The position numbers and the translations under genes are program-made. This document shows, one piece after another, positions 1-64,000 of a stretch of 64,000 bases of DNA (position 1 is the first letter of the stretch; the number at the start of each line of letters is the position of its first letter). The DNA comes from Alphaproteobacteria bacterium AO1-B (GTDB lineage: Bacteria; Pseudomonadota; Alphaproteobacteria; Rhizobiales; Stappiaceae). The stretch is from NCBI GenBank assembly GCA_001890945.1, contig MLAX01000005.1, positions 496,001 to 560,000 on the forward strand, in the 5' to 3' direction. The notes under the pieces are model-generated. The model did not search any database, was not told where the DNA came from, and saw only the letters and a program-made list of their open reading frames with translations.

Positions 1-582
1 ACACTCGTTGGTGCCATCGTGGGTCTGGCCTTCGGTGTTTTCACCCGCAACTATCTGCGGGCCAGTGAGGCCTACAAATCCCTGCGCGAAGAACAAATTG
101 CGCTTGTTCCGCAACTGATTGCGCAGGGTGAGACTGATCGGGTCGAGTTCAAATCATCGCTGCGGTGGGACGTTCAGGAAAACAGGATCAATCGCGGACT
201 AGAAAAGGTGATTGCGAAAACAATCGCCGGGTTCTTCAACGCCAAAGGCGGGCATCTGATTGTTGGTGTCGATGACGACGGCAAACCGCTTGGCCTTGCC
301 AAAGACCTTGCCACCCTGCGGAGCCCCGATCACGATGCCTTTGAGCGAACTGTCAATGATATCGTTTCGAAGAACCTTGGAGGTGATTTATGTCCCTATA
401 TTCATACGGTTTTTTCTAGTGTTGGCGGGGAAGATGTTGCGATGATCATCATCCGGCCGGCACCGCGCGCTGTGTACCTCGAAGAAGGCAAATCATCGAT
501 CTTCTACGTGCGCAGTGGCAATTCTACGCGCCAGCTCGATGTTCGCGAGGCGCTTAATTACGCAAACACACGATGGTCGTGA
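1..582 (+). CDS. AlbA_2 (Schlafen-type) domain protein, 5'-truncated by window edge
   Basis: The frame is open to base 1, so the true start lies outside the window; the GTG at 19 is internal. The visible 193 residues begin with a short hydrophobic stretch that looks like the end of a membrane segment. After a linker comes an AlbA_2 domain, recognised by DRVEFKSSLRWD and by the segment IAGFFNAKGGHLIVGVDDDG. AlbA_2 domains bind nucleic acids or nucleotides and often occur in regulators, but here the domain seems anchored to the membrane. No helicase or winged-helix tail follows, because the protein ends soon after the domain. The next gene starts 4 bases after the stop, which suggests co-transcription. 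The biochemical role is not known. Confidence 0.7.
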   Translation, partial: TLVGAIVGLAFGVFTRNYLRASEAYKSLREEQIALVPQLIAQGETDRVEFKSSLRWDVQENRINRGLEKVIAKTIAGFFNAKGGHLIVGVDDDGKPLGLAKDLATLRSPDHDAFERTVNDIVSKNLGGDLCPYIHTVFSSVGGEDVAMIIIRPAPRAVYLEEGKSSIFYVRSGNSTRQLDVREALNYANTRWS

Positions 583-586
583 CAGC

Positions 587-1348
587 GTGAGCCCGGTTGA
601 CTTCCTCGTTCCTCAAGACCTGTCGGGTCTGGCAACGCTGCTGCTGGTTGCTTGCAGCTTCCTCACATCTGCTTTGACGGCAGCCGTCGGTTTGGGCGGG
701 GGTATTGCTTTGATTGCGATCATGGCGCTGATCATGCCGCTGAATGCCCTGGTTCCCGTGCACGGCGTTGTCCAATTCGGCTCCAATGCGGGCCGGGCGA
801 TGGTCCAGATCAAACATGTCGATTGGCTAATAGCTGTTTGGTTCGCAATTGGAGCTGCGGCAGGGGCGGCGCTGGGAGGCTCCATCGCGGTTCAGTTGCC
901 GGCTGCTATCTTGAGAGCAGGGATCGCCCTGTTTGTCGTTTGGGTGGTTTGGGGCAGACCGCCGAAATTGGGCGGTATGAAAAAACGGGCCATGGCCGGC
1001 GCCGGTTTTGCGTCGACGTTCCTGTCCATGTTTTTCGGAGCCGCCGGGCCGATTGGCGGATCGGTGCTGTCTACGCTAGGTCTCACCCGCCATCAATTCG
1101 TTGCAAATCAAGCGGTTACGGCCATGATGATGCATGTCTTCAAGATTGCTGCTTTCGGCCTTCTGGGATTTGCATTTGCGCCCTGGCTGGGTCTTATCAT
1201 AGCGATGATCGCTAGCGGATTTCTTGGAACACTTGCAGGTAGCCAACTGCTTGGGCGGATGAATGAGCAGGCATTCAAAAAGGGATTCCGATGGGTGATG
1301 ACGGCCCTTGCATTGAACCTGATGCTTCAGGCGTTGGGTGTGTTTTGA
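587..1348 (+). CDS. TauE/SafE (DUF81) family permease
   Basis: A 253-residue, very hydrophobic protein with about eight predicted membrane helices. The glycine-rich first helix (TAAVGLGGGIALIAIM) and the similar mid-protein element (FFGAAGPIGGSVLSTLGLT) mark the two internal repeats of the TauE/SafE family. Relatives export sulfite, sulfoacetate or other small organic anions across the inner membrane. The frame can be extended to 515, but that would overlap the AlbA_2 gene. The GTG at 587, 4 bases after that gene's stop, is preferred. The substrate cannot be told from sequence; no sulfur-metabolism genes are nearby. Confidence 0.8.
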   Translation: MSPVDFLVPQDLSGLATLLLVACSFLTSALTAAVGLGGGIALIAIMALIMPLNALVPVHGVVQFGSNAGRAMVQIKHVDWLIAVWFAIGAAAGAALGGSIAVQLPAAILRAGIALFVVWVVWGRPPKLGGMKKRAMAGAGFASTFLSMFFGAAGPIGGSVLSTLGLTRHQFVANQAVTAMMMHVFKIAAFGLLGFAFAPWLGLIIAMIASGFLGTLAGSQLLGRMNEQAFKKGFRWVMTALALNLMLQALGVF

Positions 1349-1623
1349 CGGCGTCTTGAGCCGGCGCGGCGACAATAGAATTGATGGCCTCACGATAAAA
1401 ATTAACGGCGAGGAAACATCACGTTTCAAAAAACGCACCAGCTTCGAAACTCAAACCGGATAGTGTCAATTTTAGCAATCTCAACATATTGGATTGAAAC
1501 GGTTTTTTGTTGCCGTAACCAATTGATAACCAACAAGTAATTTCGCCGTCTAAGTTACACACATTGGCTGCGCGCCACAGATAAGCTTCAACCGTCAACA
1601 CCTTGAAAAACAAGGCTTACTTC

Positions 1624-3447
1624 ATGACGGCACAACCGGCGTTCGTCCCATTGCTGAATGGATTTCCAAGTACGCATGCTTTCCTTGAAAGCGCGGAAAC
1701 GCTCCTCGATTACGCGTTTCAGCCCATAGTTGATGCGCATTCCGGCGACGGATATGGATTTGAAGCGTTGCTGCGCAATGTGGGGCAACTTGGATTTCAA
1801 ACGCCTTGTGATGTCTTTGATTTCGCAGCAGATGCCGGTGTTCTGGTCGAGTTGGAATGTCTTTTAAGGAAAAAGGCGATCCGTAAGTTTGTCGCAATGC
1901 CCAATCGCGGCAAGACCAAACTGTTCCTGAACGTCGATGCCCGCCTGTTGGACGTCGACGGCTTCTTGTTCGACGAGACCCGGCTTCTGCTGGACGAGGG
2001 GGATCTGTCCGCCGCGCAGATTATCCTGGAGGTCAGCGAAACAGGGGACGTTAATGAGACGTGCCGGCTGAACGAGTTCACCAAACGCGGGCGCGAACTC
2101 GGGTTCGGTTTTGCAATCGACGATTATGGCCGCGGATACGCGCAGCTGAAATCCTTGTATGAGGTTGAGCCTGATATTTTGAAAGTGGACCGGTTTTTCA
2201 TCCAGTCAATCAACACCGACTCCCGCAAGCGTTTGATGGTGAAAACCGTCGTAGATATCGCCCATGTTCTTGGTATGCGCGTGGTCGCAGAAGGTGTTGA
2301 GACCACGCAGGAACTCGCGGTCTGCAAGGCAATCGGCTGCGACTTGATCCAGGGGTATCTGGTGTCGCGGCCGTTCCAGGATCTGGAAGAAGCGGAAATC
2401 CGTTATCCGGTTGTGGCCACAGCTGTGAAACGCACGCCAATGATGCCGCGGGACGATGCTGATCTGGTGGCCCGTGAAATCCGGCCGCTGGTGCCGCTTC
2501 AGGACAATGCCCGGATGGAGGAAGTCCTTAATCTGTTGCGGGCTGGCCGTGCTAATCCTTTCATTCCGGTGATCAATTCGAGCGGCGAACCCCGTGGTCT
2601 GATCCGGGAAAAGGATATCAAAACGTTCGTCTATATGCCGTTCGGTCGGGATCTTCTGCTCAACCCGGTGATGAGCAACAGCCTGGCGGCGTTTACGCAC
2701 CGGTGCCCGGTGGCCAACGTCAATACGCCGCTTGATCAGCTCGTTGCGATGGTCGCGGATGAAGATGATGAGGCCGGCGGCATTATCATCACGAAAAACG
2801 GCAAATACAGCGGCTTCCTGACAACAACATCCTTGCTGAAAATCTCAAATGAAGTCCGGATGCGGGCAGCGGAAAACCAGAACCCGTTGACCAAAATGCC
2901 CGGCAACGCGCTGATCATTCAATATGTCCAAAACGATGCCCAAAGTCCGGACATAGAGCGGTCATTTTGCTATCTCGATTTCGATAACTTCAAGCCGTTC
3001 AATGATGCCTATGGCTTCACGCTTGGAGACCGGGCACTGCTGTTGTTCTCCGAATTGATGAAGCGCATGGCGACCAGTGAGAACGTGTTTGCCGGCCATA
3101 TTGGCGGGGACGACTTTTTCATTGGCGCCCGCGGGCGGACGTCGGAAGAAATGCGGCGGATGGTCTATGATCTGCAAGAGGAATTCCGCCATCAGGCAGA
3201 GAGCCTCTATGATCCGGCGGACCGGCTTCAGGGGTACATTGAGGCGTCTGACCGCCACGGTATTTCAAGGAAGTTTCCGCTCCTGCGCTGTTCGGCAGCC
3301 ATTTTGCACCTGCCGGTCGGCCTGAGTGTCGATCGCAAGGACATCCTGGGCCGCCAGATCGCAAGCTTGAAAAGTGAAGCGAAGGGCAATCCGGTTGGCA
3401 TTGCCGAAGCAACGCTCGGACAACTTTTCCAGCAGCCCGTGCACTGA
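1624..3447 (+). CDS. EAL-CBS-GGDEF cyclic-di-GMP signalling protein
   Basis: A 607-residue cytoplasmic protein. The EAL domain (about residues 30-270) keeps the signature residues of active c-di-GMP phosphodiesterases: EALLR near residue 47, the Asn of FLNVDARL, the Glu of LEVSETG, the double Asp of AIDDYGRGYA, the Lys of ILKVDRF, the Glu of VAEGVET and the Gln of IQGYLVSRP. Two CBS motifs follow (about 280-410); these usually bind adenine nucleotides. A GGDEF domain with the variant GGDDF (G494-F498) closes the protein. No RxxD inhibitory site precedes GGDDF, so cyclase activity is uncertain and phosphodiesterase activity is more likely. The ATG at 1624 is preferred over TTG 1603 because of an upstream AAGG. 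Confidence 0.85.
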   Translation: MTAQPAFVPLLNGFPSTHAFLESAETLLDYAFQPIVDAHSGDGYGFEALLRNVGQLGFQTPCDVFDFAADAGVLVELECLLRKKAIRKFVAMPNRGKTKLFLNVDARLLDVDGFLFDETRLLLDEGDLSAAQIILEVSETGDVNETCRLNEFTKRGRELGFGFAIDDYGRGYAQLKSLYEVEPDILKVDRFFIQSINTDSRKRLMVKTVVDIAHVLGMRVVAEGVETTQELAVCKAIGCDLIQGYLVSRPFQDLEEAEIRYPVVATAVKRTPMMPRDDADLVAREIRPLVPLQDNARMEEVLNLLRAGRANPFIPVINSSGEPRGLIREKDIKTFVYMPFGRDLLLNPVMSNSLAAFTHRCPVANVNTPLDQLVAMVADEDDEAGGIIITKNGKYSGFLTTTSLLKISNEVRMRAAENQNPLTKMPGNALIIQYVQNDAQSPDIERSFCYLDFDNFKPFNDAYGFTLGDRALLLFSELMKRMATSENVFAGHIGGDDFFIGARGRTSEEMRRMVYDLQEEFRHQAESLYDPADRLQGYIEASDRHGISRKFPLLRCSAAILHLPVGLSVDRKDILGRQIASLKSEAKGNPVGIAEATLGQLFQQPVH

Positions 3448-3591
3448 GGCCTGCTTATAACTTACGCAGCGCGCTTGACCTTTCCGTAGGCGTTGCTTGA
3501 GTTCTTTGCAACATCCCGCGCCTTGCCAGAAAGCGGCAGGCGCGGTAACCCAACGCCATCTGTTTCTATAATCTGCGGGATGGTACGCCAA

Positions 3592-4704
3592 ATGGGCTCT
3601 CAAAACTTGCTGCTTTTGCCGGGTGACGGCATCGGCCCGGAAATCATGGTCGAAGTGAAAAAGGTCATTGCCTGGTTTAACGCCAAAGGCGGTATGGCTT
3701 TTGAAACCGACGAAGGTCTTGTGGGCGGGTCCGCCTATGATGCGCATGGGCAATCCATTTCCGAAGAAGACATGGCGAAAGCCATGGCGGCGGATGCTGT
3801 GATTTTCGGTGCGGTGGGCGGTCCGAAGTGGGACAATGTGGCCTACGAAGTTCGCCCGGAAGCCGGCCTTCTGCGCCTTCGCAAGGACATGGAGCTGTTC
3901 GCCAACCTGCGGCCGGCGATCTGTTATCCGGCACTTGCCGATGCTTCCTCGCTCAAGAAGGACGTGATCGAGGGCCTCGACATCCTGATCGTTCGGGAAC
4001 TGACTGGCGGTGTCTATTTCGGGGAGCCAAAGGAAATCACGGATCTCGGCAACGGCCAGAAACGCGGTGTCGATACGCAGGTGTATGACACCTACGAAAT
4101 CGAGCGGATTTCCAAGGTCGCATTCGAGCTGGCACGCACGCGGGACAACAAAGTCACGTCCATGGAAAAGCGGAACGTGATGAAGTCCGGCGTTCTCTGG
4201 AACGAAGTCGTGACGCAGACCCACAAGAACGGTTTTGAAGACGTCACTCTGGAGCACATGCTGGCGGACGCCGGTGGCATGCAGCTCGTGCGCTGGCCGA
4301 AGCAGTTCGACGTGATCGTCACCGACAACCTGTTCGGTGATATGCTGTCAGACGTTGCCGCCATGCTGACCGGGTCCTTGGGCATGCTGCCGTCCGCTTC
4401 GCTCGGTGCGCCGGACGCTAAGACGGGCAAGCGCAAGGCGCTTTATGAGCCGGTTCACGGCTCTGCTCCGGACATTGCCGGCACGGGTGCGGCCAACCCG
4501 ATTGCGATGATCGCATCCTTCGGAATGGCTCTGCGCTATTCCTTTGAGGAAGTTGCAGCAGCTGATCTTCTGGACAAGGCCATTGCCAACGCTTTGGACA
4601 AAGGCCTACGCACCAAGGACATCGCAGCTGAAGGCGAAGCCACTGTGTCGACCGCTGAAATGGGCGATGCCATCGTCGCCGAGCTGGACGCTCTTAAGGG
4701 CTAA
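3592..4704 (+). CDS. leuB: 3-isopropylmalate dehydrogenase
   Basis: LeuB oxidises and decarboxylates (2R,3S)-3-isopropylmalate to 2-oxoisocaproate with NAD+, the third step of leucine synthesis. The 370-residue length is normal. Visible motifs are [13 protein letters not shown] at the N-terminus, the substrate-binding arginines in [30 protein letters not shown], the metal-binding aspartates in [20 protein letters not shown], and the NAD-binding loop [19 protein letters not shown]. The frame extends to 3493, but conservation begins at residue 3 if ATG 3592 is used; ATG 3580 is a second possibility. It appears monocistronic and ends in a strong terminator. Confidence 0.97.
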
Positions 4705-4727
4705 GCAATTCCTTGTTTGCACCCAAG

Positions 4728-4760
4728 GCCGTCACCGGGTATCCCGGTGGCGGCTTTTTC
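4728..4760 (+). terminator. Rho-independent terminator of leuB
   Basis: A 12-bp stem (4728-4739 paired with 4743-4754, with one G-T wobble) closes a 3-base loop and is followed directly by TTTTT, 24 bases after the leuB stop. Confidence 0.9.
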
Positions 4761-4781
4761 TTTGTTTGACCTGAGACTGTT

Positions 4782-5201
4782 ATGATCGAAGATAAAATCG
4801 CTCCGTTTCTCGGTACCTGGATCCTTGATTCTGAGGCCAGCGAATTCGAGCAAGGCGATCCGCCCAAAAGTGCGACGCTGAAGATTGAAGACAATTTCGG
4901 CATGGCGGTTTTCACCATGAACCAGGTTTCAGCTGATGGAGATGTCACCAACGACAGCTTTGAAGCCGTTCCCGATGGGCCTGAAGTCAAGCTCGGGAAA
5001 AGCGGCTTGGTCGATGCCATGCGGCTGGTCTTTGCAAATGACCGCAATCTGGTGTCCGAGGCCCGGCGCGGAGGCCTCACCATCATGAAAGCGGAGCGGG
5101 AGCTTTCCGAAGATGGGAGAACCCTCACCGTGACCCAGACCGTGCACCTCGTCGACGTCGCGAGCTTTACAAACGTGTCGATCTACCGCCGCGCGCAATA
5201 G
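4782..5201 (+). CDS. Small beta-rich protein of unknown function, lipocalin-like
   Basis: A 139-residue protein without signal peptide or membrane segment. The opening FLGTWILDSEASEF and the C-terminal SEDGRTLTVTQTV strand pattern resemble small lipocalin/DUF1579-like barrel proteins, where a 'GTW' motif starts the first strand. No catalytic residues can be named. It lies alone between the leuB terminator and the intergenic region ahead of the chemoreceptor. The lipocalin-like assignment rests on pattern only. Confidence 0.6.
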   Translation: MIEDKIAPFLGTWILDSEASEFEQGDPPKSATLKIEDNFGMAVFTMNQVSADGDVTNDSFEAVPDGPEVKLGKSGLVDAMRLVFANDRNLVSEARRGGLTIMKAERELSEDGRTLTVTQTVHLVDVASFTNVSIYRRAQ

Positions 5202-5377
5202 GTTCCGGGAATCAGTTCCGGTGGTGGTCGATTGTTACCAGCCTCCAATGTTTTCGGAATTCTTGGCGGACAATTTCAAGCTACCCGAATTTATATCGAC
5301 CTCCCTGACCTCTTTCTGATGCGGCCTTAGAGATATATGCGTAGGTTGCATAAAATTTGAGAAATGCAACCGAAGAT

Positions 5378-5394
5378 TTAATAATGTATTAACC
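5378..5394 (+). promoter_or_regulatory. CtrA-type box upstream of chemoreceptor gene
   Basis: TTAA-N7-TTAACC (TTAA at 5378-5381 and 5389-5392) matches the full alphaproteobacterial CtrA consensus. It lies 40 bases before the start of the chemoreceptor gene. CtrA is known to drive flagellar and chemotaxis genes in this class; occupancy here is inferred. Confidence 0.55.
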
Positions 5395-5432
5395 GTACTC
5401 ACCAACCCTCGCGTGTAATTAGGGAGGGTTCC

Positions 5433-7595
5433 ATGTGGGATCGTTTGTCTATTCGTTTTAAGATTCCAGCTGCGATTCTGGGTTTTGCACTGGCCGTTGG
5501 CGCGGGCATTGGCCTGAGCAGTTATTTTTCTGCATCCAGCGAAATTCAAAAGCTGACAAAGAGCCGGTTGGAAGCGATTGCAACCAACCGTGTTAGCGAG
5601 CTGTCAGACTATTTGCACACCATCGAAGCAGATCTGAAGCTCGTCAGTACGCTCCCGTTCGCGCACGATGCTCTGTCAGCCTTTGATGGTGCTTGGCAAG
5701 AGATTGAAGGCGATCATACAGAGATCCTGAAGGCTGCCTATATACGCGACAATCCACATCCGCTTGGAGAAAAACATCTCCTTGATACCGCTGGAGGCGA
5801 AACCGCCTATGACGCGGCTCACGCGGAGTTTCATCCCTGGTTTCGGGAATTTCTGCTCGAACGCGGCTACTACGATGTTTTCCTGTTCAACCCGGACGGC
5901 GACCTGATCTACACGGTCTTCAAGGAAGAAGACTATGCGACCAATTTCAAGGTGGGTGGTCCGTGGTCTGATACGGATCTCGGGCGAGCGTTTCGTGCGG
6001 CAAATGATGGTCCTGCGGATGCGATCCACTTCTTTGACTTTGCGCCCTACGGACCGAGCCATGGTGCACCGGCCAGTTTCATCTCCATGCCGATAATCGA
6101 AGATGGCGAGAGAGCGGGCGTTCTCGTCTTCCAAATGCCGATTGACCGGATCAATCAACTGATGAACCGGTCTGCCGGATTGGGGGACAGCGGCGAAACG
6201 CTGATTGTCGGGTCGAACGGGTTCCTACGGAACAATTCCAGGTTCACGGATGGGAACGACATACTTGAAACCCAATTCCAAACCGAAGCGTCGGATGCGG
6301 CCTTGAATGGCCAGACGAAAGTCATGATCGGTCCGGCGCACCGGGATGGGCGTTTCATTCAGGTCGGCAAGTCTTTTGAGTACCAAGGTGTGACATGGGC
6401 GGTTTTGGCAATGCAGTCCGAAGCCGAAGCAATGACGCCATTGACCGATCTCAAGTTCTGGATGGGGATTGCGGGTGTTGTCTTGTTCGCCTTTGCCGGA
6501 GTGGGCGGATATCTGCTGGCATTGACTTTCACCCGTCCGCTTGGACAACTGATCGGCAACATCCGGGATCTGATCGACGGACGTCTCGACACCGTGGTCG
6601 AAAATGATGACCGGGCTGACGAGCTTGGAGACATGAAACGGGCGATGAAGGTGTTTCGCGACAACGCCCTTGAGGTGAAGCGAGGCGAGGCTGCGGCGCA
6701 GGAACGCCGTGCGCAGGAAGACGTGCGTAGATCCGAGATGGACAGGCTGGTCAATCGTTTCAAAACTCAGATCTCTGACATCCAGTCGCAGCTGTCGACG
6801 CAAACGGACGTCATGAGTGCGACGTCGGAAAAACTGGTGGGGATCGCGGAGGCATCTTCAGACTCCGCTGATGGAGCGCTCGCAGCGGCACGGTTGTCTG
6901 ACGACAGCGTTCAGTCGTCCGCGTCCGCTGCCGAGGAACTCAGGATTTCCATTCAGGAGATCAATCAACACACAACCCGTGCATTAAGCATCACTCGTGG
7001 GGCGGCCGAGACGGCAAAATCGACGGATACCGATGTCAAGGAGCTCGCCGGAACGGCGGAAAAGATCGGCGATGTCATCAATATGATCCGTGACATTGCA
7101 GAGCAAACCAACCTTCTTGCGTTGAACGCGACGATAGAAGCGGCCCGTGCCGGTGAAGCGGGGAAAGGTTTTGCCGTTGTGGCGGCTGAGGTGAAAGAAC
7201 TGTCGACGCAAACCGCAAAAGCAACCGACGAGATTTCATCTCAGGTCGCGGCCGTTCAATCGTCCACCAACCGTGCGGTAGAGGCAATCCAGTCCATCGG
7301 ACAGCACATGGATACGGTTGAAGAGGTGACCGCGGGAATTGCCTCTGCTGTCGAGGAGCAAGGCGCTGCAACAGGTGAAATCAGCGAGGCCATGGCGCGC
7401 GCGGCCCAAAGCAGCCGCAGCGCAACTGATAACGTCAATGTCCTGCAAAATGCCATCACGGAAACGCGCGGCAGTTCCAATGAAGTCGAAGAACTCAGCC
7501 GTGTTTTGGCGGATGTGAGCAGTTCCCTGAGCAAGGCGGTCGACGACTTTTTGAACAGCGACATCTGGGAAAACGATCAGGACAAGGCTGCCTGA
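5433..7595 (+). CDS. Methyl-accepting chemotaxis protein with periplasmic Cache-like sensor
   Basis: A 720-residue transmembrane chemoreceptor. TM1 is at about residues 11-33 and is followed by a large periplasmic region (about 34-340) with Cache-like features. TM2 ([16 protein letters not shown]) leads to a HAMP domain ([16 protein letters not shown]) and a cytoplasmic coiled-coil signalling domain. The CheA/CheW-contact hairpin is typical: [19 protein letters not shown] then [15 protein letters not shown]. There is no C-terminal CheR/CheB-docking pentapeptide (the end is ENDQDKAA). RBS AGGGAGG lies just before ATG 5433. Ligand unknown. No che genes are nearby, so it is an orphan receptor. 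A CtrA-type box upstream suggests cell-cycle or motility control. Confidence 0.93.
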
Positions 7596-7604
7596 TCCAG
7601 GCAG
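7588..7604 (+). terminator. Possible weak terminator hairpin after chemoreceptor
   Basis: CTGCCTG-ATC-CAGGCAG forms a perfect 7-bp stem that overlaps the stop codon of the chemoreceptor gene. No T-tract follows, so terminator function is uncertain. Confidence 0.3.
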
Positions 7605-7716
7605 ACCGGAGCAGGTTGGTGTTGGGAACTCCTTTGGATGCTTGCAGATGCAGCGTTGGAAATGACTGTTGCCCGTGATAGCGGTGCGAGCTCCGTTCCC
7701 GCAGGATAGCGTCTTC

Positions 7717-8106
7717 ATGAAACAGTTTATCAGTGCCGTGTCACTTCTCGTACCGGACTATGACGAAGGGTTGGAATTTTACGGCAACGTGCTCGGTTTT
7801 CAGGTGATTGAAGACACGGAGTTGGAGCCTGGCAAGCGCTGGATCCTGGTTGCCCCTTCTGGTAGCACGGAAACGCGGCTTCTCCTTGCCAAGGCAGATG
7901 GGCCGAAGCAGCAGGCGGCCATCGGCAACCAGACCGGCGGACGGGTGTACATGTTTCTAACGACCGATGACTTCGATCGGGATTACGCCGCTATGTCGAA
8001 GAAGGGTGTCCAGTTTCTGGAGGCCCCGCGGCGCGAACCTTATGGCACAGTGGCCGTGTTTCAGGATCCGTTTGGAAACAAATGGGATCTGATCCAGCCA
8101 GCGTGA
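7717..8106 (+). CDS. VOC (glyoxalase/bleomycin-resistance fold) family protein
   Basis: A 129-residue single-module VOC protein. The start pattern (AVSLLVPDYDEGLEFYGNVLGF) and the C-terminal metal-site strand (VAVFQDPFGNKWDLIQP) are typical of the family. VOC members include glyoxalase I, extradiol dioxygenases and antibiotic-binding proteins, so the reaction cannot be fixed. ATG 7717, with AGGA about 10 bases upstream, is chosen over an upstream TTG at 7669. It converges with the marR gene, separated by 11 bases. Confidence 0.85.
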   Translation: MKQFISAVSLLVPDYDEGLEFYGNVLGFQVIEDTELEPGKRWILVAPSGSTETRLLLAKADGPKQQAAIGNQTGGRVYMFLTTDDFDRDYAAMSKKGVQFLEAPRREPYGTVAVFQDPFGNKWDLIQPA

Positions 8107-8117
8107 GACCGGGATAC

Positions 8118-8558
8118 CTAGCCGGCCTGCATTGAGGCAATTGCCCGGCGCATGAATTCCAGAAACTGCGCAATCTCTTCTTCTGTGAAATCGTCCAGCG
8201 CAACGGCGTTTTGCGCCATGGCGGCATCGATGGCATCGTCCTTGAGTGCACGCGCCTTAGGTGTGAGATGGATCCGCTGAACCCGGCCGTCTTCGTCACA
8301 CGGTTTGCGTATCACGAGACCATCACGCTCCATTCTGGACAAAGTGTTGGCAAGAGTTGCCTGCTCAATGTCGAGCGCGGCGACCAGGTCTTTCTGCGTC
8401 TGGCCTTCCTTCTGCCACAACGCGACAAGTGCCGGGAATTGGCCGGTTGCTAACCCGAGGGGTTTGATCCTCCGTTGAAGGCCGGACGCAAACAGGCGCG
8501 CCATATGATTTGCCAGATATCCGGCTGAAGAATTTTTTTCGAATGTCATGTCTTGCAT
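8118..8558 (-). CDS. MarR family transcriptional regulator
   Basis: A 146-residue winged-helix DNA-binding protein. The recognition helix region (LVAALDIEQATLANTLSRME) and the wing (DEDGRVQRIHLT) are typical of MarR. Dimerisation helices flank this core. It is divergent from the exported ABM-fold/cytochrome b561 pair. A 14-bp-arm inverted repeat lies in the 59-base gap, so autoregulation and repression of the divergent pair are likely. The effector is unknown; MarR proteins near redox genes often sense phenolics or oxidants. Two near-equivalent ATG starts exist (8558 and 8549), neither with a strong RBS. Confidence 0.9.
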   Translation of the reverse strand: MQDMTFEKNSSAGYLANHMARLFASGLQRRIKPLGLATGQFPALVALWQKEGQTQKDLVAALDIEQATLANTLSRMERDGLVIRKPCDEDGRVQRIHLTPKARALKDDAIDAAMAQNAVALDDFTEEEIAQFLEFMRRAIASMQAG

Positions 8559-8567
8559 ATACGATAC

Positions 8568-8601
8568 ATAGCATACTATATAAATAAATATAGCTTGCTA
8601 T
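8568..8601. promoter_or_regulatory. Inverted-repeat operator between marR and ABM/b561 genes
   Basis: Arms ATAGCATACTATAT (8568-8581) and ATATAGCTTGCTAT (8588-8601) match in 12 of 14 positions as an inverted repeat around a 6-base AT spacer. The size and the position in the divergent promoter fit a MarR operator. Confidence 0.65.
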
Positions 8602-8617
8602 TTAATGGAGATTGCAA

Positions 8618-9013
8618 ATGCTCAGTAAACGAACCACCCGGACTCTCGCGATTGCTGCATCGGCCCTGTCAGTTTCCGCTCAAACGCCAGCGCAGGAGTT
8701 GTCACCCAAAGAACCGGTTACGCTCATAAATGCGTTTGAAGTGCCGGCGGACCAGGTTGAGACAACGATTGAAGGCTGGAAATCTGCGCGCGCTTTTCTG
8801 GAAACCCAGCCGGGCTACATCGAAACCCAGCTTCACAGATCAATCATGCCGAAAGCGAGGTTCCAGCTTGTGAATGTTGCAAGGTGGGAGAGTGCCAATG
8901 ACTATGCCGCGGCAATCCAAAAATACCGTGAGAGCGGCGCTGCGGGTGCGCTCAAGGGGACTGTGTTTCATGCAGCACTCTACGTGCCGATCGAACAGGA
9001 GGATGGGTCGTGA
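8618..9013 (+). CDS. Exported ABM-fold (antibiotic biosynthesis monooxygenase-like) protein
   Basis: A 131-residue protein with an N-terminal signal peptide (residues 1 to about 25, with a likely cut near SAQTPAQE). It is followed by an ABM/dimeric ferredoxin-like domain: VTLINAFEVPADQVETTIEGW, then the tail VFHAALYVPIE. Cytoplasmic ABM proteins are cofactorless oxygenases or heme-degrading enzymes; an exported form coupled to a cytochrome b561 is less usual. RBS GGAG sits 7 bases before ATG 8618. The stop overlaps the start of the next gene (TGATG), so the two are translationally coupled. A periplasmic redox or heme/quinone role is inferred from the partner only. Confidence 0.75.
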   Translation: MLSKRTTRTLAIAASALSVSAQTPAQELSPKEPVTLINAFEVPADQVETTIEGWKSARAFLETQPGYIETQLHRSIMPKARFQLVNVARWESANDYAAAIQKYRESGAAGALKGTVFHAALYVPIEQEDGS

Positions 9014-9531
9014 TGGTTGGAGCCGTTTCGAAAACCCGAACCCTTCACTGGTTGATTGCTGTGTTCGTAGCGTTGGCGCTTGCGACGGGCTACATGGCGC
9101 AGCAGATACCATCCATGAGCGGTGAGTTCCTAAGGATCCATCTCGCGGTTGGTTTGCTCGCCGGATTGTTGTCCTTGGTGCGTTTAGCCGTCTGGCTGGT
9201 TGCAGGAGGACAGGCTTCGACGATTGGGCATCAATCAAAAGGGATACATTGGGCGGCCAAGATGGTTCTCGGCTTTCTGCGCGTTCTGCCCGTGATTCTT
9301 CTGGTGAGCGGGGTGGGCATATTGGTTTTGACAGGCGCTGCGCCCGAGATCCTGAGCGGCAACACTCCCGACCCGGACCTTCTAGCTCAGGCTCCGCCGC
9401 AATCTTTGCATCATCGAGCGGCCTTCGCACTTTTCGTCTTGATGACAGCTCATATCGCTGCAGCCATTTGGCATATGCTGGCCGAAAGAGGCTGGAAACT
9501 ACAAAAAGAGCCTCAAAGCACAATCTCATGA
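9013..9531 (+). CDS. Cytochrome b561 family membrane protein
   Basis: A 172-residue protein with four membrane helices. Histidines suited to bind two b hemes are in the expected helices: HWLIAVFV in helix 1, IHLAVG in helix 2, and HH...AHIAAAIWHM in helix 4. Bacterial b561 proteins pass electrons from ubiquinol to a periplasmic acceptor or to superoxide. ATG 9013 overlaps the ABM gene stop; GGAGGATGG just before it is a good RBS. The paired exported ABM protein is a candidate electron-transfer partner (inference). The operon is likely controlled by the divergent MarR protein. Confidence 0.88.
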   Translation: MVGAVSKTRTLHWLIAVFVALALATGYMAQQIPSMSGEFLRIHLAVGLLAGLLSLVRLAVWLVAGGQASTIGHQSKGIHWAAKMVLGFLRVLPVILLVSGVGILVLTGAAPEILSGNTPDPDLLAQAPPQSLHHRAAFALFVLMTAHIAAAIWHMLAERGWKLQKEPQSTIS

Positions 9532-9535
9532 AGAC

Positions 9536-9561
9536 AAGGCTGCCAAGAAGGGCAGCCTTTT
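9536..9561. terminator. Bidirectional terminator between b561 and gpsA
   Basis: AAGGCTGCC (9536-9544) pairs with GGCAGCCTT (9551-9559) around a 6-base loop, with a short T run after it. It lies between the converging b561 and gpsA genes. Confidence 0.8.
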
Positions 9562-9592
9562 CATGTTGATGTGTTTTGCAGTGCTAGGCGTC

Positions 9593-10600
9593 TCAAAAAA
9601 AGTCAGTTTCTGATTTCAGCGGCCTGGCCATGAGGGTGTTCAAAGCTTCGTCAATCGTCATGTCTTCACTGACCATCCGGGCGACGGTGTCACAAATGGG
9701 CACCTCGATCTCATGCTTTTGAGCCAATTTGACCGCGACTTGCGCCGAGTATGCCCCTTCAGCCAGCTTGCCGCCGGCGGCGATCAGCTCCGAGGCCATA
9801 AAGCCTTCACCGAGTCGCATTCCAAATGAGAAATTGCGCGACTGAGTAGAGGAGCAGGTCAGTACAAGGTCACCCAGACCGGACAGGCCTGTCAGGGTTT
9901 CGCCTTGTGCCCCCATCGCGCTGCCAAGCCTGTTCAGTTCTGCAAATCCGCGTGCCGTCAATGCTGCTTGCGCACTGGCGCCAAGTTTTCTTCCAGCCAC
10001 TGCGCCACAAGCGATGGCAAGGACGTTCTTGAGCGCGCCGCCAATTTGTGTTCCGAGGACATCGATCGAGGCATAGGGACGGAAGCAGGGCGATTGCAGC
10101 GCTTCGCAAAGGCTCAGAGCTGTTTTTGCCGTGTGTGCGGCAACGGTAACTGCTGTCGGGAGGCCCTTAGCGACATCGTCAGCAAAACTCGGTCCGGACA
10201 AGACCCCGGGTTCTATGCCGGGAAGCTCTTCCTTCATCACCTGCGACAAAAGCTTACCGGTGGTCTGCTCGATGCCCTTTGCGCATAAGACAACAGGTCC
10301 GCGCACAGCGCCGGTCTCTTTGAGAGCGCTTAGGATGGCTCGGGTAGATTGTGCCGGTGTCACAAGTAGAATCGCATCTGCATCGGCGGCATCTTTTAAA
10401 GACGAGGTTGCATTCAGATCTTCATCGAACGTAATCCCCGGCAGATACTTCGTGTTCTGCTGCTTGCTCCGGACTTCAGAGACTGTTGCAGGATCCCGCG
10501 CCCAGAGGCGCACGGTAGTTCCAGCCCGAGCCGCAGTTAAAGCAAGCGCGGTGCCCCAGGCGCCGCCGCCGATGACACCGATCGACTTAACGGCCCCCAT
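9593..10600 (-). CDS. gpsA: Glycerol-3-phosphate dehydrogenase [NAD(P)+]
   Basis: GpsA reduces dihydroxyacetone phosphate to sn-glycerol-3-phosphate, the entry to phospholipid synthesis. The 335-residue protein has an N-terminal Rossmann motif (IGVIGGGAWGTALA), the CAKGIE loop, and the catalytic lysine region (GALKNVLAIACGAVAG) followed by TARGFAEL. The frame extends upstream to 10732, but ATG 10600, preceded by AGGG, matches the family start and overlaps the upstream Nudix gene by 14 bases. In many alphaproteobacteria gpsA adjoins tsaD; here about 3 kb of other genes lie between them. Confidence 0.96.
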   Translation of the reverse strand: MGAVKSIGVIGGGAWGTALALTAARAGTTVRLWARDPATVSEVRSKQQNTKYLPGITFDEDLNATSSLKDAADADAILLVTPAQSTRAILSALKETGAVRGPVVLCAKGIEQTTGKLLSQVMKEELPGIEPGVLSGPSFADDVAKGLPTAVTVAAHTAKTALSLCEALQSPCFRPYASIDVLGTQIGGALKNVLAIACGAVAGRKLGASAQAALTARGFAELNRLGSAMGAQGETLTGLSGLGDLVLTCSSTQSRNFSFGMRLGEGFMASELIAAGGKLAEGAYSAQVAVKLAQKHEIEVPICDTVARMVSEDMTIDEALNTLMARPLKSETDFF

Positions 10601-11063
10601 TGATCTGCCCTTCCATGCGCGACCGTAGTGTTTCAAGCTGCGCTCCAAACCCTTCAAAATAACGGGTCTCGGGCGGCGCTTCCTCTGAGAACAAATCAAC
10701 CCAGAACAGGCGGAACCGGATTGGTGCTCCACCCGCGCTTGGCGTCATTTCAAAATGTTCCCATTCGTCAGCGGGCTTTTCCGGAATCGTGCCGTGAAAA
10801 TGCCGTCTGCGATGAAGGCCATCGAGAATACCGGGCACATTGTCGATGAAGTGATCCTGGTCGGCGAACGATTCGAGGGCGATATCCAAGGTTAGTCCGG
10901 TCTCCTCGGAAAATTCGCGTATTGCCCCTTGAAGATAACTTTCGCCTGGATCGAGCGTGCCGCCGGGCACCTGAAGATCCGGCCGCGGATTGTCGGCTTC
11001 TTCGAACACTAAAAGCTCCGGTCCGCAGGTCAGATAGACATAGGCTTTGTGAAAGATTTTCAT
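10587..11063 (-). CDS. Nudix hydrolase
   Basis: A 158-residue protein with a complete Nudix box (GX5EX7REUXEEXGU) from G35 to L57: G35, E41, R49-E50, E53-E54, G56. The glutamates bind Mg2+ for hydrolysis of a nucleoside diphosphate linked to another moiety. The substrate cannot be assigned. The frame is open to 11183, but MKIFHKAYVYL at 11063 starts the Nudix fold and has GGAA upstream. It overlaps gpsA by 14 bases and is probably co-transcribed with it. Confidence 0.9.
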   Translation of the reverse strand: MKIFHKAYVYLTCGPELLVFEEADNPRPDLQVPGGTLDPGESYLQGAIREFSEETGLTLDIALESFADQDHFIDNVPGILDGLHRRRHFHGTIPEKPADEWEHFEMTPSAGGAPIRFRLFWVDLFSEEAPPETRYFEGFGAQLETLRSRMEGQINGGR

Positions 11064-11301
11064 CAGGGGTTCCGCTGCGCGCTGTGGTGCCTGCTTCGTA
11101 TCAGTCCCGCCCGGGCAGAAAAAGACCAAGTTGCATATCTGCCTGATTTGATTGTCTAAAGCCGTCCCCGGGATGAATTTCAAGTTAAAAAATTATCGTA
11201 AAACAATAAAAAATGATTGAGTTCAAGATTCGGATCAACTATCAGAATTCCCGCGGCAGGGGTCTTTCGACCCAATTTATTGCTTATCGGAGCCCCCACT
11301 G

Positions 11302-11700
11302 ATGAATTTTGGCACTCTTTTCCCACGCCTTTCCGTGACTGCAGTCTTGGTTGTTAGTCTGACGGCTTGCGGTCAAACCGGTTCGAATTACCGGCCGATC
11401 GTCGACGGTCCGATGGGGTATACCTACGAAAAGGATCTCGGAGATTGTAAAGCTCTTGCCGAACAGCGGCGTCTCTTCAATGACGAAACCAAGATGGCTG
11501 CCTTGGCCGGCGCTGCGATTGGTGGCGTGCTTGCGGCAGTTGAAGATGACGACGGCAAAAACGCTGCCGGGAACGCGGTGGCCGGGGCCTTGGCCGGAGG
11601 GGCTATCGGGGCTGGCGGCGGTGCTCTCAACGCGCATGGCGAACGCAAACAGATCGTCATGAACTGCATGCGTGGACGTGGGCACCGGGTTGTCGGTTAA
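11302..11700 (+). CDS. Glycine-zipper lipoprotein
   Basis: A 132-residue lipoprotein. A short signal peptide ends in the lipobox LTAC (Cys23). After a polar region comes a glycine-zipper stretch (AALAGAAIGGVLAAV, then AGNAVAGALAGGAIGAGGGA) of the kind found in outer-membrane lipoproteins and pore-like or envelope-stress proteins. It ends with a conserved-looking pair of cysteines (Cys49 and the Cys of MNCMRGRGH) that could form a disulfide in the periplasm. It is probably monocistronic. The exact role is unknown. Confidence 0.75.
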   Translation: MNFGTLFPRLSVTAVLVVSLTACGQTGSNYRPIVDGPMGYTYEKDLGDCKALAEQRRLFNDETKMAALAGAAIGGVLAAVEDDDGKNAAGNAVAGALAGGAIGAGGGALNAHGERKQIVMNCMRGRGHRVVG

Positions 11701-11785
11701 CTCCGGGGCCGGTGTGACCGGCTCCCATTTCAACCTGTTTCTTTGCCGAAGAACGGTTGGCAAAGATTGATCGTCAACGTGATTC

Positions 11786-11802
11786 CTAACCGGAGATTAA
11801 CC
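11786..11802 (+). promoter_or_regulatory. Near-consensus CtrA-like box
   Basis: CTAA-N7-TTAACC (11786-11802) differs from the CtrA consensus TTAA-N7-TTAA(C) at one base. It lies about 20 bases before the hydroxylase/creatininase fusion gene. The single mismatch makes this a weak call. Confidence 0.25.
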
Positions 11803-11821
11803 AGTCTGACCTATCGCTGTT

Positions 11822-13624
11822 ATGTCGAAAACCGCAGCGGCGTTGGTCATGGAACACATCGAAATTGCAGTCGCGACCCTTTTTCGGTCTATCGTGGCGA
11901 TCGGCGTTCCCAGCGAGCGCATTTTTGTCCTCTATGTTTTCAGCACCCTGGCGATCGTCTATGTCGTATATCGCTTCCGCAAACCCACCGTTGCGTTTCT
12001 CAAATACTGTTTCCCAAAAGACATCTATCTGCACCCGTCTGCAAAGCAGGATTATCTCTATTACTTCTGGATGGCATTGCTGAAGGGTGTTCTCGTTGCT
12101 GTTCCCTTGGCTTGGCTTGGAACGAGCATCCATGGGATTTGGGTTGAACCTGCAACGCTGCAAGCGGGCGAAGCAGCGGACCATAGTTTTTGGTCCATTC
12201 TTGCCTTTTCCTTTCTGCTTCTGCTGGCCTTCGATTTTGCAGTATTTTTCACGCACTACCTGCAGCACAAGGTCCCGATCCTTTGGGAGTTCCACAAGGT
12301 TCATCACTCTGCAGAGGTGTTGACGCCGCTTACAGTTTTCCGGATGTCGCCCGTTGATCTAATCGTTACGGGTGCAGCAGTGGTTATCTGCGAAGCGGGC
12401 GCCCGTGCGCTCTGGTTGATGTTTATCGGGCCCGCGCCTGACATCTTCGCAATTCTTGGAATCAACGTAGGGATCTTTCTTTTCTACCTGTTCGGCTACA
12501 ACTTGCGCCATTCGCACATCTGGCTGTCGTATCCCGCCTGGTTGAGCAGTCATTTGGTCAGCCCGGCCATGCACCAGATCCACCACAGCAGTGAAGTCCG
12601 GCATTGGGACAAGAACATGGGGCTGGTCTTCTCCTGGTGGGACTGGCTGTTCGGGACGCTTTATATTCCGAGAGAAAAAGAGACCTTCAAATTCGGAATT
12701 GACGGGCATGAGGCCAATCCTTTTCACGCCTCCCACGAGATGTTGTGGAAGCCGTTCATTTGGGCCTGGCGGCGGGTAAGCAGACGAGTGAAACAAGTCT
12801 TCTCCGTCATAACAGCGTGCCTCTTGTGCCTTCTCGGACCAACGCAGGACAGTGTGGCTGATGAGAGCTACAGCCCGCCCTCTTTGCATCTTGAGGACCT
12901 AACCTGGACCGAGGTCAGGAAAGCTCTGGACGCGGGCTATACGCACGTGATCGTTCCTTCCGGTGGAACTGAGCAAAACGGTCCCCACATGGTGCTTGGG
13001 AAGCACAACATCGTGGTTAGGTACACCTCTGGTGCATTGGCATCACAGCTTGGCAAGACGCTGGTTGCCCCTGTTGTGACCTATGTCCCGGAAGGAGATA
13101 TCGACCCGCCGACAGGGCATATGCGGTTTCCGGGGACCTTGACGATATCGGAAGAGACCTTTGAAGACATCTTGGTGAGTACCGCGCAGAGCCTGCTCCA
13201 ACACGGGTTCTCAAGGGTCTACTTCATAGGTGACAGCGGTAGCACCCAGCGGGGTCAGAAGGCTGCGGCGGACCGGATGCGCGGCGGTTGGTGGTCGTCT
13301 GCCCCAGCCCAGGTGTTTCAGATCAGCGATTACTATTTTACCGAGGCAAACGGGCAAATCACTGAGCTTCAAGAACAAGGGTTCAGCTTAGAGCAGATCG
13401 GGACACATGCCGGAATAAGGGACACATCCGAAGTAATGGCACTCAAAGCCGATGGCGTACGCGATCTCGCCAATGCTGTTCTCGGCTTGCTGAAAGCAAC
13501 TGGCGAAACAGGTGTCATAGGAGAACCGTCCCTGGCCAGCGCGGACATTGGTCGGGTCATGCTCAATTTGAAAGTGCAAGCCGCCCTCGCGCAGATCCGT
13601 GCTTTACCGGAACCCGGTCTCTAA
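11822..13624 (+). CDS. Fusion: membrane fatty-acid-hydroxylase/sterol-desaturase domain plus creatininase-like domain
   Basis: A 600-residue protein with two unrelated halves. Residues 1-310 are an integral membrane di-iron hydroxylase of the fatty acid hydroxylase superfamily. Its histidine clusters are H145-x3-H149, H158-x2-HH162, H230-x-H232 and H251-x2-HH255. At about V323 the text KQVFSVITACLLCLLG reads like a signal peptide or extra membrane helix. Residues about 355-600 form a creatininase-type domain, probably periplasmic. It has E384-Q-N386-GPH389-x5-H395 where creatininase has EQHGPH-x5-D, and HAG-IRDTSE at H529 where the family has HAGxxETS. The NGHGGN motif is replaced by GDSGSTQ. 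So the metal site is altered. No internal stop was found. Substrate unknown. Confidence 0.75.
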   Translation: MSKTAAALVMEHIEIAVATLFRSIVAIGVPSERIFVLYVFSTLAIVYVVYRFRKPTVAFLKYCFPKDIYLHPSAKQDYLYYFWMALLKGVLVAVPLAWLGTSIHGIWVEPATLQAGEAADHSFWSILAFSFLLLLAFDFAVFFTHYLQHKVPILWEFHKVHHSAEVLTPLTVFRMSPVDLIVTGAAVVICEAGARALWLMFIGPAPDIFAILGINVGIFLFYLFGYNLRHSHIWLSYPAWLSSHLVSPAMHQIHHSSEVRHWDKNMGLVFSWWDWLFGTLYIPREKETFKFGIDGHEANPFHASHEMLWKPFIWAWRRVSRRVKQVFSVITACLLCLLGPTQDSVADESYSPPSLHLEDLTWTEVRKALDAGYTHVIVPSGGTEQNGPHMVLGKHNIVVRYTSGALASQLGKTLVAPVVTYVPEGDIDPPTGHMRFPGTLTISEETFEDILVSTAQSLLQHGFSRVYFIGDSGSTQRGQKAAADRMRGGWWSSAPAQVFQISDYYFTEANGQITELQEQGFSLEQIGTHAGIRDTSEVMALKADGVRDLANAVLGLLKATGETGVIGEPSLASADIGRVMLNLKVQAALAQIRALPEPGL

Positions 13625-13630
13625 GGACAT

Positions 13631-14737
13631 CTAGACTTTTGCGCCTTTTTTTCCGGCGCCCAGCACACCGGCGTTGGACTGATCGAGTGGCCAGCGCGGA
13701 CGGGGCGGCAGCTTCATGTCATCTACGGGGCCTTCCAGTAGACGTTCTATTCCGGCCCAAGCAATCATGGCTGCATTGTCCGTGCAAAGCGCCATGGGGG
13801 GCGCAATGAAACGGGCGCCAGCCTCGTCAGCAGCGGAGAGCAGGCTGCTGCGGATCTCCTGATTGGCGGCGACGCCTCCTGCCACGACGATGCTCGGTAT
13901 TGTCTCCGGATAACGTTCCCGAAAAAGTTCCAAAGCCGATTTCGTGCGCGCGGAGAGTACGTCTGCGACAGCACGCTGGAAGGCGGCACACAAGTCCGCA
14001 ACAGTCTGATCATCGACCGGTTCCAGTTTTTTTGCCTGCGTGCGAAGAGCGGTTTTCAGACCAGCAAACGACATGTCCAAGCCGGGCCGGTCGAGCAGCG
14101 GTCGCGGCAGTTTGAAACGGGTCACGTCCCCCTTTTTCGCCATCTGCTCAACATGCGGGCCGCCGGGATAGGGCAGGCCGAGAAGTTTTGCGGTCTTGTC
14201 GAACGCTTCACCAATCGCATCGTCAATGGTCGTTCCGAGGCGTTCGTAATCGCCAACCCCGCGTACGAGCAAAAACTGACTGTGCCCGCCAGAAACAAGA
14301 AGTAGCAAAAACGGAAAGTCCAGATCATCGGTCAGGCGCGCAGTGAGCGCATGGCCTTCCAGATGATTCACTCCAATAAGAGGCTTACCGGCGGCCATGG
14401 CAATTGCCTTGGCAGTCATGAAGCCCACGATCACACCGCCAATGAGCCCGGGGCCGGCCGTTGCGGCGACAGCATCAATATCATCCCAGGAACATTTTGA
14501 TTTCTGGAGCGCTTCGGCAACAATCTTGTCCAGGATCTCGATGTGTGCACGGGCGGCAATTTCCGGCACCACGCCGCCGAATTCCGTATGTTCGTCGATC
14601 TGCGACCGGATGACATTTGATAGAATGTTTTTGTCGAGCGGTCCGCGCACCACGGCAGCTGCGGTTTCATCGCAACTTGTTTCAATGCCCAGAACCGTTA
14701 ATCGGGTGTCCGCTCGATTTTCATTGACGAAGGTCAT
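13631..14737 (-). CDS. tsaD: tRNA N6-adenosine threonylcarbamoyltransferase
   Basis: TsaD, the catalytic ASKHA-fold subunit, transfers threonylcarbamoyl from the adenylate to A37 of ANN-decoding tRNAs. The 368-residue protein has [14 protein letters not shown], the Fe-binding pair in [49 protein letters not shown] and [18 protein letters not shown]. The frame runs to 14839 but would overlap hemC; ATG 14737 matches the family start. It is convergent with the fusion gene (6-base gap) and divergent from hemC, the usual alphaproteobacterial arrangement. Confidence 0.97.
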
Positions 14738-14833
14738 TGGTCTTGCCGCAGTTATTTGTGCTAGGTCATATACCAGAAAGAACGAACAGACCCGGCGCGT
14801 CTTTAGCCGGGCGTAGCATTTGGACGGTAAACC

Positions 14834-15760
14834 TTGCAATCAAATCCTTTGCGCATCGGAACACGGGGCAGCGCGCTGGCTCTGGCTCAAGCCCATGAAA
14901 CCCGCGCCCGGCTGATGGCTGCCCATGACCTTCCAGAGGACGCCTTCGAAATCGTGGTGATCAAGACCTCCGGAGACCAGATCCAGGACCGGCCCTTGTC
15001 GGAAGTCGGCGGGAAAGGCCTGTTCACCAAGGAAATTGAGGAGGCCATGCTGGATGGGCGTATTGATCTGGCCGTGCACTCGTCCAAGGACATGCCGACC
15101 GTTCTGCCGGACGGTTTGGCTCTGACCGCCTTCCTGCCGCGTGAAGATGTTCGGGATGCATTTTTGTCTCCCAAAGCCAAAACCCTGATGGATTTGCCGC
15201 ATGGCGCGGTGGTCGGATCCAGCTCGCTGCGCCGCCAGGCGATGATCAAACGCCTTCGCCCCGATATTGATGTGGTGATGTATCGCGGCAACTTGCAGAC
15301 CCGTTTGCGCAAGCTCGCAGAGGGCAAAGTGGACGCGACACTGCTCGCCTATGCAGGCTTGCGCCGACTTGGCCTTGAAGGGGAGGTGACCAGTCTTCTG
15401 GAAACTGAGGATTTTCTGCCGGCTGTTGGCCAGGGCGCGATCTGCATCGAAAGCCGTGAAGGCGACGAGCGGACGCTTGAAATGCTGCAGGCAATCCATG
15501 ATCGGGAGACCCAAATACGCTTGGATGCGGAACGCGCGTTCCTTGCGGTTCTGGATGGATCCTGCAGAACCCCGATTGGTGGTCTGGCCCTGTTGAACGG
15601 CGACGAGTTGACCTTGACAGGCACAGTTTTGAAACCGGACGGCTCCGAGGTTCATGATGAGGTGCGTTCCGGACGCGCAGCTGATGCTGTTCAAATCGGC
15701 CAGGCCGCTGGTGAAGCCTTGAAAGCCAAGATGGGGCCCGGGTTCCTCTCGAGCCACTGA
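14834..15760 (+). CDS. hemC: Hydroxymethylbilane synthase (porphobilinogen deaminase)
   Basis: HemC joins four porphobilinogens into hydroxymethylbilane in heme synthesis. The 308-residue protein begins [17 protein letters not shown]. It carries VHSSKDMPT, the arginine-rich [15 protein letters not shown] and the dipyrromethane cofactor cysteine C244 in [11 protein letters not shown]. The start must be TTG 14834, because no ATG or GTG lies between the conserved RIGTRGS and an upstream stop; GGACGG 7 bases before it can act as RBS. It is first gene of the hemC-hemD-mic60-hemY run. Confidence 0.96.
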
Positions 15761-15764
15761 GCCG

Positions 15765-16478
15765 ATGCGTTTCCTCGTGACCCGTCCGCAACCTGACTGC
15801 AAGAGAACTGCCGATCGGTTGCGGGCCTTGGGACATGAGGCGGACGAGATGCCCCTGCTGCAATTTTGCCCCTGTCCGCCGCCAAGTTTTGATCTTGCCG
15901 GTGTTGACGCTTTGGCGCTCACCAGCCGCCGTGCTGTTGATGCGATCACTCATCACGCACAGCTGGTACAATTGACGTCTCTGCCTGCCTTCACGGTTGG
16001 AGACAAAACCGCTGCAGCCTGTCGGGCGGTGGGTTTTGAAGATGTTCGCTCAGCTGATTCTGATGTCGCGGGTCTGGCCAAACTGATCTTGTCGTCAGCT
16101 GGATCTGACTTGCGCAAGGTCCTTTATCTGTCCGCAGAACAGCGATCCGGCGATCTCGGGGGGCTTCTGGAAAAGGGTGGCTTCACTTGTCAGACCCTTC
16201 CCGTTTACCGAATGGAGCCTGTTCCTGACCTGCCAAAGACTGTCTTTCCAGGGCTGACAAATGAAGACTATGACGGTGTTTTGGTGTTTTCGCGCCGCAC
16301 TGGCGAAATCCTCGCGAGGCTCCTCACCGCCAATTTGCCAGAACACATTTTTTCCAATTTGCCGGTCTACGCAATTTCCGGTCAAGCAGCAGCAGGTCTC
16401 CAGGGCTTTAATGACGTTCATATCGCCAGCGCGCCGCGCGAAGATGCGCTCTTCGATCTGTTGTTAGCAGAGTGTTAA
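15765..16478 (+). CDS. hemD: Uroporphyrinogen-III synthase
   Basis: HemD closes hydroxymethylbilane with inversion of ring D. The 237-residue protein has the loose two-lobed pattern of the family: RFLVTRPQPDCKRTADRL at the start, ALTSRRAVDAI in lobe one, FTVGDKTAAACRAVGF, and the second-lobe VYRMEP with VLVFSRRTGE. It follows hemC by 4 bases. HemD sequences diverge strongly, so gene order supports the call. Confidence 0.92.
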   Translation: MRFLVTRPQPDCKRTADRLRALGHEADEMPLLQFCPCPPPSFDLAGVDALALTSRRAVDAITHHAQLVQLTSLPAFTVGDKTAAACRAVGFEDVRSADSDVAGLAKLILSSAGSDLRKVLYLSAEQRSGDLGGLLEKGGFTCQTLPVYRMEPVPDLPKTVFPGLTNEDYDGVLVFSRRTGEILARLLTANLPEHIFSNLPVYAISGQAAAGLQGFNDVHIASAPREDALFDLLLAEC

Positions 16479-16598
16479 CCCGAACCGGGGGAGTCGTTGT
16501 TTTGCAGCGCGCAAGACTCTTTGCCGCGGTGCTACCGCTTTGCAAAGAGACGTGTATAGTTAAGATCTTGGGACTGGCTGGGTGCGGGAGAGAGATAG

Positions 16599-18482
16599 AT
16601 GGCAAGTGACAACAAAACTCCTGGCGGAACATCATCATCCGATGGCAAAGGATCCGGTTCATCCGCAAAATCGGGAAGCTCCGCCTCCAGTTCTGGGTCG
16701 TCCGGATCGAAGCGCCCGGTCACAATTGATCTGAAGCCGGAGAAGGTGCGCGACAAATCACCGTCTTCGACAGCATCCGGGACATCCGGATCGTCCAAGC
16801 CCGCCGAGTCGAAAACGTCCCCAACGACAAGTTCCTCAACATCTTCAACGCGTCCGTCGAGCGCCGCGTCATCTGCGACTTCGTCTTCGTCGACCGCTTC
16901 CAAGCCCGCTGGTTCGGCCGCAAGTAGCACGTCCTCTCAGTCCGCTTCGAAGCCGACGACATCAGCTACGGACGCTGGAAAGAGCAGTTCGAGCAGCACA
17001 TCGGCAAGTGCGGCAACAAGCAAACCGTCTTCCAGTTCCAGTAGTTCGGCGCAGAAACCCGCATCCGGATCTGCAAGTTTCTCCAATCCGCCCGCGGCTC
17101 AGGAAAGCAGCGGTGTTGGTGCGTTCGGTGTTCTGATCGCCGCGGTGATCGGCGGCGTCCTGGTGCTCGGCGGAGGCTTTGGTCTCTATCAGGCCGGCAT
17201 CGTCAAGCTGACACCTGAGCAGGATCAGGAGATGTCCCGCGCGCTGACAGCAGCAGAACGGAAAATCTCGGATCTGGAAAGCCAGCTGAGTGCGCTTGGA
17301 ACGACTGTTTCCGGACAAGACGTCAGCGGAGCTCTTTCAGATTTGGAGAGCAAAGTCGCTGCCGTGGAGCAGTCTTTGGCAGAAGCCGCCCAGTCTGGTG
17401 GAGCTGATGTGTCTGGTGCCGTCGATGCGTTGAAGCAGGATTTTGATGCCTTGAAAGCAGATCTGGCTTCCGGTTCTGCAACGTCTGCAGACGGAACGCC
17501 TGTAAATCTGGCGCCGCTGGAAACCCGGCTGAGCAGCCTGGAAGATACGGTGAAAGCCGCAGCACCCGTTGATCTCGCCCCAATCGAGTCCCGTCTTTCC
17601 GAACTGGAAGGCGGCACAACGGCTGCATCGTCAGAGACGGAAAAACTGTCCGGTTCCGTGACGGACCTTGAAGGTCAGGTCAAAGGTTTTGAGACGCAGC
17701 TGACCGAGCTTCAGACGCGTTTGCAGAACACCGAGGCAACAGCAAAAGCTGCGCAAACGGCAGTGTCGACCTCAGACGTGTCCTTGAAAACTCTTGCGGA
17801 CAGCCAGGCACGGGCCACCGAAACACTTTCGAGCCTCTCGGCAGACATTCAGTCCGTCGGTGCTGCCAACAACGCAGCGCTTGAAGATTTGCGGGCTGAA
17901 CTCGACAGCTTGTCCAAGAGACTGGCACAAGTTGAATCAACCATGGGCGATGCAACGGCGCGGGAGACCGCAGCGCGGGCCTTGTCTGTGTCGGCATTGA
18001 AGTCGGCGGTGGATTCGGGCCGTCCTTATGAAACCGAGCTTGCAGCCGTCAAAGCCGGCCTTCCGGCAGATATGGACCTGTCTGCACTTGAAGCACACGC
18101 AAAGACCGGTGTGGAGCCGGTGTCTGTGCTGATTGCGCAGTTCCCGAATGTTGCGCGCAGCGTCTACCAGACCTTCGCAGAGCCGGACGAGTCCGGTGAC
18201 GTCCTCCAGAGTTTCCTGGCAAGTGCCCGGTCGCTTGTGGCGGTTCGCGGGCCGGGTAATGCAGATGGCACCGGACCGGATGCTGTCTTGCGGCGGATGG
18301 AAAATGCTGTCTCCAAGGGAGATTTGAGCGCGGCGCTTGCGGCCTCCAAGGATCTACCGCAAGCGGGTCAGGACGCAGCGGCGGACTGGACAAACCGGGC
18401 AGAGGCACGGGTTGAAGTTGATGCGCTGACGGACAAGGCGTCTCAGGAAGTTCTGAGCGCGCTTGCGAAAAACGACAGCTGA
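16599..18482 (+). CDS. Alphaproteobacterial mitofilin (Mic60) homologue
   Basis: A 627-residue inner-membrane protein. Residues 1-170 are extremely rich in Ser, Ala, Thr, Gly and Lys with almost no hydrophobics. One membrane helix follows (about 177-198: GVLIAAVIGGVLVLGGGF), then a long coiled coil in the periplasm (about 205-460) with 'LESQL/LEGQV'-type heptads. The C-terminal mitofilin domain (about 490-620) includes ARSLVAVRGPG and AAADWTNRAEARV. Bacterial Mic60 shapes inner-membrane invaginations and contacts the outer membrane, and its gene usually sits between hemD and hemY, as here. The 120-base gap after hemD may contain its own promoter. Confidence 0.88.
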   Translation: MASDNKTPGGTSSSDGKGSGSSAKSGSSASSSGSSGSKRPVTIDLKPEKVRDKSPSSTASGTSGSSKPAESKTSPTTSSSTSSTRPSSAASSATSSSSTASKPAGSAASSTSSQSASKPTTSATDAGKSSSSSTSASAATSKPSSSSSSSAQKPASGSASFSNPPAAQESSGVGAFGVLIAAVIGGVLVLGGGFGLYQAGIVKLTPEQDQEMSRALTAAERKISDLESQLSALGTTVSGQDVSGALSDLESKVAAVEQSLAEAAQSGGADVSGAVDALKQDFDALKADLASGSATSADGTPVNLAPLETRLSSLEDTVKAAAPVDLAPIESRLSELEGGTTAASSETEKLSGSVTDLEGQVKGFETQLTELQTRLQNTEATAKAAQTAVSTSDVSLKTLADSQARATETLSSLSADIQSVGAANNAALEDLRAELDSLSKRLAQVESTMGDATARETAARALSVSALKSAVDSGRPYETELAAVKAGLPADMDLSALEAHAKTGVEPVSVLIAQFPNVARSVYQTFAEPDESGDVLQSFLASARSLVAVRGPGNADGTGPDAVLRRMENAVSKGDLSAALAASKDLPQAGQDAAADWTNRAEARVEVDALTDKASQEVLSALAKNDS

Positions 18483-18483
18483 G

Positions 18484-18509
18484 CCGGCGGCCGTTCAACG
18501 GCCGGCCGG
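18484..18509 (+). terminator. Strong intercistronic hairpin between mitofilin and hemY genes
   Basis: CCGGCGGCCGT pairs with ACGGCCGGCCGG (one bulged G) around a TCA loop directly after the mitofilin stop. No T-tract follows at once. It may be a partial terminator or a 3'-end-stabilising element that lowers hemY expression. Confidence 0.4.
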
Positions 18510-18560
18510 AATTGAGTTTATTCTGCCGGGATGGTCCGGCGCACTTTGGGAGCGACACCG

Positions 18561-20513
18561 ATGATCCGCGTCCTCATCTTTTTCGCCATGCTGTTTTTGG
18601 CTGCCCTCGGGTTTGCCTGGATGGCGGATTTGCCTGGAACGATATCGGTCAGCTGGAACGGCTATGTCTGGGAACAGCCGCCGGTGGTGGTGGCCCTGGT
18701 GGTGGGCCTTGTTCTCGTCGCGTTTCTTGTCGTTGTCGGGTTTATCCGCGCGATCCTGAAGTCGCCGCAAATCGCTGGCCGTTTCTTCAAGCAGCGCCGG
18801 AAGGACAAAGGTTACACAGCTTTGTCGCAAGGGTTGATTGCACTTGGCACGGGCAATGCCAAAATGGCACGCCGCTATGGTCTTGATGCAGACAAGCTGC
18901 TGAACGAAGAACCGGCGACAAAACTTCTTCTTGCGCAAACGGCGCAGCTTGCCGGCAAGGACGGCGAAGCGCGGCAGCGCTTTGAAGCCATGCTGGACGA
19001 TCCGCAAACCAAAACGCTCGGTTTGCATGGCCTGTTTGTCGAGGCCGAACGCCAGAAGGAACCCGTTGCCGCGCGCCATTACGCCGAAGAGGCCGCGAAA
19101 TCCGCGCCGGGTCTTGAGTGGGCCGGGAAAGCCGTTCTCGGGTATCAGGCGGTTGCCCATCATTGGGATGAGGCGTTGAAAACCCTTGAGCGGAACTACA
19201 CGTCCAAGCTCCTGGATAAAAAGGCCTATCGCCGTCAGCGCGCAGTCATTCTCACCGCGCTTGCCCACAAACTGGAGGACAACGATCCGGACCGGGCCTT
19301 CTCGCTGGCAAAAGAGGCGCACGGGTTGGCACTGGACTTGGTTCCAGCCGCTGTCATCACATCTCGGCTGGCGACCCGCCGGGGCGATATCCGCAAGGCG
19401 TCGAAAGTGATCGAAGCGACCTGGCGGTTGTCGCCGCACCCGGAGTTGGCCGAAACCTATTCCCATGTGCGCACGGGCGATTCAGCTGTTGACAGGCTGA
19501 AGCGTGCCAAAAGCCTTGCGGCGCAACGCGCCAACACCGCAGAAGGGGCCATCGCGATCGCCAAGGCTGCATTGGAAGCGCGCGAATTTGAAGAGGCCCG
19601 CACACAGCTGAAGAAAGTGCTGCAATCCGAGCCGACCCGTGCGGCCTTCATCCTGATGGCCGAAGTGGAAGAGGCAGAGACCGGCGACAAGGGCCGGGTC
19701 CGCGATTGGCTTGCACGGGCGGTCAAGGCGCCGCTCGACAAGGTCTGGATCGCCGACGGCGTGGTGTCTTCTGAATGGCAGGCCGTGTCGCCTGTGACCG
19801 GGAAGCTGGATGCGTTCCAATGGTCCTCGCCGGGCAGCCTCAACGAGGAAGATGGTGTTCTGTTGCAAGACAGCCTGTTTGAGGCCCCTGTTCTGCCTGC
19901 GGCTGCACCAGCCCAGGCACCTGTTGCAGAGCCTGTCGAGCCGGCGGCGACCGCACCTTCGCAAACCAAAGAGGCGTCCGATGAAAAACCGGAAGAGGAT
20001 ACCGAAGCCAAGGTCGTTGAATTGAAGGCCGAGCCTCAAAGTGAGGAGCCGTCAAAAACGACCAAGGAGGCGGAGCCTGCACCAAACGCTAAGTCCGACG
20101 TAAAAGCGACTGCTGCTCCGGTTAAAAAGGAAGGCTATGAGGGGACAACGGACGATGTGAAATTCGCTCCGGCCCTCAAGGACTTGCCGGACGGTCCAAC
20201 AGCTTCAACTCTGTCTGATAAGGCTTCCGCTGCCGCGGCACCTGAAAAAGATGCCGGTGCAGAAAAAGCCAAAACAGATGAGGCTGAAAAGGTTGTTTCA
20301 GACGCCACACCAGACAAACAGGCCGCTGAACCTGCGTCCGGGGTTAATGGCACATCTGAGGACAGCAAGTCTGATGAGAAAAAGGCCAAAGACGAGGACT
20401 TAGATCGTCCGATTGAATTTCCTCTCTCGCGCATGCCGGATGATCCGGGCACAGATGATGACGAGGACGCGGACGACAAGAAGAAAGGTTCCCGCCCCCG
20501 GTTCTTTAACTAG
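18561..20513 (+). CDS. HemY-like TPR membrane protein with long charged tail
   Basis: A 650-residue protein of the proteobacterial HemY family (not protoporphyrinogen oxidase). Two N-terminal membrane helices (FAMLFLAALGFAWMA and VVALVVGLVLVAFLVVV) flank the short loop GTISVSWNGYVWEQPP, typical of HemY_N. Tetratricopeptide helices follow (about residues 110-430). The last 200 residues are low-complexity, rich in Ala, Glu, Lys and Asp, ending in a DDDEDADDKKK run. HemY is linked to heme synthesis by operon context, but its activity is not settled. ATG 18561 with GGGAG upstream is preferred to ATG 18531. Confidence 0.88.
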   Translation: MIRVLIFFAMLFLAALGFAWMADLPGTISVSWNGYVWEQPPVVVALVVGLVLVAFLVVVGFIRAILKSPQIAGRFFKQRRKDKGYTALSQGLIALGTGNAKMARRYGLDADKLLNEEPATKLLLAQTAQLAGKDGEARQRFEAMLDDPQTKTLGLHGLFVEAERQKEPVAARHYAEEAAKSAPGLEWAGKAVLGYQAVAHHWDEALKTLERNYTSKLLDKKAYRRQRAVILTALAHKLEDNDPDRAFSLAKEAHGLALDLVPAAVITSRLATRRGDIRKASKVIEATWRLSPHPELAETYSHVRTGDSAVDRLKRAKSLAAQRANTAEGAIAIAKAALEAREFEEARTQLKKVLQSEPTRAAFILMAEVEEAETGDKGRVRDWLARAVKAPLDKVWIADGVVSSEWQAVSPVTGKLDAFQWSSPGSLNEEDGVLLQDSLFEAPVLPAAAPAQAPVAEPVEPAATAPSQTKEASDEKPEEDTEAKVVELKAEPQSEEPSKTTKEAEPAPNAKSDVKATAAPVKKEGYEGTTDDVKFAPALKDLPDGPTASTLSDKASAAAAPEKDAGAEKAKTDEAEKVVSDATPDKQAAEPASGVNGTSEDSKSDEKKAKDEDLDRPIEFPLSRMPDDPGTDDDEDADDKKKGSRPRFFN

Positions 20514-20694
20514 GCTGGGGAGGGAAGCTTCAATCCGGAAAGTACTGATGACCTGAACGTGTGGTCATCATTTCCTGGACCCGGAAAAGCCCTTGCATCC
20601 GGATCGAAGCTCCGGTAATTAGCGGCCCACTCGGGCAGCGCCAGGTTTTGAGGACTGCCTTTGAGATCGTCTCTTGGAGTTGTTCAAGAGCCAA

Positions 20695-20770
20695 GCCGCT
20701 GTAGCTCAGTTGGTAGAGCACGTCATTCGTAATGATGGGGTCGTAGGTTCGAGTCCTATCAGCGGCACCA
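20695..20770 (+). tRNA. tRNA-Thr (anticodon CGU)
   Basis: A full cloverleaf of 76 bases with the CCA end encoded. The acceptor stem GCCGCTG pairs with CAGCGGC. The D arm is GCTC...GAGC. The anticodon loop TTCGTAA gives CGU, reading ACG. The T arm GTAGG-TTCGAGT-CCTAT is standard. It is a single tRNA with no neighbouring RNA gene. Confidence 0.97.
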
Positions 20771-20899
20771 CCTTCTCTTATTGCGCTATCGGCCTTCGGC
20801 CTGCTTGAGCGCTTTCCTAGAACGCTTTTCTCACTTGCACCACTTCTTCAATGATTATGACAAACTATGAAGAGCGCAGCACCGCGATCAGCGGTCGGC

Positions 20900-20917
20900 G
20901 GCGCATATGAATGCGCC
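20900..20917. other. Short hairpin downstream of a small exported-protein gene
   Basis: GGCGCAT-ATGA-ATGCGCC makes a perfect 7-bp stem in the 172-base gap between the tRNA and the end of the following minus-strand gene. There is no T-tract on either strand, so it is at most a weak terminator. Confidence 0.3.
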
Positions 20918-20942
20918 ACCACTTGGGCAGTATCCTGACAGC

Positions 20943-21266
20943 TCAGCGGTAACTCGATGAGTAGAATGTCAGTTCATTCGTGCACGGGTTGGCATCGCTC
21001 TGGATGGAGCCATCCGGTTTGACGATCAATTCGATCAAGTTGCTGGTGATCGCCCGATAGTAGCGGGTGCCGTCTTCATCAAAGGCCGTCAAATGCCATA
21101 TGACGTAGGCTTTGCCGTTTTCCTTTGGCGTAATCTCGCAAACCGCCAAAGGTGCTGCCGCTTTGACCTTGGAAATGGCATCGTCAGCATGCGAGGCTGC
21201 ACTGAAGCCGATCGCAAATGCCGCAACAGCAAAAACGCTCATCCGCGCTGACAGTTGGCTCATCAT
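20943..21266 (-). CDS. Small exported protein of unknown function
   Basis: A 107-residue protein with a clear signal peptide (residues 1 to about 27, ending SAASHADD). The mature part is about 80 residues, with two cysteines (Cys43 in LAVCEIT and the Cys of NPCTNEL) that may form a disulfide, and aromatic-rich strands. No family was recognised. RBS AGGAG lies 8 bases before ATG 21266. It is divergent from the TRAP operon but separated from it by 375 bases. Confidence 0.65.
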   Translation of the reverse strand: MMSQLSARMSVFAVAAFAIGFSAASHADDAISKVKAAAPLAVCEITPKENGKAYVIWHLTAFDEDGTRYYRAITSNLIELIVKPDGSIQSDANPCTNELTFYSSSYR

Positions 21267-21641
21267 CCAGTTATCTCCTGTAGTGTTCTCATAAGAGGCT
21301 GCACCTCACTCTATGCGGCTCCCTCAACAGAGTACAGGCTGAGATGATCCCTCGGGGACTGGCTGGTGTTGATGCCACGGGTAATCGGCAGTTAGTTTCC
21401 AAAAAGGGAAATCAATTCCAACATTATGTCATTTTACATTACCAAGTGAATTAGTAAAAACTGAATTCGGGAGGAGACATGTCTCCTGTTTAATGGTGGG
21501 ATAGGCTTCAATAGGGTGAAAATTTGTGTGCCAGCGGCACCTTGCACCCGATAAGCTTGGGCAACCAACAGCGCGAATGAGGCGCGGCCACAGCCGGACT
21601 GGTCTATTTCTTGTATTTCCGGCGTAGGAGGAGGAACGATC
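21267..21641. other. 375-base intergenic region upstream of TRAP operon
   Basis: No gene is visible. It holds the start region of the small exported-protein gene, an AT-rich core around 21390-21460 with an 11-mer shared with the pobA-pcaQ promoter (21427-21437), and the RBS GGAGGAGG just before dctP. It probably carries both promoters. Confidence 0.6.
21427..21437 (-). promoter_or_regulatory. Possible PcaQ half-site upstream of TRAP transporter
   Basis: On the minus strand this reads GTAAAATGACA, identical to bases 30573-30583 of the pobA-pcaQ intergenic region, where it forms one arm of an inverted repeat. The second arm is not conserved here, so this is only a candidate. Confidence 0.3.
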
Positions 21642-22670
21642 ATGGATTTCAAGGCGGTTTTCGGCGCAGCCCTGTTGGCGCTCGGCGCAACATCAGTGCA
21701 GGCTGCAGATCACGAATTCAAGCTGCACCACTTCCTGGGCGAAAAGGCCCCGGCACACTCCAAGATGCTGGTGCCCTGGGCCAAGCAGGTGGAGGAAAAT
21801 TCCGGCGGCAAGGTCTCCATCGAGATCTATCCGGCGATGACTTTGGGCGGCCGTCCGCCGGAGCTGATCAACCAGGTTCGCGACGGTGTTGTGGACCTTG
21901 TCTGGACGGTCAACGGCTATACACCCGGCCTGTTCCCGAGGTCTGAAGTCTTTGAGCTGCCGGGGGTCCACAAGAACGATACCGCAGCGACCAATCTGGC
22001 GCTTAAGGAACTCTTCGAGAGTGATCTGAAAGACGACTACAAGGGCGTTGAGGTCATGTTCCTCCATGTGCATGCCGGTCAGGGCATTCATATGCGCGAC
22101 ACGGAAGTGCGGTCAGTCGCAGACCTCAAGGACAAGAAAATCCGGATCCCGACACGCACGGGCGCCTGGGTGATTGAAGCGCTTGGCGCGTCCCCGGTTG
22201 CAATGCCGGTGCCGGAACTTCCACCTGCACTGCAGAAGGGTGTGATTGACGGGGCTATGATCCCTTGGGAAATCATTCCGCCGCTGAAGATCCAGGAGCA
22301 GACCAATTACCAGATCGAAGGTGCGGACAAGGAACGCTTTGGCACGACGGTGTTCCAGGTGTCCATGAATAAGGATCGCTGGGACAGCTTGCCGGAAGAT
22401 GTCCAGAAAGCCTTCCGCGATGCATCTGATGCTGCCTGGTCGAAGAAAGTTGGCGATATCTGGGCTGGTGCAGATGATTTTGGCATTGGGCTCGCGGTGA
22501 AGGCCGGCAACACGCATATCACCTTGACACCGGAAGAAACCGCGGAGTTCAACACAGCGCTTGAGCCGGTTGTCGGCCGCTGGGTCGAGGAAGTCTCCAG
22601 CAAAGGCATCGACGGGTCCGCCTTGGTGGACAAAGCCCGGGCCGCTGTTGCGAACAACGCGTCCAACTGA
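21642..22670 (+). CDS. dctP: TRAP transporter solute-binding protein (DctP family)
   Basis: A 342-residue periplasmic binding protein. The signal peptide covers about residues 1-22 (ends VQAADHE). The DctP fold is shown by FLGEKAPAHSKMLVPWAKQV, GGRPPELINQVRDGVVDLVW and the conserved ligand-carboxylate arginine segment KKIRIPTRTGAWVIEALGA, followed by PVPELPPALQKGVIDG. It captures a carboxylate ligand for the DctQM permease. The adjoining pob/pca genes suggest an aromatic acid such as 4-hydroxybenzoate or protocatechuate, but this is inference. RBS GGAGGAGG is close to the start. Confidence 0.93.
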   Translation: MDFKAVFGAALLALGATSVQAADHEFKLHHFLGEKAPAHSKMLVPWAKQVEENSGGKVSIEIYPAMTLGGRPPELINQVRDGVVDLVWTVNGYTPGLFPRSEVFELPGVHKNDTAATNLALKELFESDLKDDYKGVEVMFLHVHAGQGIHMRDTEVRSVADLKDKKIRIPTRTGAWVIEALGASPVAMPVPELPPALQKGVIDGAMIPWEIIPPLKIQEQTNYQIEGADKERFGTTVFQVSMNKDRWDSLPEDVQKAFRDASDAAWSKKVGDIWAGADDFGIGLAVKAGNTHITLTPEETAEFNTALEPVVGRWVEEVSSKGIDGSALVDKARAAVANNASN

Positions 22671-23179
22671 TGCCGGCAGATCAACAAACAGGCAATCCCG
22701 GGTTCACCGGGATTGCCAGCCGGGTCGTCACGGTCTGGGCTCTCCTTGGCGGAGGTGTACTTTTGGCCGTCGTTGCGGTGAACATGTTGTCCATCATCGG
22801 ATCCATGTTCGGTAAGCCTTTCCCCGGTGACTTTGAACTGACGGAAATGGGTGTCGCGATCGCAGTCTTTGCGTTCCTGCCCTATTGCCAGCTGACAGGC
22901 GCCAATGTGTCAGCGGATATTTTCACAGCTGGAGCCTCGAAGCGGTTGATCGCGTTCTTCACACTGCTTGGCTCGCTGGTTGCGCTTGGATTTGCGTCTC
23001 TGCTGATCTGGCGCATGTTCCACGGGATGCTCGACCAAAGAGAATACGGTTATACGACCACGATCTTGCAGATCCCGCACTGGATGGCGTTCGTTCCGGT
23101 CCTTGTGTCCCTTGTCTTGCTGGCCCTTGCAGCGCTCGTCACTTTGATGCGTGACACTTCAGCCCTGTCGAAAGGATAA
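22670..23179 (+). CDS. dctQ: TRAP transporter small permease (DctQ family)
   Basis: A 169-residue protein with four membrane helices. The family pattern is visible in FPGDFELTEMGVAIAVFAFLPYCQ in the first half and GYTTTILQIPHWMAFVPV before the last helix. It forms the membrane complex with DctM that imports the solute with Na+ or H+. Its ATG at 22670 overlaps the dctP stop (TGATG), and dctM follows after 6 bases. Confidence 0.93.
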   Translation: MPADQQTGNPGFTGIASRVVTVWALLGGGVLLAVVAVNMLSIIGSMFGKPFPGDFELTEMGVAIAVFAFLPYCQLTGANVSADIFTAGASKRLIAFFTLLGSLVALGFASLLIWRMFHGMLDQREYGYTTTILQIPHWMAFVPVLVSLVLLALAALVTLMRDTSALSKG

Positions 23180-23185
23180 CGATAA

Positions 23186-24541
23186 ATGGCAGACGCTGTT
23201 GTTCTCGGCGTGGGCGGGCTCGTCGCGCTGATCATCCTAATTGCGATCCGGATGCCGATTGCCTACGCGATGATCCTGGTTGGCGGCGTTGGCACCATGC
23301 TGCTCAACGGCCCGGCGTTGGTCTTCAGCCAGTTGAAGACGTTGGCTTATGGGCAGTTCTCGATCTACGACCTGTCCGTCGTGCCGATGTTTGTGTTGAT
23401 GGGGGCGATCGCCTCCAAGACAGGTCTTAGCCAGGCGCTGTTCCGGGGGGCAAATGCCTGGCTTGGCTGGCTGCGTGGTGGCACGGCGATGGCGGCGATT
23501 GCCGGCTGTGCGGGCTTCGGCGCGGTGTGTGGTTCGTCCCTTGCGACGGCCTCCACCATGGGCAAGGTCGCCTTGCCGGAATTGCGCCGCTACAAATACT
23601 CCGGGGCCCTTGCTACCGGGACACTGGCTGCTGGTGGCGTGCTCGGGATTTTGATCCCGCCCTCTGTTGTTCTGATCATTTACGCGATCATCGTTGAAGC
23701 GAACATCGTGACGATGTTCATGGCGGCGTTCCTGCCCGGCCTGCTGGCCGTAGTTTTGTTTCTGCTGACCATCGCGATCTATGTGGCGATCAAGCCGGAG
23801 GCGGGCCCGAAAGGCGGGGTGCCGGACCGCCGGGAGTTCATCGAGGCAACGGCCGGAATGATCCCGGTTCTGCTGATCTTTGCTCTTGTGATCGGCGGCA
23901 TTTATTTCGGCTTTTTCAACCCGACCCCGGCTGCTGCTGCCGGTGTGTTTCTCGTGCTTGTCTTCGGTCTCTTGCAGCGCAAGTTGTCCTGGCCGGACAT
24001 GCTGGGCGCGCTCAAGGAAACAGCTGCGACCTCAGGCATGATTTATCTGATCATCCTTGGCGCAGAACTGCTGAAGATTTTCATGTCGCGGGTGCGTCTG
24101 CCTCAGGAAACCGCTGCCTGGATCGCGGGCTCGGACCTTGAGCCGATGACCGTCCTGATCCTCCTGCTCGTTGCGCTTATCCTGCTCGGTTGCCTGATGG
24201 ACAGTCTGTCGATGATCCTGCTGGTGATCCCTTTCTTCTGGCCGGTATTGGTCGAGATCAATGGCGGGATCTATCAGGGCGCTGACGGCGCCGGGTTCGG
24301 CATGAGCACTGAAGATCTGAAGATCTGGTTCGGGATCCTCGCGCTCATTGTAGTGGAGCTTGGACTGATTACGCCGCCGGTCGGAATGAACGTGTTCGTG
24401 ATTTCCTCCCTGGCCCGCGACACCCCGATGATCGATACGTTCAAGGGCGTTGCGCCCTTCTTTGGCGCGGAGCTGGTGCGTGTGGTGCTTCTTGTCAGTT
24501 TCCCGGCGCTCACGCTGTGGCTGCCGAGTGTGCTCAGTTAG
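23186..24541 (+). CDS. dctM: TRAP transporter large permease (DctM family)
   Basis: A 451-residue protein with about 12 membrane segments. Family signatures are GSSLATASTMGKVALPELRR, the following AAGGVLGILIPPSVVLIIYA, and the C-terminal ELGLITPPVGMNVFVI. It is the transport subunit partnered by DctQ and DctP. It ends 62 bases before the converging pcaB gene; no clear terminator is seen in that gap. Confidence 0.95.
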   Translation: MADAVVLGVGGLVALIILIAIRMPIAYAMILVGGVGTMLLNGPALVFSQLKTLAYGQFSIYDLSVVPMFVLMGAIASKTGLSQALFRGANAWLGWLRGGTAMAAIAGCAGFGAVCGSSLATASTMGKVALPELRRYKYSGALATGTLAAGGVLGILIPPSVVLIIYAIIVEANIVTMFMAAFLPGLLAVVLFLLTIAIYVAIKPEAGPKGGVPDRREFIEATAGMIPVLLIFALVIGGIYFGFFNPTPAAAAGVFLVLVFGLLQRKLSWPDMLGALKETAATSGMIYLIILGAELLKIFMSRVRLPQETAAWIAGSDLEPMTVLILLLVALILLGCLMDSLSMILLVIPFFWPVLVEINGGIYQGADGAGFGMSTEDLKIWFGILALIVVELGLITPPVGMNVFVISSLARDTPMIDTFKGVAPFFGAELVRVVLLVSFPALTLWLPSVLS

Positions 24542-24603
24542 CGCATATTGCGGTCTATTGGCTTAAGGCCTGTCTGGCTTTGCGTTTGAAGCGAAGCGGA
24601 GAG

Positions 24604-25911
24604 CTATCTCGACCGCCGGGCAAATATCTCGGCGGTCATTTCCTTGCAGGCCGGTATGACCGTTGCCGGATCAAGAACGGCGTCCCAGTCGATCCCATTG
24701 GGCGCCAGTTCCTTCAAGGTTGATTTGAAGTCAGCCTGTGACGCGGCCTTGGCAACAATGTCCTTGGCCTCTGCTCTCGGAACGCCGTTCTTGGCAAGCG
24801 CGAAGCTTGCGGCCTCTGCCATGATTTCCGGATGGTCCTTCAAGGCAGCAGAGATTCGGCCCTGGTTCGGCGACATGCTGTCTGCAAGCGCTTGGGCGTG
24901 GCGGAGGGCTGCGCCGGTTGCAATCAGCATTTGGGGCAAGAATGCCCATTCCAGTGGCCAGCGCGCGCCGTCCCGTTCTTCTGCCGGACTGGCCGCTGCC
25001 GCAATCCCGCCTGCGGACGTTTGCACGATGGTGTTGAGTGTCAGAATGGCTTCCGCCTGAACCGGATTGGCCTTTTGCGGCATTGTCGAGGACCCGCCGC
25101 CTGTTCCCGACGAGACCTCCGCAATATCTGATCGGCTGAGGAGAAGAAGATCGCCGGCCATTTTGGCAAGACCTGCGGTGAGGGCTTGCAGCCAAGCGGA
25201 CAGAGCGAGGATGTTCGACCGGTTCGTGTGCCAGGATGGCGAAAAATGGAGTTTGAGTTCCTTGGCAAGAGCCTCCGCGACACGCGGTCCATCTGGGACA
25301 ATCGCGCTGTTAACGCCGGAAGCCCCGCCGAACTGGACTTTCAGAACCTTCTTGCGAAGATCTGGCAGGTCAGCCTCAGCGTCGATTGGGCCGTGTGCCC
25401 ATTGGGCAATCCGGTATCCTAACGTGACAGGTGTCGAAATCTGCGACCGTGTCCGGCCGGCCAGAAGCTGATTGGCGTGCCGGACGCTTTCTGTTTCCAA
25501 AGTGTCGATCAGTTTACCAAGGCGTTCTTCCAGCACATCGAGGCAGCTCTTTGCCTGGAGAACCAGTGCGGTGTCCATCACGTCCTGGCTGGTGGCTCCC
25601 CAGTGCAGCCAGCTGCCTGCGTCGTCACCGGCGATCTTCCTCAAGGAAGCCACAAGTGCGGGAACAGGAATTCCAGCAGACCGCGTGCTGCTACTCAAAG
25701 CATTCGGCTCAATCTCAAAGGTTTCCAGAGCGGAGACGATGATCTCAGCAGCTTCGTCGGGGATGATGCCGAGGGCACCTTGTACTCTTGCGAGCGCCTG
25801 CTCGAAACGGATCATATGAAGGAGATCTGCGTCCTCATCCAGCCGCAAAACCAGATCGGCGTCGGAGTAAAGATCGGAAAAAACCGGGCTTGAAAACAGG
25901 GAAACAGGCAT
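24604..25911 (-). CDS. pcaB: 3-carboxy-cis,cis-muconate cycloisomerase
   Basis: PcaB lactonises 3-carboxy-cis,cis-muconate to 4-carboxymuconolactone. The 435-residue protein belongs to the fumarase/aspartase superfamily. The signature GSSTMPQKANPVQAE is intact, HWGATSQDVMDTALVLQ is the TS-x-DxxDT region and AGRTRSQISTPVTLG follows. ATG 25911 is taken; a TTG at 25926 in frame is also possible. It is the most distal gene of the pob-pca operon. A 54-base gap separates it from the BKACE gene. Confidence 0.95.
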   Translation of the reverse strand: MPVSLFSSPVFSDLYSDADLVLRLDEDADLLHMIRFEQALARVQGALGIIPDEAAEIIVSALETFEIEPNALSSSTRSAGIPVPALVASLRKIAGDDAGSWLHWGATSQDVMDTALVLQAKSCLDVLEERLGKLIDTLETESVRHANQLLAGRTRSQISTPVTLGYRIAQWAHGPIDAEADLPDLRKKVLKVQFGGASGVNSAIVPDGPRVAEALAKELKLHFSPSWHTNRSNILALSAWLQALTAGLAKMAGDLLLLSRSDIAEVSSGTGGGSSTMPQKANPVQAEAILTLNTIVQTSAGGIAAAASPAEERDGARWPLEWAFLPQMLIATGAALRHAQALADSMSPNQGRISAALKDHPEIMAEAASFALAKNGVPRAEAKDIVAKAASQADFKSTLKELAPNGIDWDAVLDPATVIPACKEMTAEIFARRSR

Positions 25912-25965
25912 GAAAACTGGGCTCAAACAAAGGGAGCTTGATCAAGAAACAACAAAGACTTGCCG

Positions 25966-26802
25966 TCAAGCGGCTTTGAGCGGAATCTGCAAGATCTCGC
26001 GTGCCTTTTGCCAGTCCGCAACCGGCCGCTCGTACTTTTCGCAAAGCTCAACCGCCCGTTTGACCAAAGCGGCATTGGACGGAGCAAGCCTGTCCTTGTC
26101 GAGGCGGATGTTGTCTTCCAGTCCGGTGCGAGTGTGCCCTCCGGCCGCGATCGACCACTCGTTGATGGTCAGCTGGTGACGGCCGATGCCGGCAGCACAC
26201 CATTCGGCATCCGGAACGAGCCGTTCGACAGTCTTGATGTAATAGTCGAACACATCCTTATCGACGGGCATAGCGTTCTTCACACCCATGACGAACTGGA
26301 CATAGAGACTGCCTGGTATGCGGCCGTCCTTGTTCATCGCCGCTGCCTGGTGAATGTGGCTGAGATCGAAAGCCTCGATCTCCGGTTTGATGGAGTAGGT
26401 CCGCATTTCTGCGGCCAGCCAGTCCACAAGATCCGGAGGGTTTTCGTAAACCCGCGTCGGGAAGTTGTTGGAGCCAACGGAAAGGGAGGCCATGTCCGGC
26501 TCAAGCGGCAGCATACCGCCGCGCGCTTTTCCAGCGCCTGAACGCCCGCCGGTCGAGAACTGGATGATCATGCCGGGACAGTGTTTTTCAAGACCTTCCT
26601 TTAATCGGGCAAATTTCTCCGGATCCGAAGACGGGCTTTGATCCTCGTTGCGCACATGGGCGTGGCAAATTGTGGCACCGGCTTCAAAGGCCTCGTGCGT
26701 ACTTTCGACCTGTTCAGCAACACTGACCGGCACAGCTGGATTGTTTTCTTTTGTCGGCAACGAACCGGTGATCGCAACACAGATGATGCAGGGTTTGCTC
26801 AT
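25966..26802 (-). CDS. Beta-keto acid cleavage enzyme (BKACE/DUF849) family
   Basis: A 278-residue TIM-barrel enzyme. The zinc ligands sit in the HxH motif CHAHVR. Other family marks are ICVAITGSLPTKENNP at the start, IIQFSTGGRSG, LSVGSNNFPTRVYENP, KPEIEAFDLSHI, VQFVMGVKNAMPVD and WCAAGIGRHQLTIN. BKACE enzymes condense a beta-keto acid with acetyl-CoA, releasing acetoacetate and a new CoA thioester. Within this operon the natural substrate would be 3-oxoadipate, giving acetoacetate and succinyl-CoA, which would replace PcaIJ and PcaF. That specificity is inferred. ATG 26802 with AGGCGG upstream overlaps no other gene and lies 7 bases after pcaG. Confidence 0.88.
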   Translation of the reverse strand: MSKPCIICVAITGSLPTKENNPAVPVSVAEQVESTHEAFEAGATICHAHVRNEDQSPSSDPEKFARLKEGLEKHCPGMIIQFSTGGRSGAGKARGGMLPLEPDMASLSVGSNNFPTRVYENPPDLVDWLAAEMRTYSIKPEIEAFDLSHIHQAAAMNKDGRIPGSLYVQFVMGVKNAMPVDKDVFDYYIKTVERLVPDAEWCAAGIGRHQLTINEWSIAAGGHTRTGLEDNIRLDKDRLAPSNAALVKRAVELCEKYERPVADWQKAREILQIPLKAA

Positions 26803-26809
26803 GTCCGCC

Positions 26810-27430
26810 TCAAATGTCGAAAAAAACGGTTTCGTCTTCGCCTTGCAGCTTGATATCAAACCGGTAGACCGGCGTGCCATCGTTATCTGTCCGCTCTGCA
26901 ATCAGTGTTGCGCGGCGGCGCTCCCACTCGATCAGATTTAGCACCGGATCGGCTGCATTGGCGGATGTCTCATCTGAAAAATAAAGCCGGGTTTGCAGCC
27001 CCAAATTGATTCCGCGTGCCACGATCCAGAGGCTGATATGCGGAGCCATTTGACGACCGTTCAGATCCGTGACCGCACCCGGCTTTACCGTCTCGAAAGT
27101 CCAGTAGCCGGTGTCGAAATCCGGAATAACCCGGCCCCAGCCCCTGAACCCGTCTTCAACCTCACCACGATGCTCTGGATGGGCATAGATGCCGTCTGCA
27201 TTGGCCTGCCAGGCTTCCAGAAGCACGTCCTTGATTGGAGACCCCATGCCATCAATGACGCCGCCCTCAACGCGAATGCGTTCGCCCTTTGCGTTTGGCC
27301 CGGCAATGTCATGCCCGAGCTCCTGGGCGTAAATGTCAAAACCGGCGGCTCCGGGCGCAAGGCCTATGTGGACATAAGGGCCCGCCGTCTGGGAGGGTGT
27401 TTCTTTCAAGTAATTCAGTGTCTGGCGCAT
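26810..27430 (-). CDS. pcaG: Protocatechuate 3,4-dioxygenase alpha subunit
   Basis: PcaG is the structural partner of PcaH in the intradiol ring-cleavage enzyme. The 206-residue protein shows the family start ETPSQTAGPYVHIGLAPG, RIRVEGGVIDGMG, VLLEAWQANADGIY and RQMAPHISLWIVARGIN. The alpha subunit lacks the full iron-ligand set of PcaH, as expected. It follows pcaH by 2 bases, with the RBS GGAGGGG inside the end of pcaH. Confidence 0.96.
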   Translation of the reverse strand: MRQTLNYLKETPSQTAGPYVHIGLAPGAAGFDIYAQELGHDIAGPNAKGERIRVEGGVIDGMGSPIKDVLLEAWQANADGIYAHPEHRGEVEDGFRGWGRVIPDFDTGYWTFETVKPGAVTDLNGRQMAPHISLWIVARGINLGLQTRLYFSDETSANAADPVLNLIEWERRRATLIAERTDNDGTPVYRFDIKLQGEDETVFFDI

Positions 27431-27432
27431 GA

Positions 27433-28158
27433 TCAGTTCCCCTCCGGCCGGTTTTCAAACAGCGTCGACCGGCGCCCACGCAACACGATGTCGAACTTGT
27501 AGGCTATGGTATCGAGGGGGATGGTGGTGTTGAGATCCAGTCGTGCGACCAGTTGATCAACCGCCTCCGGGTCGGGAATGGAGTTCACGATCGGGCATTT
27601 GGCGATCAACGGGTCGCCTTCAAAGTAGCACTGCGTGATTAGGCGCTGTGCGAAGGCGGAACCGAAGATGGAAATATGGACATGGGCCGGCCGCCAGTTG
27701 TTCACCCAATTGCGCCAGGGATATGCGCCAGGCTTCACGGTTCTGAACGCGTAGTACCCGTTCTCGTCCGTTAGTGTGCGGCCACAGCCGCCAAAATTCG
27801 GGTCAATCGGCGCGAGATAAGTGTCCTTCTTGTGTCGGTAACGGCCACCCGCATTGGCTTGCCAGATTTCGAGCAGTGTGTTCGGAACCGGCTTTGCATT
27901 CTCGTCGAGAACCCGTCCATGAAGGATGATGCGCTCGCCAATCGGGCTTTCGCCCGGTTTTGCGTAGTTCGACAGAAGATCCTTGTCGAGCGGGTCGATG
28001 TCGTTGTGTCCAAAGACCGGTCCGGTGATTTCGCTGACTGTCGTTTCCAGGCTGATCATCGAATACTGAGGGGATCTGGAAACGCTTGTCTTGTAGTCCG
28101 GCGTCAGCGCGGGCGGCTGCCATTGCCGGTCACGCTGGTAATAGGGGCCTGGTTTCAT
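27433..28158 (-). CDS. pcaH: Protocatechuate 3,4-dioxygenase beta subunit
   Basis: PcaH holds the non-heme Fe(III) that opens protocatechuate between its hydroxyls to 3-carboxy-cis,cis-muconate. The 241-residue protein has the four iron ligands in place: Tyr in [10 protein letters not shown], Tyr in [10 protein letters not shown] and the two His of [11 protein letters not shown]. The N-terminus ([20 protein letters not shown]) is typical. RBS GGAGG lies 9 bases before ATG 28158. Confidence 0.97.
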
Positions 28159-28181
28159 TGTGGCGTTCCTCCCGGCCGGCG

Positions 28182-28571
28182 TTATTCGCCCGCCTCCTCC
28201 CGTTCCATGTCCGCGTAAGTGTCCTTGGCAATCTTGAGCGCCTGGTTGGCCCGCGGAACTCCAGCATAAATCGCGACATGCTGGAAGGCTTCCAGAACAT
28301 CCTGCTTGCTAGCACCTGTCCGGGCCGTTGCTCGGATGTGCATGGCAATTTCCTCAAAATTCCCGAGAGCTGCCAAGAGGGCCAGCGTCAACATGGAGCG
28401 CTCGCGCGGGCTGATGCCGTCAGATGCCCAGACCGTTCCCCAGGCCGCCTCGGTGATCAGTGTTTGAAAGGGCGCATCGAGATCCGTCTTGGATGCTTCA
28501 GCGCGATCAACATGGGCGTCGCCCAAAACGGAGCGTCGGACATCCAAACCCTGCTCATACCGGTCAGACAT
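28182..28571 (-). CDS. pcaC: 4-carboxymuconolactone decarboxylase
   Basis: PcaC decarboxylates 4-carboxymuconolactone to 3-oxoadipate enol-lactone. The 129-residue AhpD-fold protein has the typical [20 protein letters not shown] start, the central [18 protein letters not shown] and the [19 protein letters not shown] region. It is a separate PcaC rather than a PcaL fusion. Its first codons overlap the end of pcaD by 8 bases, so translation is coupled. Confidence 0.96.
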
Positions 28572-29354
28572 GAGCGCTCTCCTTCAAAAAATCCTGCAAA
28601 TGGCCGGTAAACACGTCAGCCTGCTCAACACAGGGCAGGTGACCAGCGCTTGCTATCTCAATGAACTTGCTGCCACGGATCAGGTCCGTGGTGGCCTTTA
28701 CCTGTTCCGGAGGGCTGGCGAGATCTTCAGATCCGGCGAGCCCCAATACGGGAAGCGTCAATTCGGAGGTTGTCGCGGTGAGATCCGTTACGGCCAGGGC
28801 TTCACTGCAGCCGATATAACCCTCAGCTGGCGTCCGGCTCAGCATGTTGCGCCAGGCAATGCATTCGTCAGAGTGCCGGAAAGGGCCGGAGAACCAACGG
28901 TCCAGAACAGCGTCGGCGATACTTTCGACACCGCCTTTCCGGACTGCGGCAATCCGGGTCTGCCACATGTCTTCTGTTCCCATTTTTGCCGCTGTGCAGG
29001 CCAGAACAAGACAGGTCATGCGATCCGGCTGGCGATCGGCCAGCAGTTGTCCAATCATCCCGCCGATGGAAAGACCGACCAGCGAGAACTGAGATACGCC
29101 GATATGACCGAGCAATTCCTCCAGATCTACGACCAGATCCGTCATGGAATAAACATCAGAGGGGCAGGACGAGAGGCCATGGCCGCGCTTGTCGAAGCGG
29201 ATGTAGCGGAAGCCTTCTTCAGGAAGACGCTCGATGACCTTGTCCCAGAGCCGCAGATCCGTGCCGAGGGAGTTTGCAAACACGACAGAGGTGCCGGCCG
29301 GGTCGCCGTCCTCCCGCCAGTGAATGTCCGCATTTGTGAGCCGTGCGATGTGCA

Positions 29355-29355
<1 letters not shown>
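28564..29355 (-). CDS. pcaD: 3-oxoadipate enol-lactonase
   Basis: PcaD hydrolyses the enol-lactone to 3-oxoadipate. The 263-residue alpha/beta hydrolase has the oxyanion segment FANSLGTDLRLWD, RFDKRGHGLS, the nucleophile S96 in VGLSIGGM, an acid in LAGSEDLASPP and the final His in ASAGHLPCVEQ. ATG 29355 overlaps the pobA stop (TGATG). It lies between pobA and pcaC. Confidence 0.95.
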
Positions 29356-30524
<1,169 letters not shown>

Positions 30525-30575
30525 CTAGACCTCCCCGCGTTTTTGAGCATATTGTTTATCTGAAATGGTGAAGTA

Positions 30576-30596
30576 AAATGACAAATTAGGTCATTT
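30576..30596. promoter_or_regulatory. LysR-type operator between pobA and pcaQ
   Basis: AAATGAC-N7-GTCATTT is a perfect inverted repeat of 7-bp arms in the 94-base divergent promoter. The spacing and position fit a LysR-type recognition site, presumably bound by PcaQ. Confidence 0.65.
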
Positions 30597-30618
30597 GATT
30601 TCCAAAATGGATAAGTAA

Positions 30619-31539
30619 ATGATCGATCGGCGGATAAAATTCCGGCACATCCAATGTTTTGTCGAGATTGCGCAGGAACGCAGTCTGAAGCTCGCTGCCG
30701 ACAAGTTAAACCTTACTCAACCGGCCATATCCAAAACCCTCAAGGAATTGGAGGAAACGATTGGCGCGACACTGATGACCCGCAGCCGCGCGGGCATATC
30801 GCTGACGCCGCAAGGCAAGATGTTCCTGCATTTTGCGCAAATTTCCCTAGCCAGCCTCCAGCAGGGCCTGGACGGTGTGGTCAACGCCGGTGAGGAGGCG
30901 CGGGCCACTTTGACTGTTGGAGCTTTGCCGAGTGTTTCGGGAAGCTTCTTGCCCGCTGCCATCCGTGAATTCCGGGATCTGGCCCCAACGGTGATTCTGA
31001 AAATCCTTGATGGGCCGCACGGATATCTGATCGAGCGGTTGCGGCTGGGTGAAATCGATCTGGTGATTGGCCGCCTCGGACGCCCGGTCACCATGGAAGG
31101 AGTTTCGTTCACGCAGCTTTATTCTGAGCGGGTCGAGTTCGTCGTCCGGGCTGGTCATCCGCTCCTGGAAGCTCCGGATATCAAACGCATTGTTGATTGG
31201 CCGGTGCTCTATCCGCCGGAGGGGTCTGCCATCCGGCCTTTGGTTGAGCGGTATCTGATCGCCAACGGCGTTGCGGAAATTCCGAACCGGATTGAGACCG
31301 TGTCCGGTGCGTTCGGTCGTATTTATACGCGTCAGTCGGACGCTGTCTGGATCATCTCTTCCGGTGTGGTGCGCAATGAAACGGCTGATGGCGATCTGAT
31401 CCGCTTGCCCTTCGAAAGCGACATCACCAAAGGGCCGATCGGGTTGATGACCCGCCCCGATGCCCAGCCGAGCCCAGCCGAGCAGGTCTTCCGGCTGGCT
31501 GTTCAAACCGCCATTGAAAATTTGGGACTCTCCTCATGA
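30619..31539 (+). CDS. pcaQ: LysR-type regulator of the pca genes
   Basis: A 306-residue LysR protein. The winged-helix domain opens RRIKFRHIQCFVEIAQERSL and contains ADKLNLTQPAISKTLKELEE, close to known PcaQ sequences. The effector domain follows (about residues 90-300). PcaQ activates pca genes in response to pathway intermediates in rhizobia and relatives; here it is divergent from pobA, with an inverted repeat between. Its stop overlaps the start of the ThDP enzyme gene (ATGA), so that gene is probably co-expressed. Confidence 0.9.
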   Translation: MIDRRIKFRHIQCFVEIAQERSLKLAADKLNLTQPAISKTLKELEETIGATLMTRSRAGISLTPQGKMFLHFAQISLASLQQGLDGVVNAGEEARATLTVGALPSVSGSFLPAAIREFRDLAPTVILKILDGPHGYLIERLRLGEIDLVIGRLGRPVTMEGVSFTQLYSERVEFVVRAGHPLLEAPDIKRIVDWPVLYPPEGSAIRPLVERYLIANGVAEIPNRIETVSGAFGRIYTRQSDAVWIISSGVVRNETADGDLIRLPFESDITKGPIGLMTRPDAQPSPAEQVFRLAVQTAIENLGLSS

Positions 31540-33293
31540 GCAAGACTGCGACGACTTCTGCCAATGGCGATGCTTTGCGCTCTAAAAGTGCAACAGAAGA
31601 GATTGTCTCCATCACATCCGGAGGGGCTCTGCTCAGCCGGATGAAAGCGATTGGCATTGACTACATTTTTGCAAATTCCGGGACGGATTTCCCGCCGGTG
31701 ATTGAAGGTCTTGCCGAGGCAGATGCCAAGAACATCGATCTACCGGAAGCGATTGTCATCCCGCACGAAAGTGCGGCCATGGGCATGGCGCATGGCTATT
31801 ACCTTGGCACTGGCAAAACGGCGGCAGTAATGGCGCACACGAATGTGGGGCTTGCGAACTGTGCGATAGGCACGATCAACGCATCGATCGAAAACATACC
31901 AATGATGCTCTTTTCCGGGAGAACCCCAACAACAGAGCAGGGGCGGTTCGGGTCGCGAACCGTTCCGATCGGCTGGGGGCAGGAAATGCGCGATCAAACC
32001 GCTTTGGTCCGTGAAGCCTGCAAATGGGACTATGAGCTGCGGTTTCCCGAGCAGACTGTCGAAACGGTTGACCGGGCGAAAGCGCTTGCCGAGACAACAC
32101 CGCGCGGTCCGGTCTATGTGAGCTTGCCGCGCGAAGTCCTATGTGAGCTTTGCCCGGTGGACCAATTGGGCTCGCCAGCGATTATGGTCGCGCCGCAGCC
32201 GGGTATCGACCAAGCCGCCATTACACGGGCAGTCGAACTTATTTCCCAAGCTGACAATCCAGTGATTTTCGCGCAGCGCGGAGCCGGTGGCGCCGACGGC
32301 TTTGCAGCTCTTGCCGGGATGGCGGAGCGATGGGGCATGCCTGTCTGCCAATACTGGGCTGTGCGGCTTGCGATGGATCTCGATCATCCGATGGCTGCCG
32401 GCAACGATCCGGCCGTTCTTCTGGAAACCGCAGATGTTGTTCTGGTTATCGACAGTCTGGCTCCCTGGGCGCCGGACAAACACAAGCTAAAGCCCGGATG
32501 CAAGGTGATACACCTCGGGCAAGATCCCCTTTTCAGCAAAGTTCCGGTGCGCAATTTCCAATGTGATCTGGCAATCGCATCGGACGTGCAGCCGGGAATC
32601 GTCGCTTTGAAGGCAGCTTTGGATGAGCTTGAACTGTCCGAAAAAGCAGCGCCGAGACGAGCCCAATGGGCTGCGCGCAACAAGGCAAACCGGCAAGCCG
32701 TTTTGGCATCGGCTGAAGCCGATGGATCGGGGCGCATCACCAAGAATTTGGTCAGTCTGTGCCTGTCCCGCGTATTGGGGGATCAAAAAGCATCGGTGCT
32801 TTCAGAACTCGGCTGCCCTCCTGCGCCCATGAGTTTAAACCACTGGCAGGCCTGGTATCAGGAGCCCCATGCGGGCGGGCTCGGCTGGTGTTTTCCAGCC
32901 GCTCTTGGCATGAAGCTCGGCGCACCGGATCGCACCATTGTAGCGACCATGGGAGACGGGTCCTACATGTATTCCAACCCGGTGGTTTGTCATCAGATTG
33001 CCGAAGCTCTCGACCTGCCGATCCTTGTGATCGTTTTAAACAATGCAGAGTGGGGTGCGGTACGCCAGTCTGTTCTGGATCATTATCCGGATGGCTATGC
33101 GGCCCGAAGCAACAGGATGCCGTTGACCCAACTGTCGCCGGTGCCGGATTTTACGCATGTTGCCAATGCCAGTCGCGCCTATGCTGAGCGTGTCGAACAG
33201 GCGACAGATCTGGAGGCAGCTCTCAGAGATGCGCTCAAGCAAATCGAGCAAAACAAAACCCTCGCATTATTGGATGTTGTTGTGTCGCGGTAG
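31536..33293 (+). CDS. Thiamine diphosphate-dependent enzyme of acetolactate synthase/benzoylformate decarboxylase type
   Basis: A 585-residue three-domain ThDP enzyme. The catalytic glutamate of the PYR domain is in IPHESAAMGMAHG, the middle domain carries VIFAQRGAGG, and the PP domain has the cofactor motif GDGSYMYSNPVVCHQ ending in VLNN. GGLGWCFPAALG resembles 2-oxo-acid decarboxylases. It overlaps pcaQ by 4 bases, so it belongs to the aromatic regulon. A role in decarboxylating an aryl-2-oxoacid to an aldehyde ahead of 4-hydroxybenzoate is possible, but acetolactate-type carboligation or oxalyl-CoA-like chemistry cannot be ruled out. Confidence 0.82.
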   Translation: MSKTATTSANGDALRSKSATEEIVSITSGGALLSRMKAIGIDYIFANSGTDFPPVIEGLAEADAKNIDLPEAIVIPHESAAMGMAHGYYLGTGKTAAVMAHTNVGLANCAIGTINASIENIPMMLFSGRTPTTEQGRFGSRTVPIGWGQEMRDQTALVREACKWDYELRFPEQTVETVDRAKALAETTPRGPVYVSLPREVLCELCPVDQLGSPAIMVAPQPGIDQAAITRAVELISQADNPVIFAQRGAGGADGFAALAGMAERWGMPVCQYWAVRLAMDLDHPMAAGNDPAVLLETADVVLVIDSLAPWAPDKHKLKPGCKVIHLGQDPLFSKVPVRNFQCDLAIASDVQPGIVALKAALDELELSEKAAPRRAQWAARNKANRQAVLASAEADGSGRITKNLVSLCLSRVLGDQKASVLSELGCPPAPMSLNHWQAWYQEPHAGGLGWCFPAALGMKLGAPDRTIVATMGDGSYMYSNPVVCHQIAEALDLPILVIVLNNAEWGAVRQSVLDHYPDGYAARSNRMPLTQLSPVPDFTHVANASRAYAERVEQATDLEAALRDALKQIEQNKTLALLDVVVSR

Positions 33294-33480
33294 ATTTGGC
33301 TTGCGTTGGTACTTGCGGTTTTTGCTCTAAAACTGATTGATCGTTCAGGTTTGGGCGTTGTTTGAGTAATGATGCCAGTAACCGAAATTATACGAATGAT
33401 GTGAAATAACTTTACTTGAACAACTGCATAGTTAGGCCGCTGGCATCATTTTGCATGGCCGTTTCTGCAATGGGGAAGCC

Positions 33481-34302
33481 GTGCTGCACAAAATAATACG
33501 CGTGATGATCGCGGACGATAGCTCAATCGCTCGGGACATCGTTGCGGAAGGTATTCAGGCCCATCGCGGTGAACGCTATATCGAGATTGAGCAAGCATCG
33601 AATGGCCGGGCGGCCCTCGAGATACTCCAAGCGAAACGCATCGACGTTGCCTTTGTCGACATTCACATGCCAGGCCTCAACGGTCCGGAAGTCGTTTCGG
33701 CAATGCGCGATACCCAGTCGAATGACTGTTTGACCGTCGCCATGTCGAGCAGTCTCGATGATAAGGCGGAATCGGTGCTGAAGCGATTTGGCGCCTATCA
33801 TTTCCTGCAAAAGCCCTTCAGCCCCGCCGAAATCTCCGAGATTATTGCCACCTATCGCATCATGACCCGATCCTATCCGATCCTGGTGGTCGACGATTCT
33901 GGAACAATGCGGAAATTGACCCGAAAAGTTTTGGAAAGCAGCCGTTTCGAGTTTGAGGTTTCAGAAGCAGATAGTGCCGATGCGGCGTTGAAAGCGCTTT
34001 CTCGCGGCAAATTCGAACTGGTCTTGACCGATTTTCACATGCCGGGTGTAGACGGTCTGGAGCTGGCCGGTTCCATTCGGGATTTGTCCAGCAAGGTTGG
34101 TATTTACATGATGTCGACAAACGATACGACGTATCTCGAACGGTCTGCCGCCTTTGTCGGGATCTCCGGTTTCTTGAAAAAGCCCTTCAACGCGGCTGAC
34201 ATCGATATGCTGATGCACGACTACCTGGAAATCGACAAGCCGAAGTTCGGCAAGGTCAGAGACGTGTTCAGTTTCATTGAGCGCGAACGCAAGGCCTCCT
34301 GA
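33481..34302 (+). CDS. Protein with two receiver domains and no output domain
   Basis: A 273-residue protein with two complete response-regulator receiver domains in tandem. Receiver 1 has the acidic pair in VMIADDSSIAR, the phospho-acceptor Asp in AFVDIHMPGLNG and the Lys in FLQKPF. Receiver 2 repeats this: ILVVDDSGTMR, VLTDFHMPGVDG and FLKKPF. No DNA-binding or enzymatic domain follows; the last 40 residues are a charged tail. It may relay phosphate or act like CheY. GTG 33481 next to GGGGAAG is chosen, but TTG 33451 is possible. No kinase gene is adjacent. Confidence 0.85.
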   Translation: MLHKIIRVMIADDSSIARDIVAEGIQAHRGERYIEIEQASNGRAALEILQAKRIDVAFVDIHMPGLNGPEVVSAMRDTQSNDCLTVAMSSSLDDKAESVLKRFGAYHFLQKPFSPAEISEIIATYRIMTRSYPILVVDDSGTMRKLTRKVLESSRFEFEVSEADSADAALKALSRGKFELVLTDFHMPGVDGLELAGSIRDLSSKVGIYMMSTNDTTYLERSAAFVGISGFLKKPFNAADIDMLMHDYLEIDKPKFGKVRDVFSFIERERKAS

Positions 34303-34507
34303 AGAAACAAAGCCACGGGTCTGTAACCAGATCACTTGTATTGCTGGGATTAAAATCAAATTTTCCCGGTATTATTTGCCGTTTTCCTACAATCATTTTG
34401 GATAGTGCTGTGTCTGTCTTGATTACGGACGGTCAAGTTGATTCAATGGAAGAATCAGAACTTCAGCGGATGTGTAGCGATTTCGCCCCGATACCAAGGA
34501 GCGCGGC

Positions 34508-35323
34508 GTGGGCAAAACAGCACGGCTTGAATATCTCCGGCGCATATTACCTTTAGGCTTGGCGGTGCTCGGCATTGCCGGTTGGTTTTACTTCATGACA
34601 CTGCTCAGCAGCATCATGTGCTTGGTGGCTGCGGCCGCCATCTATCTTGCGCCGCCTCGGCCACAGCCGGCCTCCGGCGCGATCCGGCCAGTGTCCCGCC
34701 CATCCGTCCTGACACTCGACCTGATTGGTTTCGGGTTCGGATTGTTTTTTCTGCCACTCGCGGTTCTTGGTCTCGCATCAGCAACGGGTGCCTTGGCAGC
34801 TTTGGCTCTGATTTGTTTGCTCCCGGCCAGTTTGTCTCTTGTTTTCTTCACGGTCGCTGTGCGCCAGGAAACGTCTTGGGTGCGTTTTTTCGGTAACGGT
34901 TTCGAGTTCACGCAATTCGGCTTGCGGGTGCGTGTGCCTTATACCGATCTTGAAAAGGTCAGCGTGAAGCTGTGGCATGCATCTGGGGCCGTTGCCTGGT
35001 TCCAGTCCACCATTGGCTCCAGTGGGCGGAAAAAAGCGGTGCTGCTGAACGGTGAAGAAACAACCAAAACCCTGGTCTTCCGCCGCAACGACGGGTCCAC
35101 ATTTACGATCTCATCTGAGCTCATTCCGGACCTCCAACGTGTCTTGATTGGCATGGACCGCGCTGAAGTGGATTTGCCGGAAGGCATTAGCGAATGGCAA
35201 CGCAAGAAAATCCGGCGGCGGCGGGAAAAAATGTACCGCGTTGAGGAGCCTGCACCGAAATCCGAGCAACTCGATGTCGCCCGGATTGCAGCTTTGATCG
35301 AGCACGCCCGGCGGAACGCGTAA
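34508..35323 (+). CDS. Membrane protein of unknown function
   Basis: A 271-residue protein. Four hydrophobic helices in the first 120 residues form two hairpins (LGLAVLGIAGWFYFMTLL... and LTLDLIGFGFGLFFLPL...). The C-terminal half is soluble and looks like a PH-like beta domain (FFGNGFEFTQFGLRVRVPYTDL...VFRRNDGSTFTISS). A basic patch (RKKIRRRREKM) and a helical tail close the protein. The GTG start at 34508 is supported by AAGGAG 5 bases before it. No family was recognised; the PH-like idea is inference. Confidence 0.7.
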   Translation: MGKTARLEYLRRILPLGLAVLGIAGWFYFMTLLSSIMCLVAAAAIYLAPPRPQPASGAIRPVSRPSVLTLDLIGFGFGLFFLPLAVLGLASATGALAALALICLLPASLSLVFFTVAVRQETSWVRFFGNGFEFTQFGLRVRVPYTDLEKVSVKLWHASGAVAWFQSTIGSSGRKKAVLLNGEETTKTLVFRRNDGSTFTISSELIPDLQRVLIGMDRAEVDLPEGISEWQRKKIRRRREKMYRVEEPAPKSEQLDVARIAALIEHARRNA

Positions 35324-35335
35324 GGCGTCTGATCC

Positions 35336-36121
35336 TCAGTTCGTCCAGGCTGGTTTTCTTTTTTCAAAAAACGCAGATGTGCCCTCATTGGCGTCCGGCG
35401 TTTCCCACGTGTCCGCCAGTCTTTGGATCGTATCGTCGATGACAGCGTCTGTAATCACGGGGCCAAGAGACCGGGCAAGGGCCTTTGACGCTGCAACAGC
35501 TGCGGGAGCCGCGCTCAAATAAGGTTTGATTTCCTTCTCAATGGCCGCATCGAGGTCATCGGCGCTCACCACCTTGGCGGCGAGATCAAGATCCCGGGCC
35601 TCTTCCGCACCGAAAATGCGCGCGGACATGAACACCCGGCGCGCGTTGCCTTCACCCATCCGGGCCAAAACGTAGGGGCTGATGGTCGCCGGGATAAGCC
35701 CGAGACGAACCTCGGTCAGTCCGAACTTTGCGGTGTCGACGGCAACCACCGTGTCACAAACGCTCATCATGCCGATGCCGCCACCGAAGGCCTGTCCCTG
35801 AACCCGACCAATCACCGGTTTTGGCAGTTCATTCAGAGCTTTCAGCATCATGGCGAGCTTGCGGGCTTCGGCCATGCGTGTGTCGCGGTCAGCTGCCATC
35901 TGCTCGCGCATCCAGGCGAGATCGCCCCCGGCGCAAAAGCTTTCGCCTGCGCCTGTCAGGACAACAACACGGACCGCGTCGTCAGATCCGAGTTGGTCTG
36001 CAGCGTCCGTAAGTTCATCGATCATCTTGGCCGACAGGGAATTATGCTTTTCCGGGCGGTTCAGGGTCAGCGTTGCAACGCCGCGGTCATCCGTTTCAAT
36101 CGAGATCGTCTCAAAACTCAT
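35336..36121 (-). CDS. liuC: Enoyl-CoA hydratase family, likely methylglutaconyl-CoA hydratase
   Basis: A 261-residue crotonase-fold protein. The oxyanion-hole motifs are LTGAGESFCAGGDLAWMRE and VQGQAFGGGIGMMSVCD, followed by FGLTEVRLGLIPATISPYV, which supplies the catalytic Glu. In this operon the expected step is hydration of 3-methylglutaconyl-CoA to HMG-CoA. It is the last gene of the operon and overlaps the lyase gene by 4 bases (ATGA). It converges with the upstream membrane-protein gene. Confidence 0.9.
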   Translation of the reverse strand: MSFETISIETDDRGVATLTLNRPEKHNSLSAKMIDELTDAADQLGSDDAVRVVVLTGAGESFCAGGDLAWMREQMAADRDTRMAEARKLAMMLKALNELPKPVIGRVQGQAFGGGIGMMSVCDTVVAVDTAKFGLTEVRLGLIPATISPYVLARMGEGNARRVFMSARIFGAEEARDLDLAAKVVSADDLDAAIEKEIKPYLSAAPAAVAASKALARSLGPVITDAVIDDTIQRLADTWETPDANEGTSAFFEKRKPAWTN

Positions 36122-36978
36122 GCGGTGTCACTCCGAAGGGATTTTGCAAATTCGGCAAGTTCGGCCAGTTTCTCAAGTCTCAAACCGGTCTCAAAGCCCC
36201 GGCGCTGCATCAGCTCTGCAACGGCCTCTGTGGCAACGTTGCCCTTGGCGCCGGGGGCATAGGGGCAGCCGCCCAGTCCGCCAATGGTGCTGTCGAACGT
36301 GCGCAGGCCTTTCTCAAGGCTGACCTCGATGTTCTCCAGCGCCCGGCCCTTGGTGTCGTGATAATGCCCGGCGACCTTTTCAGCTGGCACCACGTTGAGA
36401 ACAGCATCGAGCATCCGGCCGATGGTTTCCGGCGTGCCGGCACCGATGGTGTCTCCTAGGGAAATCTCGTAGCAGCCAAGCTCGTATAGGATCTTTGCGA
36501 CTTCGGCGACCTTTTCGGGCGGCGTCGGGCCGTCATAAGGGCAATCGGTGACGCAGGAAACATAGCCGCGCACCGGCATTTCGTCCTGACGGGCCTTTTC
36601 CAGCAGCGGCTTGAAACGTTCGATGCTTTCTGCGACCGAGCAGTTGATGTTCTTCTTTGAAAAGCCCTCAGAAGCCGAGCCGAAGATGGCCACCTCGTCC
36701 GCCGAGACCTTCAGAGCGGCCGTGTAGCCTTTGACGTTCGGTGTCAGAACAGAATAGACAACAGCCGGATGGCGGTAGATACCTTCCATGACCTCTTGCG
36801 CATCGGCCATTTGCGGCACCCATTTGGGGCTGACAAAGCTGGTGACTTCGATCTTGCGAAACCCACATTCGGAAAGACGGTCGACAAGAGCAATCTTGTC
36901 TTCCGTCGGGACAAACCGCTTTTCGTTCTGAAGCCCGTCGCGCGGACCCATTTCGAAGATGGTGACAAACTCGGACAT
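36118..36978 (-). CDS. liuE: Hydroxymethylglutaryl-CoA lyase
   Basis: The enzyme splits HMG-CoA to acetyl-CoA and acetoacetate, the end of leucine breakdown. The 286-residue TIM barrel begins IFEMGPRDGLQNEKRFV (catalytic Arg and Asp), has VTSFVSPKWVPQMADA, the metal-binding HYHDTKGRAL and the active-site cysteine loop GGLGGCPYAPGAKGN. ATG 36978 matches the family start, and AAGGA lies upstream. It lies between an acyl-CoA synthetase and the hydratase. Confidence 0.96.
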   Translation of the reverse strand: MSEFVTIFEMGPRDGLQNEKRFVPTEDKIALVDRLSECGFRKIEVTSFVSPKWVPQMADAQEVMEGIYRHPAVVYSVLTPNVKGYTAALKVSADEVAIFGSASEGFSKKNINCSVAESIERFKPLLEKARQDEMPVRGYVSCVTDCPYDGPTPPEKVAEVAKILYELGCYEISLGDTIGAGTPETIGRMLDAVLNVVPAEKVAGHYHDTKGRALENIEVSLEKGLRTFDSTIGGLGGCPYAPGAKGNVATEAVAELMQRRGFETGLRLEKLAELAEFAKSLRSDTA

Positions 36979-36991
36979 GAGCGCTTTTTCC

Positions 36992-38623
36992 TTAATCAGT
37001 CTCAGCCGCGCGGGCGCGGAGCTCACGCCGGATGACCTTGCCGGTGTTGGTCATCGGTAGAGCGTCAACGAACTCGATTTCACGCGGATATTCATGGGCG
37101 GCCAGCCGGATCTTGACGAAGTCGGCGATCTCCTTGGCCAAGGCGTCGGACGGTTCGACATCCTGCTTCAGGATGATGTAGGCCTTGACGATCTCGGTGC
37201 GCTGGGCATCCGGTTTGCCGATGACACCGGCCATCGCAACGGCGGGATGCTTGATCAGGCAGTCTTCGATCTCGCCGGGCCCGATCCGGTAGCCAGACGA
37301 GGTGATGACATCATCGTCCCGGCCCACGAAACGGATCCAGCCGTCCTCATCCATCTCGCCCGTGTCACCCGTCAGCAGCCAGTCACCGGCGAATTTCTTC
37401 TGAGTGGCGGCCTCGTTGTTCCAGTACTTCAGGAACATCACGGGATCCGGCCGTTTGACGGCAATATTGCCGAAGGTACCGGAGGGCAGAACCTGACCAG
37501 CATCACTGACGATCGCAAGTTCATGACCCGGAACAGCCTTGCCCATGATGCCGGGCCGTGCGTCCATGATTTCAGAGCAGCTGGAGACGATCATGTTGCA
37601 TTCGGTCTGGCCGTAGAACTCGTTGATTGTCCGGCCGAAGGTTTTGCGGCCCCAGTCAATGAGCTCTGCGCCAAGGGTCTCGCCGCCGGAGGCGACGGTC
37701 CGCAAATTCAACTGCCAGCGGTCTTCCGGGGCATCGAGTTGACGCATCATTTTCAGCGCCGTTGGCGGGATGAAAGCGTTGCGGATGTTTTGGTCCTGAA
37801 GCAGCTGGAAGGCCGCTTCCGCCGTGAACTTCTTGAAACGGCAGGCCACGACCGGGACACCGAGATAAAGCGCCGGCATCAGCACGTCCAGCAGGCCGCC
37901 AATCCAGGCCCAGTCCGCAGGTGTCCAGATGCGGTCTTCTGGCTGGCCGAGAAAATCATGGCTCATCTCAACTCCGGGAAGGTGTCCAAGCAAAACCCGG
38001 TGCCCGTGGAGTGCACCCTTTGGCTGCCCGGTCGTGCCGGAGGTGTAGATGATGATGGCCGGGTCATCTGGCTGCGTGTTGACGGGTTCGAAGGTCTCTT
38101 CGTGACCTTCCATTGAGGCCCAAAGATCATCAGCGCCATGGTGCGCGCCATCTGCACAAAAGACGGTTGTCAGTTCGGGCAAGCTGCCGTGGACTTTTTC
38201 AAGCTTCGCCGCACCGCTTTCATCCGTAATGACGGCCTTGGCACCAGAATCCTTGAGCCGGTATTCCAGGGCTTCTTCGCCGAAGAGGACGAACAGCGGG
38301 ATGGAAATCCCGCCGAGTTTCAGCGCTGCGATATGAGCAAAGGCTGTTTCCGGGCGCTGCGGCATCAAGATGCCGATCCGGTCACCCTGCTGAATGCCCC
38401 GGCTCTTCAGGAGGTTGGCCAGCTGATTGGAAAGCCGTTTCAACGCGCCATAGGAATAGCTGTGAGCGGGTTGGCCTTCTTCAGCATAAACCAGAGCTTC
38501 GCGGCGCGGTTCCTTGTCGGCCCAGGCGTCACAAATCGCGACACCGATGTTGAACCGTTCCGGGATCGGCCACGAAAACCTCTCGGTCAGCTCCTTGTAG
38601 GTTTTTGCCTCAGGCAGCAGCAT
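36992..38623 (-). CDS. AMP-forming acyl-CoA synthetase
   Basis: A 543-residue ANL-superfamily ligase. The P-loop IIYTSGTTGQPKGALHGH, the adenylate motif EFYGQTECNM, TGDTGEMDEDGWIRFVGRDD and the hinge-to-C-domain segment SGYRIGPGEIE are all present, with the catalytic Lys in NTGKVIRREL. The gene sits inside the leucine/isovalerate operon, so isovalerate, a related branched acid or acetoacetate is the likely substrate. ATG 38623 with GGAGG upstream lies inside the end of liuD, showing coupling. Confidence 0.9.
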   Translation of the reverse strand: MLLPEAKTYKELTERFSWPIPERFNIGVAICDAWADKEPRREALVYAEEGQPAHSYSYGALKRLSNQLANLLKSRGIQQGDRIGILMPQRPETAFAHIAALKLGGISIPLFVLFGEEALEYRLKDSGAKAVITDESGAAKLEKVHGSLPELTTVFCADGAHHGADDLWASMEGHEETFEPVNTQPDDPAIIIYTSGTTGQPKGALHGHRVLLGHLPGVEMSHDFLGQPEDRIWTPADWAWIGGLLDVLMPALYLGVPVVACRFKKFTAEAAFQLLQDQNIRNAFIPPTALKMMRQLDAPEDRWQLNLRTVASGGETLGAELIDWGRKTFGRTINEFYGQTECNMIVSSCSEIMDARPGIMGKAVPGHELAIVSDAGQVLPSGTFGNIAVKRPDPVMFLKYWNNEAATQKKFAGDWLLTGDTGEMDEDGWIRFVGRDDDVITSSGYRIGPGEIEDCLIKHPAVAMAGVIGKPDAQRTEIVKAYIILKQDVEPSDALAKEIADFVKIRLAAHEYPREIEFVDALPMTNTGKVIRRELRARAAETD

Positions 38624-40604
38624 CGGCTTCCTCCGCAAGAACCAGAAGGATCGTTCCGTCGGTCACCTGTTCGCCCTCATTGACCATCACTTCACCAATG
38701 ACCCCATCGCGCGGGGCTTTCAGCGTGTGTTCCATTTTCATGGCTTCCAGAATGATCAAGGGCTGATCCTTGGTGACCGCATCGCCGGCCTTGGCGTTTA
38801 GCATTTTGACAAGGCCTGGCATTGGGGCAATCAGCTGATCGCCCGCACCGGCAGCTTCCTCATCAGAGCTCAGCGCGTCCGGCAGTCCAACCGTGAAGGC
38901 ATGGCCGGACATGAAGACCGTAAGTCCCTTGCCATCGTGAACCACGGAACCGGAAGCCCGGTGGCCGTTGCTGTCATACGTGATGGTGCTGCCATCCACC
39001 TGCACCAGGGTGAAATCCTTCGGGCCGCTGCTGAGATGCACGGTGAACTTGTTTTGGCCCTGGGCGTGAACCTCAACATCCCTGCGCTCACCGGCAATTT
39101 CGAGAAGCGCGAACTGACGTGAGGCACTCCAGATTCGCCATCCAGCGAGTGTTTCGAACGGATCGTTGCCATCTGCTGGACTGGTAAGGCCAAGCGCGGT
39201 CAGCGCGGCAAGCGCGATTGCGTCTTCTGGCATCTCCGGTTCGGCGATCAGGCTTTCCAGATCGCGGTCGATCAGGCCGGTGTCGACGTCCCCGTTGGCA
39301 AAGCCTTCGTGGCGGCAAAGCGCGGCCAGGAACCCGGCGTTGGTCACGCACCCGGCAACTTCCGTGGCCTCGAGACTGGCGAGCAACTTGCCAAGCGCGG
39401 CATCACGCGATGGACCGTGTACGATCACTTTCGCGATCATCGGATCATAGAAGGGGGAAATCTCGTCTCCTGCCCGGACGCCGCTGTCGACGCGGGCCTG
39501 GGTTTCGGGAAGAACGAGGTGCTCCAATGTGCCAATCGCAGGCAAGAAGCCCTTCGGTGCATCTTCCGCATAAAGGCGGGCCTCAAAAGCCCAACCGTTG
39601 ATCGAAAGTTCCTCTTGCGCCTTTGGCAGAGGCTCTCCGGAAGCAACACGCAGCTGCCACTCGACGAGGTCCTGTCCGGTGATCAGCTCTGTTACCGGGT
39701 GCTCAACTTGCAGACGGGTGTTCATCTCCATAAAATAGAAGCGGTCGGCGCGCAGACCTTCGGAGACGTCAACGATGAACTCGATGGTGCCGGCACCGGA
39801 ATAGTTGATCGCCTTGGCCGCCTTAACGGCCGCCTCACCCATGGCCGTGCGCATCTCTTCCGGCATGTCGGGGGCCGGAGCCTCCTCAATGACCTTCTGG
39901 TGGCGCCTTTGCAGCGAGCAGTCGCGCTCAAACAGATGCACGGCATTGCCATGATTGTCGCCGAAGACCTGGATTTCGATGTGACGCGGTTTGGCGACAT
40001 ATTTCTCAATGAGGACCCGGCCATCGCCAAAGCTTGCCTCGCCTTCGCGCTGGGCGGACTTGAGCGCGGAGATAAAGTCTTCCGCCCGTTCAACCTTGCG
40101 CATGCCTTTGCCGCCGCCGCCAGCGCGCGCCTTGATCAGAACCGGATAGCCGATCTTGCCGGCCTGGATCTGCAAGAAACCAGGGTCCTGGGTCTCCCGG
40201 TGGTAGCCCGGCACGACCGGAACGCCAGCCTTTTCCATCAGTGCTTTGGCCGCATCCTTCAGACCCATGGCGCGGATGGCATCCGCGCTCGGACCGATGA
40301 ATATGATCCCGGCTGCGTCCAGGGCGTCCACGAAGTCCGGGTTTTCCGACAGGAAGCCGTATCCCGGGTGGACCGCCTCTGCGCCGCTTTGTTTGCAGAC
40401 CTCGATGATCTTGGCGATCTGCAGATAGCTCTCGGAGACCGGAGCCGGACCGATGCGGTACGCTTCGTCGGCCATTGCAACATGTTTGGCGTTTGCATCG
40501 GCGTCGGAATAGACGGCTACGGTTTTAACGCCGAGTTCGCGGGCTGTTTCCATGACCCGGCAGGCGATTTCACCACGGTTGGCAATGAGGATTTTCTTAA
40601 ACAT
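38610..40604 (-). CDS. liuD: Methylcrotonyl-CoA carboxylase biotin-containing alpha subunit
   Basis: A 664-residue subunit with biotin carboxylase and biotin-carrier parts. The N-terminal FKKILIANRGEIACRV, the ATP-grasp loop KARAGGGGKGMR and the catalytic EMNTRLQVEHPVTE are intact. The biotin lysine sits in ILEAMKMEHTL near the C-terminus. With LiuB it carboxylates 3-methylcrotonyl-CoA to 3-methylglutaconyl-CoA. A propionyl-CoA carboxylase role is less likely given the neighbouring HMG-CoA lyase. Confidence 0.95.
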   Translation of the reverse strand: MFKKILIANRGEIACRVMETARELGVKTVAVYSDADANAKHVAMADEAYRIGPAPVSESYLQIAKIIEVCKQSGAEAVHPGYGFLSENPDFVDALDAAGIIFIGPSADAIRAMGLKDAAKALMEKAGVPVVPGYHRETQDPGFLQIQAGKIGYPVLIKARAGGGGKGMRKVERAEDFISALKSAQREGEASFGDGRVLIEKYVAKPRHIEIQVFGDNHGNAVHLFERDCSLQRRHQKVIEEAPAPDMPEEMRTAMGEAAVKAAKAINYSGAGTIEFIVDVSEGLRADRFYFMEMNTRLQVEHPVTELITGQDLVEWQLRVASGEPLPKAQEELSINGWAFEARLYAEDAPKGFLPAIGTLEHLVLPETQARVDSGVRAGDEISPFYDPMIAKVIVHGPSRDAALGKLLASLEATEVAGCVTNAGFLAALCRHEGFANGDVDTGLIDRDLESLIAEPEMPEDAIALAALTALGLTSPADGNDPFETLAGWRIWSASRQFALLEIAGERRDVEVHAQGQNKFTVHLSSGPKDFTLVQVDGSTITYDSNGHRASGSVVHDGKGLTVFMSGHAFTVGLPDALSSDEEAAGAGDQLIAPMPGLVKMLNAKAGDAVTKDQPLIILEAMKMEHTLKAPRDGVIGEVMVNEGEQVTDGTILLVLAEEADAAA

Positions 40605-40606
40605 TG

Positions 40607-41029
40607 TCAGATGCCTTCCGTCTTAAGGTCTTCAACCACTTTGAATCGTTCGCACACGAGCATCATTTCCGGATCAAAGCCGCCATTGCGCTCGAAATAG
40701 CTCTGGTGGTCTTTTTGCCAGCCTTCGAGTGTGTCGTTCTCACCTTCTGCAAGTGCAAAGTCCGCCAACACATCGCAAAAACGGGATTGGGTCAGTTCGA
40801 GCGTTTCAACGACGAGGGCCGGAGACCCGTCCCAGTTGAGAACGATATCCATGCGTCCGACTTCGGGCATCGCTTCGCCGCCGTCTGCAAAGTCGCGCAA
40901 AGCACCGCACGTCGCGGTCTTTTTACCTGCGCGGACCAGGCCGATCAGAAGGCTGCTGAGTTCGGGTCCGTCGCCGAACTTGAAGGTTTCTGCCCCCGGA
41001 TGTTTCTTTTTGAGTTCTTCCAAGGTCAT
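40607..41029 (-). CDS. ASCH-domain protein
   Basis: A 140-residue protein with an ASCH (PUA-like) fold: FKFGDGPELSSLLIGLVRAGKKTATC includes the family's GKKTAT element, followed by the beta-rich VGRMDIVLNWDGSPALVVETLE and the C-terminal FCDVLADFALAEGENDTLEGW. ASCH proteins bind RNA or hydrolyse modified nucleosides such as N4-acetylcytidine. It lies between liuB and liuD with short gaps, an unexpected place for such a protein. ATG 41029 avoids overlap with liuB. Confidence 0.85.
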   Translation of the reverse strand: MTLEELKKKHPGAETFKFGDGPELSSLLIGLVRAGKKTATCGALRDFADGGEAMPEVGRMDIVLNWDGSPALVVETLELTQSRFCDVLADFALAEGENDTLEGWQKDHQSYFERNGGFDPEMMLVCERFKVVEDLKTEGI

Positions 41030-41033
41030 CACA

Positions 41034-42641
41034 TCACATCCGGAACAGGCCAAACTTGGTGTCTTCGATCGGGGCATTCAGGGACGCCGACAAAGAAAGA
41101 CCCAGAATGTCGCGGGTTTTACGCGGATCGATGATGCCGTCATCCCAAAGCCGGGCTGAGGCATAGAGCGGGTGACCCTGTTCCTCGAACTGGTTGATGA
41201 TCGGCTGTTTGAATTCGGCTTCGTCTTCCTTGGACCAGCTGCCGCCCTTGCGCTCGATACCGTCGCGGCGAACGGTTGCCAGAACACCAGCGGCCTGCTC
41301 CCCACCCATGACGGAGATGCGCGAGTTGGGCCAGGTCCACAGGAACCGCGGCGAGTAGGCCCGGCCACACATGCCGTAGTTGCCGGCGCCAAAAGATCCG
41401 CCGACCAGCATGGTGATTTTCGGAACCTTCGTCGTGGCAACGGCGGTCACCAGCTTGGCGCCATCCTTCGCGATCCCGCCGCTTTCGTATTTCTGGCCGA
41501 CCATAAAGCCGGTGATGTTCTGCAGGAATACCAGAGGGACTTTGCGCTGGGAGCAGAGTTCGACGAAATGCGCGCCCTTGACCGCGCTTTCGGAGAAGAG
41601 AACCCCGTTGTTGGCGATGATGCCGACCGGCATGCCGTGAATATGGGCAAAGCCGCAGACCAGCGTGGTGCCATAACGGGCCTTAAACTCGTCAAATCTT
41701 GAGCCGTCGACCACGCGGGCAATGACTTCGCGAATGTCATAGGGCGTTTTCAGGTCCGCCGGGACGACGCCGAGGATTTCCTCCGGATCGTATAGCGGAT
41801 CTTCCGGTGTCTGCAGTGCAAGCTGCGAGGCCTTTGTACGGTTCAGGCTGGCGATGGACCGGCGAGCAATGGCAAGCGCATGCGCGTCATCGCGGGCAAG
41901 GTGATCGGCAACGCCGGACAGGCGGGTATGGACGTCACCGCCGCCAAGGTCTTCTGCGGAAACTTCCTCGCCGGTTGCCGCTTTCACCAGAGGCGGACCG
42001 GCAAGGAAAATAGTGCCCTGGTTCTTGACGATGATGGTCTCGTCCGACATGGCCGGAACATAGGCGCCGCCCGCCGTGCAGGAGCCCATCACGACCGCGA
42101 TCTGGGCAATGCCTTTCGCCGACATGTTGGCCTGGTTGAAGAAGATCCGGCCAAAATGGTCACGGTCCGGAAAGACCTCGTCCTGGTTGGGCAGGTTGGC
42201 ACCACCGCTGTCGACCAGATAGACGCATGGCAGGTTGTTCTGCTCTGCGATTTCCTGGGCACGCAGGTGCTTTTTCACGGACAAAGGATAGTAGGTGCCG
42301 CCTTTGACCGTTGCATCATTGGCCAGGATCATGACGTCCTGTCCTTCGACCCGGCCAATACCCGCAATCATACCGGCCGATGGTGCTGCGCCATCATACA
42401 TGTCGTGGGCGGCCAGCATGCCGACTTCCAGAAATGGCGAGCCCGGATCCAGCAAACGCGAGACACGTTCGCGCGGCAGGATCTTGCCGCGGGAGACATG
42501 GCGTTCACGGGCGGTTTCTCCGCCGCCGTCCAGTGCTGTTTGTGCAGCGGCCTTGATTTGCGCCATGGCGTCTTCATGCGCAGCCTTGTTGGCGGTGAAC
42601 TCGGCGCTCTTGGGCGAAAGGCTCGATTTGAGGATGCTCAT
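41034..42641 (-). CDS. liuB: Methylcrotonyl-CoA carboxylase carboxyltransferase (beta) subunit
   Basis: The 535-residue carboxyltransferase moves CO2 from biotin to 3-methylcrotonyl-CoA. Crotonase-like halves are shown by [23 protein letters not shown] and the oxyanion motif [16 protein letters not shown] in the N-half, and [16 protein letters not shown] with [16 protein letters not shown] in the C-half. The pattern is the MCC-beta type. ATG 42641 overlaps the regulator gene stop by 4 bases. Confidence 0.96.
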
Positions 42642-43282
42642 GCCATCCGGTCTCCGGTGTCTGGATTGCCAGGATTATCGTTCGTTTCTGGGGCGATGCT
42701 TTTGCGCACCATGTTGAGGTAAAGCGTTTCGATCTCTTCTTTCGACAGATCGCCGCCGGGCCGGTACCAGGCCGGAATGCCGGTGAGCATGGCGATGATC
42801 GCACGTGTCGTCACTTTGGCGTTGTCGATGTGATAGCGGCCGCTTGCTGCCCCTTCGCTCAAGATCTCTGTCAGAATGGTTTCATAGCGCCGGCGCTCGG
42901 CCTCGACGATCGCGAAGTTCTCGGCATCAAGGCTGCGCAATTCCATATAGGCGATGAAGACTTCATCTGCGCGTTCCAGGTGATACCGGATGTGAAATCG
43001 CACAAAGCGTTCGATCGGGTCGGTTTCATCCGGGAAATCTGCAGTGTCCCAAGCCGCCAGCAAGTCGGCCATGTGGCTCAGCATCAAGTCTTTCAAAATG
43101 TGCTGCTTAGTGGGGAAGTGATTGTAGAGCGCACCCGGCTGAACGCCGACCTGGGTTGCGATGTCCCGCATGGATACGGCCGCGTATCCTGACGCCGCAA
43201 AGAGCCGCAGGGCCGCTTTTCGAACCTTTTCTGCAGTTTCCAGGCCGCGTTGCCGCGGTTGCGGGCGTGCTGAAAGCGCCAT
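42638..43282 (-). CDS. TetR family regulator of the liu operon
   Basis: A 214-residue TetR protein. The helix-turn-helix region is [41 protein letters not shown] (HTH near residues 35-55). The C-terminal ligand domain is the acyl-CoA-responsive type in size. It is the first gene of the liu operon and overlaps liuB. A perfect palindrome lies about 27 bases upstream, so it probably represses itself and the operon until an acyl-CoA intermediate releases it. Confidence 0.9.
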
Positions 43283-43308
43283 TACCTCTCCTCCACCTTC
43301 ATCATATT

Positions 43309-43322
43309 AATGAACGTTCATT
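43309..43322. promoter_or_regulatory. Palindromic operator upstream of the TetR/liu operon
   Basis: AATGAACGTTCATT is a perfect 14-bp palindrome, further flanked by TTCATT on the right. It lies 27 bases before the TetR start codon and suits a TetR-family dimer. Confidence 0.7.
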
Positions 43323-43469
43323 CATTTAGCAAGCGGATTCCGAGGTATGGACTTTGAGGGAGCGCATTGCGACGGTTTACCGACTGACGCTAGTGTCAAA
43401 CTCCTGTCATGGATTTCGGGCTCTCAGTGCAGGTGAGACGCGTTTAAATTATGCATAAGGAACAGTCGG

Positions 43470-44375
43470 ATGAGTGAGGACGCCAAGACCTGGGTGGAAA
43501 ACGAGTGGGCCGACAGCATGGATGAAGAACTCGAGATGGAAATCGATGATTTCCTGATCGCCAAGGATCTTCAGTACATTGCTGACAAGAAGCACAAATC
43601 CCCCCTCGACCGGAAAACCTATTTCCACGAGCTGTTGATGCTCCAGGCAGAGCTGGTGAAACTGCAAGACTGGGTTCAGCATACCGGCGAAAAGATCGTC
43701 GTGATATTCGAAGGCCGGGATGCTGCAGGCAAAGGCGGTGTGATCAAGCGCATCATGCAGCGCCTTAACCCGCGGGTGGCCCGTGTCGTTGCCTTGCCGG
43801 CGCCGTCTGACCGCGAAAAGAGCCAGTGGTACTTCCAGCGCTACGTGCCGCATCTACCGGCGGCTGGTGAGATGGTCCTGTTCGATCGCTCCTGGTACAA
43901 CCGGTCAGGCGTTGAACGCGTGATGGGGTTTGCGTCCGAAGATCAGGTCGAGGAATTTTTCAACGACGTTCCGGAATTTGAACGCATGCTGGTCCGATCC
44001 GGCATCCGGCTGATCAAATACTGGTTCTCCATCACCGATGAAGAGCAGCAGCTGCGCTTTTTGATGCGCATTCATGATCCGTTGAAGCAGTGGAAGCTGT
44101 CGCCGATGGATCTGGAATCCCGAGTGCGTTGGGAAGACTATACCAAGGCCAAGGAAGAAACGTTTGAGCGGACCAACATTCCCGAAGCGCCGTGGTTCAT
44201 CGTGGAAGGGAACGACAAGAAGCAGGCCCGCCTCAACTGCATCAGCCATCTCCTGTCCATGATGCCGTATGAGGATGTGCCGCACGACCCGATTTCACTG
44301 CCGGAACGCCGGTTTAATCCCGACTACGAGCGCAAAGTGCTGCCGGAACACCTTTACGTGCCTGAAAAATACTGA
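43470..44375 (+). CDS. ppk2: Polyphosphate kinase 2
   Basis: PPK2 transfers phosphate between polyphosphate and nucleotides. The 301-residue protein has Walker A in FEGRDAAGKGGVIKRI and Walker B in LFDRSWYNRSGVERVMGF, with the lid module region in between, the typical one-domain PPK2 layout. The N-terminal 40 residues are very acidic (EELEMEIDDFLI). RBS AAGGA sits 8 bases before ATG 43470. It appears monocistronic with its own terminator. Confidence 0.94.
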   Translation: MSEDAKTWVENEWADSMDEELEMEIDDFLIAKDLQYIADKKHKSPLDRKTYFHELLMLQAELVKLQDWVQHTGEKIVVIFEGRDAAGKGGVIKRIMQRLNPRVARVVALPAPSDREKSQWYFQRYVPHLPAAGEMVLFDRSWYNRSGVERVMGFASEDQVEEFFNDVPEFERMLVRSGIRLIKYWFSITDEEQQLRFLMRIHDPLKQWKLSPMDLESRVRWEDYTKAKEETFERTNIPEAPWFIVEGNDKKQARLNCISHLLSMMPYEDVPHDPISLPERRFNPDYERKVLPEHLYVPEKY

Positions 44376-44399
44376 TTGTTTCAACATCCGAAATTGGCG

Positions 44400-44424
44400 A
44401 TCCCGGCCGTCGGCCGGGATTTTT
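44400..44424 (+). terminator. Terminator of ppk2
   Basis: ATCCCGGCC-GTC-GGCCGGGAT forms a perfect 9-bp stem followed by TTTTG, 24 bases after the ppk2 stop. Confidence 0.9.
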
Positions 44425-44446
44425 GTTTGAGTTGCAGGAGGCAAGT

Positions 44447-45466
44447 ATGGACGGCGTGAGGAAAATCCGGTGGGGCGTTCTGTCAACGGCAAAAATTGGC
44501 CGGGAGAAGGTCATTCCTGGGATAAAATCGTCCCAGACCGGATATGTTGCTGCTATTGCTTCGCGTGGCCTCGAGCGTGCCCAAGACGCGGCCGATCAGC
44601 TTGGAATTCCCAAAGCCTATGGGACCTACGAGGACCTTCTGGCCGATCCGGATATCGATGCGATCTACAATCCGCTGCCGAACCATTTGCATGTGCCGTT
44701 GACCCTGCAGGCGGCAGCTGCCGGAAAACATGTGCTTTGCGAGAAGCCTATCGCCCTCAACGCGGACGAGGCACGTCAGCTTCTGCGTGTGCAGGAAGGC
44801 CGGTTGATTGCGGAAGCCTTTATGGTGCGGGCCCATCCGCAATGGATCCGTGCTCGTGATTTGGTCCGGTCCGGAGAATTGGGCGAGTTGAAAGTGATTC
44901 AGGGGTTCTTCAGCTACTTCAACGCGGACCCGGCGAACATCCGAAACAATGCCGACATAGGTGGCGGCGCGCTGCTTGATATTGGTTGCTATACGATGCT
45001 GGCCGGCCGGTATTTTTTTGACGCTGAGCCGCACTGTGTTGTTGCGCTGATCGACCGGGATCCTGAATTCGGAACCGACCGGACGACGAGTGCCATGCTG
45101 GACTTCGGGCAGGGCCGTCATCTCAATTTCACCGTGTCCACCCAATTGACGCCGCACCAGCGTTTCCAGCTTGTTGGAACGAAGAAGCGGCTCGAACTTC
45201 TTATTCCCGTCAACGCGCCGCAAGGCGGGGCAACCGAATTGAGGCTCGATGACGGGTCAAAGCTCGGAGATGGGTCCGCGGTGACCGAGACCATCGCGCC
45301 CTGCGATCAGTATGCCGAAATGGCCGATGTCTTCGGCCGTGCCATTCTTGGTGAAGTACCCCTTCCTTATGGAGTCGAGGACGCGATCCAGAACATGGCT
45401 GTTCTGGATGCGTTGTTTCAATCCGCAAAGGACGGTGGTTGGGTGTCTCTCAGCCAGAGCACCTAA
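44447..45466 (+). CDS. Gfo/Idh/MocA family oxidoreductase
   Basis: A 339-residue NAD(P)-dependent sugar-type oxidoreductase. The Rossmann start is WGVLSTAKIGREKVIPGI, the conserved EKP motif is in AGKHVLCEKPIAL, and the C-terminal sheet domain begins VRAHPQWIRARDLV. GGGALLDIGCYTM carries the active-site His/Tyr-type region. The substrate is unknown; members act on inositols, deoxysugars or similar polyols. RBS AGGAGG is 5 bases before ATG 44447. The stop overlaps the converging hydrolase gene by 4 bases. Confidence 0.9.
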   Translation: MDGVRKIRWGVLSTAKIGREKVIPGIKSSQTGYVAAIASRGLERAQDAADQLGIPKAYGTYEDLLADPDIDAIYNPLPNHLHVPLTLQAAAAGKHVLCEKPIALNADEARQLLRVQEGRLIAEAFMVRAHPQWIRARDLVRSGELGELKVIQGFFSYFNADPANIRNNADIGGGALLDIGCYTMLAGRYFFDAEPHCVVALIDRDPEFGTDRTTSAMLDFGQGRHLNFTVSTQLTPHQRFQLVGTKKRLELLIPVNAPQGGATELRLDDGSKLGDGSAVTETIAPCDQYAEMADVFGRAILGEVPLPYGVEDAIQNMAVLDALFQSAKDGGWVSLSQST

Positions 45467-46302
45467 GCCAAAGGCTCGAAGTGATATCCGCCGCTACCGG
45501 CTGCTGTCAGAGTGCCGAAGTCCGGGGCCTCAAGATGGGTTGCTGCCAAAGGGATCTGTTCGGCGGCGAGTTCTGCAAACAGAGTTTTCCGGGTTTCTGC
45601 CGCTATTTCAGGCGCGCTGTCCAAAGCATAGTGTACGTCTGGATTTGTAAACTGCAGAACGCCGGACACCAAGGCGTCCCCCAGCAGCATCACTTGCTTG
45701 CTGCCACTAGAAATCCTGACGATCTGATGGCCAGGCGTGTGTCCGGGGGCGCTCGTGACTTGAATTCCATTTTCCAGGTCGGCATCCCCGTCATGAAGTC
45801 TGATTTGGGAAGCGATTGGGCGCGCCAAGGATTGGATCAGTTGGACGATGGGCTTTTTGTCCTCCGGCGCGGCCTCTACAAGATTTTCGTCGGTCCAGAA
45901 CGCCCACTCGCTGTTCTGGAGATGGACTGTTGCGTTCGGAAACAGGCTTTGCCCGTCCGCGACGAGGCCGCCAATGTGGTCGGCGTGCATATGAGTCAAT
46001 ATGATGTCTGTGATCTGGTCGGGTGTATTCATCAGGGATGACCCTGCCGATGTGATCAACCCGGTCTCGGGAAAACGCGCCTTCAGCCAAGTTCCGGACC
46101 CGGCATCAACGAGAACCTTTTTGGGTCCAGTTTCGATCAGCCAGCATGTTGCGCCAAATCGGGTGGTCGGACTGACCGCCTGGATCTCTTCATCGCTTGC
46201 ATTGGAGAAATAGGCGGCAGGAATATCGAGATGGCCATCTGAAAGTGGCGTGATTGCGATGTCGCCGACGTTCAGAGGGCTTGTGGTGCTAGCAATAGAC
46301 AT
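45463..46302 (-). CDS. Metallo-beta-lactamase-fold hydrolase
   Basis: A 279-residue MBL-fold enzyme with the metal motif THMHADHIGGL and later ligands in APGHTPGHQ, LLGDALVSG and TTHLEAPDFG-like AATHLEAPDFG. It resembles quorum-quenching lactonases and other small MBL hydrolases, so the substrate is open. ATG 46302 with GGAG 5 bases before it is preferred to earlier in-frame ATGs. It is divergent from a GlxA-type regulator. Confidence 0.85.
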   Translation of the reverse strand: MSIASTTSPLNVGDIAITPLSDGHLDIPAAYFSNASDEEIQAVSPTTRFGATCWLIETGPKKVLVDAGSGTWLKARFPETGLITSAGSSLMNTPDQITDIILTHMHADHIGGLVADGQSLFPNATVHLQNSEWAFWTDENLVEAAPEDKKPIVQLIQSLARPIASQIRLHDGDADLENGIQVTSAPGHTPGHQIVRISSGSKQVMLLGDALVSGVLQFTNPDVHYALDSAPEIAAETRKTLFAELAAEQIPLAATHLEAPDFGTLTAAGSGGYHFEPLA

Positions 46303-46343
46303 GAGGGCTCCATGAATTTCCATTGCCCTCGAACATAGAATAG

Positions 46344-46366
46344 GCGCCGATGGGTGCGATTGGCGC
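46344..46366. promoter_or_regulatory. Inverted/tandem repeat in the MBL-GlxA divergent promoter
   Basis: GCGCCGAT (46344-46351) and ATTGGCGC (46359-46366) form an inverted repeat with one mismatch; the spacer carries a third similar unit (GGGTGC). It lies in the 94-base gap between the MBL gene and the AraC-type regulator and may be its binding site. Confidence 0.4.
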
Positions 46367-46396
46367 AAATGACAAATCTTGTGCTAGATACGCCAG

Positions 46397-47344
46397 ATGG
46401 TGGCACGCTCCTACAGTTTGGCGATTTTGGCTTATCCGGGATGTCTTCAATCGGCCGTCCTGGGGCTTCAGGATGTGCTTGGGTATGCCGCAAGTATTTC
46501 GGAGCATTCGGTTGCCGTTGAAACGATCTCGACCTTTGTGCCGGGAGGCCGTTCGTTCGACGCACTGATCCTGCCGCCCTCTGCGGCGGAAGTGCGTGCA
46601 GCCGATGTGCCGGAATTGCCAGGATACACGGCTTACCAGCACGGGAAGGGTGCGGTTGTCTGTTCAGCCTGCACCGGGGTTACCTTTGTCGCAGAAGCCG
46701 GAATTGCTGCCGCACGGCCGGTAACCACGCATTGGGGGCTGGAGCAGAGACTGTCCAAGCGCTACCCCGACATGTCCTTCAATACCGATCAATTGTTGAT
46801 CGAATACAGCGACCTCATCACGGCCGGTGGTTTGATGGCCTGGGTTGATCTTGGTCTGGTGGTCATCGAACGGTTTCTCGGGTACATCGTTGCCGCACGC
46901 ACGGCTGGCTATTTCATCGTCGACATGCGCCGCCGGGACCAGCGCCGGTTCAGGCGTTTCTCACCGCATCTACGGCATGGCGATGCGGCTATCTTAAAAT
47001 CACAACACCTGATCGACGCGCGATATGCAGATGTCCTGAGCGTTAAGGAAATTGCCAGCGCTTCCGGGCTGCCGGATCGCACGTTTTTGCGCCGGTTCAA
47101 GGCTGCGACAGGGATGACGCCCAATGGATACTTGCAAGAGTTGCGTATAGAGCGGGCAAGGGGTTTGCTAATCGAAACGGGCCGGACTGTATCGGAAATT
47201 TGCTTTGCCGTCGGTTATCAGGATCTACCGTCTTTCAGTCGGCTCTTCACAAAACTGACGGGGCTCACTCCAAACGCCTTTCGCAAACATTTTGCCCGCC
47301 ATGATGGGCAACAAAAAACCCCGCCGATTGGCGGGGTTCTGTAA
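46397..47344 (+). CDS. GlxA-type AraC family transcriptional regulator
   Basis: A 315-residue regulator with an N-terminal DJ-1/PfpI-like domain (nucleophile-elbow Cys in VVCSACTGVTFVAEAG, and ITAGGLMAWVDLGLVVIERF) and a C-terminal AraC double helix-turn-helix. The second HTH is VSEICFAVGYQDLPSFSRLF. Regulators of this type respond to small nitrogenous metabolites. It is divergent from the MBL hydrolase, its probable target. No strong RBS precedes ATG 46397. The end of the gene overlaps the infC terminator. Confidence 0.9.
   Translation: MVARSYSLAILAYPGCLQSAVLGLQDVLGYAASISEHSVAVETISTFVPGGRSFDALILPPSAAEVRAADVPELPGYTAYQHGKGAVVCSACTGVTFVAEAGIAAARPVTTHWGLEQRLSKRYPDMSFNTDQLLIEYSDLITAGGLMAWVDLGLVVIERFLGYIVAARTAGYFIVDMRRRDQRRFRRFSPHLRHGDAAILKSQHLIDARYADVLSVKEIASASGLPDRTFLRRFKAATGMTPNGYLQELRIERARGLLIETGRTVSEICFAVGYQDLPSFSRLFTKLTGLTPNAFRKHFARHDGQQKTPPIGGVL
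47311..47338 (-). terminator. Terminator of infC, shared with the GlxA-type gene
   Basis: AACCCCGCC-GATT-GGCGGGGTT is a perfect 9-bp stem; on the minus strand it is followed by a T run, placing it 24 bases after the infC stop. It lies within the last codons of the converging AraC-type gene. Confidence 0.85.
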
Positions 47345-47361
47345 CGTTTCTGACAGGTCGC

Positions 47362-47901
47362 TTACTTAATCGGAGCCAAGACCATAACCATTTGGCGGCC
47401 TTCCAGCTTCGGATGGGATTCCACCTTGGCAATTTCCGAGGTCTCATCACGAACCTTGTGCAAAAGCTTCATGCCGAGATCCTGGTGCGCCATTTCGCGG
47501 CCCCTGAAACGGAGCGTGACCTTCACCTTGTCGCCGTCGTTGAAGAAGCGCAGCATGTTTTTCATCTTCACCTCATAATCATGGGTGTCGATGTTCGGAC
47601 GCATCTTGATCTCCTTGATCTCGACGGTCTTCTGCTTTTTGCGGGCTTCTGCAGCTTTCTTCTGTGCCTGATATTTGTATCGGCCGTAGTCCAGAATTTT
47701 GCAGACCGGCGGATTGGCATTCGGCTGGATTTCTACAAGATCCAGACCGGCATCCATGGCGATATCCATCGCCTCTTCGGTCGATATTACGCCGCGGTTG
47801 GCGCCTTCGTGGTCAATAAGCTGGACTTCGCGAACGCGAATTTCTTGGTTTGTGCGCGGGCCTTCCTTAGTGGGAGGCGGGGCGCGGAACGGACGGCGAA
47901 T
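47362..47901 (-). CDS. infC: Translation initiation factor IF-3, with AUU start codon
   Basis: IF-3 binds the 30S subunit and checks start-codon pairing. The C-domain from [20 protein letters not shown] is obvious, but the normal N-domain ([19 protein letters not shown] then [18 protein letters not shown]) lies upstream with no ATG, GTG or TTG before an in-frame stop. The only sensible start is ATT at 47901, 9 bases after GAGGAG, giving 179 residues, the usual size. Starting at an AUU lets IF-3 repress its own translation, as known for E. coli infC. A start at ATG 47769 would delete the N-domain. Confidence 0.93.
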
Positions 47902-48206
47902 GGTCGCAAACTCCTCTGCGGTTTCAGTTTAATTGGCTTTCAAGCCGTTGTTTATACGCAAGCGGCCCCGGAACGTTCGCTCCAAGGGTCTCGCCGCGTC
48001 TTCTCGAACGCCAAGCCCCAAGCTCGTGCCAAACGCCCAAAAAGTCAACCAAAAACACCGATCTTGGGCCTTTGACAGATCTTTTTTGAGCGGCGTGCGA
48101 CCTTGTTACATTTTCAATCTTGCTCGACGCTGTAAATCAGTGGCGTCTTGCAATTGGATGGTCCGGGCGCCAATTTGACCCTCCATTGCCGAAGCAGGAG
48201 ATCCGA
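47902..48206. other. 305-base region upstream of infC and of a small membrane-protein gene
   Basis: It contains the infC leader with RBS GAGGAG (minus strand, 47911-47916) and, on the plus strand, RBS AGGAG at 48196-48200 for the next gene. Between them it presumably holds both divergent promoters; no other gene or RNA is seen. Confidence 0.7.
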
Positions 48207-48671
48207 TTGAACGGAACGTTGTTCATCTGGCAGCTCATCAAAATCATCGTGGGCTTTGTCATAGCCGTTATCGCCTGCGGATTGTTTTTGTCCTGGGGGC
48301 TGTTTCAGCCTGGATCTCCGAAGGCCGATCCCGCTGCGTTTGCGGCCATGATCGGAACGGCGTTTGTCACTGCGAGCGTCCTGGGCGCTGTTGCGTTCGT
48401 CCCTGCAGTTTGTGTCATCCTGGTTTCCGAAATCGCGCGGTTGTCAGGGATTGTTTTTCATGTTGCAAGCGCCGGTGCCATCGCCTTTCTACTCTGGACT
48501 CTTGATGGGACAACGGACGCTGGGTTAAGGCCCGGTAGTCCAGTCGTGCTGGCAGCCGGCTTCGTATCCGGGGCTGTTTACTGGATCATTGCAGGACGGA
48601 CCGCCGGGAGCTGGCTTCCGCGGACAAAAGGTCTACCGCATGACGAGAAAGCAACGGACGAAGACTTATAG
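48207..48671 (+). CDS. Small four-helix membrane protein of unknown function
   Basis: A 154-residue protein with four membrane helices (LFIWQLIKIIVGFVIAVIAC, then AMIGTAFVTASVLGAVAF, IVFHVASAGAIAFLLWTL and VLAAGFVSGAVYWII). The cytoplasmic tail is acidic (HDEKATDEDL). TTG 48207 is chosen because AGGAG lies 6 bases before it; extending to 48120 adds a non-hydrophobic leader. No family was recognised. It converges with a DUF1232 gene, overlapping by 6 bases. Confidence 0.65.
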   Translation: MNGTLFIWQLIKIIVGFVIAVIACGLFLSWGLFQPGSPKADPAAFAAMIGTAFVTASVLGAVAFVPAVCVILVSEIARLSGIVFHVASAGAIAFLLWTLDGTTDAGLRPGSPVVLAAGFVSGAVYWIIAGRTAGSWLPRTKGLPHDEKATDEDL

Positions 48672-49046
48672 TTCTCCGTCCTCCAAAGCATCTTTGGCGG
48701 CCTGGTAATGGTCCGGCCGAATATGGGCCCGGATCATCGAAATCGCTGCCATCAGCACCGTTGCATCATCTCCAAACCCGACGCCCAGGATGAAATCCGG
48801 CACCACGTCGAGCGGTAAAACAAAATAGGCCAAAGCAGCAAGCAAGGTCCCGCGCACCTTTGTCGGCGTGGCAGGATCAAGCGCGCAATAGTACCCGGCG
48901 ACAACATCTTCCATAAACGGAACTTGGCGCGCCGCCTTCCGGGCTGTTTTTAACAGTTTCTGACGGACCGTTTCATTTTGTTCCTCTTCCGGTCCGAGAA
49001 TTTCCGGGTCGAATCCCAGATCTTCAAATGGGGATGAGGAGGTCAT
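48666..49046 (-). CDS. YkvA/DUF1232 family protein
   Basis: A 126-residue protein with the DUF1232 core: a hydrophobic helix ALAYFVLPLDVVPDFILGVGFGDDATVL that makes a membrane hairpin, preceded by a helical segment (KTARKAARQVPFMEDVVAGYYCA). The function of the family is not known. ATG 49046 is used; ATG 49076 is in frame, and both have weak RBS. Confidence 0.8.
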   Translation of the reverse strand: MTSSSPFEDLGFDPEILGPEEEQNETVRQKLLKTARKAARQVPFMEDVVAGYYCALDPATPTKVRGTLLAALAYFVLPLDVVPDFILGVGFGDDATVLMAAISMIRAHIRPDHYQAAKDALEDGEL

Positions 49047-49217
49047 TTCAACGTAATTCCTGTTCGTGGCATACAAATGATATGGGCATGTGAGCCAGAA
49101 TTACAAATAAAGTTTACCAAGCGTTCCTGGCATCTTTGTGTGATTATTGTCACTTTCATCAGTGATGAGAAGCGTAATGTTTAGGCTGAGGGGCGTTTCT
49201 TTAACGGGAGGATCGTT

Positions 49218-49652
49218 ATGAGATCATATTTTCAATCTTCTGCGATGGCTTTGTGTCTCGTCTTGCCATTAGCGATTTCGGTCAATGCCGGTGAAACCCC
49301 ATCCCCGGACGGTGCGAAGGTCTATTTCATCAATTTGAAGGACGGTGACAGTGTCAAAGGCCCGGTCTTTATCCAGTTCGGCTTGACCGGAATGGGCGTG
49401 GCGCCGGCCGGTGTTGAAAAAGAAAAAACCGGCCATCACCATTTGATTATCGATGAAACGATTGAAGGCGAAGAACTCAACGAAGCTATCCCGGCCGATG
49501 ACAATCACAAACACTTTGGTGGCGGGCAGACCGAAACCACAGTTGAGTTGGCGCCCGGCGAACACACGCTGCAGCTGGTTTTGGGCGACTGGAGTCACAT
49601 CCCACACAACCCGCCAGTAATGTCCGAGCGGATCACGATCACGGTTGAATAG
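49218..49652 (+). CDS. DUF4399 exported protein
   Basis: A 144-residue protein with a signal peptide (about 1-24, ending SVNAGETP). The DUF4399 pattern is clear: VYFINLKDGDSVKGPVFIQFGL, then the His-rich TGHHHLIIDE, AIPADDNHKHFGGGQTE and LQLVLGDWSHIPHNPPVMSE. The histidine clusters could bind a metal. Function is unknown. RBS GGGAGG precedes the start and a shared terminator follows. Confidence 0.88.
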   Translation: MRSYFQSSAMALCLVLPLAISVNAGETPSPDGAKVYFINLKDGDSVKGPVFIQFGLTGMGVAPAGVEKEKTGHHHLIIDETIEGEELNEAIPADDNHKHFGGGQTETTVELAPGEHTLQLVLGDWSHIPHNPPVMSERITITVE

Positions 49653-49682
49653 AAAAAGGGCGCCGATTGGCGCCCTATTGTT
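49651..49682. terminator. Bidirectional terminator between DUF4399 and acyl-CoA dehydrogenase genes
   Basis: GGGCGCC-GATT-GGCGCCC is a perfect 7-bp stem with a T run on both sides (AAAAA to the left on plus gives U's on minus). It lies 3 bases from the acyl-CoA dehydrogenase stop. Confidence 0.85.
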
Positions 49683-49685
49683 TGA

Positions 49686-51374
49686 TCATGCGTTGCCGCG
49701 GGTTTCCAGCAATCGGCGGGCGATAACTTGCGCCTGGATCTCTGCTGCACCTTCAAAGATGTTCAGGATCCTTGCATCGCACAGCACGCGGGAGATGGCG
49801 TATTCAAGAGCGAAGCCATTACCGCCATGGATCTGCAGTGCGTTGTCCGCAGCGGCCCACGCGACACGGGCCCCAAGCAGTTTGGCCATGCCAGCTTCCA
49901 GGTCGCAGCGCTTGCCTGAGTCCTTCTGCCAAGCTGAGAAATATGTCAGCTGACGGGCAATCATGGTCTCGGTCGCCATGAGTGCGAGCTTGTCGGAAAC
50001 GCGTGGGAAATTGATCAACGCCTTGCCAAACTGAACACGATCCTCTGCGTAGCGCAGTCCGATATCCAGTGCGGATTGCGCAACACCTATGGCGCGGGCT
50101 GCGGTCTGGATTCGGGCGCCCTCAAATGTCTGCATCAGCTGTTTGAAACCTTCGCCTTCAACCTGACCCAGCAGGTTTTCCGACTTTACTTTGAAATCAT
50201 CGAAGGCGATTTCGTATTCCTTCATGCCGCGATAGCCAAGAACTTCGATCTCACCGCCAGTCATGCCGTCTGCCGGGAATGGATCTTCGTCCGTTCCGCG
50301 TGGCTTTTCGGCAATAAACATCGACAAGCCCTTGTATCCGGGTTCAGCTGGATTGGTCCGAGCCAAGAGAGTCATGATGTCTGCGCGCACCGGATGGGTG
50401 ATCCAGGTCTTGTTGCCCGATATCTTCCAGGTGTCGCCGTCCTTCACCGCACGTGTCTTGAGCGAGGCAAGGTCTGAGCCGGTGTTCGGTTCGGTAAAGA
50501 CGGCGGTCGGCAGGATTTCGCCGGAGGCGATTTTCGGAAGCCAATGCTCTTTCTGCTCCTGGGTGCCGCCACACAGGATGAGTTCAGCGGCGATCTCCGA
50601 CCGGGTGCCAAGCGAGCCGACACCGATATAGGCGCGGGAGAGCTCCTCAGAGACAACACACATTGCCTCTTTGCCAAGACCGAGCCCGCCATATTCCTCA
50701 GGGATGGTCAGGCCGAAAACGCCGAGTTCCGACATCTGACTGACAACTTCGAGCGGAATATACTCGTTTTTCAGATGCCACTCATGGGCATTGGGCACGA
50801 CGGTATCTTCAGCAAACTTCCGCATTTCGTTGCGGATCTGCTCCATGGTTTCATCGAGACCGCCATCGCCGAAAGTCGATTGTCCTGCCTGAGCCCGGAT
50901 CAGCTCCGTGAGACCTTCGCGAACTTCAATGGTGTTGCCTGTCGCAATGACGGCATCCATGTCTGCGGTCCGGTACGAGCGGGCCTCGTCATCGGAAATG
51001 CCAAGATCGGCAAGGCGGACGAATTCGCCCTGGTTCATCGGGATGCCGCCGAAGATCTGCGCCACGTATTCCGCAAAGCCGAGCTGAACGATCTTGTCTT
51101 CCAGATCGCCGTAGCGGCCGCTCTCGGACAACCGCTGTGCGTAGGCATCAAGCTGGCGGAGCGCTTCGACATATGTTGCAAGCCATGCCAGCCCGTGTGT
51201 TGCACGTTGTTCTTCTTCCATCCGGCTTGAAGAAATCCGCCCGTCCACCGTAACGCGCTCGCGCACACGCTGCGCTGCGAGATCAAGGAGACCGTCCAAT
51301 TTATGGACGATCGCGTTGGTTCGCTCAGATAGAGTCGGCTGCATTTCTGCGGCCTTTATGGCTGCGGTGGACAT
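49686..51374 (-). CDS. Acyl-CoA dehydrogenase with N-terminal extension
   Basis: A 562-residue flavoprotein. The acyl-CoA dehydrogenase body starts near residue 170 (FGDGGLDETMEQIRNEMRKF) and includes FGLTIPEEYGGLGLGKEAMC, TEPNTGSDLASLKTRAV and the C-terminal RVLCDARILNIFEGAAEIQAQ, whose Glu (FEGAAEI) is in the catalytic position. A helical N-terminal extension of about 170 residues precedes it. The substrate is unknown. ATG 51374 with GGAG 6 bases before it is preferred over earlier ATGs. It is not next to the liu operon, which lacks its own acyl-CoA dehydrogenase. Confidence 0.88.
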   Translation of the reverse strand: MSTAAIKAAEMQPTLSERTNAIVHKLDGLLDLAAQRVRERVTVDGRISSSRMEEEQRATHGLAWLATYVEALRQLDAYAQRLSESGRYGDLEDKIVQLGFAEYVAQIFGGIPMNQGEFVRLADLGISDDEARSYRTADMDAVIATGNTIEVREGLTELIRAQAGQSTFGDGGLDETMEQIRNEMRKFAEDTVVPNAHEWHLKNEYIPLEVVSQMSELGVFGLTIPEEYGGLGLGKEAMCVVSEELSRAYIGVGSLGTRSEIAAELILCGGTQEQKEHWLPKIASGEILPTAVFTEPNTGSDLASLKTRAVKDGDTWKISGNKTWITHPVRADIMTLLARTNPAEPGYKGLSMFIAEKPRGTDEDPFPADGMTGGEIEVLGYRGMKEYEIAFDDFKVKSENLLGQVEGEGFKQLMQTFEGARIQTAARAIGVAQSALDIGLRYAEDRVQFGKALINFPRVSDKLALMATETMIARQLTYFSAWQKDSGKRCDLEAGMAKLLGARVAWAAADNALQIHGGNGFALEYAISRVLCDARILNIFEGAAEIQAQVIARRLLETRGNA

Positions 51375-51529
51375 TGGCATCTCCGTTTTCATTTGTTGCG
51401 CGCGCGCGCATTTTCTTGAAGCTATGTTGCGTCGCACACCGGGCTTTGTCGAGCCAAAACTTGTTGGTCTTTCGAAGGGGGCTGTCATAACGAGGGCACA
51501 GACTTGACGACAGCTCCCGGCCAAGCAAC

Positions 51530-52414
51530 ATGAAACCTATGAGTCTTTACCTTTTTGCCAAGGCATCTTTTGCTGTGCTGAAAGATGCAATCGGTCATTT
51601 TTCACGTGATGACGGCTTTGCAATGGCCAGCCATGTGGCATTGTCCGGTCTGCTCGCGATTTTCCCTTTGCTTATCTTCATTGCGTCTCTTGCGGGTTTT
51701 TTTGGAATGGTCGGTGCGGCAGACACGGTGTCTGAACTTGTGTTCGACGCCTGGCCGAAAACTGTTGCGGCCCCTGTCGTCCGTGAAATCGAAAACGTGC
51801 TGACGGTACCCCGCAGTGACTTACTCACTTTTGGTGCGGTGGCCGCATTGTGGTTTGCATCCAATGGGGTCGAGGCGCTTAGAACGGCGCTGAACCGGGC
51901 TTACCGGCAGGTTGAAAAGCGGTCCTTTATCCTGTTGCGCATTCAATCGCTGGCTCTTGTGATCCTGGGCGCGGTGATCCTGCTGGCCTATACATTTCTT
52001 GTCGTTCTTGCGCCGCTTGGGATCGAGGCTCTGAGAGGATTTGTGCCTCAGGTTGAAACATTTTTGTTGTCGATCAACATCGCCCGCTACACGCTGGCCG
52101 GGTCATTGTTGATTGTCGGGCTTTTCATGACCCATTGGCTGCTGCCTTCTGGCAAGCGGTCTTTTTCAGACATCTGGCCGGGCGTGATTGCCACCCTGCT
52201 CTTGTGGATCGTTTCAGGCAGTGCCTTCGGGGCGTATCTCGCGCGGTTTGCCAATTATGTCTCAACATATGGCGGTCTGGCTGGGATCATGACTGCGTTG
52301 ATCTTCCTATATATCTGCTCGCTCGCCTTTATCTTGGGCGGCGAGCTCAATGCCGCGATCGCGCGGCAACGTGCCTTCCGCGATCGTCAATTGGGTCGGC
52401 AGCAGCAGGCTTAG
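51530..52414 (+). CDS. YihY/BrkB family membrane protein
   Basis: A 294-residue membrane protein with six helices and the family signature DGFAMASHVALSGLLAIFPLL near the start, plus LRTALNRAYR and PGVIATLLLWIVSGSAFGAYL, and the C-terminal YGGLAGIMTALIFLYICSLAFILGGELNA. The role of YihY proteins is not settled. It is divergent from the acyl-CoA dehydrogenase gene and convergent with the DMT transporter gene. Confidence 0.92.
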   Translation: MKPMSLYLFAKASFAVLKDAIGHFSRDDGFAMASHVALSGLLAIFPLLIFIASLAGFFGMVGAADTVSELVFDAWPKTVAAPVVREIENVLTVPRSDLLTFGAVAALWFASNGVEALRTALNRAYRQVEKRSFILLRIQSLALVILGAVILLAYTFLVVLAPLGIEALRGFVPQVETFLLSINIARYTLAGSLLIVGLFMTHWLLPSGKRSFSDIWPGVIATLLLWIVSGSAFGAYLARFANYVSTYGGLAGIMTALIFLYICSLAFILGGELNAAIARQRAFRDRQLGRQQQA

Positions 52415-53286
52415 GTCCGTTTTGGAGCCGCGCGGATCATCAAGACCGCGCCGACCACCAAAGCCATGCCGGCTATCTGGATCATCGAGAGGGTTTCTCC
52501 AAACAGGAAATAGCTCTCAATGGCTGTTGCGACCGGCACGAGGTAAAACAGGCTAGCCACTTGCGAAACCGCACCCTGGCGGATGAGTAGCATCAACAAC
52601 ATGATCGCGCCGATCGACAGCACCAAAACAAGCCAGGCAAGCGCTACGATCAACTCGCCCGACCACGTGATTTGCCAAGTCTCGAAAAGGCTGAGTGGTG
52701 TTGTGACCAAAAGGGCGCCGACATATTGCCAGAAGGTTGCTGCCAGAAGATCGGTGTTGGGTACGAAGCGCTTTTGATAAACCGTGCCAACACTGATTGC
52801 GATAACAGAAAAGAAGACAACACTGATCGTAACGAGTGTGATGCCAGACCCAGCAAGATCAAACCTGGGTCCAAGCACAAGACCGAGGCCGCTCAGGCCA
52901 ATCGCCATACTGATCCAGTGTTTGCGACTGATCACTTCTCCGATCATACCAACTGCAAAAATAGCTGTCAGAACCGGCTGCAATCCGACGATAATCGCTG
53001 AAGCTCCAGCAGGCATGCCTTGTTTGATGGCCCAGAAAACGCCGCCCAGGTAGATCCCGTGGACCAGCATGCCGGTCACGATGCAGTGGCCAATTGCCTT
53101 TTTGTCCTTCGTCCAGGATTTCACCCAAAACAGACCGAGAAGGAACAAAATGGGCAAGACCGCAGCGAACCGGACCGTCAGGAAAGCCATTGGTTCGATG
53201 TACGGCGCGCCCAGCTTTGAACCGATAAAACCGGTTGACCATAGAAGAACAAAAAGCGCAGGGGCAATTTTGGCCAGATATGCCAA
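52411..53286 (-). CDS. EamA/DMT family transporter
   Basis: A 291-residue protein with ten membrane helices in two EamA repeats (LFVLLWSTGFIGSKLGAPYI in repeat one, LVTISVVFFSVIAISVGTVYQ in repeat two). Such proteins export amino acids, nucleotides or other metabolites. The substrate cannot be told. It overlaps the end of the converging YihY gene by 4 bases. Confidence 0.93.
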   Translation of the reverse strand: MAYLAKIAPALFVLLWSTGFIGSKLGAPYIEPMAFLTVRFAAVLPILFLLGLFWVKSWTKDKKAIGHCIVTGMLVHGIYLGGVFWAIKQGMPAGASAIIVGLQPVLTAIFAVGMIGEVISRKHWISMAIGLSGLGLVLGPRFDLAGSGITLVTISVVFFSVIAISVGTVYQKRFVPNTDLLAATFWQYVGALLVTTPLSLFETWQITWSGELIVALAWLVLVLSIGAIMLLMLLIRQGAVSQVASLFYLVPVATAIESYFLFGETLSMIQIAGMALVVGAVLMIRAAPKRT

Positions 53287-53427
53287 GTCAATCTCCGGGG
53301 GTGGTTCGCCAAACCAGCAAAGTGGTCGATGAGGGGAAATGAAAAAGAATGATTTTCAGATTAACCGGAAATTGGCAATTTTAGCTAACTCTGAGGAAAC
53401 ACTATTTCTCTCAGGGGACATAAGCCA

Positions 53428-55434
53428 GTGGCAATCGGTGCGCAATCAACTTTTGGAGTTTTGTCCAAACTCTCGGTCAAAGTGCGGGTTATGGCGCTCA
53501 GTCTTGTGACAGTCGTTGGCCTCGTCATCATCGGCGGGGTTTATTTCTGGAGCCAGGGCGAGCTGAATTCGGCTTTTGGCAGGATGAACCAAAGTGCCGA
53601 TCTGGCCGAAGAAGTGGCAGCGCTCTCTGAGACGGCAGCACGGCTGCAGATCATTGAAAATCAATACTTTGCAGCGCCCTCTGCCGAAGCGTTTCAAAGA
53701 TTCACAACCGAAATGATTGTCGCGACGGATTTGGTTGCCAAGCTGGAAAACAATCCTGCCGCGGCGAGCTACGCCGCCCAGGTTGCCGATGTGAAAGATA
53801 CGCTAGAGGGCACAAGCGGCGCGTTCGAGATGCTGGACAGCGTCCGGCAGCAAATCGGTTATACGAACCAGGATGGGCAGCTGGCACGCCTCGATTCGCT
53901 CACTGGTGCAGTGAAAGATCGTTTGTTTGAAGAAATGAAGTTTGGCGGCGGCCCGGACTTTGAAAAGCTGGCGCGCGCTATCCTCGCTGTGCAGCTCGCG
54001 GAAAAAGAATTCACCCTCAACAGCACGCCCGAAGCAATCGGCGTCTTCGATAAGCAGTTTGCGGCGTTCGAGAAACTGCTCAAGAGGGTCTACATTCAAG
54101 ATGCGATCAAGAAAGAGCTCGCCGATAACATGACGGCGTATCAGGAGACGTTTGCCCAGTATACGGCAGCGGTTGAGCAAGAGACGAGCAGCACCGCCCT
54201 CCTGGAAAACCTTTTTCAACTGGTGCCACCGCACATCGACGCTCTGAATGCCGCTGCAAAAGACCTGCAGGCGCAGGCTGCCACTCAACTCGAGACTGCC
54301 CGGTCGATCGCAACCTATGCAATTGGTGGGACCATTCTTGGTTTGCTGATCTTGTTGCCTGCAATCGCATTTTTGGTTGGTCAATCGGTAGCCGGACCGT
54401 TGGCGCATCTCCAGAAAGCCATGGAAGCCCTGGCGGGTGGTCAGACAGACATCGCCTTGCCGGAAGCAAAGGGTAAAACTGAACTTGCTGCCATTGCCCG
54501 GACGGTTTTGGTCTTCCGGGACAATGCGGTCGAGAGATCGCAGCTTGCAGCAGCTCAGGAACAGGAAAACAAGGCTCGTGAAGAACGTGTCGCCCGTCTG
54601 GAAGACATTATCGGCCGGTTTGAAGGCACGGTAACTGACGCGCTCGGCAGTTTGGACCGGGCCAATGACGAACTGCGCCAGACCTCGCAATCAATGGAAC
54701 AGGCGGCCGACGATGTGGCGGATCAATCGTCTGGTGCAACGGGTGCGGTGAGAACAGCTGCGGAAAATGTCACATCGGCAGCCCAGTCTGCGGACGAATT
54801 GGCAGCCTCGATTGCCGAGATCTCAAATCAGGCAACCCGGTCTACGGAAGTTGCTCAGCAAGCCGTTTTAAGTGCCTCCACAACGGTTTCGACCATGCAG
54901 GAGCTCTCCAGCGCGGCAGAACGGATCGGCGAAGTCATGAGCCTGATCCGGGATATTGCAAGTCAAACCAATCTGCTCGCTCTGAACGCGACCATCGAAG
55001 CCGCGCGTGCCGGTGAAGCCGGTAAGGGCTTTGCGGTTGTTGCTGCCGAGGTCAAGCAATTGGCTGATCAGACATCGAAAGCGACGGAAGAGATCGCGAT
55101 CCAGATTGAAGCCATCCAGGGATCGTCCGGTCACGCTGTGCAGGCCATTGAGGATGTCAGCAAAATTATCTCCGACATGGAAAACCTGGCATCGTCGGTT
55201 GCAGATTCCGTTCAGCATCAGGATCAGGCGGTCCGAGAGATTTCCGACAACGTTTCTAGTGCGTCTCAGCGGTCTGATGAAGCAGCCGATCGTATGACGA
55301 GCGTTGGATCCGCTGCAGAACTTGCCCGAACCAATGGTGCTGAGGTCGATAAACTAGCGCAATCCCTGTCTCAGCAGGGCGGGCTGATCCGTCAGGAAAT
55401 CGCGACATTCCTGCAAGGTGTTCGCAGCGCCTAA
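53428..55434 (+). CDS. Methyl-accepting chemotaxis protein with helical periplasmic domain
   Basis: A 668-residue chemoreceptor. TM1 ([20 protein letters not shown]) is followed by a helix-rich periplasmic domain (about 45-285, of helical-bundle type), TM2 ([20 protein letters not shown]), HAMP ([19 protein letters not shown]) and the signalling domain. The tip is [19 protein letters not shown] with [15 protein letters not shown]. No C-terminal pentapeptide. The GTG start at 53428 follows AGGGG. It is a second orphan receptor; no CtrA box was found upstream. Confidence 0.92.
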
Positions 55435-55453
55435 CGGATAGGCGAGAAGTTTC

Positions 55454-55505
55454 AAAAGCCGCTTTGCCAACCGGGACTTAATGCCCCGCTGGCGGGCGGC
55501 TTTTC
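55454..55505 (+). terminator. Possible terminator after the second chemoreceptor
   Basis: AAAAGCCGC (55454-55462) can pair with GCGGCTTTT (55496-55504) around a loop that includes a competing inner CCCGC/GCGGG stem. The T-rich right arm suggests termination, but alternatives exist. Confidence 0.5.
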
Positions 55506-55550
55506 TTCGTGCTAGGGACGAGTCTGATTGCACGAAGAAGGTGAAACGGG

Positions 55551-56735
55551 ATGCAGGAAGAGATCGTCATAGTCGGGGCTGGTCAAGCTGGTGCCCAGGT
55601 CGCTCAATCGCTTCGTCAAGGTGGTTTTGAAGGCGCGTTGCGGCTCATCGGCGACGAGGCTCATCCACCTTATCAACGCCCGCCACTATCCAAAAAATTC
55701 CTGGCTGGTGAAATTGGCGCCGAAGGGCTTTGGCTCCGGCCGCCAGCGTTCTACACGACCAACACCATCGACCACATCCCAAATACAAGTGTCGTTGGGA
55801 TCGACCGGTCGGCAAAACGTGTTCAGCTGGAAAACGGCGACACCATATCTTACGGAAAACTGGTCCTTGCGACGGGAACCAAAGCGCGTCTCCTTCCAAT
55901 CAAAGGCTCTGAAAAAGACGGCGTGGTCACATTGCGCTCCATTGGCGATGTTGATGCGATCCGTGACCGTTTGTCGAAGAGCCAGAACCTCGTCATCATC
56001 GGTGCCGGTTACATCGGTCTGGAGGTCGCTGCAGTGGCCCGCGCGCTCGGCAAGGATGTCTGCGTGATTGAAGCTCAGGACCGGCCGATGAAGCGGGTAG
56101 TGAGCGAAACTGTGTCGGGCTTTTTCGCGAAACTGCATTCCGATAATGGCGTTCAACTGCGTTTGAACACAGGCATTGAAGCGCTTGAGGGTGGAGAGGC
56201 GGTCGAATCCATCAAGCTGAGCAATGGAGACAGTGTCCCGGCCGACCTTGTGCTTGTCGCCGTTGGCGCCGAGCCAAATGATCAACTGGCCGCAGATGCG
56301 GGGCTGGATACAGACAACGGTGTTCTTGTTGATGGTGCAGCTCAGACAAGCGATCCGGACATCTATGCCGTTGGCGATTGCACCCGGTTTTATTCTGGGC
56401 GGTATTCACGCTCTGTGCGGATGGAAAGCGTCCAAAATGCGATTGATCAGGCCAAAATCGCGGCCCAGGCGTTGCTGGGGCAGGAGGTCGATTATGATCC
56501 CTTGCCGTGGTTCTGGTCGGATCAGTATGAAATCAAGCTGCAGATCGCGGGCCTGTCGGAAGGGTATGACAAGACAATCGTTGTCGGCGACCCAGCCGCT
56601 AAAAAGTTCTACGTTGCGTATCTGAAAGAAAATGCACTTATTGCGGTCGACAGCATCAATTCACCGCGCTCGCACATGATGGCGCGGCGGGTGATCGGCG
56701 AGATCTGGCGGGACGACCTGCTCCCGGACGCATAG
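55551..56735 (+). CDS. FAD-dependent ferredoxin reductase-like oxidoreductase
   Basis: A 394-residue flavoprotein of the pyridine nucleotide-disulfide family, ferredoxin/rubredoxin reductase type. The FAD motif is EIVIVGAGQAGAQVAQSL, the NAD(P)H motif VIIGAGYIGLEVAAVARAL, and the second FAD motif SDPDIYAVGDCTRFY, followed by ESVQNAIDQAKIAAQALLG. Such reductases feed electrons from NADH to a ferredoxin for oxygenases. No ferredoxin or oxygenase gene is adjacent, so its partner is elsewhere. Confidence 0.9.
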   Translation: MQEEIVIVGAGQAGAQVAQSLRQGGFEGALRLIGDEAHPPYQRPPLSKKFLAGEIGAEGLWLRPPAFYTTNTIDHIPNTSVVGIDRSAKRVQLENGDTISYGKLVLATGTKARLLPIKGSEKDGVVTLRSIGDVDAIRDRLSKSQNLVIIGAGYIGLEVAAVARALGKDVCVIEAQDRPMKRVVSETVSGFFAKLHSDNGVQLRLNTGIEALEGGEAVESIKLSNGDSVPADLVLVAVGAEPNDQLAADAGLDTDNGVLVDGAAQTSDPDIYAVGDCTRFYSGRYSRSVRMESVQNAIDQAKIAAQALLGQEVDYDPLPWFWSDQYEIKLQIAGLSEGYDKTIVVGDPAAKKFYVAYLKENALIAVDSINSPRSHMMARRVIGEIWRDDLLPDA

Positions 56736-56753
56736 ACGATCAGCTATTGAATA

Positions 56754-56789
56754 CAGGAGCGTTAGCGTTGAAAACCGATAACGCTCCTG
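56754..56789. repeat. Inverted repeat of 11-bp arms between converging genes
   Basis: CAGGAGCGTTA (56754-56764) and TAACGCTCCTG (56779-56789) are perfect inverted copies 14 bases apart. They lie between the ends of the reductase and hydrolase genes. No T-tract follows, so the terminator role is uncertain. Confidence 0.75.
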
Positions 56790-56823
56790 CAAGACCCCTC
56801 AGCATGTCGGCTGGCCGAGCGCC

Positions 56824-57621
56824 TTATTCTGCAGCCGCGTTTTGAAGAATGAGGCGGGTGGTGTCTTTTGGTATTTCCAGATGCACCATGTGACCAACGC
56901 GCTCAAAGATGTGCGTGGCAACAATGCCAGGCAGCTTGTGCGCCTGCCGTGTCGGTAGAACACGGTCCTGAGTTCCCCAAAGCACCTTGATCGGCATTGG
57001 AAGCGCTGCCATGTCGTCCCGCGGCAAAGTCTTTTGCACGGAGCCGTCGATGATTTCGTCGGCGATCGCCGACAGAGTTGCCGCGCCTCCTGGCCGGGCC
57101 CGGCTTTCTGCAGCGGTTTTTGCGAGGAATTTGGGAAGCTTGAATTCCCAGCCGAAGAACTGCTCGAGAAGAACTTCCATTTCCGCTGTCTCAGAGGCAA
57201 CCGCATAGCGCCGCAAAAGCCGATGATTGATTTCCGGCCCAAATCCACCGGGCGCCAAAAGCGTAAGACTGGCAACCAGCTCCGGTGCACGCAGGGCAAC
57301 CAATGCGGCAACAGCGCCACCCATGGAATGGCCAACCAGATGCACGCGTTTCAATTCCAGCGCTTCAAGGGATTGTGTCACAGCTTTTGCCGAAATCCCA
57401 GCGTGACCAACCTTGGGCCAATCCAGTGCTTCGCCGTGACCGGGCAGATCAAACGCCAGAGAGCGTTTGCGGCTGGCAAGACCAGTTTGAATGTTCACCC
57501 AGGTTTGGCGGTCGCCGCCAAAGCCGTGCAGCAAGATGACAGGCGCGCCGTCATCACCGGTCTCGCAGACTTGTTCGCGAAAGGGCAGGGTCGTGCGGGG
57601 ATTTGGGCGAAGGTCTGTCAT
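56824..57621 (-). CDS. Alpha/beta hydrolase
   Basis: A 265-residue alpha/beta hydrolase. The start ILLHGFGGDRQTWVNIQ, the nucleophile motif VGHSMGGAVA, the acid in LWGTQDRVLP and the His in FERVGHMVHLE form the normal triad. It resembles PcaD-like and acyltransferase-linked hydrolases; the substrate is unknown. It shares the minus strand with the downstream adenylate cyclase gene, which starts 30 bases beyond. Confidence 0.88.
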   Translation of the reverse strand: MTDLRPNPRTTLPFREQVCETGDDGAPVILLHGFGGDRQTWVNIQTGLASRKRSLAFDLPGHGEALDWPKVGHAGISAKAVTQSLEALELKRVHLVGHSMGGAVAALVALRAPELVASLTLLAPGGFGPEINHRLLRRYAVASETAEMEVLLEQFFGWEFKLPKFLAKTAAESRARPGGAATLSAIADEIIDGSVQKTLPRDDMAALPMPIKVLWGTQDRVLPTRQAHKLPGIVATHIFERVGHMVHLEIPKDTTRLILQNAAAE

Positions 57622-57651
57622 GGGTATCCGTTTGGTATCAAGAAATTGAGA

Positions 57652-58872
57652 TCAGGAGTGTGGTGCGCCGGGAACGGGCAGAGGTTCAAGTGAAAAAAGC
57701 GGTTGGCGGTCGGTAAAGCCGTCCAGCTCATAGGCTCCAGCATTCTGTGCGCGATCGCCCGCAAATTCAGCGATTTCACTGGTCATGAGAACGTCGGACT
57801 TGATCCGCTTGGTCAGATGTTCGATCCGCGCAGCGGCGTGAACTGTTTGACCAATAACCGAGAAGGTCAGCCGGTTTGCAACGCCGATATTGCCGAACAT
57901 GACACGGCCGGTCGAAAGAGCGATGCCCGCGTTCATTGTGTGATCGGTAGAGACGGTTTTGTTGATGTCATGGAGCCTCTGCCGGGTCTCATCCGCCGCC
58001 GCAATGGCCCTTTGGACCGCTTCTGAGAGTGATCCCTTTTGTGTTGGGAAGACACCCAGAACCGCATCGCCGATAAAGTCGAGGACTTCGCCGCCCTGCT
58101 GCAGAACCGCTCCAGCAGTTGCTTCAAAATATGTATTCAACCACTTGAGATAATCTTCGGGACCCAGGGCATCTGCAATAGCCGTAGAATTGCGCATGTC
58201 ACTGTAATAAATCACCGCGTCGATGGTCTCGCCATCTCCATGGCGGATTTGTCCATTCAGTACTTTGGTTCCTGCGATGCTGCCGAGGTATGTTTCGGCG
58301 ATGATTTTTGTGATGTGGCCTTGAAGCACGGCCCTTGCGGCGAGGGCGAGCCGTTTCTGGATATAGTTTATCGCGTTGAGGGCATCTTCAGAAAACCCGT
58401 CTTCTTCCCGAGTTGCCCAGCTTAGAATGATCCCGGTGTTTGGATACTCACCTTTGATCGCAGGTATCTCCATGTGGGTCGGTATAACCAGGTAATCCGT
58501 GTAACCCTCCGAGGCCAGACGGTTCAGGAGCGGAAATTCAGTTTGTGCATTGGCATTGGTCAATCGCCGGCGAAGCATCGGCTCTTCATTGATCAAAACG
58601 GCTCGAATGGGGCTTTGCAGCCAGTCTTCCGTATCTTCTTCGGAGTGCTCGATCTTTTCATGGTAGACCTCGCCGCCGTTTTCCCAAAAGGCGATTTCCG
58701 CTTCAATCATGGGGTGAAGCGTCGACCAGACAAGAATTGCGCGATCGACTGGAACGTGGCATTGGCGCAAGCGTTCACACATTTCTGCAAAAAGGGTGGT
58801 CATATCCGGGTCGCCGAGTGCCTCGCCGATCAGCCAATCCTCGATGTCATCTATTTCCATCATGTCGATCAT
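57652..58872 (-). CDS. Class III adenylate/guanylate cyclase
   Basis: A 406-residue protein. The catalytic domain is C-terminal (about 215-385): metal Asp residues are in VIYYSDMRNSTAIADAL and VLDFIGDAVLGVF, and the transition-state residues lie in FSVIGQTVHAAARIEHL. The N-terminal 200 residues contain an acidic start and a GAF-like region (LNRLASEGYTDYLVIPTHME) that may sense a signal. No membrane helix is seen, so it is soluble. The upstream hydrolase gene may be co-transcribed. Confidence 0.9.
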   Translation of the reverse strand: MIDMMEIDDIEDWLIGEALGDPDMTTLFAEMCERLRQCHVPVDRAILVWSTLHPMIEAEIAFWENGGEVYHEKIEHSEEDTEDWLQSPIRAVLINEEPMLRRRLTNANAQTEFPLLNRLASEGYTDYLVIPTHMEIPAIKGEYPNTGIILSWATREEDGFSEDALNAINYIQKRLALAARAVLQGHITKIIAETYLGSIAGTKVLNGQIRHGDGETIDAVIYYSDMRNSTAIADALGPEDYLKWLNTYFEATAGAVLQQGGEVLDFIGDAVLGVFPTQKGSLSEAVQRAIAAADETRQRLHDINKTVSTDHTMNAGIALSTGRVMFGNIGVANRLTFSVIGQTVHAAARIEHLTKRIKSDVLMTSEIAEFAGDRAQNAGAYELDGFTDRQPLFSLEPLPVPGAPHS

Positions 58873-58915
58873 GCGGGGAGGTTAGACCCTTTTCTCGATT
58901 GTGCCATCAGGCTTT

Positions 58916-60436
58916 CTAATTGGTGCGTTCATCGTCTACAGATGTGGCGACGCTTCCCGGCGGTACAATGATCCAATTGATCGTGAGGTCCGGAAAGGTG
59001 CCATAAGAGTGGAACGGCAGCGTGTGTCGGCCCCGGCGGCTGGCGTTTGGATAGAGCTCCATAATCCGGCCAGCAGGTCCTGAGTTCTCGCCGCGCCAAA
59101 GGATCATCACGCCCTTTTTCTGAACATCATCTAAGTCGATCCAGGGGCTCAATGTTGTGTTGTGCTCCAAGAACATTGAAGGTCTCGATGCGGCGTGAAG
59201 GGTTACATTGGCTGTCGTCCACTCATCTCCGGCGACATACGCCAGTTCAGTACCTGTTTCCTTTTCCCAGACATCAGAGAGGAATTCCGCGGCTGCCTTG
59301 CCTGGATAATGAATGCGGGATTGTTTGGTCTTCCAGAGAGGCTCCAGAACAGCTTGCCCAAAGAGGACGCCTAGAAAAATGGCCTGGATGACGAGAGCGC
59401 CTGTAAATGCGCGTTTGGGCGCAGACCAAAAAGCCGGAAGATGAAAATATCGAACTGCCACCAACCCGGACAGGACAAAGAGTGGCGTGCCCCACATATG
59501 TTTGAATTCACTGCCGGTTACAGCAGACGCCAGTAGCACCACGGCAAGCGGTACAAAAGCGAACCAGACAAGGAATCTGTCGGCTTCAAGCGTAAGTTCA
59601 GATCCGCGGGTGAACGACCATGATGTCTTTGCTGTTTTCAACTTTTGCCAGCTAAGGCCAAGCAACGCGACTATGAAAAGCCCGGCGTGATTGGCGACCT
59701 GTGCCAAAAGGAAGTTTATCGGATTGTAGACGTGGTCGAACAATGAACCTGCTGCATTGCTTCGGCCGATGGCATAACGGAAAGTCAGAAAGTCAGTTTC
59801 ATAAAGCCAATATAAATGGAGCCCTACCAGAAGAAGGAACGAAATTGAGCAGATCCATGGCCCGGAGGTTGCGAGATACCTGCGCCCGTCAGTGTAAACA
59901 AGGGCGTACAGTCCAATTGTGCCGATCAACAGGAAGACAAAGTATTTGGTGTAGAAGCCAATTGCGGCGACTGCCCCCAACAGGATCCAGTATCGGACTG
60001 CGCCTGAATTCAACGCGCACAAGAAGAAATAAATCATTCCTGCCCAGACCGGGATCTGGAGGATATTCGGGTTGAACTCGGGTACGGGGAGGGTGAAATA
60101 AAACGTTACGCTGGTAAGCACGATTGCCCAGAACCGTTGTTGTTCTGAGAAGCCAAGCTCTTTTCCTATCAACCAGACGAACCAGTATCCGATGCCAATG
60201 CTTATTGCGCTTAGCCAATAGGCTCCATAGGCGTGTCCACCGGTCAGGTGATAGCTCAGTTCAAGGAGCCAAGCCTGCATGGGCGGGTGTTTGGTATAGC
60301 CGAGTTGAATATCTCTGCCCCACGCAAATCCTTCAACTACATCCAGTGGCGGATTGGGGAAGCTCAAGGTCGGAACCAGTGCATAAAGAAGGCATAGAAG
60401 CCCTCCATACAGAAGCGCAGCGCGGCTGGCGTTCAT
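58916..60436 (-). CDS. GT-C glycosyltransferase (GT39/ArnT-like)
   Basis: A 506-residue integral membrane protein with about 11 helices. The ArnT/PMT_2-like first loop carries LDVVEGFAWGRDIQLGYTKHPPMQAW, with the acidic residues (D33, E36) expected at the donor site of this clan. It would use a polyprenyl-phosphate sugar as donor. ATG 60436 with GGAG before it is chosen. It follows the GtrA and GT2 genes, which can supply that donor. Confidence 0.85.
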   Translation of the reverse strand: MNASRAALLYGGLLCLLYALVPTLSFPNPPLDVVEGFAWGRDIQLGYTKHPPMQAWLLELSYHLTGGHAYGAYWLSAISIGIGYWFVWLIGKELGFSEQQRFWAIVLTSVTFYFTLPVPEFNPNILQIPVWAGMIYFFLCALNSGAVRYWILLGAVAAIGFYTKYFVFLLIGTIGLYALVYTDGRRYLATSGPWICSISFLLLVGLHLYWLYETDFLTFRYAIGRSNAAGSLFDHVYNPINFLLAQVANHAGLFIVALLGLSWQKLKTAKTSWSFTRGSELTLEADRFLVWFAFVPLAVVLLASAVTGSEFKHMWGTPLFVLSGLVAVRYFHLPAFWSAPKRAFTGALVIQAIFLGVLFGQAVLEPLWKTKQSRIHYPGKAAAEFLSDVWEKETGTELAYVAGDEWTTANVTLHAASRPSMFLEHNTTLSPWIDLDDVQKKGVMILWRGENSGPAGRIMELYPNASRRGRHTLPFHSYGTFPDLTINWIIVPPGSVATSVDDERTN

Positions 60437-60453
60437 CAACTACTCCAGTCCAA

Positions 60454-60891
60454 TCACGGATCAACTTCGGGATGCGAAAAAGCCCAAAAGCGGGTGGCAA
60501 TAAACGTAAGGGATGGAACAATTGCGATCGAAACCATCAAACCGAGCAGATCCGGCCAGGGCGTAAGGTTCAACCAAAGTGCCAATACGCTTGAGTTGAG
60601 CGCAAAGCCTGATGCCGCGATCAGTAAAAATCTCAGCATTGCCTTCAATGCGGTCTTTTCTTGGCGAAGGTGCGAGAAGCTCCAGTAAAAGTGGCCTGAA
60701 AAGGAAACGCCAAATGCGACCAAAAAGCCTGCAAAATTTGCCAGCATTGGCGGAAGAAGTCCGCTTTTCAGGAGAAAGCCGGCAACTCCGGCATGAGTCA
60801 GGGTTGCAAAAACGCCGACAACAGCAAATCTTCCGGCAGCATTGGCTTCCGTTTTCAGTGTTTGACGTTTGCGGTCAGTGATCATGATCAT
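60454..60891 (-). CDS. GtrA family membrane protein
   Basis: A 145-residue protein with four membrane helices (FAVVGVFATLTHAGVAGFLL, LANFAGFLVAFGVSFSGHF, MLRFLLIAASGFALNSSVLA and LGLMVSIAIVPSLTFIATRF). GtrA proteins are thought to flip polyprenyl-phosphate-linked sugars. Its start overlaps the GT2 gene end by 17 bases, and the GT-C gene follows. ATG 60891 gives the usual family length. Confidence 0.88.
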   Translation of the reverse strand: MIMITDRKRQTLKTEANAAGRFAVVGVFATLTHAGVAGFLLKSGLLPPMLANFAGFLVAFGVSFSGHFYWSFSHLRQEKTALKAMLRFLLIAASGFALNSSVLALWLNLTPWPDLLGLMVSIAIVPSLTFIATRFWAFSHPEVDP

Positions 60892-61834
60892 CTTGCTGAT
60901 GGGTTTGCTGAGGAGTGCCCTCAATGACATCCTGCAGTAGGTAAACCGGCCGTTGCTTCGATTCATTAAATAGCCGGGTCACGTACTCACCGATCATTCC
61001 GATTGAGAGCAGCTGGATTCCAGAGAAGAGCAGCACTGCAACCATGATGGAGGTGTAACCTGGAACGTCGATGCCGAAAATTATTCCCCTGATCGTGAGA
61101 TACATGGCATAGGCGAAGGCGAGGATTGACACCAGAGCGCCGCCGTAAAACCACATCCTCAACGGCATTGTTGTAAAGCCCGTGATGCCGTCGAGCGCGA
61201 AGTTCCAGAGTTTCCAGTAGTTGAACTTGCCGTCGCCTGCCTTCCGCGGGGGGCGTTCATAAGGAACAGCCATGGCGGGAAAACCCACCCAGGCAAACAG
61301 ACCTTTCATAAACCGGTTGCGTTCCGGTAACTGAAGCAGCGCATCAATTACCGCCCTGTCAATCAGGCGGAAATCACCGGCGTTCGGAGGCATGTCAATG
61401 TTCGAAAGCTTGTTGAAGACCTTGTAGAACATGCCTGCAGTCGATCGCTTCATCAGTGTGTCTGATGTTCGATCCACCCGCAGGCCATAAACCACATCAT
61501 AGCCGGCCCGCCAGCCATCAATCATTTGGTGGATCAATTCGGGTGGGTCTTGAAGATCTGCATCAATGATGACACCGATGTCGCCTTTGGCGGCCTCTAA
61601 ACCGGCAGAAAGGGCCGCCTCCTTGCCGAAGTTCCGAGAGAGGCCGAGCAGCCGTCCGGGTAAGCCGTTGGCAAGCCTATCCGTCAGTATGTCAGCCGTG
61701 GCATCCCGGCTGCCGTCGTCGATAAAAACATATTCGTATTGCAGCCCTGTTTCCTCAAGAACGCGTTTGGTCTCCTCCAGAAAATGGCCGATAACGTCTT
61801 CTTCGTTGTAGACCGGCACTATGACGCTGATCAT
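60875..61834 (-). CDS. Family 2 glycosyltransferase, GtrB/DPM-like
   Basis: A 319-residue enzyme. The GT2 domain opens ISVIVPVYNEEDVIGHFL, with FIDDGSRDATADIL, the acidic DxD-type IDADLQDPPELIHQMI and YDVVYGLRVDRTS. Two C-terminal membrane helices (MWFYGGALVSILAFAYAMYL and TSIMVAVLLFSGIQLLSIGM) anchor it. It would transfer a sugar from UDP to polyprenyl phosphate. ATG 61834 matches the family start; the frame extends to 61963. Confidence 0.9.
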   Translation of the reverse strand: MISVIVPVYNEEDVIGHFLEETKRVLEETGLQYEYVFIDDGSRDATADILTDRLANGLPGRLLGLSRNFGKEAALSAGLEAAKGDIGVIIDADLQDPPELIHQMIDGWRAGYDVVYGLRVDRTSDTLMKRSTAGMFYKVFNKLSNIDMPPNAGDFRLIDRAVIDALLQLPERNRFMKGLFAWVGFPAMAVPYERPPRKAGDGKFNYWKLWNFALDGITGFTTMPLRMWFYGGALVSILAFAYAMYLTIRGIIFGIDVPGYTSIMVAVLLFSGIQLLSIGMIGEYVTRLFNESKQRPVYLLQDVIEGTPQQTHQQDDHDH

Positions 61835-62017
61835 AGGACGTTCCGTTCGGAGTTCTTTCCGGCGGGACACGTAGATTTTTGGGGCTTGTTTTGGCTGCAT
61901 TGATACGGTGGCTTTTTGGATCTTCGCGGCAACCTGCCGGAAAAGACCGAGAAACGCCAGCATTTAGAAAACTTCGGAAGCAAAATAGTGCTTTAGCATT
62001 TGCTTTGGTGGTTCAGA

Positions 62018-62057
62018 GCAAAAAAGCCGGCGCTCATTTTGAGCGCCGGCTTTTGCT
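62018..62057 (-). terminator. Terminator of secA
   Basis: AAAAGCCGGCGCTCA pairs with TGAGCGCCGGCTTTT (15 bp) around a TTT loop; the T-rich side is on the minus strand. It lies 22 bases after the secA stop. Confidence 0.92.
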
Positions 62058-62078
62058 ATTCGTTAGAACCGCGTGCTG

Positions 62079-64000
62079 TTAGACGAGCGCTCCGTGACAG
62101 TGCTTGTATTTTTTGCCGGACCCGCACGGGCAAGCTTCGTTACGGCCAACTTTTCCCCAAGTCGCAGGATTGTTTGGATCGCGCTCCCGGGTTGCTTGCG
62201 GTTGAACGTTCGGCTGCGCCATTTCGTCTTCACCGGTCAGCGGGTTGATGTGATGCTCATGCATCTCCGGCATCTGCGGCATTTCGGGCGGCTGTTCGGT
62301 CACTAACTCAACGCGAAGCAGCTGAGCTGTCGTGATTTGGCGCAGTTGTGCCAGCATCGATTCAAACAGGGTGAAGGATTCGGTCTTGTATTCCTGCAAT
62401 GGATCGCGTTGACCGTATCCGCGGAACCCGACCACGGAGCGCAGATGGTCGAGGTTGGCCAGGTGCTCCCGCCACAGATTATCAAGCGTTTGAAGCAGAA
62501 TTGCCTTTTCGACCCGGCGCATGACCTCCGGCGTGTACTTGGCGACTTTTTGGGCCATGGCCTCGTCAGCCGTTCGTGTCAGCCGTTCCTTGACCTCTTC
62601 ATCCGCGATACCTTCTTCGGCCGCCCAATCCTTGATCGGCAAGTCAAGGTTTAGGTACTTGCGGACTTCTTCCTGAAGTCCTTCGGTATCCCATTGTTCC
62701 GGATAAGCGCGCTCTGGAATGTGGCTCGCGACCAGATCATCGATCACGTCGTGCCGCATATCCGTCACAGCATCCTGGATCGCGTCGCTGTCCATCAGGT
62801 CGATACGTTGATCGAAGACGACCTTGCGCTGGTCGTTCATCACGTCGTCAAATTTCAGGAGGTTTTTACGGATATCGAAGTTTCGCGCCTCGACCTTTTG
62901 CTGCGCCTTCTCAAGAGCTTTGTTAATCCACGGATGGATGATTGCTTCGCCTTCTTCCAGGCCCAGCTTCTGCAGCATTGAGTCCATGCGCTCGGAGCCG
63001 AAAATCCTCATCAGATCATCGTCAAGCGATAGGAAGAACTTGGAGTGGCCCGGATCTCCCTGACGGCCGGAACGACCACGTAGCTGGTTATCGATACGGC
63101 GGCTTTCATGCCGTTCGGTGCCGATTACGTAAAGACCGCCGGCTTTGAGTGCTTCTTGTTTGAGCTCCTCGACTTCGGCCCGGATGGCAGCTTCCTTCGC
63201 GGCTCGTTCTTCCCCTTCCGGCATCTCGCCAAGGGTCATTTCGATCTGCATATCGGCGTTGCCGCCGAGCTGAATATCCGTACCACGGCCGGCCATGTTG
63301 GTTGCGATCGTAACAGCGCCTGGCAAACCAGCCTGAGCAACAATAAACGCTTCCTGCTCGTGATAGCGCGCGTTCAAAACGGCAAAGACCTTGGACTTGC
63401 CACCGTCCTTCTTCTGCGCGGCGGCAAAGGCGGCCGGATCGCTCAAATCGATCTGCTTGTAGCCATGTTGCTTCAAAAGCTCGGCCAGGATTTCCGACTT
63501 CTCGATGGAGGTCGTGCCCACCAGGATCGGCTGCCGGCGTTCCTTGCACTCATCAATCAACTTGACGATCGCGTTGAATTTTTCCTGGAATGTCCGGTAA
63601 ACCTCATCATCGTCATCGATCCGCTGAACGGAAACGTTTGTCGGAATCTCAACGACTTCCAGCTTATAGATGTCGGCAAATTCGTCGGCTTCCGTTGAAG
63701 CTGTACCGGTCATGCCGGCAAGCTTGCCGTACATGCGGAAATAGTTCTGGAACGTGATCGATGCGAGTGTTTGGTTTTCAGGCTGAATGCGGACCTTCTC
63801 GCGCGCTTCCAGGGCCTGATGGAGACCTTCGGAGAACCGGCGGCCCGGCATCATGCGGCCGGTAAACTCATCGATGATCACAACTTCGCCATTTCGGACA
63901 ATGTAGTCTTTGTCCCGCTGGAAGAGTTTGTGAGCTTTCAGAGCTTGTTGGAGATGGTGAACGATTGAGACGTTCTCCACATCATACAGCGAATCGCCTT
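62079..64000 (-). CDS. secA: Protein translocase subunit SecA, C-terminal two-thirds
   Basis: SecA is the ATPase that drives preproteins through SecYEG. The gene runs off the right edge; about 640 residues are visible, starting within the nucleotide-binding/translocation core. Motifs seen are [59 protein letters not shown] and [20 protein letters not shown]. The C-terminus has the zinc-binding SecB/lipid-contact motif [15 protein letters not shown]. The frame stays open to base 64000; the GTG at 63980 is internal. Confidence 0.97.

Follow-up and report, generated by a model that had tools for sequence, protein, structure and literature searches.

Degradation of lignin-derived aromatics by the beta-ketoadipate pathway is textbook knowledge. 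Among marine bacteria, roseobacters are a major group. An ending of this pathway that relies on a BKACE enzyme is not new: the gene order pcaG-kce-pcaB without pcaIJF is published for Methylobacterium, where the ending was put in print in 2022 (PMC8963497) and in 2025 (PMC12379598). Methylobacterium extorquens given pcaHGBL and kce grew on protocatechuate (PMC12379598); no kce-less version of this construct was found in the available portion of that paper. In Roseovarius nubinhibens, inactivation of a 3-oxoacid CoA-transferase abolished growth on 4-hydroxybenzoate and inactivation of pcaF did not; pcaF and a second thiolase gene could each be lost with no observable effect on growth, and loss of both together lowered the final density (PMC12442348).

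The pob-pca operon and its BKACE gene

The window (the whole stretch of 64,000 nucleotides analysed) carried a minus-strand operon in the order pobA-pcaD-pcaC-pcaH-pcaG-BKACE-pcaB. Open reading frames and NCBIfam models thus bore out the first-pass annotation, which had placed a BKACE gene between pcaG and pcaB. All operon genes except pcaB passed curated NCBIfam cut-offs: pobA, 4-hydroxybenzoate 3-monooxygenase (29355..30524; TIGR02360, 683.9 bits, cut-off 538.7); pcaD, 3-oxoadipate enol-lactonase (28564..29391, a mechanical ORF start, the true one perhaps lying slightly downstream; TIGR02427, 293.2 bits, cut-off 255.85); pcaC, 4-carboxymuconolactone decarboxylase (28182..28571; TIGR02425, 194.4 bits, cut-off 155.7); pcaH (27433..28158; TIGR02422, 367.5 bits, cut-off 296.4); and pcaG, protocatechuate 3,4-dioxygenase alpha (26810..27430; TIGR02423, 254.7 bits, cut-off 126.25). 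The best family for pcaB (24604..25926) was TIGR02426, at 307.5 bits below its cut-off of 355.75. The LysR-type activator gene pcaQ (30619..31539, plus strand; TIGR02424, 404.3 bits, cut-off 303.8) was divergent from the operon. A scan with a Sinorhizobium-type PcaQ box gave 45 loose matches in the window, none of them between pobA and pcaQ, a number not clearly above chance (shuffled mean 31, sd 7.5; 6 of 100 shuffles gave as many).

The BKACE gene (DUF849, PF05853; 25966..26802, minus strand) begins most likely at the ATG at 26802, 7 bases past the pcaG stop, giving a product of 278 amino acids; the TTG at 26901 chosen by the ORF tool would overlap pcaG. The protein scored 307.3 bits against PF05853 (gathering cut-off 24.8) and 500.5 bits against the equivalog NF053568, "3-oxoadipate:acetyl-CoA acetyltransferase" (cut-off 350), a model whose short name suggests a founder from Cupriavidus necator. 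The lysine-fermentation model reached 250 bits, below its cut-off of 382. Near relatives in the PDB were 3fa5, 3chv and 3no5. By family, the protein is presumably a metal-dependent TIM-barrel enzyme. The zinc-family HxH motif was intact, as had been noted earlier (H47-A-H49), and H47, H49, R51, E143, R225 and E229 were common to the window protein, to Kce of lysine fermentation and to two distant paralogues of the genome; the role of particular residues in metal binding is assigned after the Kce literature. Arg87, just after an STGG motif, was Arg in 88 of 88 aligned clade sequences, whereas three distant members have Ala, Met or Lys there; sequences with a stop or shorter than 260 amino acids had been dropped from the set, which left 86.

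A second BKACE, 84% identical to the first, was found elsewhere in the genome (NF053568, 498.5 bits, cut-off 350). It closes a hydroxyquinol-type operon, likewise leading to 3-oxoadipate, that also encodes a maleylacetate reductase and two proteins most similar to hydroxyquinol 1,2-dioxygenases.

The search for pcaIJF and the probable fate of acetoacetate

The reported absence of pcaI, pcaJ and pcaF from the window was confirmed: none was present among the scanned proteins around the operon, and genome-wide searches with PF01144 and the pcaF model gave no match inside the window. In the genome PF01144 matched five proteins, namely ScoA, ScoB, AtoD, AtoA and one protein of 524 amino acids. Beyond the window, this profile search of the near-complete genome returned no transferase of PcaIJ type, and the only match to a PcaI at 1e-55 was scoA (47% identity); the idea of a pcaIJ set elsewhere in the genome was dropped. 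One protein, on another contig, exceeded the threshold of the pcaF model (694.6 bits against 597). It is followed by paaA, paaC and paaZ, the phenylacetate (paa) operon, and is therefore probably PaaJ; a dedicated pcaF elsewhere is considered improbable, this being the only protein over the cut-off. The search of the genome for pcaIJF, proposed at the outset, thus came out negative for PcaIJ and returned a pcaF-model protein in a paa operon.

In the proposed ending, BKACE would close the protocatechuate branch in place of PcaIJ and PcaF, by a Claisen-type exchange converting 3-oxoadipate and acetyl-CoA to succinyl-CoA and acetoacetate. ScoAB (SCOT type) or AtoDA would then convert acetoacetate and succinyl-CoA to acetoacetyl-CoA and succinate, and a general thiolase would yield two acetyl-CoA, one repaying the acetyl-CoA spent. 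The net reaction, 3-oxoadipate and CoA to succinate and acetyl-CoA, would equal that of the classical pathway. The BKACE reaction on 3-oxoadipate is very likely right, since the protein passed NF053568, no PcaIJ was found and a second BKACE lies in an operon leading to 3-oxoadipate. We regard the whole sequence of BKACE, CoA-transferase (scoAB or atoDA) and thiolase as a strongly favoured account of how this branch ends, its substrate, products, use of SCOT and net balance being what we infer from the genes.

The first-pass annotation had called this ending free of CoA-transferase. Its predicted reaction was supported by the equivalog, the paralogue, the failure to find PcaIJ and the negative association with PcaI given below; the label is probably wrong, because acetoacetate still needs activating and the genome has SCOT-type scoAB and Ato-type atoDA, with no acetoacetyl-CoA synthetase over the family cut-off (best 269.6 bits, cut-off 520.9). 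Most likely the transferase step is shifted from 3-oxoadipate to acetoacetate, moved one place and not lost, with the net balance the same. None of the pca-type genes of the query set was near scoAB or atoDA, so their role is assigned by deduction. A candidate for a ligase route is a ligase of the leucine (liu-type) cluster at 36992-38638, which passed no NCBIfam cut-off. The hydroxymethylglutaryl-CoA lyase of that cluster, as previously claimed, was present (36118..37026, minus strand; NF004283, 458 bits, cut-off 246) and is a second source of acetoacetate.

Distribution among relatives and competing readings

SCOT-type genes stood beside or near BKACE in six relatives: Phaeobacter inhibens P88, Paracoccus aminovorans and the genomes G281, G312, G336 and G349; this adjacency also told against the CoA-transferase-free label. 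A Roseicyclus MAG with a partial SCOT-type copy at a contig end near BKACE is probably a seventh. For subunit A of P. inhibens the comparison with a solved SCOT gave 335 bits and that with AtoD 189, where a PcaI from a pcaIJF operon gave 175 and 168 bits. FastTree support was 0.98 for the SCOT group and 0.987 for PcaI/CatI. On these scores and this grouping, the notion that the adjoining transferase is PcaIJ was rejected. One Nitratireductor MAG carried a PcaF-type thiolase between BKACE and pcaB, and transferase subunit A was not found in it; a model of BKACE plus SCOT does not explain this arrangement.

At 51 of 80 named BKACE loci, pcaG was found no more than 0.8 kb upstream in the same orientation, and at 40 the gap was 120 bases or less; the other 29 showed no pcaG. 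In Ruegeria pomeroyi DSS-3 the BKACE gene follows pcaG. The window's own order was represented by 199 genomes, in which PcaI-type genes were found in 1 of 36 genomes with both PcaH and BKACE and in 17 of 50 with PcaH and no BKACE (1 of 35 against 17 of 50 without the window's genome). Fisher's test gave p = 3e-4 (8e-5 to 0.009 over 16 threshold combinations), ignoring relatedness and with a PcaI threshold chosen once scores were known. Since PcaH and BKACE genes were close together in 13 of these 36 genomes only, the link to protocatechuate in the other 23 is one of co-occurrence only. Of 150 genomes sampled from the Leisingera family, 95 had PcaH and 89 of these had BKACE; PcaI-type genes occurred in 13 of the 89 and SCOT in 87, while PcaI-type genes were found in 4 of the 6 PcaH genomes lacking BKACE. 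Without four genomes already picked for pcaG-BKACE (G018, G019, G041, G050) the PcaI-type contrast was 12 of 85 against 4 of 6. BKACE and PcaI-type genes thus tend toward mutual exclusion among PcaH-bearing genomes. BKACE genomes with no PcaH match numbered 15 of 51 in the own order and 18 of 107 in the Leisingera family. Together the gene content suggests that the BKACE short-cut is common in marine relatives.

It is unlikely that scoAB or atoDA activates 3-oxoadipate and that PaaJ, the phenylacetate 3-oxoadipyl-CoA thiolase, splits the product, with BKACE as an accessory. Besides scoAB and atoDA, the genome does encode a protein that exceeds the 3-oxoadipyl-CoA thiolase cut-off, and PMC12442348 interprets the R. 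nubinhibens mutants as PcaIJ with interchangeable thiolases. Such borrowing would, however, leave unexplained a 3-oxoadipate-named BKACE in two operons leading to 3-oxoadipate and the negative association of BKACE with PcaI-type genes; against it, too, single thiolase mutants of R. nubinhibens grew without observable difference, the double mutant's final density being lower (PMC12442348).

That both routes run in parallel, with BKACE as an overflow or tuning branch, is decidedly improbable for this organism, in whose genome PcaIJ was not found. The two routes can coexist, as 10 of 50 pcaG-BKACE genomes (locus L051 of the 51 being left out) carry pcaIJF elsewhere, including that of Labrenzia sp. 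R4_2, the closest of the named relatives. A PcaI-type gene also occurs in the 13 Leisingera-family genomes counted above; the other 76 of the 89 had none at the threshold used. We give next to no credence to a different beta-keto acid as the substrate, with an incidental operon position. The BKACE family is promiscuous (PMC4922564), a majority of 40 listed plasmid records name near relatives 3-keto-5-aminohexanoate cleavage protein, and 29 of the 80 loci lack pcaG; the lysine-fermentation model nevertheless gave 250 bits (cut-off 382) against 500 (350) for the 3-oxoadipate model, and pcaG is just upstream in the other 51. The BKACE and SCOT ending remains the preferred reading.

Comparison with described systems

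The window differs from Methylobacterium in its separate pcaD and pcaC, in place of the pcaL of the M. nodulans construct (a fusion), and in its linked pobA and pcaQ, its Roseibium-like host and its second BKACE in a hydroxyquinol-type operon. Like the window, the Methylobacterium pcaHG-kce-pcaB cluster has BKACE between pcaG and pcaB, no pcaIJF and the same proposed reaction (PMC8963497, PMC12379598). A BKACE was also proposed for beta-ketoadipate cleavage in Ralstonia eutropha H16 catBCD-COG3246 (PMC6449761, 2019); that cluster belongs to the catechol branch under CatM/BenM control, whereas the window holds the protocatechuate branch with linked pcaQ. The NF053568 equivalog cut-off was exceeded by both BKACE copies, and the function of the window protein is predicted. 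Kce of lysine fermentation (2y7d) shares the HxH, Arg and Glu-Asp core; it differs in its substrate, 3-keto-5-aminohexanoate, in its score to the window protein (166 bits, against 490 for 3fa5) and in having Ala, Asp, Pro and Phe at the clade's Arg87, Arg117, Lys175 and Arg233.

R. nubinhibens resembles the window in a pob-pca cluster without pcaIJ, an unlinked 3-oxoacid CoA-transferase and TRAP genes adjoining the cluster; the authors assigned the transferase as PcaIJ (PMC12442348, 2025). Neither SCOT nor any of the terms for the BKACE family (DUF849, kce, BKACE, keto acid cleavage, 3-keto-5-aminohexanoate) appears in the main text of that study. The Leisingera-family counts of BKACE, PcaI-type and SCOT genes, with the SCOT genes by BKACE in relatives, suggest that the genetically identified "PcaIJ" would be a SCOT acting on acetoacetate. 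If true, this would explain why growth was lost without the transferase but not without pcaF. The chances seem to us evenly balanced that in roseobacters and Roseibium-type bacteria BKACE then SCOT is the standard ending, with no 3-oxoadipyl-CoA and with R. nubinhibens PcaIJ being SCOT. Were it usual in roseobacters, annotation and metabolic models that seek pcaIJF would be wrong for many such genomes, as would the naming of any 3-oxoacid CoA-transferase as PcaIJ; the enzyme itself still bears its lysine-fermentation name in most of those 40 plasmid records. The comparison with R. nubinhibens offers a concrete rereading of the 2025 mutant work (PMC12442348).

The pob-pca operon and its BKACE gene

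Open reading frames and NCBIfam scores resolved a minus-strand run of pobA-pcaD-pcaC-pcaH-pcaG-BKACE-pcaB with a divergent pcaQ, bearing out the first-pass annotation of a BKACE gene (25966-26802, minus strand) inside the operon, between pcaG and pcaB. Every one of these genes, pcaQ included, exceeded its curated NCBIfam cut-off except pcaB (307 bits; cut-off 356), for which pcaB was nonetheless the top family. The best placed BKACE start is the ATG at 26802, seven bases past the pcaG stop, which would give a product of 278 amino acids. BKACE scored 500.5 bits against the equivalog NF053568 (3-oxoadipate:acetyl-CoA acetyltransferase; cut-off 350) and 250 bits against the lysine-fermentation model, below the cut-off of 382. 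The closest solved structures (3fa5, 3chv, and 3no5) were all deposited as uncharacterized proteins. Among the named matches listed, Labrenzia sp. R4_2 ranked first (98% identity) and Roseibium/Labrenzia strains came next; in NCBI taxonomy the genus Roseibium belongs to the Stappiaceae, Hyphomicrobiales. In most of 40 plasmid records among those listed, relatives of the BKACE clade are named 3-keto-5-aminohexanoate cleavage protein, a lysine-fermentation name at odds with the pca context.

Among the matches listed, 80 named loci were compared. In 51 of the 80, BKACE had pcaG no more than 0.8 kb upstream and in the same orientation, the distance being at most 120 bases in 40 of those 51. The remaining 29 listed loci, some of which stop at contig edges, contained hydroxyquinol-type genes (at least L055, L056, L057, and L063) or lacked pcaG.

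Two further features adjoin the operon. A TRAP transporter set (21642-24541, plus strand) may take up 4-hydroxybenzoate or an acid resembling it; its large subunit was kept at 80% identity or more in 11 of the 80 named loci among the matches listed, all Roseibium/Labrenzia-type. The pca cluster of Roseovarius nubinhibens is also adjoined by a TRAP set (PMC12442348). A thiamine-diphosphate-dependent enzyme (31536-33293, plus strand; NF006203, 654 bits, cut-off 456) starts inside the end of pcaQ, and is therefore probably co-transcribed with this pca activator.

Transferases, thiolases and further BKACE genes in the genome

The genome (5.2 Mb; 99.99% complete by computed estimate) was searched for pcaIJ, which the first-pass annotation had proposed to be replaced by BKACE. 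None was found: the five PF01144 matches were a SCOT-type pair (scoAB), an Ato-type pair (atoDA), and a 524-amino-acid protein, and the sole match to Rhizobium PcaI at 1e-55 was scoA (47% identity). None of the pca-type genes in the query set lay near scoAB or atoDA, a point against the BKACE reading. A single protein, at 694.6 bits, scored above the pcaF cut-off of 597; with paaA, paaC, and paaZ downstream of it, this is probably the thiolase of the phenylacetate pathway. No acetoacetyl-CoA synthetase in the genome scored over the cut-off (best 270 bits; cut-off 521).

The genome contained four BKACE-family genes. The second, on contig C10 (L025, 7950-8783), was 84% identical to the window BKACE and also over the NF053568 cut-off (498.5 bits). 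Upstream on the same strand were two intradiol dioxygenases, with 6-chlorohydroxyquinol 1,2-dioxygenase as top solved relative and hydroxyquinol 1,2-dioxygenases among the next, and a protein closest to the maleylacetate reductases 3w5s and 3hl0. The product of maleylacetate reductase is 3-oxoadipate, so the two operons point to distinct routes to this compound, each with an NF053568-type BKACE. After the C10 BKACE lies a malonic semialdehyde reductase-type gene (L025, 8803-9462; NF003768, 274 bits, cut-off 152), found in the same position in four of the 80 named loci among the matches listed (L055, L056, L057, and L063).

The other two paralogues were 28-30% identical to the window BKACE and had different gene settings. 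One, on contig C12, sits beside carnitine 3-dehydrogenase (737 bits; cut-off 592), an enoyl-CoA hydratase-family protein, and acyl-CoA dehydrogenase-like and ADP-forming ligase-like proteins, both below cut-offs; the whole stretch (L024, 4201-10510) is a probable carnitine breakdown cluster.

Proposed reactions and SCOT-type genes beside BKACE

BKACE would convert 3-oxoadipate and acetyl-CoA to succinyl-CoA and acetoacetate. A SCOT or Ato transferase would then turn acetoacetate and succinyl-CoA into acetoacetyl-CoA and succinate, and a thiolase would split acetoacetyl-CoA with CoA into two acetyl-CoA. The sum (3-oxoadipate and CoA to succinate and acetyl-CoA) would equal the classical route. 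In an alignment, BKACE, two distant paralogues, and the lysine-fermentation relative Kce had the core residues H47, H49, R51, E143, R225, and E229 in common. R87, R117, K175, and R233 were kept in at least 97% of 88 aligned clade members; Kce and the two paralogues had no same-kind Arg/Lys at these positions, 87 being Lys in one of the three and 117 a gap in one. These four are candidate ligands of the second carboxylate, their conservation being weak evidence because the aligned clade sequences are closely related.

SCOT activates acetoacetate, the second product expected from the BKACE reaction, and SCOT-type genes were found beside BKACE. A transferase pair (A, B) directly follows BKACE in P. 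inhibens P88 (pcaC-H-G-BKACE-A-B-pcaD-pcaB) and in Paracoccus aminovorans (pcaD-C-H-G-BKACE-A-B-pcaB, with pcaB annotated as a lyase family protein). Four further Leisingera-family genomes had SCOT subunit A on the same strand within 4 kb, among 122 BKACE places, vs. a chance expectation of about 0.13 (assuming about one SCOT per 3.9-Mb genome and 4 kb each side, same strand). L135 carries the full complement of pca genes, pcaB separating BKACE from the transferase pair; L137 reads pcaC-H-G-BKACE-A with subunit B 1.9 kb further on; and L134 and L136 are BKACE-A-B without pcaHG, L136 adjoining an intradiol dioxygenase. In a Roseicyclus MAG, subunit A was partial, at a contig end. All seven BKACE-linked A subunits clustered with scoA of the window's genome (support 0.98), and PcaI/CatI formed a separate group (support 0.987). 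Against solved SCOT and AtoD, respectively, the P. inhibens BKACE-linked subunit scored 335 and 189 bits, scoA 334 and 189, and the PcaI of P. inhibens P78 175 and 168. In the Leisingera-family survey (150 genomes), no PcaI-type gene had a BKACE neighbour at a distance of 10 kb or less.

Co-occurrence with PcaI-type genes and comparison with known systems

The PcaI of the P. inhibens pcaIJF operon (L114) was searched in 50 of the 51 pcaG-BKACE genomes, several of them MAGs. Identities were bimodal: 64-83% in 10 genomes, all with pcaIJF triplets, and 41-49% in the rest with a match. The lower group occurred alone in 35 genomes and five had no match at 1e-20, so 40 of 50 showed no PcaI-type gene. 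Coexistence of BKACE and pcaIJF is nonetheless real, and counted against the BKACE reading is that Labrenzia sp. R4_2, the closest named relative, carries both. Also against it is a Nitratireductor MAG (L075, 8983-12160; pcaD-C-H-G-BKACE-pcaF-pcaB) with a PcaF-type thiolase, 75% identical to that of P. inhibens, between BKACE and pcaB; this stretch had no pcaIJ and the MAG no transferase subunit A at 1e-20.

Among 199 genomes of the window organism's order, 86 had PcaH (1e-50) and 51 BKACE (1e-60). With a PcaI-type threshold chosen after scores were known (at least 54% identity and about 230 bits), PcaI-type genes occurred in 1/36 PcaH genomes with BKACE vs. 17/50 without (p 3e-4; all association p values count genomes as independent, although they are related). 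Requiring PcaH of at least 60% identity gave 1/29 vs. 15/31 (p 8e-5), and p ranged from 8e-5 to 0.009 over 16 threshold combinations, with or without the window's genome. BKACE lay within 6 kb of pcaH in only 13 of the 36, and 33 of the 50 PcaH genomes without BKACE showed no PcaI-type gene either, indicating other solutions or undetected transferases. The Leisingera-family sample contained BKACE in 107, PcaH in 95, PcaI-type in 22, and SCOT-type genes in 139 of 150 genomes; SCOT being near-universal, its presence alone proves little. BKACE occurred in 89 of the 95 PcaH genomes, and of these 89, 13 had a PcaI-type gene and 87 SCOT, vs. PcaI-type in 4/6 PcaH genomes without BKACE (p 0.009). In 59 genomes BKACE and pcaH shared a strand and were no more than 4 kb apart; 12 of these 59 had a PcaI-type gene elsewhere.

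In the available text of PMC12442348 (2025), an unlinked '3-oxoacid CoA-transferase' was required for growth of R. nubinhibens on 4-hydroxybenzoate, and its mutant consumed this compound only poorly. Single inactivation of pcaF or a second thiolase gene made no observable difference to growth, and the double mutant reached a lower final density. A BKACE and SCOT ending predicts this pattern; PcaIJ with interchangeable thiolases, the authors' reading, accounts for it too. The Leisingera-family base rates among PcaH genomes (BKACE 89/95, PcaI-type 17/95) make BKACE with a SCOT-type transferase plausible in R. nubinhibens, if the species belongs to the same group.

The SCOT step and the family-wide pattern were not found in print, in a searched literature with few subscription papers. 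The BKACE reaction itself is stated in PMC12379598 (2025), in which M. extorquens given pcaHGBL and kce grew on protocatechuate, and a role in beta-ketoadipate cleavage was proposed in Ralstonia (PMC6449761, 2019). As far as the available text of PMC8963497 (2022) goes, the window operon resembles the Methylobacterium cluster, in which the same gene lies between pcaG and pcaB without pcaIJF and Bastard 2014 is cited for predicted action on beta-ketoadipate. With the Methylobacterium and Ralstonia publications, the window BKACE joins an already described kind of enzyme.
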